Shown piece after piece: positions 1 through 64,000 of a DNA stretch of 64,000 nt. This DNA is from Curtobacterium sp. BH-2-1-1 (lineage in GTDB: Bacteria > Actinomycetota > Actinomycetes > Actinomycetales > Microbacteriaceae), in assembly GCF_001806325.1 (NCBI RefSeq), contig NZ_CP017580.1:372001-436000 (forward strand), in the 5' to 3' direction. The position numbers were made by a program, and so were the translations under genes. Under the pieces are notes generated by a model. That model was given only the letters and a program-made list of their open reading frames with translations, had not been told where the DNA came from and did no database searches. Position 1 is the first letter of the stretch, and every line of letters starts with the position of its first letter.

Positions 1-108
1 CTCACCGGCGCGCAGATCGACGCCATCGAGCGGTCCGTGGCCGACGAGGGCACCCTCCGCTACGACCGCGACGGAGTCCGGATCTACGAGGTGCGCGATG
101 CAGCATGA
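1..108 (+). CDS. 3' end of an unidentified gene (partial)
   Basis: The frame is open from base 1 to a TGA at 106-108, giving 35 C-terminal residues that start LTGAQIDAIERSVADEG and end YEVRDAA. The gene begins upstream of the window. The fragment is too short to assign a family. Its stop overlaps the start of the next gene (ATG at 98) by 11 bp, so the two are probably cotranscribed. I cannot name a function. Confidence 0.6.
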   Translation, partial: LTGAQIDAIERSVADEGTLRYDRDGVRIYEVRDAA

Positions 109-982
109 GCCGGGGGCACGTCACCGGATGACCACCCGGCGGTCCTTCCTGCGCCGCGGTGTGACGATCGCCGGCATCGCGGGGGTCGCCGTGGTCGCCG
201 GCACCACGGCCGTCGTGCTGCCCACGCGTGCCGGTGACGGGGTCGCCCGCGCCGAACGCATGCCCACCGGGGCGCTCGAGTCCGAGGGGACGCGGTGGGT
301 CCCCTACCTCGCGCAGGACTTCGACCTCGACGCCGCGCTCGGCGAACTCCTCGCGGTGTACCCGCGGATGGCGGAGTACAGCGGGATGCGGGACACGTCG
401 GGCAAGGGGCTCTACTCCCCCGACCAGGTGGTGTCGGTGCATGACTCGGTGCTCGACTTCCACCTCCGCAGCAACGGGTCCCAGCCCCTCGTGGCGACGG
501 TCCTCCCCGCCGGCTACCGGGCGTACACGCACCAGCGCGTCTCGATCCGGTACCGCGCCGACGAGGTCCCCGGCTACAAGTTCGTCATGATCCTCTGGCC
601 GCTGTCCGGCGACTGGAACGAGGGCGAGATCGACTGGCCCGAGGGTGACCTCACCGGCGACGTCCGCCCGGTGTCGGCGATCCCGGGCAGCTACGACCCC
701 ACGACCGAGGCGATGACGTTCCTGCCCGAGGACCCGACGGTGGTGTCCGGCGGGCAGACCGACTGGCACGTCGCGACCGTGGAGTGGACCGCCGACGCGG
801 TGCGCTTCTACTGGGACGACGAGCTGCTCGAGACGGTCACGGGCGCGGTGCCCACGACGCCGATGCGCGTGACGCTGCAGGCGGAGACGATCATCCACGA
901 CGCCGAGGTGCCGGCCGACGCATCCGGGCACGTGCTCGTGGACTGGGTGGTCGCGTACCGGAAGAGCAGGGTGCAGTCCTGA
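98..982 (+). CDS. Secreted GH16-like glycoside hydrolase / lectin-fold protein
   Basis: A 294-residue protein with a twin-arginine signal (RRSFLRRG near residues 14-21) and a hydrophobic segment to about residue 42, so it is exported. The rest reads as a concanavalin-A-like beta-sandwich. The stretch EIDWPE at residues 177-182 matches the GH16 catalytic pattern E-x-D-x-x-E (nucleophile E177, acid/base E182), and WHVATVEW plus YWDD later are typical of the fold. Family members cut beta-1,3/1,4-glucans, agars or other polysaccharides; the substrate here is not readable. A second ATG at 128 sits directly before the signal peptide. ATG 98 has a GAGG 6 nt upstream and overlaps the preceding gene, so either start is possible. 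The gene is followed by the hairpin at 1050-1083. Confidence 0.78.
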   Translation: MQHEPGARHRMTTRRSFLRRGVTIAGIAGVAVVAGTTAVVLPTRAGDGVARAERMPTGALESEGTRWVPYLAQDFDLDAALGELLAVYPRMAEYSGMRDTSGKGLYSPDQVVSVHDSVLDFHLRSNGSQPLVATVLPAGYRAYTHQRVSIRYRADEVPGYKFVMILWPLSGDWNEGEIDWPEGDLTGDVRPVSAIPGSYDPTTEAMTFLPEDPTVVSGGQTDWHVATVEWTADAVRFYWDDELLETVTGAVPTTPMRVTLQAETIIHDAEVPADASGHVLVDWVVAYRKSRVQS

Positions 983-1049
983 CCTGATCGGCCGCCCTGG
1001 TGTGTCGGTTCGTCGCCTGGCCTGTCACGCGGCTTCTGCGCCGGAAACG

Positions 1050-1083
1050 GAACAAGCCCCCGGGAGATCCCGGGGGCTTGTTC
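1050..1083 (-). terminator. Strong hairpin terminator after tRNA-Gln
   Basis: A perfect inverted repeat of 16 bp per arm (GAACAAGCCCCCGGGA on the left arm) with a 2-nt centre, just downstream of the 3' end of the minus-strand tRNA and followed by a T-rich tract in that direction. It can also stop the GH16 transcript coming from the other side. Confidence 0.85.
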
Positions 1084-1091
1084 TACGAGTG

Positions 1092-1163
1092 CTGGGGTAC
1101 CTGGACTCGAACCAAGAACGACGGTACCAGAAACCGCTGTGTTGCCAATTACACCATACCCCA
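1092..1163 (-). tRNA. tRNA-Gln (anticodon CTG)
   Basis: Read on the minus strand the segment folds as a standard tRNA. The acceptor stem is TGGGGTA/TACCCCA with discriminator G, followed by a D arm, an anticodon loop TTCTGGT giving CTG (glutamine, CAG codons) and a T loop containing GGTTCGAGTCC. No CCA is encoded. The hairpin at 1050-1083 follows it. Confidence 0.95.
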
Positions 1164-1207
1164 AAGGCCCGGAGGCCTTCGGTCCCGGTTGCCCGGGGCA
1201 CGATCAA

Positions 1208-2167
1208 CTACTGTACAGCATCCCGGAGGTCCGTGAGACCACCGACGAGATCCCGGTGCACCGCGGCGGCCGTGACCGCCCCGTGGCCGGCCGCCACGAT
1301 CAGCTGTTCCGGTCCGGGTGGCGTCACGTCGCCCACGGCGTACAGCCCGGGCACGCTCGTCCGTCCGGAGCGGTCGACCACGACGAGCCCCTCGGCATCG
1401 CGGCGGAGGTCCGCGTCGACCCAGTCCAGGTCGGCGTGCCACCGGGGCCGGACGAACCCGCCCGTCCGCGGCTCCACGTGCCCGTCTGCGAGGCGGACGC
1501 CGGTCATCCCGGAGCGGTCCCCCTCGAGGTCCGCCACGGCCCGCTCGTCGACGCGCACGCCCGCTGCGGCCAGGCGGGCACGGCCGGCGTCGTCGAGCGG
1601 CGCGATGCCGTTCGTGTACACGATGAGGTCGTCCGCCCACGCCGCGAGCAGCAGGGCGCGGTCGACGACGTCGTCCGTCTCGCAGAGGAACGCCAACGGC
1701 TCGCCGGCCTTCTCGTAGGCATCGCACTCGACGCAGCTGTGCACCGCGGTGCCGTAGAACGCGCGGAGCATCGGAAGCGCCGGGAACTCCTCGCGCAGGC
1801 CCGTCGCGAGCACGACGGCACGGGCCGTCGCCTCGACCTCGGTGCCGCGCCAGGCACCGTGCACGAGCCACCGGTCGCCCTCCGGCGAGATCCGGTCCAC
1901 GACCGTCTGCACGACCGTGGCCTCGGCGTAGGCCTCGACCTCTGCGCGCCCGAGCTTCCGGAGCTCGAGGGGTGAGACACCGTCGCGCGTCAGGAACCCG
2001 TGCGACCGCAGCGTGGCAGCGTTCCGGGGGCGGTTGGCGTCCACGAGGAGCACGGTGCGCTTCGCACGGACGAGGTTGAGGGCGGCGCTGAGCCCGGCCG
2101 GGCCGGCACCGACGACGACGACGTCGACCGTCAGCCGCTCGGCTGCGTCAGCCTGCCGTTCGGCCAC
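1208..2167 (-). CDS. FAD/NAD(P)-dependent disulfide-reductase-like oxidoreductase
   Basis: A 319-residue protein with an N-terminal FAD-binding Rossmann motif (VVVVGAGPAGLSAAL), a central CVEC motif and the C-terminal FAD signature VPGLYAVGDV. This is the layout of the thioredoxin-reductase-like group. The CxxC sits in HSCVECDAYE instead of the usual CATC, so I do not call it TrxB; it may be a flavin reductase or a ferredoxin/thioredoxin reductase relative. The start is GTG at 2167, two bases beyond the last base of the gltX stop, which makes gltX and this gene a tight unit. Longer in-frame starts lie wholly inside gltX and are unlikely. Confidence 0.8.
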   Translation of the reverse strand: MAERQADAAERLTVDVVVVGAGPAGLSAALNLVRAKRTVLLVDANRPRNAATLRSHGFLTRDGVSPLELRKLGRAEVEAYAEATVVQTVVDRISPEGDRWLVHGAWRGTEVEATARAVVLATGLREEFPALPMLRAFYGTAVHSCVECDAYEKAGEPLAFLCETDDVVDRALLLAAWADDLIVYTNGIAPLDDAGRARLAAAGVRVDERAVADLEGDRSGMTGVRLADGHVEPRTGGFVRPRWHADLDWVDADLRRDAEGLVVVDRSGRTSVPGLYAVGDVTPPGPEQLIVAAGHGAVTAAAVHRDLVGGLTDLRDAVQ

Positions 2168-2168
2168 G

Positions 2169-3656
2169 TCAGCGGTCCGCGAGGCGACGCAGGCGCGTGA
2201 CGGTGGACTCCTTGCCCAGGATCTCCATCGACTCGAACAGCGGCGGGCTGATCCGTCGACCGGACACCGCGACGCGCAGCGGACCGAACGCCACACGGGG
2301 CTTCAGGCCGAGACCGTCGATGAGCGCCGCACGGAGCGCACCCTCGATCGAGGCCGTCGTCCAGTCGTCGAGCGGCTCCAGCGCGGCGATGCTCGCGCGG
2401 AGCACGTCACCGGCATCGGCCTTGAGGGTCCCCAGGGCGTCCTCGTCGATCTCGAGCGCGTCGTCCGACGTGAAGAGGAACGCCAGGAGCCCCGGTGCCT
2501 CGCCGAGGAGCTGCATGCGCTCCTGGACGAGCGGCGCCGCCTTCGTGAGGACCTCGAGCTGCTCCGGCGTCACCGGATCCGACACGATGCCCGACAGGTA
2601 CGGCAGCAGCCGCCCGCGGAAGTCGTCGGCGTCCAGCAGGCGGATGTGGTCGCCGTTGATCGCCTCGGCCTTCTTGTGGTCGAAGCGCGCGGGGTTCGGG
2701 TTGACGTCGGAGACCTCGAACGCCCGGACCATCTCGTCGACCGTGAACACGTCGCGGTCCGGACCGATCGACCACCCGAGCAGCGCGAGGTAGTTGACGA
2801 GCCCCTCGGGGATCATCCCGGCGGCGCGGTGGTGGAACAGGTTCGACTCGGGGTCGCGCTTCGAGAGCTTCTTGTTACCCTCCCCCATGACGTACGGCAG
2901 GTGCCCGAACACCGGGATGAACTCGGCGAGACCGACCTCGTACAGGGCCTCGTACAGGGCGATCTGGCGCGGCGTCGACGACAGGAGGTCCTCGCCGCGG
3001 AGCACGTGCGTCACGCCCATCAGCGCGTCGTCCACCGGGTTGGTGAAGGTGTACAGCGGCTTACCGTTCGGCCGGACGACCACGAAGTCCGGGAAAGTGC
3101 CCTGCTTGAAGGTGATCTCACCGCGCACGAGGTCCTCGAAGCTCAGGTCGCGGTCGGGCACGCGCAGCCGCAGTGCCGGCTCACGCCCCTGGTCACGGAA
3201 GGCCTGGCGCTCGGCGTCGGTGAGGTCGCGCTCGTGGTTGTCGTAGCCCTGCTTCGGGTCACGCCCGGCGGCCTTGTTGCGGGCCTCCATCTCCTCGGGG
3301 GTGACGAAGGACTCGTAGACGTGTCCGGAGGCCTTGAGCTTCGCGATGACGTCCTCGTAGACGTCCGTCCGCTCGGACTGCCGGTACGGACCGTGCGGGC
3401 CGCCGGCCTCGACGCCCTCGTCCCAGTCGAGCCGGAGCCAGCGCAGTGCCTCGAGGATCTGCTGGTACGACTCCTCGCTGTCACGGGCGGCGTCGGTGTC
3501 CTCGATGCGGAACACGAGCTTGCCGCCGGTGTGCCGCGCGTACGCCCAGTTGAACAGCGCAGTACGGATCAGTCCGACGTGCGGCGTCCCCGTCGGGCTC
3601 GGGCAGAAGCGGACACGGACATCGGAACCGGAAGCGGTGGTGAATGGCGCAGTCAT
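2169..3656 (-). CDS. gltX: Glutamyl-tRNA synthetase
   Basis: A class I aminoacyl-tRNA synthetase of 495 residues, the usual length for the family. It charges tRNA-Glu with glutamate in the cytoplasm. The HIGH-like signature is PHVG at residues 25-28 within [18 protein letters not shown], and the KMSKS-like loop KLSKR is near residue 260. The C-terminal anticodon-binding helical domain follows. The box TAGGAT ends 9 nt before the ATG, so the mRNA may have almost no leader. A flavoprotein gene follows with no gap. The gene lies just upstream of the rRNA operon on the other side of the 3724-3752 hairpin. Confidence 0.97.
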
Positions 3657-3723
3657 GACACGACGATCCTACCGGCCGGCACCGACCGCCACGAGAGGCT
3701 GTGGAGGACCCGCAAACGCAGAA

Positions 3724-3752
3724 AACCCCTGACCACGTGGTGGTCAGGGGTT
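3724..3752 (-). terminator. Terminator of the rRNA operon
   Basis: A perfect 13-bp stem (AACCCCTGACCAC with its complement) with a 3-nt GTG loop. It lies about 20 nt beyond the 3' end of 5S rRNA on the minus strand. Confidence 0.85.
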
Positions 3753-3772
3753 CCCTGGTATTCGTAACGTTG

Positions 3773-3892
3773 AGTCCGGCGGCGTCCTACTCTCCCACAA
3801 GGTCCCCCTTGCAGTACCATCGGCGCTGAGAGGCTTAGCTTCCGGGTTCGGAATGTGACCGGGCGTTTCCCTCTCGCTATGACCACCGGAAC
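3773..3892 (-). rRNA. 5S ribosomal RNA
   Basis: The minus strand carries the conserved 5S core (AAACGCCCGGTCACATTCC, then CCGAACCCGGAAGCTAAGCC and GCGCCGATGGTACTGC). The ends are set by pairing of the 5' CCGGTGG with the 3' CCGCCGG, so both are accurate to a few bases. It is the last rRNA of the operon, about 140 nt after 23S. Confidence 0.92.
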
Positions 3893-4029
3893 ACCTTCGA
3901 CCCAATCGCTTGGAAGTTCGAAAGCTGTTCCGCGCATGCGCGGTGTTCAGTTTCTTGTTCCCGATCGTCTGTCGGGAACCACAAAGTGGACGCGAGCCCC
4001 ACACCAAAGGTGTGGGAAATAGTTGTATT

Positions 4030-9126
<5,097 letters not shown>

Positions 9127-9484
9127 AAAAATTACAACCAACACCCGAAGATGTCAGCGAGTTGATTCTGACTGTTGACTGTCTACTGACAATCTTCAAT
9201 CCAAAAGGAATTGTCTCCGAACCCACCAGCAAGCTGATGAGTCACGGGGTCAATAAATTGGCATTGACAATGTGCACGCTGTTGAGTTCTCAAGGACCAG
9301 ACGCACTCCCCACTCGACCCCGAAAGAGGTTCCGCCAGAGAGGCTTTTGGCTTTCGTTGCCCGGGGAAGAACCGTGGTGGACAAGATCTCCGGGTCTTTG
9401 ACCAGGTGACCGTCTCGGCCGTTCCGTTCTCCGCCTCAGCGGCAACGAGTGATTACTTTACGCAGAGGTGAACGGCAGCACCAA
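9127..9484 (-). promoter_or_regulatory. rRNA operon leader and putative promoter
   Basis: This AT-richer region lies upstream of 16S. At 9270-9294 the minus strand contains CTTGAGAACTCAACAGCGTG, an rRNA leader element known from many Actinobacteria. The best promoter match I see is TTGGTG (9484-9479) with an 18-nt spacer to TAAAGT (9460-9455); it is weak. No protein gene is supported here. The 95 nt beyond it (9485-9579) show nothing before the next hairpin. Confidence 0.5.
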
Positions 9485-9579
9485 CCCGGGCCACATCCCG
9501 GGCGTGTCGGCTCTGCGAGGCCCGGAAACTCGGGGATCGCGCGGTGCGGGCAGTGCCGACCTGCGCCGGGAACGACGGA

Positions 9580-9607
9580 AGGCACGGTGCGAACCCGCAC
9601 CGTGCCT
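9580..9607 (-). terminator. Hairpin downstream of rlmN
   Basis: A 12-bp perfect stem (AGGCACGGTGCG and complement) with a 4-nt loop, 30 nt after the rlmN stop. Its sequence resembles the GGAGGCGCGGTGCC palindromes found elsewhere in the window, so a member of that repeat family may serve as terminator here. Confidence 0.7.
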
Positions 9608-9636
9608 CCCGAACGAACGAACCGAACCGGACCGAC

Positions 9637-10869
9637 CTACTCGGCCGCAGCCAACTGCCCGCACGCACCGTCGATCTCCTTGCCGCGGGTGTCGCGGAGG
9701 GTCGTCGGGATGCCGGCGGCGTTGAGTCGCCGGACGAACTCGTCCTGCACGTGGACCTCGGACGAGGTCCAGACCGAGCCGGGCGTCGGGTTGAGCGGGA
9801 TCGGGTTCACGTGCACCCACCCCTTGCCGCGCTTGTTGAGCTTCTCGGCGAGCAGGTCGGCACGCCACGCGTGGTCGTTCATGTCCTTGATGAGCGCGTA
9901 CTCGATCGAGACACGTCGGCCCGTCTTGACGAAGTAGTTGTGGGCGGCGTCGATCGCCTCGTCCGCCTTCCACTTCGAGTTCACCGGGATGAGCTCGTCG
10001 CGGAGTTCGTCGTCGGGCGCGTGCAGGGAGAGCGCGAAGGTGACGGGGATGTCCTCGTCGGCGAGCTTGTTGATCGCGGGGACGAGCCCCACGGTCGACA
10101 CGGTGATGCCGCGGGCGCTCATGCCGAGACCGTTGGGTTGCGGCGCGACCATGATCCGGACGGCGTCCATCACGCGCTTGTAGTTCGCGAGCGGCTCCCC
10201 CATGCCCATGAACACGATGTTCGTCACGCGTTCGGCGTCGACGCGGTCCTTCCCGCCCTTGCGGGGATCACCGCCGAGCTCCCCCGCGGCGATGGCGGCG
10301 TTGGCACGGACGATCTGCTCGATGATCTCGGCCGTGGACATGTTCCGGGTCAGCCCGGCCTGCCCGGTCGCGCAGAACGGGCAGTTCATCCCGCACCCCG
10401 CCTGGGACGAGACACAGAGCGTGATGCGCCCCGGGTACCGCATGAGCACCGACTCGACCAGCGCCCCGTCGTGGAGCTTCCAGAGGAACTTGATCGTGTC
10501 GCCCTTGTCCGTCGCCAGACGACGGGTCTCGGTGAGGAGGGGCGGCAGCATGCCCGCCACGAGTTCCTCGCGCTGGGCGGCCGGCAAGTCGGTCATCTGC
10601 GCGGGGTCGGACGTGTAGTGCGTGAAGTAGTGGGTCGAGAGCTGCTTGGCGCGGAACTTCGGCAGCCCCAGCTCGACGACCTTCGCCTCACGCTCGGCGA
10701 CCGTCATGTCGGCGAGGTGCACGGGCGGCTTGCCACGCTTCGGGGACGCGAACTGCAGCAGCGGCCGGCCGTCGGTCCCGGTGGCCTGCGTCCAGCCCTC
10801 GGTGCGCGGACGCACCTGCGGACGAGCAGAGCGCTGCTCTTCGAAGGGGGTGCGGGTCTCGGAGGCCAT
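9637..10869 (-). CDS. rlmN: Dual-specificity 23S rRNA/tRNA adenine-C2 methyltransferase RlmN
   Basis: A radical-SAM enzyme of 410 residues that methylates C2 of A2503 in 23S rRNA and A37 in some tRNAs. The [4Fe-4S] motif C-x3-C-x2-C is visible as CGMNCPFC near residue 160. The family signatures GMGEPLAN and [17 protein letters not shown] and a late CGQL cysteine are present. Both ATG 10869 and GTG 10872 are possible starts. I chose ATG because a TAAACT box (10881-10876) ends exactly 6 nt before it, as in several apparently leaderless genes of this window. It is a single gene ending in the hairpin at 9580-9607. Confidence 0.95.
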
Positions 10870-10909
10870 CACTCCAGTTTACGGGACGACGACGCCCCGC
10901 GGGTGCCGG

Positions 10910-11824
10910 TCAGCTGCCGGCGGGGAGCACCCGGGCGAAGTGGTGCGCCGCGGAGTACATCGGCACGATGTCGACGACCGCGCCGGGGTGCGGCGCCTGG
11001 AGCACCAGTCCGTCGCCGAGGAAGATGCCGACGTGGTCCTCGTTGTCGTACACGACGAGGTCGCCGGGCTGCGCCTCGGACTCCGGGATCGTCGTCGCGG
11101 CGGCGTCCTGCGTCGGGACGTAGTGCACGAGCGGGATCCCGACGGCCGCGTACGCGACCATCGTCAAGCCGGAGCAGTCGATGCCTTCGTGGCTCGCGCC
11201 GCCCTCGACGTACGGGTCGCCCATGTACTGCAAGGCGGTGGAGACCACTGTGGCCCGGTCGCCACCGGCGGAGAGGATCTTGGAGATCGCGTCCTCCGCC
11301 TGCTGGGTGCTGACGCCGAACTTCGTCACGATCGTCGGGTAGGACACCACGGTCGTGGTCGTCGTCATGCCGTCCGTCGACACCACGGGGACCTGGACGT
11401 CCCGGGCGACGGTGTAGGTCTGCGTGTGCTGCGAGGTGGTCGTCCCGTGGTGCGCGTCGGTCGACGGGGTCGCGGCGTTCGCCGGGACCGCGAGCGTCAG
11501 GCTCGAGGTGATGGCCAGTGCGGGCGCGAGGAGCACCGCTGCGCGCTTCGCGTTGGCAGCCCGGCGGACGTGCCGCGGGTCGACCGCCCGTTCGGCCCGG
11601 AGCGCTGCGGACCGGGACAGCACGGCCGCTCCGGCGACGGCCGTCGAGGCGACCGGGCGGGTGTTCGACAGGGACACGCTGCGCGCCGGCTTCTCGTGCT
11701 CCACGAAGGTCGAGCGGGCCACGGCGGGGCCGAACGCGGAACGACGTCCGCGGGGACGGCGCAGTTCGACGGCTTCGGTGGTGGCCGCGCCGTCGGGGGC
11801 TGCGGGCAGTGCGTGGCGTCCCAT
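10910..11824 (-). CDS. NlpC/P60 family cell-wall peptidase
   Basis: A 304-residue protein. The N-terminal ~110 residues are Arg/Ala-rich and precede a membrane or signal segment (LLAPALAITSSLTLAVPANA). A Thr-rich linker and a C-terminal NlpC/P60 domain follow. The catalytic cysteine is in IDCSGL (near residue 215) and the histidine in DHVGIF (near 263). Such enzymes cut D-Glu-Dap-type stem-peptide bonds in peptidoglycan. The long cytoplasmic N-terminus is like that of other actinobacterial hydrolases. The start at 11824 has an excellent Shine-Dalgarno sequence, GGAAGG, 4 nt upstream; a longer in-frame start lacks one. A TACGTTATCT-like -10 lies farther upstream. Confidence 0.85.
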   Translation of the reverse strand: MGRHALPAAPDGAATTEAVELRRPRGRRSAFGPAVARSTFVEHEKPARSVSLSNTRPVASTAVAGAAVLSRSAALRAERAVDPRHVRRAANAKRAAVLLAPALAITSSLTLAVPANAATPSTDAHHGTTTSQHTQTYTVARDVQVPVVSTDGMTTTTTVVSYPTIVTKFGVSTQQAEDAISKILSAGGDRATVVSTALQYMGDPYVEGGASHEGIDCSGLTMVAYAAVGIPLVHYVPTQDAAATTIPESEAQPGDLVVYDNEDHVGIFLGDGLVLQAPHPGAVVDIVPMYSAAHHFARVLPAGS

Positions 11825-12003
11825 GGTTCCTTCCGGGTCGGACGAGCCGGCCCGAGCAGATGACGAGGCGACTCGGGAAGATAACGTATTGGTCACGAAC
11901 CTGGGCCCCACTGGGCACTCGCCGCGGGTTCCTGCGGTTCGTCACAGGCTCGGGCGTTCCTCGCAGCCCGTTCAGAACCGGCCCGCACCGCTCCGGACGC
12001 GGC

Positions 12004-12756
12004 TCATGCGGGGGTGGGCCGCATGGCGGCGGCGATCCGCGCCTCCCGAGCCCGTGCCAGGTCGTCGAGGCGGGACGCCAGGGCGCGCACCGACTCGTCG
12101 ACCGGCGCGTCCCCCGAGATGTCCCCCGGGATCGGCGCCCCGGCGGTGACCGCGAGCGGGAGGACGCCCGCCCAGACCGCCTGGTCCTCGGCGTCGTCGA
12201 CCGACTCGCCGACGCCGGCGGCGCGGATCTTCACGCTCGCGTGCTCGAGGGGCAGCTGGAGGACCTGGGTGGCACGGACCTCCTTGGCGGTCATCTCGCG
12301 GACCTCGTCGCGGCGTCCGGGCATGAGGTGGTCGGCGACCTGCCAGAGCGCCTCGGTCCGCAGGTCGTCCGGCACCACGGCGGCGTTGCCGACGACCACG
12401 GCGCTGCGGTAGTTCGCGGAGCTGTCGAAGGTCGAGCGTGCGAACACCAGGCCGTCGACGTGGGTCACCGTGGCGCTGACGGGGACACCCGCGGCGCCGG
12501 CGTCGAGGAAGAGACCGCCGCCGGTCGAGCCGTGCAGGAGCAGGACGGGGCCGGCGCCGAGGTCGCCGACGCCGCAGAGGAACGGCAGGACGAGCGGGTG
12601 ACCGTCGCGGACGAAGCCGACGTGCGCGACGATCGCCTCGGCGAGGATCGCGTCGAGGTCGGCGGGGTCGTGGGACTGGCGGTCGCGGAGGCGGCGGACG
12701 GCGAGCGACGGGACGGCGGAGTCGGCGGGGTCGGACGGGAGGCTCGTGGTGCGCAT
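12004..12756 (-). CDS. Pyridoxamine 5'-phosphate oxidase-fold flavin/nucleotide-binding protein
   Basis: A 250-residue protein of the PPOX split-barrel family (COG3467 type): DAILAEAIVAHVGFV, then HGSTGGG, then YRSAVVVGNA. Members bind FMN or F420/haem; the exact reaction is usually unknown. The gene is divergent from a MocR-type PLP-dependent regulator, which suggests a link with vitamin B6 or amine metabolism (inference). The box TAGCGT (12769-12764) ends 7 nt before the ATG, so the mRNA is probably leaderless. The two divergent promoters share less than 60 bp. Confidence 0.78.
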   Translation of the reverse strand: MRTTSLPSDPADSAVPSLAVRRLRDRQSHDPADLDAILAEAIVAHVGFVRDGHPLVLPFLCGVGDLGAGPVLLLHGSTGGGLFLDAGAAGVPVSATVTHVDGLVFARSTFDSSANYRSAVVVGNAAVVPDDLRTEALWQVADHLMPGRRDEVREMTAKEVRATQVLQLPLEHASVKIRAAGVGESVDDAEDQAVWAGVLPLAVTAGAPIPGDISGDAPVDESVRALASRLDDLARAREARIAAAMRPTPA

Positions 12757-12790
12757 GCGGGCAACGCTAGGGTCAGGACCGGTCCGGTTC

Positions 12791-12830
12791 GTGGACCAGA
12801 TCGGGAGTGCTCAGGTGGACCAGTTCGGGA
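12791..12830 (+). promoter_or_regulatory. Tandem direct repeats in the PPOX/MocR divergent promoter
   Basis: Two near-identical 16-mers, GTGGACCAGATCGGGA (12791-12806) and GTGGACCAGTTCGGGA (12815-12830), differ at one base and are spaced 24 nt start to start. MocR/PdxR regulators typically bind paired direct repeats in such divergent regions. The second repeat overlaps the proposed GTG start of the regulator. Confidence 0.5.
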
Positions 12831-14221
12831 AGACCGCCGGGGTCGTCGCGCGCGTCCGGGCGATGGTGCAGGACGGGACGCTGGTGGCCGGGGACGCAGT
12901 GCCGTCGACCCGCGTCCTCGCGGCGGAGCTGGGGGTGGCGCGGGGGACGGTGGTCGCGGCGTACGAGCAACTCGACGGCGAGGGGTGGATCCGGACGCGG
13001 CAGGGTGCGGTGGCGCGGGTGGCGGTGGGGGTCGGTGCGGGCCACTGGCCCACCGAGCACGCTGCGCGCGACGCGACGGGGCGCACGGACGGGCACGCCG
13101 ACGGCTCGGCGGGTACCGGCGCGGACCTCCTCGACGCCCGCCCCGGGATCCCGGCGGTCACGGCGATCGCCGCCCGCGACTGGCGGGCCGCCTGGCGCGC
13201 CGCTGCGGACGCCCCGCTCCGCAACGCACTGTCCGACCCGGCCGGCCTCCCGGAGCTCCGCGCGCAGATCGCTGCCCAGCTCGGCCTCGCTCGCGGGTTC
13301 GCCCCGGAGATCGGCCGGATCGTGGTCACCGCCGGCACGGCCGAGGCGCTCTCGCTCGTCACCGAGGGACTCCGGAACCGCCTGGGTCGGGCGCCGGTCG
13401 TCGCCGTCGAGGATCCCGGCTACCGCTCCGGACGTCGGGCGATGACGAGCGCCGGAGCCACCCTCGTGGGTGTCCCGGTGGACGGCGACGGGATCGACGT
13501 CGACGTCCTCGGCCGCATCGGCCCGGTGGACGCGGTCGTCGTCACGCCGACGCACCAGTACCCGCTCGGCTCGGTGATGCCGGTGGCACGACGGTTCCGC
13601 CTGCTCGACTGGGCGACGCGCACCGGGGCGGTCGTGGTCGAGGACGACTACGACTCGGAGTTCCGGCACCGCGGCTCCCCTGTCCCGGCGCTGGCGGCAC
13701 TCGACGCGACGGGCGTCGTGGTGCACGTCGGCGGGTTCTCGAAGACCCTCGATCCACGGCTGCGCTGCAGCTACGTGGTCCTGCCACCGGGGCCGGTGCA
13801 CGAGGCCGTCGCCGCCTCGCGCCTCGCTCGCGGACCCGTGGTGGCGGAACCCGTGCAGATCGCGCTCGCGCACCTCCTCCGCACGGGCGCCCTCCGCCGT
13901 CACCTCGGCCGCGTGCGCCGGGACTACACGCATCGGCGCGAGCGGGTCGCGACGCGCGTCGCAGCGGTCGCGGGCCTGGAGGCGCGTGCCCTGGACGGCG
14001 GGCTGCACGCGGTCCTGACGTGGTCGGGTCGGGCGGCGGGGCGCGACGTGGTCGCCCGGATGGCGCGGTCCGGTGTGCTGGTGAGCGCGGTGGAGGAGTA
14101 CGAGGTGTCGCCGGGGAGCGCACCGGCGGGGATCGTCCTGGGCTACGGCGCGCTGACGCTGCCGCAGCTCGATCGCGCACTCGACGTCCTGCTCGAGGTC
14201 CTGCGGGTCAGGGGCGACTGA
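12815..14221 (+). CDS. MocR-family regulator (GntR HTH fused to class I aminotransferase fold)
   Basis: 468 residues. An N-terminal winged helix (VARVRAMVQDGTLVAGDAVPSTR... TVVAAYEQLDGEGW) is fused to an aminotransferase-like PLP domain. The PLP lysine lies in the motif HVGGFSKTLDPRLRC, and EDDYDSEFRH is the family signature. These proteins sense PLP or an amino compound and control neighbouring genes; here the divergent PPOX-fold gene is the likely target. GTG 12815 has GGGAG 7 nt upstream. In-frame starts at 12746 and 12791 would run into or beyond the divergent promoter. The stop lies inside the bidirectional hairpin at 14200-14229. Confidence 0.85.
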   Translation: MDQFGKTAGVVARVRAMVQDGTLVAGDAVPSTRVLAAELGVARGTVVAAYEQLDGEGWIRTRQGAVARVAVGVGAGHWPTEHAARDATGRTDGHADGSAGTGADLLDARPGIPAVTAIAARDWRAAWRAAADAPLRNALSDPAGLPELRAQIAAQLGLARGFAPEIGRIVVTAGTAEALSLVTEGLRNRLGRAPVVAVEDPGYRSGRRAMTSAGATLVGVPVDGDGIDVDVLGRIGPVDAVVVTPTHQYPLGSVMPVARRFRLLDWATRTGAVVVEDDYDSEFRHRGSPVPALAALDATGVVVHVGGFSKTLDPRLRCSYVVLPPGPVHEAVAASRLARGPVVAEPVQIALAHLLRTGALRRHLGRVRRDYTHRRERVATRVAAVAGLEARALDGGLHAVLTWSGRAAGRDVVARMARSGVLVSAVEEYEVSPGSAPAGIVLGYGALTLPQLDRALDVLLEVLRVRGD

Positions 14222-14229
14222 CCCGCAGG
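14200..14229. terminator. Bidirectional terminator shared by two convergent genes
   Basis: A perfect 12-bp stem (CCTGCGGGTCAG and complement) with a 6-nt loop. The stop codon of the MocR gene (14219-14221) and that of the convergent hydrolase (14208-14210) both lie inside it. Confidence 0.7.
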
Positions 14230-15086
14230 TGGCTCCGCACCCGGTCCTGCACGGCGCTGGCGTCCGGGTGGTCCCAGAGCGCGAAGTGGGTGCCGCCGGG
14301 CAGGACGAGGAGCTCCGCTCCCGGCACCTCGTCCGCCGCCCGGACGCTGTTGGACGGCGGGACGTCGACGTCCGCGTCACCGTGCAGCAGCAGTGTCGGG
14401 GCCCGGACGGCTCCGAGGTCGAGGTCGGTCACCGCGCCGAGGTTCCGGACGTCGGCTTCCCACCCGGCACGGTGCGGGCCCGCGGTGTTGCCGGTGCGGG
14501 CGAGGTCGAGCAGGAACGTGCGACGCTCCGGATCGCGCAGGATCCCGCGGACGTGCTCGCGGAGCCGTCGACCGCGCAGGGAGCTCACGCCCGAGACCGC
14601 GAGGCGCACGACGACGCCGGGCACCAGTCGCGCGGCGGCCCGGGCGAGCGCGGCGCCGAGGAGGGTGCCGCCGACCAGGCGCTCCGGTGCGGAGACCTCC
14701 GGAGGCGTCCAGGGACCGGTCAGTCCGGCCGCCACGACGAGGGAGTGGACCCGCTCGGGGTGGCGGACGGCGAACCGGTAGGCGGCAGGCGCCCCGCCCG
14801 ACCAGGCGAGCACCGCCACGCGGTCGATGTCCAGCGCGTCGAGGACCTCGACGTACCGATCGGCCTCGTCGTCGAGCGAGTCGTGGCCCGGTCGGACCCG
14901 GGTGCCGAGGTACCCGGGACGTGAGAGCGTGACGACACGGAAGTCGGCGGACGGCAGGAACCGCGCCATGATCTCGGCGACGTCGATCCCGCCGGGGGTG
15001 CCGTGCACGACGAGGACGGGAGCGCCCGCGCCGCGGACGGCGAACTCGGTGTCGTCGGTGACGACGGGACGCGTCTCTGGTGGCAT
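14208..15086 (-). CDS. Alpha/beta-hydrolase
   Basis: 292 residues. The oxyanion region is HGTPGG, the nucleophile elbow is AWSGGAPA (a G-x-S-x-G type, serine in WSGG), a late acid lies in HGDADVDVPP and the histidine in GGTHFALW. The fold is clear; the substrate is not. The ATG overlaps the stop of the AraC regulator by one base (TGATG), so translation is coupled and the hydrolase is probably a target of that regulator. It converges on the MocR gene with a 14-bp overlap. Confidence 0.8.
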   Translation of the reverse strand: MPPETRPVVTDDTEFAVRGAGAPVLVVHGTPGGIDVAEIMARFLPSADFRVVTLSRPGYLGTRVRPGHDSLDDEADRYVEVLDALDIDRVAVLAWSGGAPAAYRFAVRHPERVHSLVVAAGLTGPWTPPEVSAPERLVGGTLLGAALARAAARLVPGVVVRLAVSGVSSLRGRRLREHVRGILRDPERRTFLLDLARTGNTAGPHRAGWEADVRNLGAVTDLDLGAVRAPTLLLHGDADVDVPPSNSVRAADEVPGAELLVLPGGTHFALWDHPDASAVQDRVRSHLRVSRP

Positions 15087-16096
15087 CACCCGACGATATC
15101 CGCGGCGGCGATGAGTCGTCTCCGACCGCGGAGGGTGTCCCCCGGGTACTCGCCGTACATCGAGAAGTACGACCCCGAGAAGCGCCCCATGTGCCGGAAG
15201 CCGCAGGAGTGCGCGACGGTGGCCACGGAGGTCTCGCGGGGGTCCGCGAGCTGCAGGCCGAGGCGGGCCTTCTCGAGGCGCAGGTCGCGGAGGTACGCCA
15301 TCGGCGTGCTGCCCTCGCGTCGTTGGAAGCCCTCCTGCAGGGTCCGGACGCTGACCTCGGCCGCGGCGGCGATGTCGGTGGCCGCGATGGTCCGGTCGAA
15401 GTGCGCGTACATGAACGCCTTCGCACGTTCGACCGTCCCGGCGGGCGCAGCGGTCCCCCGGCGGTCGGCATCGGAGCGGAAGGCGCCGAGCACCGCCTCG
15501 GCGAGCCGCAGGTCGAGCGCGGCGCGGTCGGCGTCGACCACGGCGACGTCGAGCAGCGGACGGGCGACCTCGCGCAGCACGGCCTGCAGCGGCGCGAGGC
15601 GTTCGGCGGACACGGTCACGGGGAAGGCGAGGGGCACGGGGGCGGCGTCGGTGCCCACGACCGCGACGGCCTCGAGGAAGTCCGCGTCGAAGTGCACGAG
15701 GTGCTTCGTCCCCGCCGGTGCCGAGACGTGGAAGGGGCGTCCGGCCGGGTACATCACGGGCACGCCGGCGCGGAGGAGCACGTCGTCGTCCACCACGATG
15801 CCGCCCTCGACCGACCACGCCAGCAGGTACTGCCGTTCGGGTGCGAGGAAGCCGGACCGAGCGGCGGACACCGACGACGTGCGGAGGCTCAGGCGACCGT
15901 CCCCGGTGGCGCGGTACCGGAAGCCGAACGGCGACGAGGAAGGGGCGAAGGCCATGTCGTGGCCGTCGTACACGCCGCGGTAGAACTCGAGTGCTTCATC
16001 GGGGTCGGTGCCGCTCTGGAGGATCTCCCGGACGGAGGTCCGACGGACCTCCGCGGTCGAGGACTCCGCCGGCGGCCGGTCCGCCGCGGGGATCAC
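15086..16096 (-). CDS. AraC-family transcriptional regulator
   Basis: 336 residues. The N-terminal ~200 residues are a ligand-sensing domain (SGFLAPERQYLLAWSVEGG... ) and the C-terminal ~100 are two AraC helix-turn-helix motifs (AATDIAAAAEVSVRTLQEGF and ATVAHSCGFRHMGRFSGSYF). Start: GTG 16096 forms a GTGA overlap with the stop of a 59-codon ORF upstream and has GGAG 5 nt before it. The regulator therefore sits in a three-gene chain: small ORF, regulator, hydrolase. The inducer is unknown. Confidence 0.85.
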   Translation of the reverse strand: MIPAADRPPAESSTAEVRRTSVREILQSGTDPDEALEFYRGVYDGHDMAFAPSSSPFGFRYRATGDGRLSLRTSSVSAARSGFLAPERQYLLAWSVEGGIVVDDDVLLRAGVPVMYPAGRPFHVSAPAGTKHLVHFDADFLEAVAVVGTDAAPVPLAFPVTVSAERLAPLQAVLREVARPLLDVAVVDADRAALDLRLAEAVLGAFRSDADRRGTAAPAGTVERAKAFMYAHFDRTIAATDIAAAAEVSVRTLQEGFQRREGSTPMAYLRDLRLEKARLGLQLADPRETSVATVAHSCGFRHMGRFSGSYFSMYGEYPGDTLRGRRRLIAAADIVG

Positions 16097-16272
16097 CGTC
16101 GCTCCGGACCACCAGGCGATCGTTCCCCGACGAGGTCGGCGAGCGACGGCTCGGACTCGACGGGGACCGCCCAACCGCGGCGTGTGGCCCGTCGGAGGTG
16201 TCGGTACGTGGTCACCCGCACCGGCTGGACGTCGGCGTTCGACTCGTAGCTGCTCAGTTCCTGGCTGCTCAT
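16093..16272 (-). CDS. Small 59-residue protein coupled to an AraC regulator
   Basis: ATG at 16272 with GGGAG 7 nt upstream. It reads MSSQELSSYESNADVQPVRV and continues through a basic middle (HLRRATRRGW) to a GPERR end. It shares the GTGA overlap with the AraC gene. I recognise no family. It could be a real small protein or a leader ORF controlling translation of the regulator. The coupled stop/start and the good ribosome site are the evidence for it. Confidence 0.6.
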   Translation of the reverse strand: MSSQELSSYESNADVQPVRVTTYRHLRRATRRGWAVPVESEPSLADLVGERSPGGPERR

Positions 16273-16487
16273 GGCGTGCTCCCTGCTCGCGAGCCCGGCT
16301 CCGCCTCGGCCTCATGGATGCCGACGTCCAGAACGGCCTCAGGGTCAAGGAGGTGCCATCGGAGCGTCGGGAGGACGCGGATCGATGCCGTCTTCTCCAG
16401 GGACGGTACGCGCGTGCCGGACAGCCCACGTGGACCGGACACCCAGCCCGCGCTATCCGGACGGACCGCTGTCGGCACGGACTGGAT

Positions 16488-16508
16488 TGTTCGCATACAA
16501 TGCAAACA
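16488..16508 (+). promoter_or_regulatory. Operator/-10 region of the YtrA-type GntR operon
   Basis: An inverted repeat, TGTTCGCAT and ATGCAAACA, around a 3-nt centre with 8 of 9 pairs matching. It contains TACAAT (16496-16501), a good -10 box, and ends at the first base of the ATG (16508). Binding here would block the promoter, so autorepression is likely. The mRNA should begin at or next to the start codon. Confidence 0.6.
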
Positions 16509-16858
16509 TGTTGATCACCGTCGACCCCGGAGCGCGGGCATCGCTCGCGGACCAGGTGGCCGCCCAGATCCGGCACGCGATCGCCCGCGGCGAGTTCCGG
16601 AACGGCGAGCGGCTGCCGTCCGCGCGCGAACTCGCGGCCGCCGTCGACGTCAACATGCACACGGTGCTGCGGGCCTACGCCCAGCTGCAGGACGACGGGC
16701 TCATCGAGCTGCGCCGGGGCCGCGGTGCCACGGTGCTGCGATCGGGCAACGCGTCGTTCGACCGGCTGCGGTCGCTGGTGGTGGAGCTCCGTGAGCAGGC
16801 GGAGACCCTCGGGGTCCCGCTCGACGACCTGTACGCGATGATCAAGGGGGCACGATGA
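16508..16858 (+). CDS. GntR-family regulator, YtrA subfamily
   Basis: 116 residues: a winged helix (SLADQVAAQIRHAIARGEFRNGERLPSARELAAAV...) with only a short C-terminal helix pair, the YtrA layout. YtrA proteins usually repress the membrane-protein or ABC operon they belong to. The gene overlaps the next by 4 bp (ATGA) and has a palindromic operator over its -10 box, so it probably represses itself and the DUF1648 gene. Confidence 0.88.
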   Translation: MLITVDPGARASLADQVAAQIRHAIARGEFRNGERLPSARELAAAVDVNMHTVLRAYAQLQDDGLIELRRGRGATVLRSGNASFDRLRSLVVELREQAETLGVPLDDLYAMIKGAR

Positions 16859-17823
16859 CGACTCGGACGATGGGGACCGGCGCACGACTGGCCGTGGTGG
16901 GACCGAGCGCGGCGGTGGCCGTCGCGCTGGTCGTCACGGCACTCACGCTCGGACCCGCGCTGCCGGCACGGGTGGCGACGCACTTCGGCGCGGACGGTGT
17001 CGCCGACGCCTGGGGGTCGCCGTGGCCGTTCTTCTGGGGGTCCCTCGTGCTGGCCCTGGTCGCCGTCGGACTCGCGGTGGTGGCGCTCGGACGCAGCGAC
17101 CGCCGGACGTGGGCGACCCTGCTGCTGGTGGCGAACCTCCTGAGCGGGTCCGTCGCGACCGCGTGGATCGCCGAGGCGATCGTGAACCGCGTCGACGACC
17201 CGACGTTCCCGGTGTGGTGGGCCGTCCTCACGCTCGCGGTCGGTGTCGCCGTGGCGGTGCCGCCGACGATCGCGCTCGTCCGGACGGCAGCGCCGGTCCC
17301 CGCGCACGTCGTCCCTCCGTTGGACGTCCCGACGGACGCCCGGGTCGCCTGGCGTGCACGGGTCGGCAGCGCCTGGTTCGCGGGGCTCGGCGTGGTCCTC
17401 GTCGTCGGCGGCGTCGTCGCGGCCTGGGCCACCGCGTCCGCGTCCGCGTCCGCCGACGTCGGCGCGGCCGCGGTGTCGGGCGGGCTGCTCGTCCTCGCCG
17501 GGATCGCGGTGGCGGTGCTCGCGCGGGTCGAGTGCACGGTCGATCGGCGCGGCTTCCGGTTGACCTCGACGTGGACGCGGATCCCCCTCGTGCGGGTCCC
17601 GCTCGACCGCATCGAGTCGTGCGGGTGGGAGCAGGTGTCGCCCGGGCAGTGGGGTGGGTGGGGCTACCGGATCTCCGGCCGGGGTGTGGCGTACGTGGTC
17701 CGTTCGGGGCCGGGGCTCGTCGTCCGGCTCCGGGGCGGCGGAGCGCGGGTGGTCACGGTCGCCGATGCCGAGCGCGGTGCGGCGGCGCTCGGCGCGCTGC
17801 TCGCGGCACGCGGGCACGCCTGA
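16855..17823 (+). CDS. DUF1648-domain integral membrane protein
   Basis: 322 residues with about six hydrophobic segments. The DUF1648 signature (LPARVATHFGADGVADAWGS) lies near residues 38-57. DUF1648 occurs in SdpI-like immunity proteins and in many membrane proteins encoded next to YtrA regulators. The C-terminal ~100 residues look like a soluble, PH-like beta domain. The role is unknown; a membrane-stress or immunity function is inference from the family and the regulator. The gene is followed by a dispersed palindrome. Confidence 0.75.
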   Translation: MTTRTMGTGARLAVVGPSAAVAVALVVTALTLGPALPARVATHFGADGVADAWGSPWPFFWGSLVLALVAVGLAVVALGRSDRRTWATLLLVANLLSGSVATAWIAEAIVNRVDDPTFPVWWAVLTLAVGVAVAVPPTIALVRTAAPVPAHVVPPLDVPTDARVAWRARVGSAWFAGLGVVLVVGGVVAAWATASASASADVGAAAVSGGLLVLAGIAVAVLARVECTVDRRGFRLTSTWTRIPLVRVPLDRIESCGWEQVSPGQWGGWGYRISGRGVAYVVRSGPGLVVRLRGGGARVVTVADAERGAAALGALLAARGHA

Positions 17824-17840
17824 CCCCCGGGCGCGCGCGC

Positions 17841-17900
17841 ACTTCGTGAGCAGGAATGGTCGGGTCGGTCGAGCGGACCCGACCATTTCTGCTCACCATC
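17841..17900 (+). repeat. Dispersed intergenic palindrome, family A, copy 1
   Basis: The two arms GTGAGCAGGAATGGTCGGGT... (17846-17866) and its complement (17876-17896) match at 20 of 21 positions around a 9-nt loop, flanked by ACTTC and ATC. Near-identical copies lie at 27518 and 31854. It lies between two convergent genes and could act as a terminator. Confidence 0.85.
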
Positions 17901-17923
17901 GAGCAGCGCGGCGCGGCGCGGCG

Positions 17924-18700
17924 CTACAGGCTCGTCATGCCGCCGTCGACGCGGAAGAGCGCGCCGGTCGCGTACGACGACTCGTCGCTCGCGAGGTACA
18001 CCATGATCCCGGTGACGTCGTCCGGGGTCCCCGCCCGGCCGAGCGGCGTCCGCGACACGATCGCCGCGCGGGACTCGGGGTCGCCCGAGATCGCCTGGAC
18101 GAGCGCCGTCTCGGTGTAGCCCGGCACGACGGTGTTGGCGCGGATGCCGTCACGGGCGTACGCCATCGCTGTGGCGCGGACGAGCGCGTGGACGCCGCCC
18201 TTCGTGGACGAGTAGGCGGCGAAGTCGGCGCCCTCGCCGTTCAGGCCGGTCGGCGACCCCGTCACGATGACGGACCCGCCGCCACCGGCCGCGAGCATCG
18301 CCCGGACGGCGTGCTTCACGGTGAGGAAGGTGCCCGTCAGGTTCACCGCGAGCGTGCGGTTCCAGGTCTCGAGCGAGACGTCGGCGACCCTGGCGTCGTG
18401 GCCGAAGAGCTGCACGCCGGCGTTGGCGACGACGACGTCCGGCACGGCGCCGCGGGCGACCAGGGTGGCGAAGCCGGCCGCGACGCTCGACTCGTCCGCG
18501 ATGTCCACGGTGAGCTCGATCGCCGAGTCGGCAGTGGCAGCCGCGGCAGCCGCCGCACTCGCAGCAGCAGCAGCCGCGGCGTCCCGGTCCGCGTACACGA
18601 CCCGCGCCCCCTCGGCCACGAACCGGTCCGCGATGGCCCGCCCGATCCCCGATCCGGCCCCGGTCACCAGGGCGGTCTTCCCGGTCAGTCGTCCGGCCAT
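17924..18700 (-). CDS. SDR-family oxidoreductase, candidate sugar (apiose) dehydrogenase
   Basis: 258 residues of classical short-chain dehydrogenase: TGAGSGIG at 13-20, NAG at 93-95, and catalytic Y163-x3-K167 in YSSTK. It ends in VDGGMTSL. Residues 41-56 are almost all alanine, an unusual low-complexity insert after the cofactor-binding strand. It is divergent from apnL, and the FadR-type operator lies between them, so it belongs to that regulon. In the apiose route the first step oxidises D-apiose to apionolactone; known enzymes for this are Gfo/Idh/MocA proteins, so an SDR in that role is inference. A polyol dehydrogenase feeding erythrulose is an alternative. Confidence 0.8.
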
Positions 18701-18771
18701 GCGTGCGCTCCGTCCTCGGGGCGGCAGTGCCCCGTCCTCGGAGCGACGTCGCTCCTGGACACATCATTGCG

Positions 18772-18793
18772 CAACCGGTTGACCGACTGGTAG
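18772..18793. promoter_or_regulatory. FadR-type operator between the SDR gene and apnL
   Basis: CAACCGGTTGACCGACTGGT, a nearly exact copy of the element at 26703-26724 near the regulator gene. It contains GGTTGACC, which fits the GGT-N2-ACC pattern of FCD-type GntR operators. It lies just upstream of the apnL start at 18803. Confidence 0.7.
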
Positions 18794-18802
18794 CAAAGGG
18801 AC

Positions 18803-20416
18803 ATGACCGACGACGGTGCGTGGGCGGACTCGACCGCGGAGGACGTGCTCGCCGTCGGACCGTGGCGGGTGACCCTCCGCGGCGCCGAGCTCGCCGACGT
18901 CAGTCACGACGGGGTGCCGGTGCTGCGCGGCATCCGGTTCGTCACCCGCGACCAGGACTGGCGCACCGCCGACGACACCGTCACCCGCCGGACGACCGAC
19001 ACCGACACCCACGCCGACGCGACCGACGAACACGGGCACGCGCGGGCCCGGGCCCTTGCCCGCATCGAGGTGACGAGCGCCTTCGACGACGCCGAGGTCC
19101 TCCGCACCACCCTCGACCTCACGGTCGACGACGACACCCTGCACGTCGACGCGACCGCCACCACGACGGCGCCGTTCCGCCGCAACCGCATCGGCCTGGT
19201 CGTCCTGCACCCGCCGACCCTCGCCGGCTCCTCGTTCACGGTCCGCCACCCGGCAGCGCCCGCCACGGCGCACACGTTCCCATTCTGGATCGCCCCGCAC
19301 CAACCCTCGACCGACGTCGCCGGGTACGCCTGGACGACCGGCGGCGCGGACTGCACGCTCGACCTCACCGGCGACGTGTTCGAGATGGAGGACCAGCGCA
19401 ACTGGACCGACGCCTCGTTCAAGACCTACTCGACGCCGCTGGCCGAGCCCTTCCCCGTCGCGCTCGACGCCGGTGCCGTCGTCCACCAGGCGCTCACGCT
19501 GCGCGCGGTGCGACACCCGGGAGGCGCGCCCTCCCCCGCCCCGGACCTCGCCGCGCTCGACGGGCCGGCCCCGACCTCCGTGGTCACCCCTCCCCCGACC
19601 CTCCAGCTGCTGGCCGCCTCCGCCCCGGCCGCTGCGCGCGCGGACGACGAGGCACTCCCCGGCGGCGTGCCGATCCTGGTCGAGCCCGTCCTCGGCGACC
19701 CCGACGTCGCCGCGGTGCTCGCCTCCGCCAGGCGGGACGCCCGAGGCGCGCCGCTCGACGTGCGGTTCGTCACCGACGACCCGGCACTGCTGCGCGCCGC
19801 GGTCGACGAAGTCCTGGCGTCCGGGCCGGTGGAGCGCATCGGCGCGTTCGACCCGTCGTCGCACCTGACGACCACGGCGCTGCAGCGGGCGCTCCGGGAG
19901 GCGGCGGCCGCACACGAGGGACTCGACGTCGTGGCGGGGACACGCGCGCACTTCACCGAGCTGAACCGCACGATCGACCTGTTCGGCGACTGGGACGGCC
20001 CGCTCACGTTCAGCGTGACGCCGCAGATGCACGACCGCAGCCGTGCCCAGGTGACCGAGTCGATCCGGATGCAGCGCTGGGTGGTGATGAGCGCCTCCAG
20101 GCTGGCCGCCGGCAGGCCGCTCCACGTCGGGCCGGTGACGCTGCGTCCGCGGTTCAACGCGGTGGCGACGTCACCGCGTCGGGCCGTGACAGACGCGACG
20201 GTCGAGGCCGGCTACGGGCCGCAGTCCGTGCCGGACGCGACGGATCCGCAGCAGCACTCCGCGGCCGCCGCCGCGTGGTTCGCCGCGGCCGTGCAGGCAC
20301 TCACGGTGCCGGGTGTCGCCTCGATCACACTCGCCGAGGTGTGGGGACCGAGGGGAACGCCCCGCCGGAAGGGGGTCGGCGGGGCGTTCCGGTCTCGGGG
20401 ATCGATCAGCGCTTGA
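18803..20416 (+). CDS. apnL: D-apionate lactonase
   Basis: 537 residues matching my memory of the D-apionate lactonase family. The diagnostic stretch FEMEDQRNWTDASFKTY is at residues 193-209, and FTELNR and FSVTPQMHDR lie in the C-terminal half. The enzyme hydrolyses apionolactone to apionate. It lies divergent from the SDR gene behind the regulator's operator and converges on apnO with an 11-bp overlap. The 3' end is odd: a strong hairpin (20354-20390) lies inside the last codons. After AEVWGPRG the tail is an unrelated basic stretch, where as I recall the family continues for some tens of residues. This may be a terminal frameshift or a natural truncation. TAGCAA ends 6 nt before the ATG. 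Confidence 0.85.
   Translation: MTDDGAWADSTAEDVLAVGPWRVTLRGAELADVSHDGVPVLRGIRFVTRDQDWRTADDTVTRRTTDTDTHADATDEHGHARARALARIEVTSAFDDAEVLRTTLDLTVDDDTLHVDATATTTAPFRRNRIGLVVLHPPTLAGSSFTVRHPAAPATAHTFPFWIAPHQPSTDVAGYAWTTGGADCTLDLTGDVFEMEDQRNWTDASFKTYSTPLAEPFPVALDAGAVVHQALTLRAVRHPGGAPSPAPDLAALDGPAPTSVVTPPPTLQLLAASAPAAARADDEALPGGVPILVEPVLGDPDVAAVLASARRDARGAPLDVRFVTDDPALLRAAVDEVLASGPVERIGAFDPSSHLTTTALQRALREAAAAHEGLDVVAGTRAHFTELNRTIDLFGDWDGPLTFSVTPQMHDRSRAQVTESIRMQRWVVMSASRLAAGRPLHVGPVTLRPRFNAVATSPRRAVTDATVEAGYGPQSVPDATDPQQHSAAAAAWFAAAVQALTVPGVASITLAEVWGPRGTPRRKGVGGAFRSRGSISA
20354..20390. terminator. Terminator hairpin inside the apnL 3' end
   Basis: A 14-bp perfect stem (GGAACGCCCCGCCG and complement) with a 9-nt loop, centred about 35 nt before the apnL stop. 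It can stop transcription from apnL and also from the convergent apnO operon. Confidence 0.7.
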
Positions 20417-21323
20417 CGGCGTCGATCTTGAGCATCTTGGCGATGACGCTGTCGAGCTCGCTGTCGTCGAAGACCTGCTTCCAGTCCTGCTTGATGAGCT
20501 TCTCGCGGCCGTAGCCCATCGCGATGTGGCAGGCGTCCGAGAACGGGTTCGACCCGCGCAGGCCGTTGGTCAGGGCGATCCAGGTGTGGCCGTAGAGCAT
20601 GGCGCGGGCGGCCTCGCGGGGCACGCCGACACCGGTGACGGTCTCCTCGAGGGCGTCGTTGAGGAAGTCGCCGATCATGCAGGCGATGGTCTCGACGAGC
20701 GTCGGCTCGAGGACGGCGAGCTGCTTCACCGTGACCCAGTGCACCTGGATGACGGGCGCGTACATGGTCGTGATGACGGCCTCGGCGATCGCCTTGGCGG
20801 CGTCACCCTCGTCGCCGAGCGACTCCGACGCGTCGAAGGCGGCGATGACCTCCTGCGGGGCGGCGATGCCACCGAAGGTGTCGTCCCACTCCTCCTTGGT
20901 GGTGCGCTCGAGGAACACCGACGGGTGGCACGGGTGCGCCACGGCGTAGTGGATGTCCTCGCGCTTGGCGAGCAGCCCGGCGTAGGCGGCGGCCGGGTCG
21001 AGGGTCAGGATGCTGGCACCCGACTGCATGACGGGGACGAGCTGCTCGGAGATGCTGCCGAGCAGGACGTCCGGCACGGCGAGGATCACGACGTCGGCGA
21101 CCTTGGCGGCCTCGACGCTGTCGGTGAGCGACCGGCCGAGGGCCTCGATGCGCTCCTGCCCGGCGGGCGAGGCCTCGCTGTAGAGCGTCGTGTACTCGCT
21201 CTTGGCGAAGTTGTTCGAGACGCGGGTGCCCATCTTGCCGCCGGCACCGATCACGGCGACGGTGACGTCGGCCGTACCGGATCCGGCAGCGACGGTGTGG
21301 GGGGTGGTGACGGTGTCGGTCAT
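20406..21323 (-). CDS. apnO: D-apionate oxidoisomerase
   Basis: 305 residues. An N-terminal Rossmann motif GAGGKMG (27-32) is followed by a 6-phosphogluconate-dehydrogenase-like helical domain, with AHPCHPSVF in the middle, as I remember for ApnO. The enzyme converts D-apionate to 3-oxo-isoapionate with NAD+. It is the last gene of a minus-strand chain in which each gene overlaps or nearly touches the next (oiaC ends in a 4-bp ATGA overlap with this start). The family call rests on recognised sequence and on the neighbours. Confidence 0.83.
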   Translation of the reverse strand: MTDTVTTPHTVAAGSGTADVTVAVIGAGGKMGTRVSNNFAKSEYTTLYSEASPAGQERIEALGRSLTDSVEAAKVADVVILAVPDVLLGSISEQLVPVMQSGASILTLDPAAAYAGLLAKREDIHYAVAHPCHPSVFLERTTKEEWDDTFGGIAAPQEVIAAFDASESLGDEGDAAKAIAEAVITTMYAPVIQVHWVTVKQLAVLEPTLVETIACMIGDFLNDALEETVTGVGVPREAARAMLYGHTWIALTNGLRGSNPFSDACHIAMGYGREKLIKQDWKQVFDDSELDSVIAKMLKIDAVKR

Positions 21324-22153
21324 GATTCCTTGCTCCTGATGTACTCGATGGTGTGTTCGGTCCACGCCGCCTCGATGCGGGTGGTGGTCTGTGCCGGGTC
21401 GCCCGTGGTGCCGAGGGCCTCGTCCTGCCAGGGCAGCCAGAACTCGATCACGCGGTTGATGCCCCGTGCGTCGGGGTCGATCGCGGCGCGGACGGCGTCG
21501 TAGTCGAGGAGACCGGTGCCGGTGCGGACGCCGGTGTACTGGAACCCGACCCAGCCCGGTGAGCGGGTGAACCCGGAGTCCTTGACGTGCCAGTTGCGGG
21601 TGTACGGGGCGGCCGCGGCGACCACGTCGGCGGGGTGTTCCAGCCGCGCGACGGTGTTCGCCGGGTCGAGGCAGATCCCGAGGTGGCCGGAGCCGACGGC
21701 CCGGACGACGGCGACGAGGTCCTCGGTGGCGACGACCTCGTAGGTCTCGAGCGCGAGCGTCACCCCGGCGGCCTCGTACGCGGGGAGCGCCCGGCGGAGT
21801 CGACGTTCGGTCTCGAGGGCGTCGGGCTGGTCGTCGCCGCTCGTCCACATGCTCCGCACGAGGGTCGCGCCGAGCGCCTGCGCGACGTGCAGGTACCGCG
21901 CGAGGTGCTCCGGGTGGGTCCCACGGGTGCCGACCTCGAGCGCGAGCCCGAGCTCGTCGGCCAATGCCCGGATCGCGGCCAGTCGGTCGTCCGAGGCGGT
22001 GTCGAGCGGCAGGTGGTCGCAGATCTGGATGAGGTCGACGCCGTCGTGCGCCGCTGCGTCCCGCATCGCGTCATCGAGCGACATCGGGTCCGGCACGCGG
22101 TCGGACATCCGCCAGAAGTAGGCGTAGGTGGAGAGGCCGAGCAGGGAGGTCAT
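21320..22153 (-). CDS. oiaC: 3-oxo-isoapionate decarboxylase (TIM-barrel epimerase family)
   Basis: 277 residues of the xylose-isomerase-like TIM barrel (GLSTYAYFWR at the start, ALETYEV, ICLDPANT and NWHVKDSGF at strand ends, which supply the metal ligands). The same fold serves sugar isomerases and epimerases. In this context, directly after apnO and before the erythrulose genes, the 3-oxo-isoapionate decarboxylase OiaC, which yields L-erythrulose, fits best. Without the neighbours I would only call it a sugar phosphate isomerase/epimerase. It overlaps both neighbours by 4 bp. Confidence 0.78.
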   Translation of the reverse strand: MTSLLGLSTYAYFWRMSDRVPDPMSLDDAMRDAAAHDGVDLIQICDHLPLDTASDDRLAAIRALADELGLALEVGTRGTHPEHLARYLHVAQALGATLVRSMWTSGDDQPDALETERRLRRALPAYEAAGVTLALETYEVVATEDLVAVVRAVGSGHLGICLDPANTVARLEHPADVVAAAAPYTRNWHVKDSGFTRSPGWVGFQYTGVRTGTGLLDYDAVRAAIDPDARGINRVIEFWLPWQDEALGTTGDPAQTTTRIEAAWTEHTIEYIRSKES

Positions 22154-22941
22154 GCCGTCGCTCCCAGCTGCCCGGCTTCGTCGAGGATGGTCCGGATGGC
22201 GGCGGGGTCGTGGGCGAACCGTCCGAGGAACAGCCCGCCGATGCGCCCCTGCCCACGGGTGAGCAGGCCCGGTCCGGCGCTGCCGCCGTAGATCGCCACG
22301 GAACCGGCGAGCTCCGGCCGGGAGGCGAGGTGCTCCTCGATCCCGGAGAGGACCGCGACGATGTGCTCGTCGGGCGCGGGCGCCGGGGCGCCGATCGCCC
22401 ACACGGGTTCGTACGCCGCGATGATCGGCCCGGCGAGACCGTCCGCGGTCGCGGTCGCCAGGAACCGGTCGAGCTGCGCGGTCACGTCCGCCACGGCGGT
22501 CTCACTGGAGGCGCAGGTGGCCTCCCCGACGCAGATCAGGGGCCGCAGGTGGTTGCGGAAGGCGGCGTGCACCTTCCCGGCGATCTCCTCGTCCGTCTCG
22601 TGGAACAGGGAGCGCCGCTCCGCGTGCGCGATCTCGACGAGCGCGACGCCGATCTCGCGCAGCTCCGCACCGGACACCTCGCCGGTGAAGGCGCCGGTGT
22701 CCGCCCAGGCCAGGTCCTGCGCGCCGAGCGTCACGGGGGCGTCCCCGATCACCTCGCGCACCGGGACGAGCGCGGGGAACGTCGGGATGACGAAGAGCTC
22801 GACGGCGCCGGACTGCACCGCGGGGTGGGTCCGGGCGATGTCGGCCACGGCGGCTGCCCACTCGAGCGTCCGGGCGTGGGAGAAGTACATCTTCAGCGAC
22901 ACCCCGATCGTGAGCGGGGCGGCTGCCGTGGACGCGGGCAT
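22150..22941 (-). CDS. lerI: L-erythrulose-1-phosphate isomerase (triosephosphate isomerase family)
   Basis: 263 residues. The active-site parts of triosephosphate isomerase are present: K17 in GVSLKMY, a histidine in HAERR, the glutamate in AYEPVWAIG near residue 178, and YGGSAGP near the end. A housekeeping TPI usually has NWKMN and GGSVKP, so this is a paralogue. LerI proteins turn L-erythrulose 1-phosphate into D-erythrulose 4-phosphate. Its place between oiaC and an RpiB-like gene supports this. The start ATG at 22941 shares one base with the derI stop. Confidence 0.87.
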   Translation of the reverse strand: MPASTAAAPLTIGVSLKMYFSHARTLEWAAAVADIARTHPAVQSGAVELFVIPTFPALVPVREVIGDAPVTLGAQDLAWADTGAFTGEVSGAELREIGVALVEIAHAERRSLFHETDEEIAGKVHAAFRNHLRPLICVGEATCASSETAVADVTAQLDRFLATATADGLAGPIIAAYEPVWAIGAPAPAPDEHIVAVLSGIEEHLASRPELAGSVAIYGGSAGPGLLTRGQGRIGGLFLGRFAHDPAAIRTILDEAGQLGATA

Positions 22942-23426
22942 CAGGCGTCGGTCCCGACCGGGGCCGACCCGTCGTAGTGGCAGATCGCCGCGACCTTCGA
23001 CGCGCTCGCGGACGACGTGTCGAAGGTGTAGCCGAGCCACTCCTTCGCCATGCGCCGGGCGACCTCGACGCCGACGACGCGCTGGCCCATGCAGAGGACC
23101 TGGGCGTCGTTCGACAGGATCGAGCGCTCGACGCTGAACGAGTCGTGCGCGGTGACGGCCCGGATGCCGGAGACCTTGTTCGCGGCGATCGCGACGCCGA
23201 GTCCGGTGCCGCAGATCAGGATCGCCCGGTCCGCCTCGCCGCTCGCCACCATGCGTGCGGCGTCGACGGCGACGTGCGGGTAGGCGGTGTGCCCGTCCGC
23301 GTCGACCCCCACGTCGGTGACGCTGACCACGCGCGGGTCCGTGGCGAGGTCGGCCTTGATGATCTCCTTGTAGTCGAACCCGGCGTCGTCGGAGCCGACG
23401 ACGATGCGGAACTGCTGCTCGGTCAT
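22941..23426 (-). CDS. derI: D-erythrulose-4-phosphate isomerase (RpiB family)
   Basis: 161 residues of the RpiB/LacAB fold. The catalytic cysteine C72 is in [14 protein letters not shown] and an early GSDDAGF is the phosphate-site motif. RpiB proper isomerises ribose 5-phosphate. In erythritol, threitol and apionate operons the paralogue DerI makes D-erythrose 4-phosphate from D-erythrulose 4-phosphate, which would enter the pentose phosphate pathway. The start at 23426 is 10 nt from the lerK stop. Confidence 0.87.
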
Positions 23427-23436
23427 GGGGTCTTCC

Positions 23437-25155
23437 TTACTTCTCGGAGAGCGTCGCGAGGACGGCGGCGGTGATGAGGGCGAACGAGATCGCACCGGCG
23501 TCGGGGGTGCCGACCGCGTCCTCGCCGTGGGTCCGGGCGCGGCCCATCCGCGGCAGCAGGTCGGCGGTGGCGTCGGCCGCGGTCGTGGCAGCGGCGGACG
23601 CGGCGGACCAGGCGGTGACCAGGTCGTCGCCGGCCGCGGTGCGGGCGGTGAGGACCTCGTCGAACGGGACGAGCGCGTCGACCATGGTCTTGTCGCCCGG
23701 GACGGCCCCGAACGCGAGGACGGCCTCGGCGGCCGCGTGCACGGCGTCGGCGACGGTGGTGGCCGTCGGGCGCGAGGTGTCCCCGAGGACGCGACCCAGT
23801 GCCTCCAGGGCCGCACCCCAGATCGCACCGGACGTGCCGCCGGCCTTGTCGGACCAGGCGTCACCGGCGATCGCGAGGACCGATCCGGCACCGGCGCCGC
23901 GTGCTGCGGCGTCCTGCGCCGCCGCGTCCGCCGCGGTGGAGCCGCGCTGCATGCCGATCCCGTGGTCGCCGTCGCCGGCCACGGCGTCGATGCGGCCGAG
24001 TTCGTCGGCGTGGGCGTCGATCGTCGCGCGCACGGCCGTGATCGCCGTCGCGATGCGGGTCGCGGCCACCCGGGACTCGTCGGTGCCGACGGTCACGGGG
24101 ACGACCACGCCGGCCTCGAGGACGTCGGACGACACGGGCTCCTGCGGGACGGCACCGCCCTTGCGGTAGGCGGGACTGTCGGCCGGGGCGGCCCAGAGTT
24201 CCTCGAGCTCGTCGTCGAGCCAGAACAGCGTCAGCGAGACGCCGGCCATGTCGAAGCTCGTGACGAGCTCCCCGACCTCGGGCTCGACGACGAGTGCGCC
24301 GGCCGCGGTCAGTCGGCGCTGCACGGCGTCGAACACGACGAAGAGCTCCTCGTACTTGACGGAACCGAGGCCGTTGAGGATCGGGACGACGCGTGCCCCG
24401 TCGACTGCGACACCGGACGGCAGCTCGGTGAGCAGCTTGTCGACGAGCAGGTCCGCCAGTCCGGACGCGGTGGGGACGTCGGCTTCGTCGATGCCGCGTT
24501 CGCCATGGATGCCCATGCCGATCGCCATGCGCCCCTCGGGCACGGTGAACAGGGGTTCGTCCGCGCCGGGCAGCGAGCAGCCGGAGAACGCGACACCGAA
24601 CGATCGGGTGCGGTCGTTCGCCCGCTCGGCGATCGCCGTGACGGTGTCGAGGTCGTCGCCACGCTCGGCGGCGGCTCCGGCGACCTTGAACACGCAGAGG
24701 TCCCCCGCGATCCCGCGGCGCTTGTGGGCCTCGGCACTCGGGGCACTCGCGACGTCGTCGGTCACGCGGACCGTGCGGACGTCGATGCCGGCCGCGGTGA
24801 GTGCCCGGGCGGCTGCGTCGAAGTTGAGGACGTCGCCGGCGTAGTTGCCGTAGCTCAGGAGCACCCCGCCGCCGTGCTCGGAGGCCGTCGCGACCGACGT
24901 GACCTGCTGGGCGCTCGGGCTGGCGAACAGGTTCCCCATCGCCGCACCGGCCGCGAGCCCGTGTCCGACGAGTCCGCCGAACGCCGGGTAGTGCCCGGAC
25001 CCGCCGCCGACGACGAGCGCCACGGTCCCCTCGGGGCTGGTGGTCGAGCGGGCGACGCCGCCGTGGACCTTCCGCACCCGGGAGCGGTTCGCGGCGACGA
25101 AGCCGTCGACCATCTCGTCCGCGAAGTCCGCGGGGTCGTTGAACAGGCGGGTCAT
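23437..25155 (-). CDS. lerK: L-erythrulose kinase (DhaK-DhaL fusion)
   Basis: 572 residues. A DhaK domain occupies about 1-335 ([14 protein letters not shown]; the covalent-substrate histidine is in GMGIHGERG near 213) and a DhaL domain about 365-572 (GDGDHGIGM near 395, then [12 protein letters not shown]). This single-chain, ATP-dependent layout is that of dihydroxyacetone kinases and of L-erythrulose kinases. The flanking lerI and derI genes point to L-erythrulose, phosphorylated at C1, as the substrate. Glycerone remains possible. The start overlaps the transporter stop by 4 bp. Confidence 0.88.
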
Positions 25156-26546
25156 GCGTGGGACTCCTGGGTCGTGGTCGTCGCGGCCTGCGCGGCAGCG
25201 TCGGCGTCGCGTCGCTCGTTCCGCTTCGTGGTCCGGCCGAGGACGAACATCAGGACGCTCGACAGGACCATGAAGAACCCGACGATGAACATCGGCGCCT
25301 GGTACCCGCCGGTCCACTCGCTGACGGCGCCGGTGATGTACGGCGCGGCGAACCCGCCGAGGTTGCCGACGGTGTTGATGAGCGCGACGCCCGCGGCCGC
25401 TGCGGCACCGGTGAGGAACTGCGTCGGGACGGTCCAGAAGTTCGGCAGCGCGGCGAAGATCGAGCACGCGGTGATCGCGATGACGGCGACCGTGGCGGCC
25501 GGGCTGTTCATGTAGAGGGCCACCGGGATGCTCAGGCCGCCGACGAGGGCGGGGACCGCGATGTGCCACACCCGGACGCCGCGCCGGAACGCGTCACGCG
25601 ACCAGAAGTAGAGGACGACGGCAGCGGGCACGTACGGGATCGCCGTGATGAGCCCCTTCTGGAACAGGTCGAACGTGGTGCCGAACTGCTCCTGGAAGCC
25701 GTCGATGATGGTCGGCAGGAAGAAGCTCAGGGCGTACAGACCGTAGATGAAGCCGAAGTACACGGCGGCGAGCATCCAGACGCGACCGGAGCCGAACGCC
25801 GCTCGGAGGCCGCCCTTGCCGTGCACGTTCCCCTCCTTCTGGCTGTTCTCCTTCGCGAGGGCGCCCTCGAGCCAGAGTTTCTCGTCCTCGTCGAGCCACT
25901 TCGCCTGCGACGGCTTGTCCTTCAGCACGAAGAGGCACAGGATGCCGACGATGATCGCGGGGATCGACACGCAGAGGAACATGAAGCGCCAGCCCGCGAG
26001 GCCGCCGAGCAGTCCCTCGTGGGTCATCAGCCAGCCGGCGAGCGGCGAACCGATCACGCTGGTGAGCGGCTGTGCCAGGTAGAAGAGCGCGAGCATCTTG
26101 CCGCGGTGCCGGGCGGGGACCCAGGTCGACAGGAACAGGATCGCGCCGGGGAAGAACCCGGCCTCGGCGATGCCGAGCAGGAAGCGCAGGCCGACGAGCT
26201 GCGGGTAGTTCTGCACCCACGTGAAGAGCAGCGAGACGATGCCCCACGTGATCATGATGCGGGCGAGCCAGACGCGGGCGCCGAACTTGTGCAGCGCCAG
26301 GTTGGACGGCACCTCGAGCACGAGGTACCCGATGAAGAACACGCCCGAGGCGAACCCGAACTGCGCGGCGGTCAGGCCGAGGTCGGCCTCCATGCCGTTC
26401 GGGGCCGCGAAGGAGATCGCGGTGCGGTCGAGGAAGTTGATGAAGAACATCAGCGCCACGAAGGGCACGATGCGGATCGCGATCTTGCGGATGGCCGTCT
26501 TCTCGACGACCGAGGTGGGGATGCCTCGCGTGGCGGGGATGTCCAC
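25152..26546 (-). CDS. MFS transporter, anion:cation symporter (ACS) type
   Basis: 464 residues with about 12 hydrophobic helices and the ACS family landmarks: FLDRTAISFAAPNGM in helix 1, FFIGYLVLEVPSNLALHKFG in helices 2-3 and RFLLGIAEAGFFPGAI in helix 5. ACS members import sugar acids and other organic anions, so D-apionate or a related aldonate is the natural guess. GTG 26546 is the chosen start, with GGAG 6 nt upstream. It is the first gene of the apionate operon; its promoter region holds two operator copies. Confidence 0.88.
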   Translation of the reverse strand: MDIPATRGIPTSVVEKTAIRKIAIRIVPFVALMFFINFLDRTAISFAAPNGMEADLGLTAAQFGFASGVFFIGYLVLEVPSNLALHKFGARVWLARIMITWGIVSLLFTWVQNYPQLVGLRFLLGIAEAGFFPGAILFLSTWVPARHRGKMLALFYLAQPLTSVIGSPLAGWLMTHEGLLGGLAGWRFMFLCVSIPAIIVGILCLFVLKDKPSQAKWLDEDEKLWLEGALAKENSQKEGNVHGKGGLRAAFGSGRVWMLAAVYFGFIYGLYALSFFLPTIIDGFQEQFGTTFDLFQKGLITAIPYVPAAVVLYFWSRDAFRRGVRVWHIAVPALVGGLSIPVALYMNSPAATVAVIAITACSIFAALPNFWTVPTQFLTGAAAAAGVALINTVGNLGGFAAPYITGAVSEWTGGYQAPMFIVGFFMVLSSVLMFVLGRTTKRNERRDADAAAQAATTTTQESHA

Positions 26547-26650
26547 GATGACTCCTGCTCGGGTGGGGTGGTGCTCCGGTCGGCTGCTGCGCCGGGGACG
26601 GAGGTGACGCATCGGTGCGCACGGACCAGTGTGCGCGGTCACTCCAAACT

Positions 26651-26675
26651 TGTCAACCGGTTGACCATTCGGTGC
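26651..26675. promoter_or_regulatory. FadR-type operator over the transporter promoter
   Basis: Contains TCAACCGGTTGA, a perfect 12-bp palindrome, as part of GTCAACCGGTTGACCATTCG. On the minus strand the same bases give TTGACA (26656-26651), a plausible -35 box for the operon, so binding would repress. Confidence 0.7.
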
Positions 26676-26702
26676 CGCCACGGTTCGGCAGGGAGTCCCA
26701 CC

Positions 26703-26728
26703 GCAACCGGTTGACCGACCGGTACGCT
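26703..26728 (+). promoter_or_regulatory. FadR-type operator and -10 box of the regulator gene
   Basis: GCAACCGGTTGACCGACCGG, the sister of the element at 18772, followed at once by TACGCT (26723-26728), which ends 6 nt before the regulator ATG. This fits a leaderless, autoregulated gene. Confidence 0.7.
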
Positions 26729-26734
26729 CACTGC

Positions 26735-27475
26735 ATGCCCGCGTTCAGCCCGGACGACCCGCTCAACATCCGCCTCGAACTCGAGTCGGTGCCGACGGGC
26801 TCCCCCGCCTCCGAGGTCGCCCGACAGCTCGTCTCCCTGCTGACCGCCGGCGACCTGGCACCGGGTTCACGCCTGCCCTCGGAGCGGGTGCTGGCCGAAC
26901 GGCTCGGGGTCGGTCGGTCCGCCGTGCGAGAGGCCCTCGCGGCGCTCGAGATCCTCGGCATCGTGCAGATCCGCCCGGGTTCCGGCACGTACCTGCAGGG
27001 CGGGACCTCGGACCTGCTGCCGACGACCCTGTCGTGGGGGCTCATGCTCGCGTCGAACCGGACCCGGGAGCTGCTCGAGGTCCGGTCGTCGCTCGAACGC
27101 ACCGCGGCGATCCTCGCCGCCCAGCGTGCGACGCCGGCGCAGCTCGACGAGCTCCAGACCTACATCGACCGGCAGCACCAGGCGCTCGACGACCCGGACG
27201 CCTTCATCGACGCCGACGTCCGGTTCCACGTGCTGCTCGCCCGCTCCGCCGGGAACGACGTGCTCGCCGACCTGCTGCAGAGCCTCCGCTCGATGCTCAG
27301 CGTGTGGGTCGGCCGTCGTGTCCGGACCCGCCAGGCCACCGAGGCCGCGTACGAGGAGCACCGTGCGATCCTCGAGGCGCTCCGGGCCGGGGACGTGCTC
27401 GCGGTGCAGCGGGCGATGGACGACCACATGGCCACGGCGAGCGCCCGCATCGAGCACGCCGGCCCCGCCGACTGA
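26735..27475 (+). CDS. FadR-subfamily GntR regulator of the apionate cluster
   Basis: 246 residues. An N-terminal winged helix (ASEVARQLVSLLTAGDLAPGSRLPSERVLAERLGVGRSAVREAL) is followed by an FCD ligand domain with the expected metal-site residues (DADVRFHVLLARSAGN, later DDHMATA). FCD proteins usually respond to organic acids. It is divergent from the transporter and has an operator at its own promoter, at the transporter promoter and at apnL. It is therefore very likely the regulator of the whole block 17924-26546, probably released by a pathway intermediate. Confidence 0.9.
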   Translation: MPAFSPDDPLNIRLELESVPTGSPASEVARQLVSLLTAGDLAPGSRLPSERVLAERLGVGRSAVREALAALEILGIVQIRPGSGTYLQGGTSDLLPTTLSWGLMLASNRTRELLEVRSSLERTAAILAAQRATPAQLDELQTYIDRQHQALDDPDAFIDADVRFHVLLARSAGNDVLADLLQSLRSMLSVWVGRRVRTRQATEAAYEEHRAILEALRAGDVLAVQRAMDDHMATASARIEHAGPAD

Positions 27476-27517
27476 CGGGCGGGGCCAGCCAGCTGCTCCG
27501 CCCGCGGGGCGCGCGCG

Positions 27518-27576
27518 CTTCGTGAGCAGAAATGGTCGGGTCGGGGAGAGCGTCCTGACATCTTCTGCTCACGATC
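27518..27576 (+). repeat. Dispersed intergenic palindrome, family A, copy 2
   Basis: Shares CTTCGTGAGCAGAAATGGTC (27518 on) with the other two copies and ends with TTCTGCTCACGATC. The inner part of its right arm has diverged, so the stem is weaker. It lies after the FadR gene. Confidence 0.8.
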
Positions 27577-27582
27577 GGGCGG

Positions 27583-27619
27583 CCAGGAGGCGCGGCGCGG
27601 CCCCGCCACGCACGGTGCG
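27583..27619. repeat. Degenerate family B element
   Basis: CCAGGAGGCGCGGCG is followed by an imperfect complementary arm (CCGCCACGCACGGTGC). It lies directly after the family A copy, so two repeat types are adjacent. It resembles the elements at 45227, 55591 and 60191. Confidence 0.5.
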
Positions 27620-27679
27620 ACGTTGCCGGGGTGGCAACACCGCTTGGGGTCCGGCCGGTCCGTGCGGTGGAGTGACGGC

Positions 27680-28366
27680 ATGCACACGCACCGGGAGCCC
27701 TCCGACACGACCGCACGCAGCTGGTGGGAGGCCCGCTACGCCGAGCGCGACGGGATCTGGTCGGGGCGGGTGAACGCGGTGCTCGCCGACGTCGCGTCGT
27801 CGCTGCCCGCGGGACGCGCGCTGGACCTGGGCTGTGGCGAGGGCGGCGACGTCGTCTGGCTCGCCCGGCAGGGGTGGGCGACCACCGGGGTGGACCTGTC
27901 GGTGACGGCGGTCACCCGCGGGGCCGGGGCTGCCGTCACCGCCGGGCTCGAGGAGCGGACGGCGTTCGTCGCGGCCGATCTCGGCTCGTGGGACACCGCG
28001 GCGCGGTTCGACCTCGTCACGGCGTCGTTCCTGCAGTCGTGGCCGGTCGAGATCCCGCGTGGGGCGATCCTGCGGCGGGCGGCCGGGTTCGTGGCGTCCG
28101 GTGGGCACCTGCTCGTGACGGCGCACGCCGCGCCCCCGCACGGGGACCTGCCCGAGGAGATGCGGGCGTACCGCTTCCCGACGCCGGCGGAGGACCTCGC
28201 GGCGCTGGGGCTCGACGACGGGTGGGAGGTCGTCGCCGCCGAGCTCCGGCCGCGCACCGCGGTGACGCCCGAGGGAGCGCCGCACGGGGTGCTCGACAGC
28301 GTGGTGCTGGTCCGCCGCCGCCCCCTCAGCGAGGCAGGGGCAGGGGCAGCGGCACCGAGGCAGTGA
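27680..28366 (+). CDS. Class I SAM-dependent methyltransferase
   Basis: 228 residues. The SAM-binding motif LDLGCGEGGD lies near residue 49, preceded by WWEARYAERDGIWSGRVNAVL, which is common to a group of small tellurite-resistance-like methyltransferases. The acidic end of strand 2 is in TTGVDLS. The substrate is unknown. Its last 41 bp overlap, in convergent orientation, the end of the next gene, in a region rich in GGCAGGGGCA-type repeats. Confidence 0.82.
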   Translation: MHTHREPSDTTARSWWEARYAERDGIWSGRVNAVLADVASSLPAGRALDLGCGEGGDVVWLARQGWATTGVDLSVTAVTRGAGAAVTAGLEERTAFVAADLGSWDTAARFDLVTASFLQSWPVEIPRGAILRRAAGFVASGGHLLVTAHAAPPHGDLPEEMRAYRFPTPAEDLAALGLDDGWEVVAAELRPRTAVTPEGAPHGVLDSVVLVRRRPLSEAGAGAAAPRQ

Positions 28367-29249
28367 ACGCCCGGACCACCCGGTCGACGACGTCCGTCGC
28401 CGGGGCGTCCCACACGGCCTGGTTGAAGATCTCCACCTCGACGTCACCGGCGTACCCGGCGGCAGTCACGGCAGCGGTCACCGGCCCGAAGTCGATGTGC
28501 CCGTCCCCCATCACACCGCGGGAGAGCAGCGGGTCAGCGGCTATCGGGGTGAGCCAGTCGCACACCTGGTAGCTCGCGATCCGCCCGGCGGCACCGGCGC
28601 GGGCCACCGAGGCCGCGAGTGCCGGGTCCCACCAGACGTGGAACGTGTCCACGACCACACCGACGGCAGCGGCCGGGAAGGGCGCCGCGAGGTCGAGGGC
28701 CTGCGCGAGGGTCGACACGACGGCCCGATCGGCGGCGTACATCGGGTGCAGGGGCTCGACGGCGAGCTGGACGCCCGCGTCGAGGGCGTGCGGGACGAGG
28801 TCGGCGAGGGCGTCGGCCACGCGGTCCCGGGCGTCGATCAGGTCGCGGGACCCCTCGGGCAGTCCTCCGGCGACGAGCACGAGCACCGGCGCGGACCCGG
28901 GCGCGCCGGCCTCGGCCAACGCCGCGGTCTCGTCGATCGCCCGGCGGTTGTCGTCGAGTGCCCGCTGCCGTTCGGTGCCGGCCGGGAGGGTGAAGAAGCC
29001 GCCTCGGCAGTGCGAGGACACCCGGAGGCCGGAGTCGGCGACCATCCGCACGGCCTCGGGCAGCCCGACCTCGGCGACGGGCTCCCGCCACGTGCCGATC
29101 GCCTGGACGCCGGCGGCGCGGACGGTGTCGAGGGCGTCCCGGAGCGAGGCGTACTTGATCGTCGCCTGGTTGATCGAGAGCCGCGGATGCGGGGGTGCGG
29201 AGCCCGGGGCGGCCCCGGTCCGCGTGGCGCGGACGACGGGGGTGCTCAC
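28326..29249 (-). CDS. Sugar phosphate isomerase/epimerase-like TIM-barrel protein
   Basis: 307 residues with the xylose-isomerase-like barrel: LSINQATIKYASL at the first strand, then SSHCRGGFF, LAVEPLHPMYAAD, VVDTFHVWWDP and VEVEIFNQAVWD. The Glu, Asp and His at strand ends are expected to bind a divalent metal. It is the last gene of a three-gene chain with a DUF993 protein and a Gfo/Idh/MocA dehydrogenase, overlapping the former by 4 bp at its GTG start. In related actinobacterial clusters such proteins isomerise, epimerise or eliminate from oxidised sugars; which one applies here is open. Confidence 0.82.
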   Translation of the reverse strand: MSTPVVRATRTGAAPGSAPPHPRLSINQATIKYASLRDALDTVRAAGVQAIGTWREPVAEVGLPEAVRMVADSGLRVSSHCRGGFFTLPAGTERQRALDDNRRAIDETAALAEAGAPGSAPVLVLVAGGLPEGSRDLIDARDRVADALADLVPHALDAGVQLAVEPLHPMYAADRAVVSTLAQALDLAAPFPAAAVGVVVDTFHVWWDPALAASVARAGAAGRIASYQVCDWLTPIAADPLLSRGVMGDGHIDFGPVTAAVTAAGYAGDVEVEIFNQAVWDAPATDVVDRVVRAFTASVPLPLPLPR

Positions 29250-30457
29250 GCGACCACCCCGGAGAGCGGGCGGTCGGCGGGGGTCGAGCCGCGCCTCCTG
29301 GCCATCACGGGCACACCGGACACGGTGAGCAGGTCGTGCCACCGCGACGCCGCGAGCGACGGGTCCTCGAGCGCGCCGCAGGCGTTCGCGAGCCGGACGG
29401 TCTCGGACAGGTGCGGCAGGGAGCGGCCGGCGTGCTGACCGCCCACCATGGCGAAGGCACCCTGGTGGCCGTTCAGCCAGGCGAGGAAGGCGATGCCGGT
29501 CTTGTAGTGCCAGGTCGGGGCGCTGAAGACGTGGCGGGACAGGGCCTCGGTGGGGCCGAGCAGCGCGCGGAAGGCGGTCTCGTCGGGGAGTGCCCGGACG
29601 GCGGCGGAGGCGATCGGCGCCACGGCGGCGAACGCGCCGAGCAGGGCGTCGGAGTGCGTCCGATCGGTCCCGGCGACGAGGTCGACGTAGTGGAAGTCGT
29701 CGCCGGTGAACATCCGGACGCCGGCGGGCAGTTGGGAGCGGAGGGCGACCTCGGCCCGGGCGTCGAGCAGGCTCATCTTGATGCCGGCGACCTTCGACCC
29801 GGCGTCGCCCGTGATGTCGAGCACGGTGTCGGGGCCGTGCTGACCGCCGAAGTAGCCGGCGAGGGCGGGGTCGAACGCCTCCCCCAGCCAGTGCAGGACG
29901 ACGGGGGCGCTCGCCCGCTCGATGACCCTGCGGTAGACGCGGCGGTAGACCGCGGGATCGCTGCCCGCCAGGCGCGCCAGGTGCCGGCTCGCCATGAGCA
30001 CGACCCCCGCGCCGGCGTCCTCGGCGTGGTGGAGCTGCGCGACGTAGGCGTCGACGACCTGCTGCTCGGTGGCGACCTGGTCCGGGAGGTCGTCGGTGTT
30101 CACGCCGACGACGATGCGGCCGCCGACGGACTGCGCCTCGCGGGCGCTGCGGGTGATGAGCTCGCGCGTGGCGGCCGGGTCGAGCCCCATGTTCCGCTGC
30201 GCGGTGTCCATCGCGTCCGCGACGCCGAGGCCCCACGACCAGAGGTGGTGCCGGAAGGCGAGGGTGGCGTCCCAGTCGAGGTCCGCCGGTGCACCCGGCG
30301 TGTTGTCGGCGGCGGTGCGCGGGACGACGTGGGCGGCGGCGTACACGACGCGCTCGGTGAGCGGGGCGGTCGGCTTCGCGGTGGCCGCCACGGCCGGCTC
30401 GCGCAGGTCGACCCGGCTGGTCGTGCCGTCGGGCGCGAGCAGGGTCAGGGTGCTCAT
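29246..30457 (-). CDS. DUF993 protein (dihydrodipicolinate-synthase-like aldolase fold)
   Basis: 403 residues of the DUF993 family, a distant branch of the DHDPS/KDG-aldolase barrels. Recognisable parts are WDATLAFRHHLWSWGLGVADAMDTAQRN, GVNTDDLPDQ, VLHWLGEAF and KVAGIKMSLLD; the lysine in the last is a candidate Schiff-base residue. No characterised member is known to me. The recurrent company of a Gfo/Idh/MocA dehydrogenase and a TIM-barrel epimerase suggests that it cleaves or lyses an oxidised sugar. It overlaps both neighbours by 4 bp. Confidence 0.8.
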   Translation of the reverse strand: MSTLTLLAPDGTTSRVDLREPAVAATAKPTAPLTERVVYAAAHVVPRTAADNTPGAPADLDWDATLAFRHHLWSWGLGVADAMDTAQRNMGLDPAATRELITRSAREAQSVGGRIVVGVNTDDLPDQVATEQQVVDAYVAQLHHAEDAGAGVVLMASRHLARLAGSDPAVYRRVYRRVIERASAPVVLHWLGEAFDPALAGYFGGQHGPDTVLDITGDAGSKVAGIKMSLLDARAEVALRSQLPAGVRMFTGDDFHYVDLVAGTDRTHSDALLGAFAAVAPIASAAVRALPDETAFRALLGPTEALSRHVFSAPTWHYKTGIAFLAWLNGHQGAFAMVGGQHAGRSLPHLSETVRLANACGALEDPSLAASRWHDLLTVSGVPVMARRRGSTPADRPLSGVVA

Positions 30458-31665
30458 GCGCGTGCTCCGACGGTCTCGGCGCTGTCGCCCTGGAGGCGCG
30501 GCTCGGCCCCGGTGGGCAGGGTCAGCTCCGGCAGGTCGATGCGTCGTCCTTCGGAGCTCGAGCGCAGACCGGCCTCCGCGAGCGCCACGCCGCGGGCACC
30601 GGACAGCAGGTCGTAGGGGTGCGGGCGGCCGGCCACGAGGTCGCGCAGGAAGTCCTCCCACTGCGCGCGGAAGCCGTTGCCGAACACCTCGTTGTCGGGG
30701 ACCTCGAGCCACTGCGCCCTGTAGTCGCGGTCGTCCCGCAGGTCGGGGTTCCACACCGGCTTCGGCGTCGCCGTCCGCGGCTGGATCCGACAGCCGAACA
30801 GTCCCGCGACGGCGCTGCCGTCGGTGCCGTCGACCTGGAACTCGACGAGCTCGTCACGGTCGACCCGGACCGCCCACGACGAGTTGATCTGCGCCGTGAT
30901 GCCGCCGGCGAGGTCGAACACGCCGTAGGCCGCGTCGTCCGCGGTCGCCGCGTACCCGGCCCCCTGCTCGTCGGTGCGCTCGTCGATGTGCGTGACCGCG
31001 CGGGCGTACACCGACTCCACGCGGCCGAACAGCTGCTCGAGGACGTAGTTCCAGTGCGGGAACATGTCGACGACGATGCCGCCGCCGTCCTCGCGGCGGT
31101 AGTTCCAGCTCGGCCGCTGCGCGGTCTGCCAGTCCCCCTCGAACACCCAGTATCCGAACTCGCCGCGGACGGAGAGGATCCGGCCGAAGAACCCGGAGTC
31201 GAGGAGCCGGCGGAGCTTCCGGAGGCCGGGCAGGTAGAGCTTGTCGTGCACGACGCCGTTCGGCACGCCGGCGTCGGCGGCGAGGCGGGCGAGCTCGAGC
31301 GCCTCCTCGGATGTCTCCGCCGTGGGCTTCTCGGTGTAGACGGCCTTGCCGGCGGCGATCGCCTTCCGCAGGGCGTCGGCGCGGGCGCTCGTCACGGCGA
31401 AGTCGGCGAAGACGTCCCAGCGGGGATCGGCGAGGGCGGCGTCGAGGTCGGTCGTCCAGTGCGCGAGGCCGTGCCGGGTGGCGATCTCCTCGAGCTTCGC
31501 GGCGTTCCGGCCAACGAGGATCGGTTCGACCTGCAGCCTCGTGCCGTCCGGGAGCGGGAGCCCGCCGTCGTCGCGGATGGCCAGGATCGACCGCACGAGG
31601 TGCTGGCGGTAGCCCATGCGTCCGGTGACGCCGTTCATGATGATGCCGATGGTGCGCGTGGTCAA
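30454..31665 (-). CDS. Gfo/Idh/MocA-family sugar dehydrogenase
   Basis: 403 residues. The N-terminal Rossmann domain starts TIGIIMNGVTGRMGYRQHL; the expected EKP motif is at YTEKPTAET, and the C-terminal domain carries a candidate catalytic lysine/histidine pair (GVVHDKLYLPG). These enzymes oxidise a ring hydroxyl (often C1 or C3) of a sugar or glycoside with NAD(P)+. The start is TTG 31665, with GGGAG 6 nt upstream; an in-frame ATG 12 codons earlier lacks a ribosome site. It is first of the triad and lies downstream of a LacI-type operator at 31708. Confidence 0.87.
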   Translation of the reverse strand: MTTRTIGIIMNGVTGRMGYRQHLVRSILAIRDDGGLPLPDGTRLQVEPILVGRNAAKLEEIATRHGLAHWTTDLDAALADPRWDVFADFAVTSARADALRKAIAAGKAVYTEKPTAETSEEALELARLAADAGVPNGVVHDKLYLPGLRKLRRLLDSGFFGRILSVRGEFGYWVFEGDWQTAQRPSWNYRREDGGGIVVDMFPHWNYVLEQLFGRVESVYARAVTHIDERTDEQGAGYAATADDAAYGVFDLAGGITAQINSSWAVRVDRDELVEFQVDGTDGSAVAGLFGCRIQPRTATPKPVWNPDLRDDRDYRAQWLEVPDNEVFGNGFRAQWEDFLRDLVAGRPHPYDLLSGARGVALAEAGLRSSSEGRRIDLPELTLPTGAEPRLQGDSAETVGARA

Positions 31666-31707
31666 CGCGTGCTCCCTTGCTCGCTGTGGCCCGCTCGCCA
31701 CCGCGGT

Positions 31708-31722
31708 GGAAAGCGCTTGCCG
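31708..31722. promoter_or_regulatory. LacI-type operator upstream of the minus-strand triad
   Basis: GGAAAGCGCTTGCC, centred on the palindrome AAGCGCTT, the typical LacI/CcpA-like half-site arrangement. The same 14 bases recur at 33161. It lies about 43 bp before the TTG start of the dehydrogenase. Confidence 0.75.
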
Positions 31723-31775
31723 GAACCGTACACCACGGCCCGTGCCGACCGCACGCGCGTGTTCGGGTGTGTGCG

Positions 31776-31850
31776 TTCGGGGCCGGGCGTGCGGCGCGGG
31801 GGCGTGGGGGGGGGCGTGCGGGGCGCGGGCCTGGGGCGTGGGCGCCCCGT
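31776..31850 (+). other. G-run tract in the dehydrogenase-lacI interval
   Basis: This intergenic stretch has many runs of three to nine G on the plus strand, and another lies at 31921-31980. Together with the family A palindrome between them they fill the 319-bp interval 31666-31984. No gene is supported. It is a candidate for G-quadruplex formation. Confidence 0.45.
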
Positions 31851-31853
31851 GCC

Positions 31854-31913
31854 ACTTCGTGAGCAGGAATGGTCGGGTCGCGCCACGGCACCCGACCGTT
31901 TCTGCTCACGATC
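31854..31913 (+). repeat. Dispersed intergenic palindrome, family A, copy 3
   Basis: Arms GTGAGCAGGAATGGTCGGGT (31859-31878) and complement (31890-31909) match at 18 of 20 positions. The flanks ACTTC and GATC are the same as in the other copies. Confidence 0.85.
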
Positions 31914-31984
31914 CGGCCGACGGGGATGGGCCCGGGGGCGGGGACCGGCCCGGGCGCGGGGACGGGCGCGGGGCGCCCGGCCCG

Positions 31985-33025
31985 CTAGCGCGCCGTGCTC
32001 GCGCGCAGCACGACCTCGCCGTCGATGGCGCCGTCCGCCTCGAGCCCGAGGGCCCGCCGCACCGCCCGCTCCCCGATCTCCTCGAGGGGCAACCGCACCG
32101 TGCTCAGCGCCGGCACGACGTCGGCGAGCATCCGCACGTCGTCGAACCCCGCGACCCCGACGTCCACCCCCGGGACGAGCCCGCGCTCCCGGATCGCCGC
32201 GACCGCCCCCACCGCCATGAGGTCCGTGACCGCGAACACGCACCGCGGCAACGCCCCCGAGCCCGCCGCAGCCCGGTCGAGCAGCGACACCATCGCCCGG
32301 TACCCGCCGTCCCGCGTGAACTCCGACGGCACCACGGCGTCGTCAGGCACCCGGATCCCGTGGGCGGCGAGGCCCGCGACGAAGCCCTCGTAGCGCGCGT
32401 GCGCGGTGGCGAGCGACGGATCGCCGGCGAGCACCGCGAACGAGTCGTGCCCCTGTTCCACCAGGGCCCCGGCGAGCGCCGCAGCACCGCTGAGGTTCCG
32501 GATCACGAGTGGTTGCACTCCCGACACACCTGCCACGGCGCCGTCGAGGTCGGACACGAGCGCCGACACCCCCGCGCCGGCCGCGACGAGTCCGGAGACG
32601 GCCGACGCCAGCTCGGCGCCACCACCGAGGCGACGGCTCACCGCGAGCACCACGGCCCGCGGCCGGAGCCCCGCGACGACGCCGAGGACGGCCGCCTCGC
32701 GCGACGGGTCCCCTCCCGTCGACGTGATCGTGACGACGAGCCCGGCGTCGTCGGCGGCGCGGATGGCCCCGGCGGCGATGGCCGCGAAGTACGGATCGGC
32801 GATGTCGCCCACGACGAGCGCGAGCGTCGTGGTGGTCCCGCGGGCGACCGCCTGGGCCTGCACGTTGGCGGTGTACCGGAGCTCCTGGGCCGCGGCGTGG
32901 ACGCGGTCGACCGACTCCTGCCGGACCTTCCGCACGCTGCCGTTGAGCGCGCGCGACGCGGTCGCGAGCGAGACGCCTGCCCGCGCAGCCACGTCGGCCA
33001 GGGTGACCGAGCTCCGTTCGGGCAT
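31985..33025 (-). CDS. LacI-family transcriptional regulator
   Basis: 346 residues. The N-terminal HTH (VTLADVAARAGVSLATASRALNG) and hinge helix are followed by a periplasmic-binding-protein-like sugar domain (LALVVGDIADPYFA, VAGFDDVRMLADVVPALSTVRLP). It is encoded between two sugar gene blocks, each with the operator GGAAAGCGCTTGCC, so it most likely represses both and is released by a sugar derivative. ATG 33025 is preceded by GGAGG within TGGAGGCGCGACATG. A longer frame upstream has no ribosome site. Confidence 0.9.
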   Translation of the reverse strand: MPERSSVTLADVAARAGVSLATASRALNGSVRKVRQESVDRVHAAAQELRYTANVQAQAVARGTTTTLALVVGDIADPYFAAIAAGAIRAADDAGLVVTITSTGGDPSREAAVLGVVAGLRPRAVVLAVSRRLGGGAELASAVSGLVAAGAGVSALVSDLDGAVAGVSGVQPLVIRNLSGAAALAGALVEQGHDSFAVLAGDPSLATAHARYEGFVAGLAAHGIRVPDDAVVPSEFTRDGGYRAMVSLLDRAAAGSGALPRCVFAVTDLMAVGAVAAIRERGLVPGVDVGVAGFDDVRMLADVVPALSTVRLPLEEIGERAVRRALGLEADGAIDGEVVLRASTAR

Positions 33026-33160
33026 GTCGCGCCTCCAGTCCGTCGGCTCCGCGCTGTGTGGCGAGGGCTGTCTGTGGCGAGGATAGCGATTTCCCGCCCG
33101 CCGGGGCGGAGCCGCGGCAACGGATCGAGCCGTCACGTCACAATGTCCAAACATTCTGCA

Positions 33161-33199
33161 GGAAAGCGCTTGCCAGAATCACCGGGCGTCGTGTAGACC
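33161..33199 (+). promoter_or_regulatory. LacI-type operator and promoter of the sugar ABC operon
   Basis: The operator GGAAAGCGCTTGCC (33161-33174) overlaps TTGCCA (33170-33175), a fair -35 box. An 18-nt spacer follows, then TAGACC (33194-33199). This gives a transcript start near 33206 and a leader of about 68 nt. The overlap implies repression by the LacI protein. Confidence 0.7.
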
Positions 33200-33273
33200 T
33201 TGTCTCCTCGGCCGAGACACCCCGAACGCTCGCCCACGGCAGACGCCAGTGGTCCCGAACGAAAGCAGTGACG

Positions 33274-34557
33274 ATGAAGTCATCCAAGAAGATGCTCGCG
33301 CTCGCCGGCGGCATCGCCGCACTGGCGCTCCTGAGCGGCTGCGCCTCCGGCAGCGGTTCCGGCGACGGCGGCAAGGTCGACCAGCTGACCTTCTGGCTCT
33401 CCACGTCGACGGCGCAGGAGAAGGGCTACCAGGACCTCGCGACCGACTACGAGAAGAAGACCGGCGTCACGGTCAAGATCGTGAACCTGCCGTACGACGG
33501 GCTGCAGACGAAGCTCCGCGAGTCGGCGCAGGCGAACTCGCTGCCCGACGTCGTGCGAGCCGCGGGCATCGACCCGATCTGGACCGGCAAGACCGTCGAC
33601 CTGGCCTCGATCGTGGACGACGACGCGAACAAGATCGACAAGGACATCATCGCGAAGGACGACGACGGCAAGGTCACCTCGATCCCGTCCGACGTCACCG
33701 CGGCGGGCCTGTTCGTGAACAAGTCGCTGTTCGACAAGGCCGGCATCGCCTACCCGACGGACCCCGCGAAGGCCTGGACCTGGGACGAGTTCCTGCAGGC
33801 CGCCGACCAGGTGAAGGCGAAGACCGGCGCGAAGTACGACCTGGTGTTCGACTCCTCGCCGTCCCGCCTGCGCGCCTACATGTTCACCAAGGGCACCGAC
33901 TTCATGCAGCAGGAGAAGGACGGCTCCTTCCCGACCGACGCGAAGACCGTCTCGGCGCTGCAGGACTTCGCCGACATGAACGACGACTCCACGATGCCGA
34001 AGTCGGTGTGGACGAGCGGGCAGGATCCGAACGCCCTGTTCAAGAGCGGCCAGGTCGTCGCCTACTTCTCGGGCGTCTGGCAGTCGTCGGACTTCGCGTC
34101 GAACATCACCGACTTCGACTGGGCCAGCGCCGCGACCCCGGCTGACCCGACGCACGCCACCGAGATCAACTACGGCGGCAACATCGTCGGCTTCGAGAAC
34201 TCGGACGCCCGCGGGACCGCGGCGAAGAAGTTCATCGACTACATGTACGAGCCGACGAACTACGCCAAGCTCGTGACGACGAACGGCTTCCTGCCGGTGG
34301 AGTCCGGGCTGGACATCAGCTACCCGTTCGAGTCGCAGGCCGCCAAGGACTCCTTCGCGCTCTACCAGAAGGAGATCGACGCGGCGGACCCGATCTCGAG
34401 CTCCTACGCCAAGGAGAGCGCGAAGTGGGCGGTCGAGGGCAAGGAACTCGGCACCGACCCCACCACCGCCGAGGTCGGCAAGCTCATCAACGGGCAGCAG
34501 TCGGCCAAGAAGACCCTCGAGACGATCACGAAGTACTACGAAGAGCACGTCGGATGA
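33274..34557 (+). CDS. ABC sugar importer, solute-binding lipoprotein
   Basis: 427 residues with a lipoprotein signal ending in the lipobox LLSGC (near residues 19-23). The rest is a family 1 extracellular solute-binding protein (DQLTFWLSTSTAQEKGYQDL, later VAYFSGVWQ and YGGNIVGFENS). It is membrane-anchored and captures a sugar for the two permeases downstream. No ATPase gene is present, so it probably uses a shared MsiK-type ATPase, as is common in Actinobacteria. The substrate is not readable. Confidence 0.92.
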   Translation: MKSSKKMLALAGGIAALALLSGCASGSGSGDGGKVDQLTFWLSTSTAQEKGYQDLATDYEKKTGVTVKIVNLPYDGLQTKLRESAQANSLPDVVRAAGIDPIWTGKTVDLASIVDDDANKIDKDIIAKDDDGKVTSIPSDVTAAGLFVNKSLFDKAGIAYPTDPAKAWTWDEFLQAADQVKAKTGAKYDLVFDSSPSRLRAYMFTKGTDFMQQEKDGSFPTDAKTVSALQDFADMNDDSTMPKSVWTSGQDPNALFKSGQVVAYFSGVWQSSDFASNITDFDWASAATPADPTHATEINYGGNIVGFENSDARGTAAKKFIDYMYEPTNYAKLVTTNGFLPVESGLDISYPFESQAAKDSFALYQKEIDAADPISSSYAKESAKWAVEGKELGTDPTTAEVGKLINGQQSAKKTLETITKYYEEHVG

Positions 34558-34635
34558 CGGATCGGGGTCGGGTGCACGCACCCGACCCCGACGCCGTCCC
34601 CCCGAGCAACACCGCGACGAACGAAGAGGATCATC

Positions 34636-35610
34636 GTGAGCATCCCCACCGCAGCCGGCGACGTGCAGACCGCCGTGCCCACCCCGGTGCCGCCCCGCCG
34701 GCCCGGCGCCGCGAAGACGGCGAAGCGCCGCCGCTCCGGCGTCAGCAAGCCCGTCCTCGCCCCGATCCTCTTCGTCAGCGTCAACGCGGTGCTGTTCGTC
34801 GTGTTCTTCGTGTGGCCCGCGGTCATCGGCCTCGGCTACTCGTTCACCGACTACAACGGTGTCGTCGCCCCGAAGTTCATCGGGCTCGAGAACTACTTCG
34901 AGCTGTTCGCCGACGACACCTTCTACGCGGCACTCCTCCGGACGTTCCTCTACGCGATCGTGGCGGTACCGCTCGGCTTCGTGCTCTCCCTGTCCATGGC
35001 GCTCATGCTCACGAGCCCCGCGGCGAAGGGCCGGAGCGTCGCCCGCATCGTCTTCTTCGTGCCGTGGCTCATCTCGCCGATCGTGACCGGCGTCATCTGG
35101 CGGTGGATGTTCGGCGAGAACTTCGGGCTCGCGAACTTCGTCATCGAGTCCTTCGGCGGCAAGGCCGTCCCGTGGCAGTCGAACGCGGACCTGTCGCTGC
35201 TCGTCGTGGTGTTCGCCACCGCGTGGGCCGGAGCCGCCTTCAACATGCTGCTGTTCGTGGCCGCGATCCGGAACGTGCCGCAGTCCTACTACGAGGCGGC
35301 GTCCCTCGACGGCGCCGGCGCCTGGCACCAGTTCCGCTACATCACGCTGCCGAGCATCGCACCGACGTCGTTCATCGTGGTCCTGCTGTCGTCGCTCGGC
35401 GCCTTCAAGGAGTTCGCGACGATCCAGGCACTCAACGGCGGCGGTCCCGGCACCGACAACAACCTGCTCGTGCAGTACATCTACACGAACGGGTTCCAGA
35501 ACGCCCACATCGGCTACGCGAGCGCGGCGTCGATGGTCCTCATGCTCATCCTCATGGCCATCGCGCTCATCCAGCTGGCCGTGAACCGTCGGACGGAGGC
35601 CCGCCGATGA
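34636..35610 (+). CDS. ABC sugar permease, MalF/UgpA type
   Basis: 324 residues with six membrane spans. The EAA loop (EAASLDGAGAWHQFRYITLP) contacts the ATPase. It starts at GTG 34636 with AGAGGA upstream and overlaps the second permease by 4 bp. It is 78 bp after the binding-protein gene. Confidence 0.92.
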   Translation: MSIPTAAGDVQTAVPTPVPPRRPGAAKTAKRRRSGVSKPVLAPILFVSVNAVLFVVFFVWPAVIGLGYSFTDYNGVVAPKFIGLENYFELFADDTFYAALLRTFLYAIVAVPLGFVLSLSMALMLTSPAAKGRSVARIVFFVPWLISPIVTGVIWRWMFGENFGLANFVIESFGGKAVPWQSNADLSLLVVVFATAWAGAAFNMLLFVAAIRNVPQSYYEAASLDGAGAWHQFRYITLPSIAPTSFIVVLLSSLGAFKEFATIQALNGGGPGTDNNLLVQYIYTNGFQNAHIGYASAASMVLMLILMAIALIQLAVNRRTEARR

Positions 35611-36521
35611 CCGCCACCCTGCCCAGCGCCTCCGGCGCACCCGCGACCGACGTCACGTCGGGGACCACCAGGAACACGACCAGGAACAAGCGCCTCGACG
35701 GCCCGCCCCGCCCCAGGGCCATCGCCGCCACCGCCCTGCTCTGGGTCTTCATCATCGCGTTCGGCTTCCCCGTGCTCTGGTTCGTCCTGAGCGCGTTCAA
35801 GCCCGGCGGCGAGCTGTTCTCCTACCCGCTCACCCTGTTCCCGAAGACGTGGTCGGTCAGCGGCTTCACGGAGGCCTGGGCGAGCTACGACTTCGCCCGC
35901 TACTTCGGCAACACCGTGATCGTCGCACTGGTCACCACCGTCCTCACCGTGCTGGCGAGCGCGGCGACGGGGTACGCGCTGGCGAAGTACGACAACAGGT
36001 GGCTCAAGGTCTTCTTCGTCTGCATCCTCGCGACGACGATGCTCCCGACCGAGGTCATCCTCGCGCCGACGTTCATCGTGATCCGCGACCTCGGCATGTA
36101 CGACTCGCTCGCCGGCATCATCGTGCCGTCGGTCATCACCGCGACCGGCATCTTCATGTTCCGGCAGTTCTTCCTCACCGTGCCGGACGACCTCGTCGAG
36201 GCCGCCCGCATCGACGGCGCGAGCGAGTTCGGCATCTTCTGGCGGATCATGCTGCCGATCTCCCGCCCGATCATGCTGACGCTCGCGATCTTCTCGTTCC
36301 AGTGGCGGTGGAACGACTACATCTGGCCGCTGCTCGTCCTCAACGACCCGCACCAGTTCACGATCCAGATCGCGCTGCAGAGCATCGTCGGCGCGGAGAA
36401 CGTCAACTGGACGGTCCTGCTCGGCGCGTCGGTGATCTCGATCATCCCGCTCGTCCTCATCTACCTGGTCTTCCAGAAGTACGTGAACGGCGCGGACCTC
36501 AACGCGGGCCTCAAGGACTGA
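35607..36521 (+). CDS. ABC sugar permease, MalG/UgpE type
   Basis: 304 residues and six membrane spans, with the EAA loop EAARIDGASEFGIFWRIMLP. The N-terminal tail is Thr/Arg-rich. It pairs with the preceding permease; the next gene's ATG shares one base with its stop (TGATG). Confidence 0.92.
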   Translation: MTATLPSASGAPATDVTSGTTRNTTRNKRLDGPPRPRAIAATALLWVFIIAFGFPVLWFVLSAFKPGGELFSYPLTLFPKTWSVSGFTEAWASYDFARYFGNTVIVALVTTVLTVLASAATGYALAKYDNRWLKVFFVCILATTMLPTEVILAPTFIVIRDLGMYDSLAGIIVPSVITATGIFMFRQFFLTVPDDLVEAARIDGASEFGIFWRIMLPISRPIMLTLAIFSFQWRWNDYIWPLLVLNDPHQFTIQIALQSIVGAENVNWTVLLGASVISIIPLVLIYLVFQKYVNGADLNAGLKD

Positions 36522-38212
36522 TGGGCTTCCTCGACCTCGCCGGCACCGCGGCCGACGCCGACGCGGCCCGGCTCCGGCAGGCCACCGACGCCCCGGAGAC
36601 GCTGCAGCACCGCGAACTCATGGCGCGCGCCCTCACCCTGGTCGGCGCGTGGGTCCGGAACGAGCGGACGGGAGGCGCGGCTCGCCCCACCGACGACGAC
36701 CTCGCCACCGCGCACGGCTGGGTCCGGCACCTCGCCACCCGGCAGTCCCCCGGCGGCACGTTCGTCGGCGGCGACAACGTGCTCTCCCCACCCGACTCCG
36801 CGTTCACGGTGAACGACGTGTGCGACGCGCTCGAGCTCCTCGCGCCGTACCGTGCGACCGTGCCGACGGCCGCGGCGCTGGCCGACGACCTCGACGAGAT
36901 CGTGCACCGCGCGACCCCGGCGTTGCTGACGGGTGGCGTGCACACCCCGAACCACCGGTGGGAGATCGCGGCCGCACTCGCCCGCGTCCACCGGCTCCAC
37001 CCCGACCCGGCCCTCGTCGAGCGGATCGACGAGTGGCTCGCCGAGGGACCGGACATCGACGCCGACGGCCTGTGGTCCGAGCGCAGCCCGAACTACGCCG
37101 CGGCGGTCTCGTGCCCGTCCTTCCTCGTGCTGGCGTCGGTGCTGGGGCGACCCGAGCTGCTCGACCCGGTGCGCCGCTCGCTCGACGCGACACTCGCGCT
37201 GCTCCTGCCCGACGACACCGTCGAGACCGTGCAGTCCCGACGGCAGGACCAGTCGCGGCCGTTCGGGATCGGACCGTTCGCACCCCTGCTCTGGCACGTC
37301 GCGGTGCTCGACGGCCGAGCCGACCTCGCCGCCGTCGCCGCCCGGGCAGCGGTCGCCGACACCTGGCAGCCCGGCGCCGTGGCCGCACGGGCGATGACCG
37401 ACCCGGTGCTCGAGCGGCCGCTGCCGGCGGGCGCACCGCTCCCCCGGGGCACCTCGACGTTCCGGGCGGCACGGCTCGTCCACGTCCGCGAGGCCGACCG
37501 CGACGTCGTGCTCTTCGCCGGCTCGGACGTCCCGGCGGCAGGACACGTCCGCTCCGGGCTCGCGAACAGCCCGACGTTCCTGCGGGTACTCGCCGGCGCC
37601 GTCGTCCTCACCGACGTCCGGCTCTCGCGGGAGTTCTTCGGCCTCGGCCCGTTCCGCCCGACGAGGCTCGAGGACCTCGGCGCCGGCCGGTTCCGGCTGA
37701 CCGAACGCGTGTCGGCCGGCTACCACCAGCCGCTCGCACCCGAGCACCGGCTGGCCGACGGTGACTACGCGCTCGGCGACGAGGGGCGGTTCTCGGCGTC
37801 GATGGCGTTCGGCAGCCGGACCGCCGACGAGGTGGCGCTCACGACGACGGTCGACGTCGCCCTGACGGCCGACGCGGTCACGCTCGACATCGAGACCGCC
37901 GGGGCCGACGTCCCGTGGTCGCTCCAGCTGACGTTCCGCGACGGGGGTACGTTCTCCGGTGTGAGCACCGATGCCGCCACCGCCGAACGCGTCCTCCTCA
38001 CGGGGACCGCTTCGTACCGCGTCGGCACCGACACCGTGACGTTCGGGCCGGGCAACGGCTCCGGCCCCGGGCAACCCGCGTTCTACGCGCCCGGTCAGGA
38101 CTACGCGTTCCTCGGCGGGACGGACCGGCCGACGGGCTCGCACGTCCACGTCACCGGACGCGCGCCGGGCCGGACCCGTGTCGTGATCGGGACCCCGTCG
38201 GTGGGGTCGTGA
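36521..38212 (+). CDS. Heparinase/lyase-like alpha-toroid protein of unknown substrate
   Basis: 563 residues, no signal peptide, so cytoplasmic. Residues ~1-330 look like an alpha/alpha toroid (HTPNHRWEIAAALARVHRL, ERIDEWLAEGPDIDADGLWSERS, QSRRQDQSR). The last ~230 are a beta-sandwich. I recognise the NHRWE...ERS pattern from a widespread uncharacterised family often labelled heparinase II/III-like. The operon context (importer upstream, sugar oxidoreductase downstream) suggests an intracellular lyase or hydrolase acting on an imported oligosaccharide or uronide. Catalytic residues cannot be assigned with confidence. It overlaps the next gene by 4 bp. Confidence 0.65.
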   Translation: MGFLDLAGTAADADAARLRQATDAPETLQHRELMARALTLVGAWVRNERTGGAARPTDDDLATAHGWVRHLATRQSPGGTFVGGDNVLSPPDSAFTVNDVCDALELLAPYRATVPTAAALADDLDEIVHRATPALLTGGVHTPNHRWEIAAALARVHRLHPDPALVERIDEWLAEGPDIDADGLWSERSPNYAAAVSCPSFLVLASVLGRPELLDPVRRSLDATLALLLPDDTVETVQSRRQDQSRPFGIGPFAPLLWHVAVLDGRADLAAVAARAAVADTWQPGAVAARAMTDPVLERPLPAGAPLPRGTSTFRAARLVHVREADRDVVLFAGSDVPAAGHVRSGLANSPTFLRVLAGAVVLTDVRLSREFFGLGPFRPTRLEDLGAGRFRLTERVSAGYHQPLAPEHRLADGDYALGDEGRFSASMAFGSRTADEVALTTTVDVALTADAVTLDIETAGADVPWSLQLTFRDGGTFSGVSTDAATAERVLLTGTASYRVGTDTVTFGPGNGSGPGQPAFYAPGQDYAFLGGTDRPTGSHVHVTGRAPGRTRVVIGTPSVGS

Positions 38213-40191
38213 GCACGGAGCGACCGGCGGCCGGAGACCCGAGCCGCACCGCGCCTCCCGGCATCGTCCTCGTCGGCGCACGCGGCTACGGTCTGCACCA
38301 CCGGGCGACCATCGACCGGCTCGTCGGCCTCGGGGCCTGCACGCTGACGGCCGTCGTCGACCCGACCCTCGACGCCGACGAGGACGGCGGCGTGCCGGTC
38401 GTCCACGACGCCGCCGCAGCCCGCGCGACCGGCCCGGTCGACGTCGTCGTGGTCGCCGCTCCGATCGCCGCGCACCTCCCCCTCGCCCTCGCCGCCCTCG
38501 AGAGCGGCGCCGACGTCCTCCTCGAGAAGCCGCCGGTCACGACGCGCGGGGACCTGGCGACCCTGCTCGACGCCGAACGACGCAGCGGGCGCGTGGTCCA
38601 GGTGGGGTTCCAGAGCCTCGGGTCGCACGCGCTGCCCGCACTCCGTGACGGGTCGCTCGTCGGGACCGTCCGGTCCGCCTCGGCCGTCGGCACCTGGACG
38701 CGCGACCAGGCGTACTGGGACCGCTCCGCCTGGGCCGGCCGCCGCAGGGTGGACGGGGTCGACGTCCTCGACGGCGTCGTCACGAACCCGCTCGCCCACG
38801 CCGTGGCGACCGCCCTCGCGCTCGTCGGCTGCCGTCGAGCCGACGAGGTGGCGCGCGTCGAGGTCGAGCTGTACCGGGCGAACGCGATCGAGGGCGACGA
38901 CACCTCGGCCGTCCGGGTCACGACGACCGCCGGACGCGAGGCGACCGCGGCGCTCACCCTGTGCGGGCCGACCGAGGTCCTCCCGAGCGTGCGGGTCCGT
39001 GGCACGACCGGGAGCGCGGTCCTCGGGTACACGACCGACGAGGTCACGATCGACGGGGTGACCCACGGCCTCGGGCGCACCGACCTGCTCGAGAACCTGC
39101 TCGCCCACCGGTCCCGTGGCGACGCGCTGCTCGTGCCGCTCGTGTCGACCGGCGCGTTCGTCGAGGTGCTCGAAGCCGTGCGGGCGACCGAACCGGTGCA
39201 GATCGACCACCCGTGGGTGACGTGGGACGGTGAGGGGCCTGCGCGTCGGCCACTCGTCACGGACGTCGAGGCGGTCGTCGACCGCGCGGCGGACCAGCGC
39301 GCGCTGTTCTCCGAGGTCGGCGCGCCCTGGGCGCACGCGGACCGCGACGAGGTGCTCGACGAGCTCGTCGTCGACGGCGTCGCGGTCGCGTCGGTCCTCG
39401 ACGGCGCGGGGACGGTCCCGACGTCTTCGCCCCGCCCGTACCTGCACCCGGTGCGGACCCTCGGCGGCACGGTCGTGAGCGCCCACCACCCGCCGGACCA
39501 CGACTGGCACTGCGGCGTCGGGTTCGCGATCCCCGACCTCGACGGCGTGAACTGCTGGGGCGGCCGGACGTACGTCCACGGCGAGGGCTACGTCTGGCGC
39601 GACGACCACGGCAGCGCCACGGTCGTGCACGCCGAGCACCACGGCCCCTCCCTGCGGCAGGAGGTCGTCTGGCGCGGTCCCGACGGCCACGTCGCCCTGC
39701 ACGAGGACCGGGCCCTCGCCTGGCGGGCGGTCGACACCGGGTGGGAGCTCACGTGGTCGTCGTCGTTCCGCGTGCCGGGGGACGCGGTCGTCCGGCTCGG
39801 CGGCCCGGGCAGCAACGGTCGGGTCGGGGCCGGGTACGGCGGCTTCACCTGGCGCTTCCCGCCGTGCGCCGACATCGCGGTCCGGACGGCGACGGCCCGT
39901 GGCGAGGACGCGGTGCACGGGTCGGTCGCGCCGTGGGTCGAGTGGTCGGCGACGTTCGAGGGCGTCGGCGCCACGATCCGGTTCGAGGCCCTCGACCACG
40001 ACGACCCGTGGTTCGTCCGCGCCGCCGAGTACCCCGCGGTCGGCTCGGCGCTCGCCTGGCGCACCCCGGTGCTCGTGCACCCCGGGGTGCCCCTCGTCCG
40101 GTCGTTCCGGGCGACGGTCGCGGACGGCCCGGTCCGGCACGGCCCGGGCGAGCACGGCCCGGACCGGTCCGCCAATACGCTGGTGGGATGA
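38209..40191 (+). CDS. Fusion: Gfo/Idh/MocA oxidoreductase + PmoA-like (DUF6807) domain
   Basis: 660 residues. Residues ~15-335 form a Gfo/Idh/MocA dehydrogenase (IVLVGARGYGLHH Rossmann start, LLEKPPVTTRGDL with the EKP motif, VTNPLAHAV). Residues ~400-645 are a PmoA/DUF6807-type beta-sandwich (PRPYLHPVRTLGGTVVSAHH, DWHCGVGFAI, VNCWGGRTYV, YGGFTWRFP). The PmoA-like domain is often encoded next to Gfo/Idh enzymes; here the two are one chain, which argues that they act on the same substrate. GTG 38209 overlaps the previous stop. The function of the second domain is unknown. Confidence 0.82.
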   Translation: MSTERPAAGDPSRTAPPGIVLVGARGYGLHHRATIDRLVGLGACTLTAVVDPTLDADEDGGVPVVHDAAAARATGPVDVVVVAAPIAAHLPLALAALESGADVLLEKPPVTTRGDLATLLDAERRSGRVVQVGFQSLGSHALPALRDGSLVGTVRSASAVGTWTRDQAYWDRSAWAGRRRVDGVDVLDGVVTNPLAHAVATALALVGCRRADEVARVEVELYRANAIEGDDTSAVRVTTTAGREATAALTLCGPTEVLPSVRVRGTTGSAVLGYTTDEVTIDGVTHGLGRTDLLENLLAHRSRGDALLVPLVSTGAFVEVLEAVRATEPVQIDHPWVTWDGEGPARRPLVTDVEAVVDRAADQRALFSEVGAPWAHADRDEVLDELVVDGVAVASVLDGAGTVPTSSPRPYLHPVRTLGGTVVSAHHPPDHDWHCGVGFAIPDLDGVNCWGGRTYVHGEGYVWRDDHGSATVVHAEHHGPSLRQEVVWRGPDGHVALHEDRALAWRAVDTGWELTWSSSFRVPGDAVVRLGGPGSNGRVGAGYGGFTWRFPPCADIAVRTATARGEDAVHGSVAPWVEWSATFEGVGATIRFEALDHDDPWFVRAAEYPAVGSALAWRTPVLVHPGVPLVRSFRATVADGPVRHGPGEHGPDRSANTLVG

Positions 40192-40673
40192 GCACCGAGG
40201 ACTGGGAAGCCCGCGTCGCCGCACTCTGGGCCGACGACACCATCGACGACCAGGAGCGCATCGACCGCATGCGGGTCCTCGCCGACGCCGCACCCCACCC
40301 GGCGCTGGGCGCGTTCGAGCTCGGCGGGGCGAACGACTCCGGCGGCCACGAAGCCGAGGCCGACGTCCACTACACGGCCGCGACGGCGGCCGGGCTCGAC
40401 ACCGTGGACCCGACGAGGGCGGCGCAGATGGTCGTCCAGCACGCCTCGACGCTCCGCAACCTCGGCCGGGTCGACGAGGCGATCACGATGCTCCGCGACG
40501 CCCCCGAGCACCCGGCGACCGGCGCAGCGCCGAAGGTGTTCCTCGCACTCGCGCTGCACAGTGCCGGTCGCCACGACGAGGCGCTCCGGGTCGCGATCGA
40601 GGCGGTGGAGCCGACGCTCCCCCGGTACCACCGGTCGGTCCGGGCCTACGCGGCAGCCCTCACCGACGCCTGA
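40188..40673 (+). CDS. Small tetratricopeptide-repeat protein
   Basis: 161 residues with TPR-like helix pairs (HPALGAFELGGANDSGGHEAEADVHYTAA, then AAQMVVQHASTLRNLGRVDEAI and FLALALHSAGRHDEALRVA). Its ATG overlaps the stop of the fusion gene, yet TACGCT (40176-40181) ends exactly 6 nt before the ATG, so it may also have its own leaderless promoter. It probably has no direct role in the sugar pathway. The partner is unknown. Confidence 0.8.
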   Translation: MSTEDWEARVAALWADDTIDDQERIDRMRVLADAAPHPALGAFELGGANDSGGHEAEADVHYTAATAAGLDTVDPTRAAQMVVQHASTLRNLGRVDEAITMLRDAPEHPATGAAPKVFLALALHSAGRHDEALRVAIEAVEPTLPRYHRSVRAYAAALTDA

Positions 40674-40686
40674 CCGCGACCACCCG

Positions 40687-42075
40687 TCAGGGTGCCAGCG
40701 GCAGCGCGTCGCTCGTCGTGCGGAGCGACTCCTGACGGATCTCGAGCTGGGTGACGGCGAGCGCGGCGAGGTCGTGCAGGTTCGCGAGGTCCGCCCCGGT
40801 CGTCTGGCGCGGCTTCGTGTCGAGCACCGCGAGCGTGCCGATCGGGGTGCCGTCGTGCTTCACCAGCGGGACGCTGACGTAGAACCGGATGCCGAGCGGG
40901 CCGGTGACGAGCGGGCTGTGCTGCATCTCGGGGTGCGTCTGGCCGTCCGGGATCACGACGGGCACCGGCACGGGGGCGAACCCGTTGCGGAAGTTGATGT
41001 GGCGCGCCGCGTCGTCGACACCGGGAGCGATGTACGACTGCGACCAGGCACGGTCCTCGTCGAGGACCTCGACCAGCGCGATCGGGGCGTCGAACAGTCT
41101 CGCGGCCATCGCCGTCGTGCGCTGCAGCGCCTGCTCGGGCAGGCTGTCGAGCGTCGCCGGGCGGGCACGGTCGGCGTGCGCAGCAGCCTCGGCCACGGGC
41201 GGCGCCTCGACGACGTGGTCGGCGGCGGTGGTCTCCGCGATGACGACGTCGCGGAGCATGGTCACGAGATCGGCGCCGGCCGGGCGCGCTGCCGGGTCCT
41301 GCGCGGTCATCGCCCGGAGCAGGACCTTCCAGTGCTCGGGCAGCGGCTCGGGCAGCACCGGGTCGCGGGACAACCGCGCGACCGCGGACTCGACGAGCGA
41401 CCCCGGGAACTCCCGACGGCGGGTGAAGCACTGCAGCAGCACGAGCCCGAGCGAGTAGACGTCGCTCGGCGGACCGACCTCGCCGCCCCGCGCCTGCTCG
41501 GGGCTGAGGTAGGCGGCGGTCCCGGTGGTCACGCCGTCGGCCGTCAGCCGCTCGACACCGGCGGCGAGCGCGATGCCGAAGTCGGTCAGCCGGGCGCGTG
41601 CACGGTCGGAGTCGTTGCCGTAGTCGACGAGCAGGATGTTCGACGGCTTGATGTCGCGGTGCACGACACCGTGGCTGTGGATGTAGTGCAGCGCCTCGGC
41701 CATGTCGTAGCCGATCTCGGCGATGTGGCGGGAGGCGAGCGGGCCGACGGAGAGCCGGTCCTCGAGGTCCTGCCCGGCGACCAGCGCCATCACGAGGTAC
41801 CGCTGGCGGGTGCCGTCGTGGCCGGTGACGACGCCGGTGTCGAGCAGGCTCACGAGGTTGTGGTGCTCGAGGGACGCCAGGACGCCGAGCTCGGCCTCCT
41901 GCCGGGCGACGTCGACGGTGCCGGCGTGGAACACCTTCACGGCGACGGGCCGGTGGAGGCTCTCGTCGACCCCGCGGTACACGACGGACATGCCGCCCTG
42001 GCCGATGGCGTGTTCGAGCCGGTACCGCCCGTCGAGCAGTGGGGCCGTGGACGCGGTGTCCTCGGTCGGACTCAT
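40687..42075 (-). CDS. Soluble Ser/Thr protein kinase with C-terminal GAF domain
   Basis: 462 residues. The kinase domain (~15-275) has the G-loop GQGGMSVVY (25-33), Lys47 in VAVK, HRDIKPSN with D141, DFG at 165-167 and TAAYLSPEQ. The C-terminal ~160 residues are a GAF domain (RTTAMAARLFDAPIALVEVLDEDRAW, later PLVKHDGTPIGTLAVLD). Unlike PknA/B-type kinases it has no membrane segment or PASTA repeats, so the GAF domain is the likely sensor of a small molecule or redox signal. GAGGG lies 5 nt before the ATG. Confidence 0.9.
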   Translation of the reverse strand: MSPTEDTASTAPLLDGRYRLEHAIGQGGMSVVYRGVDESLHRPVAVKVFHAGTVDVARQEAELGVLASLEHHNLVSLLDTGVVTGHDGTRQRYLVMALVAGQDLEDRLSVGPLASRHIAEIGYDMAEALHYIHSHGVVHRDIKPSNILLVDYGNDSDRARARLTDFGIALAAGVERLTADGVTTGTAAYLSPEQARGGEVGPPSDVYSLGLVLLQCFTRRREFPGSLVESAVARLSRDPVLPEPLPEHWKVLLRAMTAQDPAARPAGADLVTMLRDVVIAETTAADHVVEAPPVAEAAAHADRARPATLDSLPEQALQRTTAMAARLFDAPIALVEVLDEDRAWSQSYIAPGVDDAARHINFRNGFAPVPVPVVIPDGQTHPEMQHSPLVTGPLGIRFYVSVPLVKHDGTPIGTLAVLDTKPRQTTGADLANLHDLAALAVTQLEIRQESLRTTSDALPLAP

Positions 42076-42151
42076 CTGACCCTCGTTCTCGGTTCCGGCA
42101 GGCAACGATGCATCTTCGCATCCCGGCGGGGATCGTGTTCCGTCGACGCGC

Positions 42152-44032
42152 TCAGCGGCCCGTCGCCACCGTGCTCACCCGCAGGTCGTCGAAGGTGCTC
42201 GTGAAGCCCGTACCGCCGAGCGAGATCAGCCCGATCCGCGGCTCCGCCCCGAGGTCCGCCGTCCACGTCCCGCCGCGCACGAAGTGCCGTCCGTCGACAC
42301 TGGTGTACGCGGTGTAGCGGTGCTCCCCGGCCACGAACCGGTGCACGATCCGCAGCGTGGTGGTGTCCCCGACCGGCCCGACGACCATGTTCCCGTAGGT
42401 CGGGGCACCGGCCGGCTGCCCGGAGACCTGCTTGCCGAACTCCGTCTGCCGGGTGTCGAAGATCGAGTTCGAGGTCAGGCGGACGTAGTCGCTGTCGCTC
42501 CCGTACACGATGAGCCCGCCCTGCACGTAGTTCACGCCGTCGCCGGTCGCCGGGGTGTCGACCGCGACGGTGGTCTCGGCCACCCAGTCGCCCCGGGGAG
42601 CCGGTTCGGACAGGACCGAGGCGAGCGGTGTCTGCGGCGGGTGGATGTCGGCGTCCTGCGTCCGCCACCGGAAGGCACCCCCGGCGACCGTCCACGTGGA
42701 GGCATCGGGCTCACGGGTCCAGCGGAGCGCCGGCGGCAGGGTCGTCCCGTCGAAGTCGGTGGACAGCGCACGGATCGTCCGACCGGGCACGTCGACCGGT
42801 GCGGCGGTGGCGCGGTACGTCGCCCGTTGACCGGGCTGCGCCACCGGCCCCGGTTGCACGCCGTCCGAGGGGCCGGCTCCGCCGCGGACCACGGGCCAGC
42901 CGTGCACCCAGTCGAGCGGGTCGATGAGCACGGGCCGCTTCGTGTAGGTGCCCTGGCCCGCGTAGTACGGGTCGTCCCGGTCGACGGCGTGGTAGACGAT
43001 CCAGTCCTGTCCGGCGAGGTCGGTGACGACCGTGTTGTGCCCGGTGCCGACCCAGCGGTTGCCGTTCTGGGCGAGCAGGGGCGTGCCACCCACCCGGGTG
43101 CTCGTGATCCGCACGCCGTCCTGGTCGGTGAACGGGCCGAGCGGGCTGCGCGACCGGGCGACGAACACGCCGTACCCGGTCAGGGCGCCGTTGCAGCAGT
43201 TCGTCGCGGACCCCATGAAGTACCACCAGCCGTCGTGCCGCATCAGGTACGTGCCCTCGTAGCGATTGTCGATCGCGATCTGCCGCTCGGTCGAGGGGAT
43301 CGAGCGCAGGCCGTCGCTGCTCAGCCGGCGGACGTTCACCCCGCCGAAGTAGCTGCCGAAGTACAGGTACGTGCTGCCGCGGTCGGTGATGACCTCGGGG
43401 TCGAACTCCCACCGCTGCCCGGTGCCGTTCGGTGCCGCCTGCGGTGCCACGACGGGTCCGCCGGAGTCCGTCCACGGTCCGGTCGGGCCCGGGCTCGTCG
43501 CGACGCCGACGGCCGATCCGCCGCCGGTCGGTGCCGTGCCGCTGGGGGTGTCCGACGCCGCGTAGTAGAGGTACCAGGTGCCCGGGCGCCCGTGCGTCCC
43601 GGCGCGGTACACGACGTCCGGCGCCCAGATGCCGTTCGCGTCGCCCACCCAGGCCGGCTTCGTGGGGAAGGCGTCGTCGACGTACGTCCAGTGCGTCAGG
43701 TCGGTCGACCGGTACGTCGGGACCCCGTGCTGCACGAGCGACCCGTCCGGGTTCTGCTCCGTCGCCGTGAGGGCGTCGGTCGTGCAGTAGAGGTACCAGT
43801 TCCGGTCGCGTCCCACCCCGCGCACGACGGTCGGGTCGGCGCAGCTCGCCGCGGTCTGGCCGTCCGGCAGCGTGAGCGTCATCGGGTTCTGGTGGGTCGG
43901 CGCGGCACCGCCCCGTGCGGACGTGGTCTCCGCGGCGACGGCGGGCGCACCGCCGGTACCGACCTGGAGGAACGTGGTCGCGAGTCCCGCGACCGTCGCG
44001 ATCGCGAGGACTGCTCTGAGTGACCGGCGCAC
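42152..44032 (-). CDS. Secreted GH43 arabinanase-like glycoside hydrolase
   Basis: 626 residues with a signal peptide (RRSLRAVLAIATVAGLATT... APAVAA). A five-bladed GH43 propeller covers about 45-400; the catalytic-type Asp is D66 in SCADPTVV, and WAPDVVY, WEFDPEVI and NRYEGTYLM are typical of the family. A C-terminal laminin-G/DUF1349-like beta-sandwich (~430-625) may bind arabinan. It probably releases arabinose or arabino-oligosaccharides from pectin side chains. I chose GTG 44032 directly before the signal; the longer frame to 44131 would overlap the divergent gene. AGCAGG precedes the GTG. Confidence 0.85.
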   Translation of the reverse strand: MRRSLRAVLAIATVAGLATTFLQVGTGGAPAVAAETTSARGGAAPTHQNPMTLTLPDGQTAASCADPTVVRGVGRDRNWYLYCTTDALTATEQNPDGSLVQHGVPTYRSTDLTHWTYVDDAFPTKPAWVGDANGIWAPDVVYRAGTHGRPGTWYLYYAASDTPSGTAPTGGGSAVGVATSPGPTGPWTDSGGPVVAPQAAPNGTGQRWEFDPEVITDRGSTYLYFGSYFGGVNVRRLSSDGLRSIPSTERQIAIDNRYEGTYLMRHDGWWYFMGSATNCCNGALTGYGVFVARSRSPLGPFTDQDGVRITSTRVGGTPLLAQNGNRWVGTGHNTVVTDLAGQDWIVYHAVDRDDPYYAGQGTYTKRPVLIDPLDWVHGWPVVRGGAGPSDGVQPGPVAQPGQRATYRATAAPVDVPGRTIRALSTDFDGTTLPPALRWTREPDASTWTVAGGAFRWRTQDADIHPPQTPLASVLSEPAPRGDWVAETTVAVDTPATGDGVNYVQGGLIVYGSDSDYVRLTSNSIFDTRQTEFGKQVSGQPAGAPTYGNMVVGPVGDTTTLRIVHRFVAGEHRYTAYTSVDGRHFVRGGTWTADLGAEPRIGLISLGGTGFTSTFDDLRVSTVATGR

Positions 44033-44121
44033 GATGGACCTGCTCTCGTCGTCGAGGAGCGTGCGGACGAGCGCGAGCGTACGCTCACGTCCACCGGCCC
44101 GTCCGACGAAGGAGTCGCGAG

Positions 44122-44724
44122 ATGCCCGCACGGTTCGTGTACTGGATCAACGCCTCGCTCGACGGCTTCGTCGAGACCGAGGCCGGTGAGCACAGCGGCG
44201 TCGAGGGCCCGGAGTGGATCCGGATCGACGAGACCGTGCACCGCGAGTTCAACCGCCGCGCGCGGGCGATGACGCTGTCCGTCGAGGGCCGCATCGTCCA
44301 CGACATGATGGACCCGTTCTGGCCCGACGCCCGCACCGACGAGTCCCTGCCCGCGTACATGCGCGAGTACGGCGAGATCTGGACCGAGCAGCCGAAGGTC
44401 CTGGTCTCCCGGTCGCGGACGGCGGCGGACCACAACACGCGGATCATCGGCCGCGACGAGGACGCGATCGACGAGCTCGCCCGCATCCGCGCCGAGTCCG
44501 ACGGCGACGTCGGTGTCGGCGGTCCGAGCATCGCGACGCAGCTGCTCGACGCCGGACTCCTCGACGAGCTGATGGTCTTCACGCACCCGGCCGTCCTCGG
44601 GCGTGGGCGTCCGCTGTTCGACCCGCCGCCGTCGGGTGCGCGACCGCCGTTGGTCCTCGACCTGCTCGAGCAGCAGCGGTGGGACAACGGGGTGACGCTG
44701 CACCGGTACGACCTCCGGCGCTGA
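44122..44724 (+). CDS. Dihydrofolate-reductase-like (RibD C-terminal fold) protein
   Basis: 200 residues of the RibD/DHFR-like reductase family: FVYWINASLDGFVE at the start, then VGVGGPSIATQLLDAGLLDEL (nucleotide-binding GG), then VFTHPAVLGRGRPLF. Members are NADPH-binding and mostly uncharacterised. GGAG lies 7 nt upstream of the ATG. The stop is directly adjacent to that of the convergent lipoprotein gene. Confidence 0.85.
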   Translation: MPARFVYWINASLDGFVETEAGEHSGVEGPEWIRIDETVHREFNRRARAMTLSVEGRIVHDMMDPFWPDARTDESLPAYMREYGEIWTEQPKVLVSRSRTAADHNTRIIGRDEDAIDELARIRAESDGDVGVGGPSIATQLLDAGLLDELMVFTHPAVLGRGRPLFDPPPSGARPPLVLDLLEQQRWDNGVTLHRYDLRR

Positions 44725-45207
44725 TCAGCCGGCGGACGGTGCCGTCCCGACGATGACCAGCCGCCACGCGCTCGACCGGTCGCTGTCGAAGCCGTTGAAC
44801 GCGACGGAGTCGACGTCCGTGCTCGCGAGCCGCGTCAGGCGGATCGGGTTCGGGCTGTCCCGGCAGGCCACGGGGTCGACGGTGAAGTCGCCGGATCCGC
44901 CCCGGGACTCGATGCGGACGATCCCCCGCATGTGCCCGTTGCCGAAGCACGAGAACTCGAGGTGGTCGATCGCCTTCGCGGCCGGGAACCGCAGCGTGAC
45001 GCCGGTCCCGACCTCGGACGGGTCCTCGTCGCCGGGTTGGATGTCCGCGGTCAGCACGCCGAGGACGTCCGGGTCGGTCTCCGTCGCCGCCTCCTGTGCG
45101 CTCCGCCAGTCGGCGAGCGCCTCCTCGTCGACCGTCGGCGTCGCCGTGCAGCCGGCCAGCAGGAGCAGGACGGCGAGCGGCGGGACGATGAGGTGGGGGC
45201 GGTGCAC
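44725..45207 (-). CDS. Small lipoprotein of unknown function
   Basis: 160 residues. The signal peptide ends with the lipobox LLLAGC (C20). A short helical stretch follows (DEEALADWRSAQEAATE), then a beta-rich domain with two cysteines (FSCFGNG, DPVACRDS) that probably form a disulfide. I do not recognise a family. TAGGCT (45219-45214) ends exactly 6 nt before the GTG, so the mRNA appears leaderless. Its stop abuts that of the DHFR-like gene inside GCTGATCAGC. Confidence 0.72.
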   Translation of the reverse strand: MHRPHLIVPPLAVLLLLAGCTATPTVDEEALADWRSAQEAATETDPDVLGVLTADIQPGDEDPSEVGTGVTLRFPAAKAIDHLEFSCFGNGHMRGIVRIESRGGSGDFTVDPVACRDSPNPIRLTRLASTDVDSVAFNGFDSDRSSAWRLVIVGTAPSAG

Positions 45208-45226
45208 GGTGCGAGCCTACGGAACG

Positions 45227-45258
45227 GGAGGCGCGGCGCCAGCTGGCACCGCGCCTCC
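45227..45258. repeat. Family B palindrome
   Basis: GGAGGCGCGGCGCCAG and its complement, matching except for one pair. It lies upstream of the lipoprotein and downstream of the ABC-2 operon, a position fit for a terminator. Confidence 0.8.
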
Positions 45259-45277
45259 AGTCCGGGGGATGGTGGCG

Positions 45278-46123
45278 TCAGACGTCGCGTCGGCGTGCCA
45301 CCACGAGTGCGAGTGCGCCCACCACGGCCACCTCGGCCGCGAGCACGCCGAAGCCGCCCCAGCCGTTCAGGACGATGCCCTCCTGCGGCGCGGCGTCGCC
45401 GGCCGAGTAGGTGAACAGCTGCATCCCGGCCTGGTCGGGCAGGAACTTCGTGACGTCGAGGAGCCACTGCGCCTGCAGCACGCTCGCGATGAGCGACAGC
45501 AGGATCGGGACGACGAGCAGGAGCCCGAGCGTGATCGCGATCCCGCCGGCGCTCGACCGGACGAGGAGTCCGATGCCGTACGCGAGCAGGGCGAGGAGCG
45601 TGACGTACACCGAGGCGCCGAGCAGCGGCATGAACACCGACGGATCGGCGAGGTCGGCGTGCACGCCCTTGCCCGCCTGCAGCGCCGCCGAGGCGAACAC
45701 CCCGATCCAGATCGACACCGCGCTGACGACGAAGGTGGTGACCGCGAGGACCGAGGCCTTCGCGAGGATCACACCCGTCCGGCGGGGGTCGGCGGTGAAG
45801 GTCGAGCGGACCTGACCGGTGCCGTACTCCCCCGTGATGATGAGCACGCCGAGCACCGCGACGACGAGTGCCGTCAGGGAGACACTGGCGGTGTTGATCG
45901 TCACGAGGGTGCCGTTCGCGGAGTCCTGGGCGACGGGCGTGCCGACGTCGAGGGCGTTGCCGATGAGCACGGCCATCGCGATCGTCACCACGACGAGGAT
46001 CGCCAGGCACCAGATCGTGGAGCGGATGCTGCGGAGCTTGATCCACTCGCTGCGGACGAGCCGGCCGAAGCCGAGCCCGATCGTGGGCGGCAGGTCCGTC
46101 GGCGGCAGGGTCGTGGCGGTCAT
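45278..46123 (-). CDS. ABC-2 type transporter permease
   Basis: 281 residues with six membrane helices and the common N-terminal RLVRSEWIKLRSIRSTIW motif of actinobacterial ABC-2 permeases (in NatB/BcrB-like exporters). It forms a two-gene exporter with the ATPase gene, which overlaps it by 4 bp. The exported compound is unknown: a peptide, antibiotic or lipid are all possible. Confidence 0.9.
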   Translation of the reverse strand: MTATTLPPTDLPPTIGLGFGRLVRSEWIKLRSIRSTIWCLAILVVVTIAMAVLIGNALDVGTPVAQDSANGTLVTINTASVSLTALVVAVLGVLIITGEYGTGQVRSTFTADPRRTGVILAKASVLAVTTFVVSAVSIWIGVFASAALQAGKGVHADLADPSVFMPLLGASVYVTLLALLAYGIGLLVRSSAGGIAITLGLLLVVPILLSLIASVLQAQWLLDVTKFLPDQAGMQLFTYSAGDAAPQEGIVLNGWGGFGVLAAEVAVVGALALVVARRRDV

Positions 46124-47037
46124 CGGGTGCCCTCCGATCGGTACTCGACGTCGTCCCGGGTGAGCGCCATGTAGGCCTCTTCCAGGCTGGCGCCCACGGG
46201 TGTGAGCTCGTGCAGCGGGACGCCGACCTGTGCGGCGATGTTCCCGACCGTGGTGGCGTCCGGGCCGACCACCATGAAGGTGCCGTCCTCGCGCGGGGTC
46301 ACGGACGCGTTCGGGCCGATCGCCTGGAACAGCTGGTCGGGAGCCGGCGTCCGGACGACGACGCGGCTGCCGCCGGTGCCGCCGCCCGCGGCGACGAACT
46401 CCTGGATGGGGGCGTCGGCGAGGACCCGGCCGCGGCCGAGGACGACGACGCGGTCGGCCGTCTGCGCCATCTCGCTCATGAGGTGGCTGGACAGGAACAC
46501 GGTGCGACCGTCGGCGGCCATGCGGCGGGCGAGCTGCCGCACCCAGAGCACGCCGTCCGGGTCGAGGCCGTTGACCGGCTCGTCGAGGATGAGCGTCTTC
46601 GGGTCGCCGAGCAGTGCCGCAGCGATGCCGAGTCGCTGCCCCATGCCGAGCGAGAACCCGCCGACGCGCTTCTTCGCGACGGAGTCGAGGCCGGTCATGT
46701 CGATGACCTCGTGCACGCGGGACTTCGGGATCCCGTGGGTCGCCGCGAGCGAGAGGAGGTGGTTGTAGGCGCTGCGGCCCTGGTGGACGGCCTTGGCCTC
46801 GAGCAGCGCCCCGACCTGCCGGAGCGGATCGCGGAAGGTCGTGTACGGCTGCCCGTTCACGGTCGCCCGCCCGGCCGTGGGGCGGTCGAGCCCCATGATC
46901 ATGCGCATCGTGGTGGACTTCCCGGCGCCGTTCGGCCCGAGGAAGCCGGTCACGCTGCCCGGCCGCACGACGAACGAGACGTCGTCGACGGCGGTCTTCG
47001 GACCGTACTGTTTGGTGAGGTGCTCGACTTCGATCAC
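46120..47037 (-). CDS. ABC exporter ATP-binding protein
   Basis: 305 residues. Walker A GPNGAGKST, signature FSLGMGQRLGIA (a degenerate LSGGQ), Walker B LILDEPVNGLD and an H-loop in SSHLMSE. The ~85-residue C-terminal extension is that of drug/bacteriocin exporters. I chose GTG 47037 (protein starting VIEVEHLTKQYG) because TAGCGT (47050-47045) ends 7 nt before it; GTG 47046 is the alternative. Confidence 0.92.
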   Translation of the reverse strand: MIEVEHLTKQYGPKTAVDDVSFVVRPGSVTGFLGPNGAGKSTTMRMIMGLDRPTAGRATVNGQPYTTFRDPLRQVGALLEAKAVHQGRSAYNHLLSLAATHGIPKSRVHEVIDMTGLDSVAKKRVGGFSLGMGQRLGIAAALLGDPKTLILDEPVNGLDPDGVLWVRQLARRMAADGRTVFLSSHLMSEMAQTADRVVVLGRGRVLADAPIQEFVAAGGGTGGSRVVVRTPAPDQLFQAIGPNASVTPREDGTFMVVGPDATTVGNIAAQVGVPLHELTPVGASLEEAYMALTRDDVEYRSEGTR

Positions 47038-47193
47038 GGCGGCCACGCTACGGGGACCTGGGAGTCGGCCGCGTCCACCCTGAGGGGGAGATGGGGTGGA
47101 CCGCTCGGGGGACCCCCGACGAGTGCGGAGCGTGCCGGGCGTCGAGGCAGCCGCCGCCGGACCGGACTCGGGCCGACGTGGCACCGTGGAGGC

Positions 47194-47742
47194 ATGCCGT
47201 CGCCGCAGTCGCTGACCGAGGCCGACCGGCGCATCGTTGCCGGGTGGGCGGCCGACTGCGCCGAGCGCGTCCTCCCGCTGTTCGAGCGTGAAGCCCCGAC
47301 CGACGGCCGCGCCCGCGACGCCATCGAGCGGGCGCGGGCGTTCTCCCGCGGGGAGCTCGACGCCGCCGGGCAGATCCGTCGGCGCTTCGAGGCGGGCCGG
47401 GCCGCGAACGCCGTGACCCCGGCAGCTGCCGTCGCGGCGGCGCGTGCCGCAGCACAGGCGTGCGGCGTCGCGCACATGGGGGCACACGCACTGGGCGCTG
47501 CCGCGTACGCGGCGCGGGCTGCGGGACTGGCCGAGCCGTGCCTCCAGGACGCCGCGGCCCGCGAACGGGACCGACAGCTCGCGCTCGCGGGCGACGAGGT
47601 GCGCGACGCCCTCCGCCGCTTGCCGGCAATCGGGACGGACACGTCGGGGCCGCTCGGTCCGGGACTCCTCGCGCGGGGCGACCTCGGCGAGCACGTGCGA
47701 GCGCTGCAGCAGGCGATCGCCGGCGCTACCCTGACGCCGTGA
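47194..47742 (+). CDS. Imm-5-like putative immunity protein
   Basis: 182 residues, strongly helical and alanine-rich: DRRIVAGWAADCAERVLPLFE, then RARDAIERARAFSRGELD, then AAAQACGVAHMGAHALGAAAYAARAA. As I recall this pattern defines the Imm-5-like family, proposed as an immunity protein from genome context only. No cognate toxin is visible nearby. Its stop overlaps the arr start (GTGA). CACCGT (47182-47187) ends 6 nt before the ATG, again suggesting a leaderless message. Confidence 0.7.
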   Translation: MPSPQSLTEADRRIVAGWAADCAERVLPLFEREAPTDGRARDAIERARAFSRGELDAAGQIRRRFEAGRAANAVTPAAAVAAARAAAQACGVAHMGAHALGAAAYAARAAGLAEPCLQDAAARERDRQLALAGDEVRDALRRLPAIGTDTSGPLGPGLLARGDLGEHVRALQQAIAGATLTP

Positions 47743-48149
47743 GCGACACACTGGACGACGGGCCCTTCTTCCACGGGACCAAGGCGGACCTGCACGTCGG
47801 CGACCTGCTGACCGCCGGGTTCCGCTCGAACTACCGGCCCGAGGTCGTGATGAACCACGTGTACTTCACCGCGCTCCGGGACGGCGCCGGGCTCGCGGCC
47901 GAGCTCGCGGCGGGCGACGGACTCCCCCGGGTGTACGAGGTCGAGCCGACCGGCGCCTTCGAGGACGACCCGAACGTGACCGACAAGAAGTTCCCGGGCA
48001 ACCCGACGCGCTCCTACCGCAGCACGGCGCCGCTCCGGATCACCGGCGAGGTGACGGACTGGCCGCGGTTGACGCCGGAGGCACTCCAGGCGTGGCGCGA
48101 TCGGCTGGCGGCGCTGCGCGCGGACGAGCGGGGCGAGATCATCAACTGA
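47739..48149 (+). CDS. arr: Rifampin ADP-ribosyltransferase
   Basis: 136 residues, the usual size of Arr. The protein reads FFHGTKADLHVGDLLTAGF..., then NHVYFTAL, then VYEVEPTGAFEDDPNVTDKK and PTRSYRS..., all family signatures. Arr transfers ADP-ribose from NAD+ to the C23 hydroxyl of rifampicin, which gives resistance; chromosomal copies are common in environmental Actinobacteria. GTG 47739 overlaps the upstream stop by 4 bp, but TACCCT (47727-47732) ends 6 nt before it, so an own promoter is possible. Confidence 0.93.
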   Translation: MSDTLDDGPFFHGTKADLHVGDLLTAGFRSNYRPEVVMNHVYFTALRDGAGLAAELAAGDGLPRVYEVEPTGAFEDDPNVTDKKFPGNPTRSYRSTAPLRITGEVTDWPRLTPEALQAWRDRLAALRADERGEIIN

Positions 48150-48171
48150 CCGCCGCGCCCTCGGACCGGGA

Positions 48172-48231
48172 TTTCGCGCTGCGCGACAGTTCACGGGATC
48201 GGGGCGCCGTGAAGTGTCGGTCAGCGCGAAA
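48172..48231. repeat. Long imperfect hairpin after arr
   Basis: TTTCGCGCTG...TTCACGG (48172-48196) pairs with CCGTGAA...CAGCGCGAAA (48207-48231), about 22 of 25 bases, across a 10-nt loop. It lies between the convergent arr and AraC genes. It is unlike families A and B and could be a terminator. Confidence 0.65.
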
Positions 48232-48285
48232 ACCCGCGCCCGCGCGCCCGCGCCAGAACCGACCCGCGCCCGCGCGAGCCCGCCG

Positions 48286-49110
48286 TCAGCGCGACCGCGC
48301 CCGGTACTCCCCCGGCGGCCCGCCGCACGCCCGGGCGAAGTGCGCGTAGAAGCTCGACTGCGACCCGAACCCCGCCGCGTGCGCGATCTCCGACGTCGTC
48401 ATCGAGGTCGTCGCGAGCAACCGCTGTGCCTCGGCCACCCGGCACCGGGTGAGGTACTCGAGGATGGTCGTCCCGACGTCCTGCCGGAACACCGACATCG
48501 CGTAGTGCGGGTGCAGGTGCGCCGCCGCGGCGACGTCGGCCACCTCGATCGGCTCACGGAACCGGTCGACCACGAACCGCACCATGTCGATCACCCGGTG
48601 CATGGCGTCCGCGGTGCCGTGACCGCCGCCCGGGCGGAGGTCGACGGCGTCCCGGTGGTGCCGCAGCAGCCGTCGGACGAGCGCCTGGGCCTCGAGGTTC
48701 GCGATGGTCTCGGCGCCCTCGTCCGCGAAGTCCCGCTGCCACGAGCCGAGCATCGACTCGACGTCACGACCGGCGGCCTCGGTCGGCACGACGACCGGCC
48801 GGTTGAGCAGCATCGCGCCGAGGTCGTGGTCGGGCAGCCCCCACGCGAGCACCTCGCCGAGCGGGATGTGCACCCACCGGAACTCCCCCGTCCCCGTCCC
48901 GTCGCCGACGAGCTGGTGCGGGGTCCAGCCCCAGAAGAGCGCGATCTCGCCGGCGAGCACGCTGACCGGGGCGCCGCCGAAACGGTAGTCGAGGTGCCCG
49001 TCGAGCACGAGGTTGATCTCGAGGTCGTCGTGCCGGTGGGACGACGGCATGAGCGGCGCCGGGCCACGGTGGCTCCAGTACGCCGCTTCCATCGTCTCCA
49101 CGTCGAGCAC
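48286..49110 (-). CDS. AraC-family regulator of the GH4/ABC block
   Basis: 274 residues. An N-terminal cupin (SSHRHDDLEINLVLDGHLDYRF, GEIALFWGWTPHQ) and a C-terminal AraC HTH pair (VADVAAAAHLHPHYAMSVFR, SEIAHAAGFGSQSSFYAHFARAC). This is the MelR/RafR-like layout used for sugar operons. It is divergent from the GH4 gene, its likely target, with ~106 bp between them. TAGGCT (49122-49117) ends 6 nt before GTG 49110, which supports that start. Confidence 0.87.
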   Translation of the reverse strand: MLDVETMEAAYWSHRGPAPLMPSSHRHDDLEINLVLDGHLDYRFGGAPVSVLAGEIALFWGWTPHQLVGDGTGTGEFRWVHIPLGEVLAWGLPDHDLGAMLLNRPVVVPTEAAGRDVESMLGSWQRDFADEGAETIANLEAQALVRRLLRHHRDAVDLRPGGGHGTADAMHRVIDMVRFVVDRFREPIEVADVAAAAHLHPHYAMSVFRQDVGTTILEYLTRCRVAEAQRLLATTSMTTSEIAHAAGFGSQSSFYAHFARACGGPPGEYRARSR

Positions 49111-49216
49111 ACCGCGAGCCTACGACAGCGACCCGAGGGCGCCCATCCGAGGATCCTGGAACCCCGCCGTCCGAAGCCGGAGGCCCGCACCCGCCCCCGC
49201 TTCCTACCGTCGTTGC

Positions 49217-50641
49217 ATGACCAAGATCACCATCATCGGCGCCGGCGGCTTCGTCTTCCCGTTCCGCCTCATCGGCGACCTCGTCTCCTTCCCCGCACTG
49301 CAAGGCGCGACGCTGCACCTCATGGACCTCGACGCGGGCAGGGTCGCCCGCACCGCGAGCGCTGCCCGCGAGCTCGTCGCCCACCACGGCCTCGGCACCG
49401 AGGTCCTCGAGACCACCGACCGCCGCGAGGCCCTCGCCGGCGCAGACGTCGTCATCATCACGTTCCAGGTCGGCGGCGTGGAGTCGTACAGGTGGGACGT
49501 GGAGATCCCCCGGAAGTACGGCATCGACCAGGCCGTCGGCGACACCGTGGGACCCGGCGGCGTGTTCCGCTTCCTGCGCTCCGTGCGCGCCTACGAGGAC
49601 ATCGCCCGCGACGCGCTCGAGCTCTGCCCGGACGCCCAGTTCATCAACTACGCGAACCCGATGGCGATGGCCACGGCGTTCCTCAACGCGAAGGGCCTGC
49701 GCACGGTCGGCCTCTGCCACAGCGTGCAGGGCACCACGCGCATGCTCGCCCGGACCCTCGACGTGCCGTACGACGAGGTCGAGTACGTCAGCGCCGGCAT
49801 CAACCACCAGGCCTGGATCCTCGAGTTCAAGCGGCGGAACGGCGAGGACCTGTACCCGCGCCTCCGCGAGGTGATGACCGCGAGGCACCGGCGCGGCGTC
49901 GCGGCGGCCGACCTGCACGACGACGACGGCGACCACAGCGAGGCGGCTGCGGCGGCGAGCAACTACGAGGGCGGCAACGAGCAGGTCCGCACACAGCTGA
50001 TGCGGTCGTTCGGGTACTTCGAGACCGAGTCGAGCCACCACGCGAGCGAGTACGTGCCGTACTTCCGCAAGGACCCGGAGACGGTGCTCGAGTACATCCC
50101 GGAGCGCTGGGACTACTACGAGATCTGCCTCGCCCACGACGAGCAGGGCGACGTCGACCAGCAGCTCGAGAAGCTCAGGGCCGACCTCTCCCCGTCGGTC
50201 GAGTACGGCGCGAGCATCGTCAACGCGATCGTCACCGGCGTCCCCGCGGTGGTCTACGGCAACGTCCCGAACCGCACCGGCGTGATCGCCAACCTGCCGT
50301 CGGACGCCTGCGTCGAGGTCGCCTGCCTGGCCGACGGCAACGGCGTCACCCCGATCTCGTTCGGCGAACTCCCCCCGCAGCTCGCGGCGATCAACCGGAC
50401 GAACACGAACGTGCAGACCCTGGCCGTCCGCGCGGCGCTGACCGGCAGCGTCGAGCACGTCCACCACGCGGTCGCGCTCGACCCCCTCACCGCGGCGCAC
50501 CTCACGCTCGACCGGATCGCCGAGATGACCGACGAGCTGCTGCACGCGCACGCCGCGCTGCTCCCGGAGTCGCTGCGTCCGGCGACCGCGGCACCGGCCG
50601 CGCAGGGTGCCGTCCAGGAGGCGCGACCCGCCCTCGTCTGA
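49217..50641 (+). CDS. GH4 family alpha-glycosidase (alpha-galactosidase-like)
   Basis: 474 residues of the NAD+/metal-dependent glycoside hydrolase family 4: an N-terminal Rossmann motif (TIIGAGGFVFPF), QAVGDTVGPGGVFRFLR, INYANPMAM and the metal-site CHSVQGTT and SAGINHQAWI motifs (Cys and His ligands). The CHS-type motif is as in MelA alpha-galactosidases. It acts in the cytoplasm on melibiose, raffinose-type or similar imported sugars. TACCGT (49205-49210) ends 6 nt before the ATG. The ABC importer follows after 127 bp. Confidence 0.9.
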   Translation: MTKITIIGAGGFVFPFRLIGDLVSFPALQGATLHLMDLDAGRVARTASAARELVAHHGLGTEVLETTDRREALAGADVVIITFQVGGVESYRWDVEIPRKYGIDQAVGDTVGPGGVFRFLRSVRAYEDIARDALELCPDAQFINYANPMAMATAFLNAKGLRTVGLCHSVQGTTRMLARTLDVPYDEVEYVSAGINHQAWILEFKRRNGEDLYPRLREVMTARHRRGVAAADLHDDDGDHSEAAAAASNYEGGNEQVRTQLMRSFGYFETESSHHASEYVPYFRKDPETVLEYIPERWDYYEICLAHDEQGDVDQQLEKLRADLSPSVEYGASIVNAIVTGVPAVVYGNVPNRTGVIANLPSDACVEVACLADGNGVTPISFGELPPQLAAINRTNTNVQTLAVRAALTGSVEHVHHAVALDPLTAAHLTLDRIAEMTDELLHAHAALLPESLRPATAAPAAQGAVQEARPALV

Positions 50642-50768
50642 CCGCCCCGTCCGCCGACTGGGCCGGGTCCACCGCGCCACCCGGCCCCGTCACGGACGCA
50701 CCCGGACCCCGGGACGTGCACCGCGCCTCCTGGACCACCACGGCACCACGACCTCGAAGGAGAGGACC

Positions 50769-52073
50769 ATGCCGACCCGACCACCCACCCAGCTGGCCCG
50801 ACGCGGGTTCCTCGCGCTGGCCGGCATCTCGATGGCCGGCGCACTCGCCGCCTGCGCCGGCCAGGGCACCGCTGCCCACGGCGGCACGAAGCACATCCGC
50901 CTGTCGACCTGGAACATCCCGACGGACATCACGAGCTACCAGCAGATCGCCGACGAGTTCGTCGCGGCGCACCCCGGCACGAGCGTCGCCGTCGAGGTCA
51001 CCACGGGCCAGTTCCACCAGTGGTTCATCACCCGGCTCGCCGCGGACCTCGCGCCCGACGTCATCCGGATCACCCCGCAGCAGATCGGCCGGTACGCCGC
51101 GAACGGCAGCCTCGTCGACATCTCCGGCTCGATTCCGAAGGACTACCAGCAGGACTACAGCACGCCGTTCTGGGCGATCGGTGCCCGGGACGACGGTGTG
51201 TACGGCGTCTTCCAGCACACCGACAACTTCATCACCTACTACAACCGCGAGGTCATGGACCGGATCGGGGTCACCCCGCCGCAGAGCCTCGCGGACGCGT
51301 GGACGTGGGACGAGTTCCTCGACGTCGCGAAGGAGGTCAAGCAGGTCACCGGCAAGTACGCGTTCGGGTACGGCTGGTCCGCGCCGGAGACCGCCTACCG
51401 GTGGCTGCCGTTCGTCTACCAGAACGGGGGTGCGTTCCTCGGCGAGGACGGTGCCACCCCCTCGATGGACACCCCCGAGGCGATCGACGCCCTGGCGTTC
51501 GGACGCAAGTGGTACGCCGACGGCCTCGCCACCACCGGCAACCTGTCGAAGAGCGGCGGCGGGGACGTCTCCCGCAACCTGTTCCTGACCGGGCAGATCG
51601 GCATGATGCTCAACAACCCGGAGTCGATCGTGCAGCTCGACACCGACATGCGGGACAACTGGGGCACGGCGCCGATGATCCGGAACGTCGGTGAGGCGAG
51701 CGACCTCGGCGGCAACGCCCTCGCCGTCACGAAGTCGAGCAAGCACCCCGAGCTCGCGGCCGAACTCGTCGCGATGATCACCTCGCGGCCGAAGATGCAG
51801 CAGTTCTGCCACGACGGCAACTGGCTGCCCGCCCGCGAGTCCCTCGACGCGGCGGACATCGGGTACGCCGCGAACTCGGACACCATGCAGCGGTTCATCG
51901 ACCAGGGGTCGACCATCCCGCTGTCGATGGTGAAGGCCGAGAGCGGGCAGTACTTCTCGTCGCTCAACGCGGTGTTCGCCGACTACCTCGACCTGTGCCT
52001 GCTCGGGCAGCTCAGCCCGAAGGAGGCCTCGAGCCAGATGATGGAGGCGATGCGCAGTGTCACTGCGAACTGA
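50769..52073 (+). CDS. ABC sugar importer, solute-binding lipoprotein (TAT type)
   Basis: 434 residues. Signal RRGFLALAGISMAGALAAC combines twin arginines with a lipobox. A family 1 solute-binding domain follows (IRLSTWNIPTDITSYQQIAD, FTHT-type loop VFQHTDNFITYYNREVMDR). AGAGGA is well placed before the ATG. With the GH4 gene it suggests uptake of an alpha-galactoside. A family B half-site lies ~45 bp upstream. Confidence 0.92.
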   Translation: MPTRPPTQLARRGFLALAGISMAGALAACAGQGTAAHGGTKHIRLSTWNIPTDITSYQQIADEFVAAHPGTSVAVEVTTGQFHQWFITRLAADLAPDVIRITPQQIGRYAANGSLVDISGSIPKDYQQDYSTPFWAIGARDDGVYGVFQHTDNFITYYNREVMDRIGVTPPQSLADAWTWDEFLDVAKEVKQVTGKYAFGYGWSAPETAYRWLPFVYQNGGAFLGEDGATPSMDTPEAIDALAFGRKWYADGLATTGNLSKSGGGDVSRNLFLTGQIGMMLNNPESIVQLDTDMRDNWGTAPMIRNVGEASDLGGNALAVTKSSKHPELAAELVAMITSRPKMQQFCHDGNWLPARESLDAADIGYAANSDTMQRFIDQGSTIPLSMVKAESGQYFSSLNAVFADYLDLCLLGQLSPKEASSQMMEAMRSVTAN

Positions 52074-53016
52074 GACCGCGCCGGTCCGGACCACGGCGTC
52101 GACCGCCCCGCCGACCGGTGGGCTCCCCGTCGGTGGTGCCGCACGACGACGCCAGGGCCGGTTCGTCCCCTGGGTGTTCGTCGGCCCCGCGGCACTGCTG
52201 TTCCTCGGCTTCTCGCTCATCCCGATCGTGACCGCGATCGCCCTGAGCTTCCAGGACTCGAGCACCTCGCTCGGCGACGGCACCTGGGTCGGCGGGAAGA
52301 ACTTCGTCGACATGGGTTCCGACCCGCTGATCGGCACGGCGCTGCGGAACACGCTCGTCTTCACGATCGGGACCGTCCCGACCGCGATGGCGATCGGCCT
52401 CGCCCTGGCGGTGGCGCTGAACCGACCGCTGCCCGGGCGTTCGGTGTTCCGTGCGCTCTTCTTCGTGCCGATGGTCGCCGCCGGCGTCGTGGTCGGCGTC
52501 ATCATGTCGTGGATCTTCAACGGTGACTACGGCGTGGTGAACAACCTGCTCGAGGCGCTCGGTCTCGGCCGCGTCCCCTGGCTGACCGCGCCGGGCTGGG
52601 CGATGGCGACCCTGGTGATCGTCGTCGTGTGGACCCGGATCGGGTTCTGCATGGTGATCTACCTCGGTGCGCTGCAGTCCGTGCCCGCCGAGCTCAAGGA
52701 GGCAGCCGCGATCGACGGCGCCTCGCGGTGGGTGCGGTTCCGGACGATCACGTGGCCGCTCCTGCGACCGACGACGTCGATCCTGCTCATCCTCAACGTG
52801 GTGTTCTCGCTGCAGGCGTTCGACGTCATCTACGTGATGACCGGCGGCGGCCCCGGCTTCTCCACCACGGTGCTCATCCAGTACGTGTTCCGGTCCGCGT
52901 TCATCGACGCGCGGATGGGGTACGCCGCGGCGCTCGGGCTGGTGCTCGTCGCGATCCTGCTCGTGTTCACGCTGCTCCGGCAGCGGGCCAACAAGAAGGC
53001 TGAGGAGGCCATCTGA
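52057..53016 (+). CDS. ABC sugar permease, MalF/UgpA type
   Basis: 319 residues, six membrane helices, EAA loop EAAAIDGASRWVRFRTITWP. It starts at GTG 52057, overlapping the binding-protein gene by 17 bp, and shares one base with the next start. Confidence 0.92.
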   Translation: MSLRTETAPVRTTASTAPPTGGLPVGGAARRRQGRFVPWVFVGPAALLFLGFSLIPIVTAIALSFQDSSTSLGDGTWVGGKNFVDMGSDPLIGTALRNTLVFTIGTVPTAMAIGLALAVALNRPLPGRSVFRALFFVPMVAAGVVVGVIMSWIFNGDYGVVNNLLEALGLGRVPWLTAPGWAMATLVIVVVWTRIGFCMVIYLGALQSVPAELKEAAAIDGASRWVRFRTITWPLLRPTTSILLILNVVFSLQAFDVIYVMTGGGPGFSTTVLIQYVFRSAFIDARMGYAAALGLVLVAILLVFTLLRQRANKKAEEAI

Positions 53017-53894
53017 TGGCACTGTCCGTTGCGGGGTCGACCCGCGCCTCCCGTCCGACCGCCGCGCGGCGGAAGCCGCGCCCGGGCCGCTGGGTGCTCG
53101 TCGCCGGACTCACCGCGCTGGCGATCCTGATGGTCTTCCCGCTGTACTGGATGGTCGTCTCCGCGCTCACCCCTGGCGGCCAGTCGCAGAGCGGCACGTT
53201 CTCGCTCTTCCCGACCCGGCCCACCTTCGAGAACTACACGCAGGTGTTCAGCACGCAGCCGGTCTGGCGGTGGCTCGGGAACTCCGCGCTCATCACCAGT
53301 GTCGGCACCGCGCTGAGCGTCGTCGTCTCGCTGATGGCCGGGTACGCCCTGGCGAAGTTCCGGTTCGTCGGGCGGGGGCTGCTCTACTCGGCGTTCCTCG
53401 TCACGATCATGATCCCGATCCAGGTCACCCTCGTGCCGAGCTTCCTCGTCGTCGCGAAGATCGGGCTCGTCGACTCCCCCTGGGCGGTCATCCTGCCGAC
53501 GGTGTTCGACGTGGTCGGGATCTTCATCGCCCGGCAGTTCATGCTCGGGGTGCCGGACGCCCTGATGGAGGCCGCGCGGCTCGACGGCGCCGGCGAGTTC
53601 CAGACCTTCTTCCGGGTCGTGCTGCCGACCTGCGGTCCCCTCGTCGGGGTGCTCGTGATCCTCGGGTTCATGACGCGGTGGAACGACTTCCTCTGGCCGC
53701 TCGTCGTGCTGCAGGGCAACGAGAACCTCACGGTGCCGGTCGCGCTGTCGACGCTGACGAACAACCCGGCGTTCAGTTCGCCGTGGGGTGCCGTGATGGC
53801 GATCGCCACCGTCACGGTGCTGCCGCTGCTCGTGGTGTTCCTGGCGTTCCAGCGGCAGTTCGTGCAGGGCATCGCCTCGACGGGGATCAAGTAG
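53016..53894 (+). CDS. ABC sugar permease, MalG/UgpE type
   Basis: 292 residues, six membrane helices, EAA loop EAARLDGAGEFQTFFRVVLP. It is the last gene of the GH4/ABC block. No ATPase gene is present, so this importer also probably depends on a shared ATPase encoded elsewhere. Confidence 0.92.
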   Translation: MALSVAGSTRASRPTAARRKPRPGRWVLVAGLTALAILMVFPLYWMVVSALTPGGQSQSGTFSLFPTRPTFENYTQVFSTQPVWRWLGNSALITSVGTALSVVVSLMAGYALAKFRFVGRGLLYSAFLVTIMIPIQVTLVPSFLVVAKIGLVDSPWAVILPTVFDVVGIFIARQFMLGVPDALMEAARLDGAGEFQTFFRVVLPTCGPLVGVLVILGFMTRWNDFLWPLVVLQGNENLTVPVALSTLTNNPAFSSPWGAVMAIATVTVLPLLVVFLAFQRQFVQGIASTGIK

Positions 53895-53936
53895 GCCGCG
53901 GGCGCGCGGGCGTACCCGGTCGGGACGGCAGCACGG

Positions 53937-54569
53937 TCAGACCGCGGCGCGGAGCACGGCCCCCACGACGCGCGCGGGCTCCGGCAGCCGCTCGTTCGTG
54001 GCCGACGCCCGGAAGGAGTCGAGTGCGAGCGCGGCGAACCGCCGCGCGGCACCGAGTCGCTCGGCCGGGTCGTCCCCGCCCAGCCCCCGCGCCGCGAGCA
54101 GCACGAGGAGCAGGTCGTCGACGACGAAGTCGGGCCGCAACCGTCCCTCGGCCTTGGCTCGCAACGCCAGGCCCGCCATCGCGTGCAGGAGCTCGGCGCG
54201 GTGCCGTGCGAGCCGGTCGGACACCTGGCCCGCGGCGACGAGCGCATCGACGAAGCCCTGGTTGCGGGCGTTCAACTCGACGGTCCGCTCGACGACGGAA
54301 CGCAGGCCCAGCCAGGGGTCCGGGTGCGCGGCACCCTCGAGGACGATGTTCCGGCAGAGCTCGAGCTCGTCGTCGAACGCTGCGTCGACGAGGTCCCGCC
54401 GGGTCGGGAACCGCCGGTAGAGCGTCGCCGGCCCGACCCCCGCGTGCCGGGCGATGTCCCGCATCGTCACGTCGAGGCCCCGCGCACCGAACAGCTCGCG
54501 CGCGGCCTGCAGCACGCGGTCGCGGTTCTCGCGTGCGTCGGATCGGAGGTGAGACGTCTCGTCGGTCAT
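53937..54569 (-). CDS. TetR-family regulator
   Basis: 210 residues. The N-terminal HTH is VLQAARELFGARGLDVTMRDIARHAGVGPATLYRRFPTR split across helices 1-3, with a helical ligand domain after it. It is divergent from a quinone oxidoreductase gene, its probable target. TAAAGT ends 7 nt before the ATG. A palindrome at 54590-54603 lies between the two genes. Confidence 0.88.
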   Translation of the reverse strand: MTDETSHLRSDARENRDRVLQAARELFGARGLDVTMRDIARHAGVGPATLYRRFPTRRDLVDAAFDDELELCRNIVLEGAAHPDPWLGLRSVVERTVELNARNQGFVDALVAAGQVSDRLARHRAELLHAMAGLALRAKAEGRLRPDFVVDDLLLVLLAARGLGGDDPAERLGAARRFAALALDSFRASATNERLPEPARVVGAVLRAAV

Positions 54570-54589
54570 CGCTCCCACTTTAGTCAAGT

Positions 54590-54603
54590 GGACGCGGGCG
54601 TCC
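54590..54603. promoter_or_regulatory. Putative TetR operator
   Basis: GGACGCGGGCGTCC, inverted 5-bp arms around GCGG, placed between the two divergent -10-like boxes (TAAAGT on the minus strand, TAGCGT on the plus strand). Confidence 0.45.
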
Positions 54604-54618
54604 GTTAGCGTCGCGAGC

Positions 54619-55575
54619 ATGCACGCAGTCACCATCCAGTCCTTCGGTCCGCCGGACGGCCTCGTCCCCACCGAGCTCCCCGAACCCGTCGCCGCGCCCG
54701 GCCAGGTCCTCGTCGACGTCGAGGCGATCGGCGTCGGCGGCGTGGACGCCGTCATCCGGCGCGGGACCATCGCGCGCGCCGGCCTCGAGCCCGGGTACGT
54801 CCCGGGCAGCGAGGTCGCCGGGCGCGTCGTCGCCGTCGGGGACGAGCGGGACGCCGACTGGCTCGGCCGTCGGGTCTGGGCGTTCACGGGCGTCGGTGGC
54901 GCGTACGCCGAACGGGTCGTCGCCGGCACCGGGGACCTCACACCGCTCGAGGACGGGTTCGACGCCGTGGACGCCGTCGCCCTGGGGTCGGCCGCCCCGG
55001 TCGCCCGGTTCGCGCTGGCGCACGCGCACCTCGCCCCGGGCGAACGGGTGCTGGTACGCGGAGCCGCCGGCAGCATCGGGATCGCCGCGGTCGAGCTCGC
55101 CGCACAGGCCGGTGCCGCGGCGGTCGCGGTGACGACGGGTTCGGCCGAGCGAGGCGACCGTCTGCGCGGGTTCGGCGCCACCCACGTGCTCGACCGACAG
55201 GGCGCGGGCGACGGGCCGGAGTCGTACGACGTGGTCATCGACGTCGTCGGCGGCCCCGCGATGCCCGCGTTCATCGACCGTCTGGCACCGAACGGTCGGC
55301 TGGTCCTCGTCGGCGCCGTGGCCGGCATGCCCCCGGCGGACTTCGGTGCGCACCTGCTCCGCGGCTTCCAGCAGTCGCGGTCGGTCGCGACCTTCAGTCT
55401 CGACTCCGTGCCGCGCGACGCCCTGGCGTCGACGCGGACGGAGCTCTTCCGCGCGGCCGCCGCGGGGACCCTGTCCCCGGTCGTCGACGCGGTGCTGCCG
55501 CTCGCAGACGCTGCGGAAGCGCACCGCCGCATGGACGACGGCGAGGTCTTCGGACGGATCGTCCTGACGCCCTGA
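54619..55575 (+). CDS. Zinc-independent quinone oxidoreductase-like MDR enzyme
   Basis: 318 residues of the medium-chain dehydrogenase/reductase superfamily (MHAVTIQSFGPPDGL start, VPGSEVAGRVVAVG, GAAGSIGIAAVELAAQAGA cofactor motif, ending AHRRMDDGEVFGRIVL). The structural and catalytic zinc cysteines are absent, as in QOR/zeta-crystallin proteins that reduce quinones or enones with NADPH. TAGCGT (54606-54611) ends 7 nt before the ATG. Control by the divergent TetR is likely. Confidence 0.88.
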   Translation: MHAVTIQSFGPPDGLVPTELPEPVAAPGQVLVDVEAIGVGGVDAVIRRGTIARAGLEPGYVPGSEVAGRVVAVGDERDADWLGRRVWAFTGVGGAYAERVVAGTGDLTPLEDGFDAVDAVALGSAAPVARFALAHAHLAPGERVLVRGAAGSIGIAAVELAAQAGAAAVAVTTGSAERGDRLRGFGATHVLDRQGAGDGPESYDVVIDVVGGPAMPAFIDRLAPNGRLVLVGAVAGMPPADFGAHLLRGFQQSRSVATFSLDSVPRDALASTRTELFRAAAAGTLSPVVDAVLPLADAAEAHRRMDDGEVFGRIVLTP

Positions 55576-55590
55576 TCCCGGCCATGGACA

Positions 55591-55630
55591 GACGGGAGGC
55601 GCGGTGCCAGCTGGCACCGCGCCTCCCGTC
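55591..55630. repeat. Family B element: perfect 40-bp palindrome
   Basis: GACGGGAGGCGCGGTGCCAG followed directly by its exact complement, with no loop. It lies between the convergent quinone reductase and cold-shock genes. It is the most complete copy of the family and defines its consensus. Confidence 0.9.
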
Positions 55631-55645
55631 CGTCACCTGGTGACG

Positions 55646-55858
55646 TCAGCCGCGGATCACGGAGATCTCGTCGGCCTGCGGACCCTTCTTGCCGGGGCCG
55701 ACCACGTAGCGGACGTGGTCGGTGTCCTCGAGCGAGCGCAGGCCCGTCGACGCGACGATGCTGGAGAAGTGGGCGAACAGGTCGTCGGACCCGTCGTCCG
55801 GGGTGATGAAGCCGAACCCCTTGTTGTTGTCGAACCACTTGACGGTTCCGGTGGGCAT
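55646..55858 (-). CDS. Cold-shock protein, CspA family
   Basis: 70 residues with an OB fold: GTVKWFDNNKGFGFI holds RNP1 (13-18), and LFAHFSSI is RNP2. It is a nucleic-acid chaperone. The C-terminal half (LRSLEDTDHVRYVVGPGKKGPQADEI) is a little unlike CspA/B housekeeping proteins. ATG 55858 has GAGGGG 8 nt upstream; GTG 55867 is a poorer alternative. It follows the desaturase gene by 14 bp, so the two form an operon. Confidence 0.92.
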   Translation of the reverse strand: MPTGTVKWFDNNKGFGFITPDDGSDDLFAHFSSIVASTGLRSLEDTDHVRYVVGPGKKGPQADEISVIRG

Positions 55859-55872
55859 CAGAGCCACCCCTC

Positions 55873-56982
55873 TCAGTGGATGCGCAGTTGCGCGACCATC
55901 GGGCAGGCGAACGGGTCACGAGCGGCGAGCCCGACCCGGTTGAGGTACCGGACGACGATGCCGTACGAGCGCAGCAGGGTGGTCTCGGTGTAGGGCACGT
56001 CGAGCGTGTCGCAGTGGTCGCGGACGAGCAGGCGGGCCTGCTTCAGCGCCGGACGCGGCATCGACGGGAACAGGTGGTGCTCCACCTGGTAGTTCAGGCC
56101 ACCCATGAGGAACGAGACCCACCAGCCACCGCGGATGTTGCGGGAGGTGCGGACCTGGCGCGAGAAGAAGTCGACCTTGGCGTCGTGCGCGATGGTCGGC
56201 ATGCCCTTGTGGTTCGGGGCGAACGAGGCGCCCATCATCACACCGAAGACGGCGAGCTGGACCCCGAGGAACGCGCACGCCATGCCGAAGGGCAGGAACC
56301 AGAACACGATCGTCAGGTAGATGCCGAAGCGGGCGACGAGCAGGCCGGCCTCGAGCCAGCGGTGCTTCACGTCGGCCTTCGTGCCGTTGCCCGTGACGAT
56401 GCTCATCACGGCGTAGCGGTGCAGGTTCAGGCCCTCGAGCGTGAGGAGGGGGAAGAACAGCCAGCCCTGGAAGCGCATGAACGTCGTCATGAGCGGGCCC
56501 TTCACCGACGCGGCGTCCTCCGGCAGGAAGCGGATGCCGTCCGGCGCGATGTCCGGGTCCTTGCCGACGGTGTTCGGGTTGCCGTGGTGGCGGGTGTGCT
56601 TGTTCATCCACCACGAGTAGCTGAGGCCGACCATGAACGTGCCGAGCCAGCGGCCGGCGTGGTCGTTCCACTTCTGCGAGGCGAAGACCTGACGGTGCGC
56701 GGCCTCGTGCGAGAGGAACGCGAACTGCGTGAAGAGGACGCCGAGGGCTCCGGCGACGATGAGCTGGAACCACGAGTCGCCGAGGAACGCGAACGCGACC
56801 CAGGCGAGGGCGAGGGTGCCGATGAGGGTTCCGAACAGGGACCAGTAGAAACCGGTGCGGCGGCGCAGGAGGCCGTTGTCCTTCACCTGCGCCAGCAGCG
56901 CGGAGTAGGTCGAGGTGCCCTTGCGGGGACCTGTTGCGGGACGGGTGCGGGTGTAACCCGGTGCGAGCGGAGTGGTGGTCAT
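55873..56982 (-). CDS. Membrane fatty acid (acyl-CoA/acyl-lipid) desaturase
   Basis: 369 residues with four to five membrane helices and all three di-iron histidine boxes: HEAAH (92-96), HTRHH (129-133) and QVEHH (299-303). This is the acyl-CoA/linoleoyl desaturase class (COG3239), similar in layout to DesA3. It introduces a double bond into membrane acyl chains and so raises fluidity. It is followed by a cold-shock gene 14 bp downstream, which points to cold-induced expression. The 167-bp upstream interval shows no clear operator. Confidence 0.93.
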   Translation of the reverse strand: MTTTPLAPGYTRTRPATGPRKGTSTYSALLAQVKDNGLLRRRTGFYWSLFGTLIGTLALAWVAFAFLGDSWFQLIVAGALGVLFTQFAFLSHEAAHRQVFASQKWNDHAGRWLGTFMVGLSYSWWMNKHTRHHGNPNTVGKDPDIAPDGIRFLPEDAASVKGPLMTTFMRFQGWLFFPLLTLEGLNLHRYAVMSIVTGNGTKADVKHRWLEAGLLVARFGIYLTIVFWFLPFGMACAFLGVQLAVFGVMMGASFAPNHKGMPTIAHDAKVDFFSRQVRTSRNIRGGWWVSFLMGGLNYQVEHHLFPSMPRPALKQARLLVRDHCDTLDVPYTETTLLRSYGIVVRYLNRVGLAARDPFACPMVAQLRIH

Positions 56983-57097
56983 GAGGACCGCCTTCCGGTA
57001 CGGATCGGTCCTTCAACCAATGCGAGTGAGTTCACGCGTTTGCGCTTGGCGCGACACTAGGGGCGGAACATGCGTGTTCGCCTGGGAGTCCGGTTTG

Positions 57098-57144
57098 CGT
57101 CGGTCCGTCTGCCACGATCTTCCGTCGGTCCGTCTGCCACGATC
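57098..57144 (+). repeat. Tandem 22-bp direct repeat before a monooxygenase gene
   Basis: CGTCGGTCCGTCTGCCACGA plus TC occurs at 57098-57119 and again at 57123-57144, with no mismatch and a 3-nt gap. The second copy ends 5 nt before the ATG at 57150 and contains CACGAT, a possible -10 box. Confidence 0.85.
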
Positions 57145-57149
57145 GACGC

Positions 57150-58187
57150 ATGCCTCTCGACGGACGCCCCCTCGAACGCCTCGGCTTCCTCACCATCGGG
57201 TCGTTCGACCCGGCACGGCCCCGACTCGGTCACGAGGAGACGCTCCGGGTCATCGAGCGCGCCGAGGCCCTGGGCTTCGACAGCGCGTGGTTGCGGCACC
57301 GGCACGTGCAGCACGGCATCTCCTCCCCCGTCGCGCTGATGGCAGCCGCCTCGCAGCGGACCTCCCGGATCGCGCTCGGGACCGCCGTCACACCGATCGG
57401 CGCCGAGAACCCGTTCCGGCTCGCCGAGGACCTGGCGACGGTCGACGTGCTCCTCGGCGCCCGTCTCAACCCCGGTTTCTCCTCCGGCACCCCGATGCAC
57501 TACGACCTCTACCGGGACGCGCTGTACCCGGACACCGCCGAGCAGGAGGACTTCGGCGACGCCCGACTCCTGCGCTTCCGTGACCTCGTCCGGGGCGACC
57601 CGGTCGTCGAGGTCGCCGAGCAGCGCGGCATCGAGGAGTTCGCCACGACCGTGCAGCCGCAGAGCCCCGGCCTCGCCGACCGGCTCTGGTACGGCACGGG
57701 CAGCACGCGGTCAGCGGTGTGGGCGGCGCGGAACGGTTTCCACCTGCTCACCTCGAGCGTGACGCGGAGCGAGATCGGCACGGACTTCGCGACGAACCAG
57801 CGCGCCCAGGTCGACGCCTACCTCGAGGCGCACCCGTCCCCGGCGACCGCCCGCGTGTCGCAGGGCCTCGTCGTGATCCCCACCGACACGGCGACACCGG
57901 AGCAGGAGGCCCGGTACCGCGCCTACGTCGAGGGTCGGGCGGGTCGCGTCGGGGTGCCGATGGGGCCGGGGAAGCTGCTCTTCGCCGCCGACCTGGTCGG
58001 GACGTCGGCCGAGATCGCTGATCGTCTGCGCGCGGACGCCGGGTACCAGGTCGCCACGGAGGTCGCCTTCGCGCTGCCGTTCTCGTTCGAGGCGGAGGAC
58101 TACGCGCAGATCATCACGGACATGGCGGAGCGGCTCGGGCCGGCGCTCGGGTGGGCGCGGGGGACCGTGGCGACCACCGGTCGCTGA
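57150..58187 (+). CDS. LLM-class flavin-dependent monooxygenase
   Basis: 345 residues of the bacterial-luciferase-like TIM barrel (LGFLTIGSFDPARP, ALGFDSAWLRHRHVQHGISSP, IALGTAVTPIGAENPFRLAEDLATVDVL, LNPGFSSG). Members use FMNH2 or F420. It resembles the putative FMN-dependent oxidoreductases with an extra N-terminal segment. The substrate is unknown. A tandem direct repeat lies at its promoter. Confidence 0.85.
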   Translation: MPLDGRPLERLGFLTIGSFDPARPRLGHEETLRVIERAEALGFDSAWLRHRHVQHGISSPVALMAAASQRTSRIALGTAVTPIGAENPFRLAEDLATVDVLLGARLNPGFSSGTPMHYDLYRDALYPDTAEQEDFGDARLLRFRDLVRGDPVVEVAEQRGIEEFATTVQPQSPGLADRLWYGTGSTRSAVWAARNGFHLLTSSVTRSEIGTDFATNQRAQVDAYLEAHPSPATARVSQGLVVIPTDTATPEQEARYRAYVEGRAGRVGVPMGPGKLLFAADLVGTSAEIADRLRADAGYQVATEVAFALPFSFEAEDYAQIITDMAERLGPALGWARGTVATTGR

Positions 58188-58226
58188 GACCGCCGCGGAG
58201 CGCCCGGTCAACGCCCCGCGCGGTGT

Positions 58227-58976
58227 TCAGTGCGCGGCGAGGAAGGGGTCGAGGACCGCCCACGTCGCCGCGGGTGCCTCCAGGTGCGGAAGGTGCCCCG
58301 CCGCAGGGACGACATGGAACTCGGCACCCGGGACGGCAGCGGCGACGGCCCGCCCGTACGCCGGGGTGACGATGCCGTCGCTCTGGCCGAACACGACGAG
58401 GGTGGGGACCCGCACCGCGCCGAGCCGCCCGAGGAGCGTGGGATCGCTCATGGCCCGACCCGCGAGCACCGCCATCGTCCGTCCGTTCGACTGCTGGACG
58501 GCTCGCTGCTCGGGCGTGGCCGAAGCGGGATCGACGTACCCCCGGTCCGGGTCGTGCCACGCGGCCTCGGCGAGTCCGCGGGCGTCGAGCGCGAAGAAGT
58601 CCGCGATGGGCTCGCCGTCCACCACCGCACCGACGCCGTCGATGTCGACGACGGCGCCGAGCAGTCCGCTGGAGCGCTCGTCGGCCGCTGCCTGCACCGC
58701 CATCTCGAGGGCGATCCAGCCGCCGATCGAGGAGCCGATCACGACGACGTCACGCTGCCCCTCGGCGAGCAGGCGCTCGAGGTACGCGGTCGCGAGGGCG
58801 GCGATCGAGTCGAGGTCGTCAGGGCGCTCGGTGCCGTTCCACCCGGGGTGGGTGGGCGCGAGGACGTGGTGGTCGGCGGCGAGGTGACGGACGATCGGCT
58901 CGACGGTCTGCGGGCCGCCGCCGCCGTGCAGGACGAGCGCGACGCGGCCGTTCGTGTCCGGGAGGGTGAGATCCAT
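58227..58976 (-). CDS. Alpha/beta-hydrolase
   Basis: 249 residues. HGGGGP oxyanion loop, nucleophile in GSSIGG, FGQSDGIV with the acid, and GHLPHLE with the histidine. It is divergent from a MarR regulator with a shared short promoter region. It probably hydrolyses a small ester or acts in detoxification under MarR control (inference). Confidence 0.85.
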   Translation of the reverse strand: MDLTLPDTNGRVALVLHGGGGPQTVEPIVRHLAADHHVLAPTHPGWNGTERPDDLDSIAALATAYLERLLAEGQRDVVVIGSSIGGWIALEMAVQAAADERSSGLLGAVVDIDGVGAVVDGEPIADFFALDARGLAEAAWHDPDRGYVDPASATPEQRAVQQSNGRTMAVLAGRAMSDPTLLGRLGAVRVPTLVVFGQSDGIVTPAYGRAVAAAVPGAEFHVVPAAGHLPHLEAPAATWAVLDPFLAAH

Positions 58977-59001
58977 GTCGGTCTACCTTTCTCAACATGT
59001 T

Positions 59002-59023
59002 TATCTAAGGATGCTGATACCGT
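59002..59023. promoter_or_regulatory. Putative MarR operator and -10 box
   Basis: TATC (59002-59005) and GATA (59016-59019) form the outer arms of an AT-rich 18-bp site in the 53-bp divergent interval. TACCGT (59018-59023) ends 6 nt before the marR-type ATG. Confidence 0.45.
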
Positions 59024-59029
59024 AACACC

Positions 59030-59461
59030 ATGTCGACCGATCTCGAAGCACTCGGACAAGCGATGAAGCGCGCCCAGTACCGGAACCACCGCAGGATGGA
59101 CGCCGCTCTGGGCGAAGCCGGGGTGTCCCTGGTGCAGTGGGACGCGCTCCGGGCGATCGACCGGATGCCGGCGGCGTCCGGGCACGACCTCGCGGTCGCG
59201 ACGTTCCAGAGCGACCAGTCGTTCGGCACGCTCGCGAACCGCCTGCTCGACCGCGGCCTGATCGCACGCTCGGCGGGGCGGGGCCGTCGGATCGAGCACG
59301 CGCTCACCGACGACGGCCGCGCGGCGTTGGCGGCCGGGCACCGCATCGCGGCGGTCGTGCTCGAGGACCTGTTCGCGCCGCTCGACGAGTCGGAGCGCAC
59401 GGCGCTCGACCGCCTGCTCGACCGGCTCCTCGTGCACGAGCCCGCACCGGGAGCGGTGTGA
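59030..59461 (+). CDS. MarR-family regulator
   Basis: 143 residues. The winged helix is DALRAIDRMPAASGHDLAVATFQSD split over helices, with the wing RSAGRGRRIEHALTDDGRAAL. It is divergent from an alpha/beta-hydrolase, its probable target. The message appears leaderless (TACCGT-N6-ATG). Confidence 0.88.
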   Translation: MSTDLEALGQAMKRAQYRNHRRMDAALGEAGVSLVQWDALRAIDRMPAASGHDLAVATFQSDQSFGTLANRLLDRGLIARSAGRGRRIEHALTDDGRAALAAGHRIAAVVLEDLFAPLDESERTALDRLLDRLLVHEPAPGAV

Positions 59462-59572
59462 GCGACCGCGTCGGGGCACATCCCGCGCCCGGGGGCTACC
59501 ATCCGCTGCAGCAGAGCAGCCGTCGCCGCTGAGGGGTCCCGACGGGAGCTCGTCGGCCGGCAGGACTGGTGG

Positions 59573-60172
59573 ATGACCATGACGACGGAGCACGTGATCA
59601 AACCGCTGACCCGCGCGACGTTCCCCGCGTGGCGGGCCCTCGCGGCGAAGCACAACGGCGTCTGGGGCGGGTGCTACTGCTCGTACTTCCACGGTGACAC
59701 CGACACCACGGTGAAGAGCGAGTACGACCGGGTGACCTTCAAGGAGCGCCTCGTGGACGAAGGGGTCGCACACGCAGCCCTGGTGTTCGAGGGCGAGGAC
59801 GCGATCGCCTGGTGCCAGTTCGGCAGCCCCGCGGAGCTGCCGAACATCTACCACCGCAAGCAGTACGACGTCGGCGAACCCGCACCGCCCCCGTGGCGCA
59901 TCACGTGCTTCTTCGTCGACCGGGACCACCGGCGGTCCGGGGTCGCTCGCGAAGCGCTCGACGGTGCGCTGGGGTTGATCGCGGAGGCGGGCGGCGGCGA
60001 GGTCGTCTCGTTCCCGAATGAGCTCACTCCGGGCAAGCGGACCTCGTCGTCCTTCCTGCACAACGGCACGAGGGCGATGTTCGAGCAGGCGGGCTTCACG
60101 TTCGAGCGCCACATCGGCACGAGCAAGACCGTCATGCGGTTGACCGTCCCCCCGGCTCCGGTGGTCGGCTGA
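59573..60172 (+). CDS. GNAT-family N-acetyltransferase
   Basis: 199 residues with a GNAT fold: CFFVDRDHRRSGVAREAL is the acetyl-CoA-binding strand 4 and helix 3. The N-terminal motif GGCYCSYFHG and TFKERLVDEGVAHAALVFEG occur in a known but uncharacterised GNAT subgroup. ATG 59573 has AGGA 7 nt upstream; ATG 59579 is an alternative. It stands alone, followed by a family B-like element. Confidence 0.85.
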   Translation: MTMTTEHVIKPLTRATFPAWRALAAKHNGVWGGCYCSYFHGDTDTTVKSEYDRVTFKERLVDEGVAHAALVFEGEDAIAWCQFGSPAELPNIYHRKQYDVGEPAPPPWRITCFFVDRDHRRSGVAREALDGALGLIAEAGGGEVVSFPNELTPGKRTSSSFLHNGTRAMFEQAGFTFERHIGTSKTVMRLTVPPAPVVG

Positions 60173-60190
60173 CGGCAGCTCCACCGCCTT

Positions 60191-60228
60191 CCAGGAGGCA
60201 CGGTGCGGGCCCGCCACGCGCCTCCGGT
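60191..60228. repeat. Degenerate family B palindrome
   Basis: CCAGGAGGCACGGTGCG with an imperfect complementary arm ending in GCGCCTCCGG. It follows the GNAT gene and precedes the tRNA-Pro terminator. Confidence 0.6.
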
Positions 60229-60272
60229 CCGATGACGTGGACGTCCGACCTGGTGGCTGCCGCGAACGACTG

Positions 60273-60306
60273 AAGCCCCGACGGAACCAGCGTTCCGTCG
60301 GGGCTT
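60273..60306 (-). terminator. Terminator of tRNA-Pro
   Basis: AAGCCCCGACGGAAC with its exact complement (15-bp stem, CAGC loop) directly after the tRNA on the minus strand. It can also stop the GNAT transcript. Confidence 0.85.
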
Positions 60307-60311
60307 TCCGG

Positions 60312-60385
<74 letters not shown>

Positions 60386-60573
60386 CGAGCCCCGAGGGAC
60401 CCACGTCGCCCGCGTCCGACCGGAGCGCGGAGCAACCCGACAAGCATAGCGGACGCCGGCCCCCTCCCGCGCCACGCGGTGTCGTCCCGCGCGAGTCGTC
60501 CAGTGCGTCGCGGCTCCACACGACACCCGTCGGATTCCCAGGGTCCCCGCCGGCCGGCTCGTAGGGTGGCCCG

Positions 60574-62082
60574 ATGCGTTCCGGTCCCACCTCCCGTGTC
60601 CTCCTCGCACTCGCAGCAGCCGGCCTGCTGCTCGGAGCCGCCGGGTGCACCGGGTCACAGACCGAGACACCCCGGCCGACCCTCGCGAAGGCGACGGCGG
60701 AGTCCGTGTCGGTCGCGGCCCAGTCCGACGCCGCCGAACGGTCCGTCCGGACGAGCCGCGCGCTGTTCGCGTCCGCTCCCGGAGCCGTCGTCGCGCCCGC
60801 CGACGACGCCGACGCCGTGCGGTCCGCGGCGAGCGCCGCCGAGGCGGCCCACGTCCCGGTCCTCCTCACCGGGAAGGACGAGTCGACGGGGAAGGGCGAG
60901 TCGACGGCGAAGGACGGGTCGCCGGCGGCGCACGAACTCGAGCGCCTCGGCGCCCGCTGGTACCAGGCCGAGGGCGACGTCGCGATCGACACCGACGTCC
61001 CCGAGCAGGACGCACCGGACGGCGGGGACGCGCCGGAGCCGAGCCGCGCCTCCAGGCAGGCCACCGTCGTCGTGGCGGACGCGACCGCCGACGCCGCATC
61101 CGTGGCGACCGCGAAGGCGGCGGGTGCCCGCGTCGTGACGATGCCGGACGGCGTGACGGACCCCGCGGCCGCGCCGGACGTCGTGACCGCACTGCACGAG
61201 CGGAGCGACCACCCGACGGTGCTGGTGGGGGCGGCGTTCGCCGACCTGCCGGACCCGGAGTGGACCGTGCGCGCCGCCGAGAACGGGTGGCAGCTGCCCG
61301 ACGGCGGGCAACGGCCGTTCGACGGACACCGGTACGTGGCACTCTACGGTGCGCCGGGAGCGCCCGCGCTCGGCGTCCTCGGTGAGCAGGACCCGACGGC
61401 GACGGTGCAGCGCGCGAAGTCCGTCGCGGCGTCCTACAAGGGGCTCGGCGACGTGCCGATCACGCCCGCGATGGAGGTCATCGCGACCGTCGCCGCCGGG
61501 GACGCCGGCGCGGACGGGGACTACTCGACCGAGCTGCCCGTGTCGACGCTCGAGCCCTACGTCGATGCCGCGCACGACGCCGGGATGCCCGTGATCCTCG
61601 ATCTCCAGCCGGGGCGCGCGGACTTCTTGTCGCAGGCGAAGCGGTACGAGTCGCTCCTGTCGAAGCCGGGCGTGTGGCTGGCGCTCGACCCCGAGTGGCG
61701 GCTCGGGCACGACCAGGTCCCGCTCGAGCAGATCGGGAGTGTGAAGGCCTCCGAGGTGAACGAGGTGTCCTCGTGGCTCGCGGACCTGGTCCGCTCGAAG
61801 GGGCTCCCCCCGAAGGCGTTCGTGCTCCACCAGTTCCGGCTGTCGATGATCCAGGACCGCGCGTCGCTCGAGCAGCACCCCGAGCTCGACATGCTCGTGC
61901 ACGTCGACGGACAGGGATCGCAGCCGGACAAGCAGGCGACGTGGAAGGCGCTGCACGTCGGGGCGCCCGAGGGCATCCACTGGGGATGGAAGAACTTCTA
62001 CGACGAGGACCAGCCGATGCTGACGCCGCAGCAGACCATGGCGGACGTGGCGCCGACACCGTCGCTGATCACGTACCAGTAG
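60574..62082 (+). CDS. Large lipoprotein of unknown function
   Basis: 502 residues. Signal with lipobox LLGAAGC. The first half has repeated segments of the type AVVAPADDADAVRSAASAAEAAHVPVLLTG and VVTMPDGV, which recall the cell-wall-binding repeat 2 modules of Actinobacteria. The second half looks like an enzyme-type alpha/beta domain (PVILDLQPGRADFLSQAKRYE, WLALDPEWRL, PPKAFVLHQFRLSMIQDR). A short Lys-Asp/Glu-Ser-Thr repeat (GKDEST, GKGEST, AKDGS) lies in the middle. I cannot name a function. TAGGGT (60562-60567) ends 6 nt before the ATG. Confidence 0.75.
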   Translation: MRSGPTSRVLLALAAAGLLLGAAGCTGSQTETPRPTLAKATAESVSVAAQSDAAERSVRTSRALFASAPGAVVAPADDADAVRSAASAAEAAHVPVLLTGKDESTGKGESTAKDGSPAAHELERLGARWYQAEGDVAIDTDVPEQDAPDGGDAPEPSRASRQATVVVADATADAASVATAKAAGARVVTMPDGVTDPAAAPDVVTALHERSDHPTVLVGAAFADLPDPEWTVRAAENGWQLPDGGQRPFDGHRYVALYGAPGAPALGVLGEQDPTATVQRAKSVAASYKGLGDVPITPAMEVIATVAAGDAGADGDYSTELPVSTLEPYVDAAHDAGMPVILDLQPGRADFLSQAKRYESLLSKPGVWLALDPEWRLGHDQVPLEQIGSVKASEVNEVSSWLADLVRSKGLPPKAFVLHQFRLSMIQDRASLEQHPELDMLVHVDGQGSQPDKQATWKALHVGAPEGIHWGWKNFYDEDQPMLTPQQTMADVAPTPSLITYQ

Positions 62083-62205
62083 CGTTTTCCACAGACTGGC
62101 GCGCCCCGCTCGGCGGCGACGCGGAGCGTTGCGCGGGGCGCGCCGACCGAGCCTGCGAGGGAGGACGACCCGCGTTTCGTCGGTCGGTGCTGACAGCATG
62201 GGGTC

Positions 62206-64000
62206 ATGTCTGTAGCCCCGTCACCTGCTCCGCCGTCCCCCGCGATCGCTGCGGAGGCGCAGGAGGCGCTGCACGCCCTGACCGGGCGGCCCGACGCGGT
62301 GTTCCACCCCGGGCAGCTCGAGGCGATCTCGGCGCTGGTCGAGCATCGGCAGCGCGCCCTCGTGGTGCAGCGCACCGGGTGGGGGAAGTCCGCCGTGTAC
62401 TTCCTCGCGACCCTGCTGCTCCGGCGACGCGGGGGCGGCCCGACCGTGCTCGTGTCGCCGCTGCTCGCACTCATGCGCGACCAGGTCGCCGCGGCTGCCC
62501 GGGCCGGGGTGCGTGCGGTGTCGATCAACTCGGCGAACGCGCACGAGTGGGGTGAGACGCAGGCGGCGCTCGCCCGCGACGAGGTGGACGTCCTGCTCGT
62601 CTCCCCCGAGCGGCTCAACAACCCGAGGTTCCGCGACGAACAGCTGCCGACGCTCATCGCCCGCATGGGCATGCTCGTCGTCGACGAGGCGCACTGCATC
62701 TCCGACTGGGGGCACGACTTCCGGCCGGACTACCGCCGGCTGGCCGAGCTCATCCGGTCGCTCCCCCACGGCGTGCCCGTCCTCGCCACCACCGCGACGG
62801 CGAACGAGCGCGTGGTCGAGGACGTCGCCGAGCAGCTGACCGCCGGCCCCGACGACCCCGTGTTCACCATCCGCGGGTCCCTCGCGCGGGCCTCGCTGCG
62901 GCTCGGCGTGCTGTCGCTCCCCGACGCCCGACAGCGGCTCGGCTGGTTGCTCGCGCACCTCGGCGACCTGCCGGGCAGCGGCATCATCTACACGCTCACC
63001 GTCTCCGCGGCCGAGGACATCGCCCGGCTACTGCGCGACAACGGGTACTCGGTCCGCGCCTACACCGGGCGCACCGACACTGACGAGCGCGAGCAGCTCG
63101 AGCAGCAGCTCAAGGGCAACGAGCTGAAGGCCCTCGTCGCGACGAGTGCGCTCGGGATGGGGTTCGACAAGCCGGACCTGGGCTTCGTCGTCCACGTCGG
63201 GGCGCCGTCCTCCCCCGTGGCGTACTACCAGCAGATCGGTCGTGCCGGTCGCGCCACCGACAACGCCGACGTGCTCCTGCTGCCCGGGCGTGAAGACCAA
63301 GAGATCTGGCAGTACTTCGCGAGTGCCTCGATGCCGACCGAGTCCCGGGCGTCCGCGGTGCTGCACGCGCTGTCCCGTGACTTCGCGATGTCGACCGTCG
63401 CCCTCGAGGGACTGGTCGACATCAAGCGCTCCACCCTCGAACTCCTGCTCAAGGTGCTCGATGTCGACGGCGCCGTCCAGCGCGTCGCCGGCGGGTGGGT
63501 CGCCACGGGGCAGCCGTGGGAGTACGACGCGCCCCGCTACGAGCGGGTCGCCGCTGCCCGCGCTGCCGAGGCCGCGTCGATGCTCGACTACGAGTCCACG
63601 TCGCAGTGCCGCATGCAGCTCCTGCAGCAGGACCTCGACGACCCGTCCGCCGAACCGTGCGGTCGCTGCGACAACTGCACCGACGCCTGGTACCCGACGT
63701 CGGTGTCGTCGTCGGACGCCTCGGGTGCCGCCGCGGCACTCGACAAGGTCGGGGTCGAGATCGCCCCGCGCGCCCAGTGGCCGTCGGGCATGTCGTCGCT
63801 CGGCGTCCCCGTGCGCGGCAAGATCAGCGCTGACGAGCTCGTCCAGCCCGGACGCGCCGTCGCCCGACTCACCGACCTCGGGTGGGGTGGGCCGCTCCGT
63901 GCCCTCTTCGCACCGGGGGTCCCCGATGCCCCGATCTCGCGGGAGCTCGTCGACGGGTGCGTCCGTGCGCTCAAGGACTGGCCGTGGGAGACCCGTCCGA
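62206..64000 (+). CDS. RecQ-type ATP-dependent DNA helicase (5' part, runs off the window)
   Basis: 598 codons are visible and open to base 64000. Walker A is TGWGKS (57-62), the DEAH box is at 160-163, and LGMGFDKPDLGFVVHVG and YYQQIGRAGRA are helicase motifs V and VI. The zinc-site cysteines C468, C485, C488 and C491 (CGRCDNC) follow. This is the RecQ core. The RecQ-C/HRDC part is not evident, and the open end suggests a further domain beyond the window. It unwinds DNA in repair or recombination. The start ATG 62206 lies 6 nt after a CAGCAT box. Confidence 0.9.
   Translation, partial: MSVAPSPAPPSPAIAAEAQEALHALTGRPDAVFHPGQLEAISALVEHRQRALVVQRTGWGKSAVYFLATLLLRRRGGGPTVLVSPLLALMRDQVAAAARAGVRAVSINSANAHEWGETQAALARDEVDVLLVSPERLNNPRFRDEQLPTLIARMGMLVVDEAHCISDWGHDFRPDYRRLAELIRSLPHGVPVLATTATANERVVEDVAEQLTAGPDDPVFTIRGSLARASLRLGVLSLPDARQRLGWLLAHLGDLPGSGIIYTLTVSAAEDIARLLRDNGYSVRAYTGRTDTDEREQLEQQLKGNELKALVATSALGMGFDKPDLGFVVHVGAPSSPVAYYQQIGRAGRATDNADVLLLPGREDQEIWQYFASASMPTESRASAVLHALSRDFAMSTVALEGLVDIKRSTLELLLKVLDVDGAVQRVAGGWVATGQPWEYDAPRYERVAAARAAEAASMLDYESTSQCRMQLLQQDLDDPSAEPCGRCDNCTDAWYPTSVSSSDASGAAAALDKVGVEIAPRAQWPSGMSSLGVPVRGKISADELVQPGRAVARLTDLGWGGPLRALFAPGVPDAPISRELVDGCVRALKDWPWETRP

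Follow-up and report, generated by a model that had tools for sequence, protein, structure and literature searches.

Gene arms around a single LacI gene

At positions 28326..40191 of a 64,000-nucleotide stretch of the genome of the plant-associated bacterium Curtobacterium sp. BH-2-1-1 (the window), two gene arms flank a single LacI gene. The question is whether the two arms serve one catabolic system and, if so, by which chemistry. An earlier note on this DNA had proposed a LacI-controlled sugar system that oxidizes its substrate and then eliminates a group from it; its observation is confirmed and its interpretation is partly supported, as described below.

The products of the ORFs were scanned with Pfam, and the equivalog and other curated models of NCBIfam were scored with their curated cut-offs. 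Pfam found the domains where the note had placed them. The minus arm is a triad composed of a Gfo/Idh/MocA dehydrogenase as the first gene (GFO1; 30454..31665, TTG start; PF22725, PF02894, and PF01408), a DUF993 protein (29246..30457), and an AP_endonuc_2 TIM barrel, an IolI-like isomerase/epimerase, as the last gene (28326..29249; PF01261, 105 bits). The LacI-family repressor is encoded on the same strand (31985..33025), with the HTH (PF00356) and effector (PF13377) domains detected at 52.7 and 92.7 bits, respectively. The plus arm comprises the genes for a carbohydrate ABC solute-binding protein (33274..34557; PF13416/PF01547), two BPD_transp_1 permeases of the UgpA/MalF (34636..35610) and UgpE/MalG types (35607..36521), both with PF00528 and NCBIfam relatives, the "toroid" protein of an orphan family (36521..38212; 563 aa), and a Gfo/Idh dehydrogenase fused to PF14100 (38209..40191). 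The gene starts are shorter than the longest ORFs, which required trimming; those of the TIM barrel, the solute-binding protein and the second permease were refined, and that of LacI is a codon-model gene call. DUF993 was found in 22 of 66 Curtobacterium genomes, 16 of which share the identical two-arm order and 6 of which have variants of it. The two-arm order in Curtobacterium is far from chance.

A palindrome common to the two arms

A 14-bp palindrome, GGAAAGCGCTTGCC, occurs twice in identical form, namely 44 bp upstream of GFO1 (31708..31721; putative operator 1) and between LacI and the solute-binding protein gene (33161..33174; putative operator 2). At zero mismatches, GNAAGCGCTTNC has seven matches in this genome; the remaining five are intragenic, and the GAAAGCGCTTGC form is found only in the two sites. 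Both sites were kept in all of the 16 two-arm loci fetched from Curtobacterium. Among the 104 non-redundant loci examined (nine of the 113 described below lack GFO1 and were left out), the core AAGCGCTT precedes GFO1 in 55, against 1.8 expected, and is the commonest 8-bp palindrome at this position, the runner-up being found in 15 loci against 12.7 expected. The core is absent before GFO1 in 49 loci, 11 of which have AAGCGCAT or its reverse, a count that comes with no chance rate. In C. pusillum (L115/L127), which is devoid of the ABC cassette, the gene for the Gfo/Idh-DUF6807 fusion has the second site 15 bp upstream.

A loose form of the pattern was rarer in this genome than its reversed control (7 versus 14 places), and therefore only the form, position, and conservation of the palindrome support it as an operator. 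As AAGCGCTT is a common core among LacI-family operators, the match of the palindrome to this particular LacI is unproven. The operator sequence common to both arms argues for one signal. Thus, we regard the two arms as very probably forming one regulon, as judged from the sequence, and both are presumably repressed by this LacI, which agrees with the single sugar-type system proposed previously. Such a regulon would tie together, via an operator-like site, DUF993, DUF6807, and the toroid family, for none of which a function was found.

The triad is the core and the toroid cassette is separable

We collected 148 DUF993 loci, of which 113 remained once redundancy had been removed at 88% identity. 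Part of them were the best 80 of 566, and the sample therefore comprises mostly Actinobacteria close to the query. The TIM barrel was found in 109 and the dehydrogenase in 104 of the 113 loci. The triad is widespread in Actinobacteria, is present on rhizobial and other plasmids as well, and is often found without the ABC-toroid cassette. Altogether, the core of the system is the triad of dehydrogenase, DUF993, and TIM barrel, and the cassette is separable from it.

The two arms do co-occur in other genomes, so that the absence of co-occurrence which the note had named as grounds for refutation was not observed: both were sought in 36 Curtobacterium genomes, and the 14 bearing the toroid gene (the genome studied here included) have DUF993 without exception. 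The cassette adjoins the triad in three further arrangements (L110, L149, and L156), of which that in L156 is unidirectional. L149, from Microbacterium sp. 11MF, follows the two-arm plan with divergent arms, at which two operator-like sites are located. On the other hand, the triad is absent within the fetched 17-20 kb around five toroid cassettes (L108, L109, and L215-L217), and L215-L217 have no such operator either, so that the toroid-ABC cassette need not share the pathway of the triad. The two arms are not an obligate unit.

Among 150 genomes of the family, DUF6807 and DUF993 were both present in 30, DUF993 alone in 14, DUF6807 alone in 5, and neither in 101; a sub-cut-off DUF6807 match in one genome (G018) was dropped, leaving 35 instead of 36 positives. 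This co-occurrence gave a Fisher p of 6e-16 (2.5e-11 within the AraA-positive genomes), and AraA, which served as the control, also shows an association with DUF993 (p 5e-6), all three values ignoring kinship. RhaA, present in 2 of the 150 genomes, was useless as the control and was replaced by AraA.

The clusters of genes neighboring the triad were typed by Pfam with one representative per cluster. The commonest additional enzyme is glycerate kinase, found within 9 kb in 27 of the 113 loci and within three genes in 19; the single copy in the genome studied here is located about 0.9 Mb from the locus. Less frequent are the clusters of ThuA (trehalose utilization; 8/113), 2-hydroxyacid dehydrogenase (6/113), and MR/MLE enolase-type proteins (6/113). 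A PL8 and a PL11 lyase were found in one locus each (L059 and L057, respectively), and the neutral-sugar hydrolases GH38, GH42, GH51, GH95, and GH3 in others. As glycerate kinase lies near the triad in many relatives, the products probably include a three-carbon acid, namely glycerate formed via hydroxypyruvate or tartronate semialdehyde.

The toroid protein and the DUF6807 fusion

The toroid gene is real, as 1089 homologues were found at E <= 0.001 among 8000 scored candidates. No internal stop was found in 18 matches, and a separate profile search, which scored at most 9 candidates per genome, gave a match in G045 with one TGA. The segments TPNHRWE (142-148), SERS (186-189), Y192, and SRRQDQ (239-244) are invariant in 49 homologues. 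No Pfam model covers the protein, the 49 family members matching just two models by chance, and the comparison with solved structures gave no convincing match; the name "toroid lyase" is therefore still a guess. The lyase role assigned to it previously found no match in sequence, "heparinase" being the name of one among the 120 homologues listed. In the vicinity of the toroid cassette, iolB, iolC, and iolD exceeded the curated cut-offs in L156 and L217; iol genes were spotted by eye in two of the eight toroid loci that are not of the window type, which yields no rate.

PF14100, fused to the second Gfo/Idh dehydrogenase, is currently termed DUF6807, and some sources use the older name PmoA. Its predicted fold is similar to the galactose mutarotase-like fold, and the DUF1080-like jelly roll expected for DUF6807 was not among the 50 matches listed. 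The open-license PMC literature contains one passing mention of this domain.

DUF993 as a candidate C-C lyase

The DUF993 protein matches PF06187 over its full length (positions 3-382 of 382) at 506 bits, against a gathering score of 24, and has a close relative in the PDB (4dnh). Lys227 is the candidate catalytic residue among its invariant positions. When the profile was compared with the PDB, dihydrodipicolinate synthase (DHDPS) chains were retrieved at marginal E values of 0.013-0.038, with Lys227 on the lysine of GIK, and a flagellar protein was among the matches of the same search (E 0.021). The comparison of a 34-row alignment with DHDPS by hhalign gave an E of 0.0022 but a probability of 13%, and that with a 6-row alignment gave nothing significant. 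DUF993 shows a marginal remote profile similarity to the DHDPS superfamily of class-I aldolases, with the lysine and GDD segments aligned. In contrast, the family model proper (PF00701) is not matched, hmmscan at E <= 0.001 giving DUF993 only, and the Tyr, GTTGE-type, and carboxylate-binding motifs of DHDPS are not kept in our reading of the alignment. As a putative remote relative of DHDPS with the Schiff-base lysine in register, DUF993 probably belongs to the class-I C-C lyases and would use a ketone produced by GFO1 as its substrate, and the "aldolase-like" label given earlier is upheld to the extent of this marginal similarity around the catalytic lysine. DUF993 was also considered as a beta-eliminase; this candidate was set aside, as the similarity points to aldolases.

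The nearest characterized PDB relative of the TIM barrel is the inosose isomerase IolI (1i60; E 1.5e-20), and its profile also matches the 3-keto-glucoside 4-epimerase 6wn6 (E 3.5e-7); its close relatives are 7vpf, 3ju2 (labeled SMc04130), and 3qc0. GFO1, in which the EKP motif (112-114) is kept, is closely related to 3oqb, and its nearest characterized relative is a scyllo-inositol/L-glucose dehydrogenase (5ya8; E 5e-17). The names listed for 4dnh, 3oqb, and 3ju2 give no specific function. No gene in the arms passes an iol equivalog cut-off, the IolG model scoring 54.4 (GFO1) and 32.9 bits against 355, and neither arm contains an iol gene. The levoglucosan dehydrogenase and BT_2159 models reached 59.7 and 20.9 bits, far below their cut-offs of 650.

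Proposed mechanism and alternative routes

The genes, their co-conservation, the operator sequence common to the arms, and the marginal DHDPS link of DUF993 were computed; every chemical step, substrate, and product in this section is what we infer from them. We consider it rather probable that one LacI regulon comprises two operons, one for import and processing and the other for a core of oxidation, isomerization, and retro-aldol cleavage. With no inducer, LacI would sit on both identical operators and shut both promoters, and an imported sugar-like inducer would allow both operons to be made. The plus operon would then supply the orphan toroid enzyme, the dehydrogenase-mutarotase-like fusion, and an ABC importer with an oligosaccharide or glycoside as its cargo; together, these may take up and trim the substrate and act on keto-sugar anomers. 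GFO1 would generate a ketone from a hydroxyl on a ring or chain, the carbonyl would be shifted or epimerized by the IolI-like TIM barrel, and DUF993 would form a Schiff base at Lys227 and break a C-C bond by retro-aldol cleavage. Should DUF993 prove to be a new C-C lyase, it would be the key enzyme of a widespread catabolic branch; the frequency of glycerate kinase (above) hints at a three-carbon acid as the product.

Two alternatives are special cases of this reading. In one, somewhat unlikely, the toroid protein acts on uronides to release a uronate, which GFO1 oxidizes, and a keto-aldarate serves as the substrate of DUF993; its cleavage would give a C3 keto acid plus tartronate semialdehyde or hydroxypyruvate, leading to glycerate and glycerate kinase. 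The glycerate kinase, 2-hydroxyacid dehydrogenase, and MR/MLE clusters, the two polysaccharide lyases, and the DHDPS relation of DUF993 are consistent with such a route, but other loci have neutral-sugar hydrolases instead, and the carboxylate-binding motif is not kept. In the other, which we hold to be unlikely, GFO1 converts an inositol isomer or inositol glycoside to an inosose, which is isomerized by the TIM barrel and then undergoes retro-aldol ring opening by DUF993, so that IolE and IolD are bypassed. The affinities of the TIM barrel to IolI and of GFO1 to 5ya8 point in this direction, as do the iol genes near the cassettes of L156 and L217; the low IolG score, the absence of iol genes from both arms, and the few iol-bearing toroid loci, which give no rate, speak against it.

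The oxidize-then-eliminate route of the note, here taken as one in which a Gfo/Idh enzyme oxidizes C3 of a glycoside, the TIM barrel beta-eliminates the aglycone, and a hydratase and a reductase complete the conversion, is possible but appears quite improbable. O-glycosides and levoglucosan are known to be processed by oxidoreductases combined with sugar-phosphate-isomerase-type TIM barrels (PMC10628242, in the excerpts covered), a ThuA cluster lies near the triad in 8 of the 113 loci, and the TIM profile matches 6wn6. However, this route leaves no role for DUF993, and the arms have one TIM barrel against two in the Agrobacterium operon. Moreover, IolI is the nearest characterized relative of the TIM barrel, and neither the levoglucosan nor the disaccharide 3-dehydrogenase model came near its cut-off. 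That the arms are two unrelated operons, neighbors by accident, is highly improbable: the toroid cassette and the triad are each found alone, but the identical operator at both promoters is kept in all of the 16 two-arm loci, and four arrangements join the two.

We also considered that DUF993 is a new Schiff-base retro-aldolase opening a keto-ring (an inosose or keto-sugar) and that the Curtobacterium regulon serves glycosyl-inositols such as sphingolipid head groups, a very unlikely reading. GFO1 would make the keto-ring, the IolI-like isomerase would tune it, and LacI would link this core to the importer, to the toroid protein as an intracellular lyase, and to the dehydrogenase-mutarotase fusion. 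The sphingolipid head groups of plants are composed of mannose, glucuronate, and inositol. GH38 mannosidase genes lie beside the toroid cassettes in L149, L216, and L217, and this reading fits them together with the inositol genes in L156 and L217.

Comparison with known systems

Regarding the favored reading, with DUF993 as a retro-aldol lyase, the search of the open-license PMC literature gave nothing on DUF993, the triad, or an inosose retro-aldol reaction. The SMc04130-SMc04133 region of Sinorhizobium meliloti encodes a close relative of the TIM barrel (SMc04130, 3ju2) and SMc04132, which we take to be the DUF993 protein 4dnh. A table of PMC12542648 lists SMc04132, SMc04133, and SMc04135 next to each other, with negative values, and no other paper in the open-license PMC literature names the SMc04130-SMc04133 genes.

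The excerpts of PMC10628242 describe operons for oxidation, elimination, hydration, and reduction of O-glycosides and levoglucosan in Bacillus smithii and Agrobacterium (AtOGE), built on oxidoreductases and sugar-phosphate-isomerase-type TIM barrels. Our locus is similar in placing a dehydrogenase and such a TIM barrel in a sugar operon. In contrast, two TIM barrels (an eliminase and a putative hydratase) are encoded in the Agrobacterium operon, DUF993 is unmentioned in these excerpts, and the levoglucosan dehydrogenase model is below its cut-off in Curtobacterium. The excerpts of PMC9007349, which deals with 3-keto-glycosides, mention neither dihydrodipicolinate nor Gfo. Myo-inositol catabolism (iol) shares the logic of a Gfo/Idh dehydrogenase plus an IolI-type isomerase, but our locus has DUF993 in place of the diketone hydrolase and passes no iol equivalog cut-off. 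The carbohydrate cluster on pAO1 of Paenarthrobacter nicotinovorans differs in that no TIM barrel is listed and a GMC oxidoreductase and an aldehyde dehydrogenase come first; the similarity lies in its Gfo/Idh, DUF993, and glycerate kinase genes, which are found together, in consecutive positions.

Gene Layout of the Two Arms

The gene layout was obtained by combining a codon-model gene call with Pfam. The minus strand carries the genes of a Gfo/Idh/MocA dehydrogenase (GFO1; 30454-31665), a DUF993 protein (29246-30457) and an IolI-like TIM-barrel protein (TIM; 28326-29249), with a 4-base overlap at each of the GFO1/DUF993 and DUF993/TIM junctions, and that of a LacI regulator (31985-33025). 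On the plus strand lie the genes of a binding protein, two permeases, a 563-aa orphan protein (termed toroid after a guess in the earlier note) and a Gfo/Idh-DUF6807 fusion, the last ending at 40191. The 3' end of the fusion gene shares four bases with a TPR_5 gene (40188-40673), which may be co-transcribed with it. The source genome, that of a Curtobacterium, is a single contig of 3.80 Mb; among the matches listed, from which its own records were possibly left out, the nearest named DUF993 relative was that of C. pusillum (91%).

The Triad as a Conserved Core

The GFO1-DUF993-TIM triad is the core of the system. DUF993 was present in 44 of the 150 Microbacteriaceae genomes, and the three genes adjoined one another in the first 31 loci compared (L001-L031), GFO1 of L005 being truncated by the contig end. 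For counting neighbours, 148 DUF993 loci were reduced to 113. TIM and GFO1 were found within 9 kb of DUF993 in 109 and 104 of them, respectively, the exceptions to the triad including L071, L118, L119 and L120. Within the same distance, LacI occurred in 88 loci (on the same strand in 61), glycerate kinase in 27 and ThuA in 8. On named plasmids, the order was Gfo/Idh-DUF993-TIM-glycerate kinase (L122), Gfo/Idh-DUF993-TIM (L125) or SDR-type reductase-DUF993-TIM (L126), and plasmid pAO1 carried Gfo/Idh-DUF993-glycerate kinase (L124). On S. meliloti pSymA (L123), a reductase gene precedes DUF993, glycerate kinase lies four genes upstream, and our gene call placed after DUF993 a TIM gene absent from the annotation.

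Two further loci are worth recording. WNZI01000010.1 (L145), titled Vibrio cholerae 35D, bears a DUF993 locus 63% identical to that of the window, with LacI and DUF6807; this record is probably actinobacterial contamination or mislabelled. In Actinoplanes (L169), the gene immediately upstream of the triad (5913-8714) encodes a 934-aa product rich in RTX calcium-binding repeats.

The Second Arm as a Separable Cassette

The ABC-toroid arm is a separable cassette. DUF993 was detected in 22 of 66 Curtobacterium genomes, 16 of which share the full two-arm order (the window, L095-L107, L113 and L116), the other six being variants. L115 and L117 retain the triad, LacI and Gfo/Idh-DUF6807, with ABC and toroid absent there; in L111, L112 and L114, Gfo/Idh-DUF6807 lies directly 3' of the triad with a different ABC set; L110 combines a 47% toroid cassette with the triad, glycerate kinase and Gfo/Idh-DUF6807. 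When 36 Curtobacterium genomes (own included) were searched for both proteins, DUF993 was found in all 14 toroid-positive genomes and in one of the 22 toroid-negative ones (G175, completeness 65). The locus of the latter (L117) showed DUF993, LacI, GFO1 and TIM matched in several pieces, perhaps frameshifts from sequencing error.

Outside Curtobacterium, binding protein-permeases-GH38-toroid and GFO1-DUF993-TIM-LacI-glycerate kinase-DUF2264 are divergently oriented in the Microbacterium locus L149, and in a MAG (L156) Gfo/Idh, ABC, toroid, DUF6807, GFO1, DUF993, TIM and LacI are co-directional. The cassette was found without the triad within the 17-20 kb fetched in L108, L109 and L215-L217. 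Toroid occurred in four of the 150 Microbacteriaceae genomes, all with DUF993 and DUF6807; L215-L217 represent three of these four, and the cassette there does not adjoin a triad.

Operator-Like Palindromes Shared by Both Arms

Scanning the intergenic stretches for palindromes revealed GGAAAGCGCTTGCC at 31708-31721 and a letter-identical copy at 33161-33174, besides a dozen weaker G+C-rich palindromes. No further match with up to two mismatches was found in the window (0.4 expected from shuffles). The loose pattern GNAAGCGCTTNC is not special by number, since it occurs at 7 places genome-wide versus 14 for the reversed control. Only two of the 7, both of them the operator-like sites, have the form GAAAGCGCTTGC; the remaining five lie inside genes.

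In the stretch fetched, each of the 16 two-arm loci contained two strict sites and no more. The first lies 41-44 bp upstream of GFO1, the second in the interval separating LacI from the binding-protein gene; in L107, the LacI start as called overlaps the second. In L115 and L127, the second site lies 15 bp before Gfo/Idh-DUF6807. L149 has two strict sites at its divergent arms (its called GFO1 start is probably too long), and in L156 the binding protein and GFO1 are each preceded by one. Of the 104 loci with GFO1, 56 carry the strict pattern close to the GFO1 start, at a median of 44 bp. Among another 37 sites in these loci, 9 precede a binding protein of this type, 8 LacI genes, 3 a different binding protein, 2 Gfo/Idh and 1 DUF6807. 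In an unbiased count, AAGCGCTT was the top 8-bp palindrome before GFO1 (55/104 loci versus 1.8 expected); of the loci lacking it, 11 have AAGCGCAT or its reverse and 38 neither. We regard it as highly likely that both arms constitute one regulon.

The operator-like site was absent in L215-L217. In L215 and L217, the ABC-toroid-Gfo/Idh cassette adjoins a different regulator, ROK-like by eye; with another regulator adjoining and the LacI operator absent, the cassette has been rewired there.

Protein Families and Substrate Clues

A 34-row DUF993 profile matched 4dnh best, followed by chains of dihydrodipicolinate synthase (DHDPS; 6p90, 3qze and 3noe; E 0.013-0.038), values that are marginal because the hits include a flagellar protein (0.021). 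Profile-profile comparison with DHDPS gave an E of 0.0022 and a probability of 13%. Asp84, Arg88, Asp122, His189, Lys227, Asp253 and Asp254 are invariant across the 34 sequences; Lys227 aligns with the GIK lysine of DHDPS, the GDD segments are in register, and in our reading His189 occupies the place of the DHDPS tyrosine. No function of DUF993 was found in the open-licence PMC literature searched, and we lean towards a Schiff-base C-C lyase. TIM has close relatives in 7vpf, 3ju2 and 3qc0, IolI being the best characterised relative (E 1.5e-20); its conserved Glu165, Asp201 and Glu271 fit the metal site of the TIM-barrel fold. GFO1 is closely related to 3oqb, followed by scyllo-inositol/L-glucose dehydrogenase. 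The toroid family matched neither Pfam models, apart from two chance ones, nor, convincingly, PDB chains.

DUF6807, the predicted fold of which is galactose-mutarotase-like, co-occurred with DUF993 in the 150 Microbacteriaceae genomes (both 30, DUF993 only 14, DUF6807 only 5, neither 101; p 6e-16, uncorrected for phylogeny) and in the 96 AraA-positive ones (30, 10, 5 and 51; p 2.5e-11, likewise uncorrected). The two lay within 12 kb in 10 of the 30 genomes with both. Part of this signal reflects a sugar-rich lifestyle, as the control AraA was also associated with DUF993 (40, 4, 56 and 50; p 5e-6, uncorrected for phylogeny).

The substrate clues conflict. The hydrolases and lyases near triads or toroid cassettes were GH38, GH3, GH95, GH42, GH51, GH43, PL8, PL11 and DUF2264; the cassettes of L156 and L217 have iolB, iolC and iolD in their vicinity, and an MR/MLE enolase type was among the neighbours. 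Such variety suggests one core supplied from many glycosides. Each candidate substrate class, taken singly, is rather unlikely.

The window is sugar-rich further downstream, with a GH43-family gene at 42152-44131 and, at 49217-53894, a GH4 gene followed by carbohydrate ABC importer genes (one binding protein, two permeases). A separate cluster (20406-27475) encodes a PGDH_C-type dehydrogenase, AP_endonuc_2, triosephosphate-isomerase-like and LacAB/RpiB proteins, a Dak1-Dak2 kinase, an MFS transporter and a GntR/FCD regulator, which we take to resemble tetrulose or apionate catabolism.
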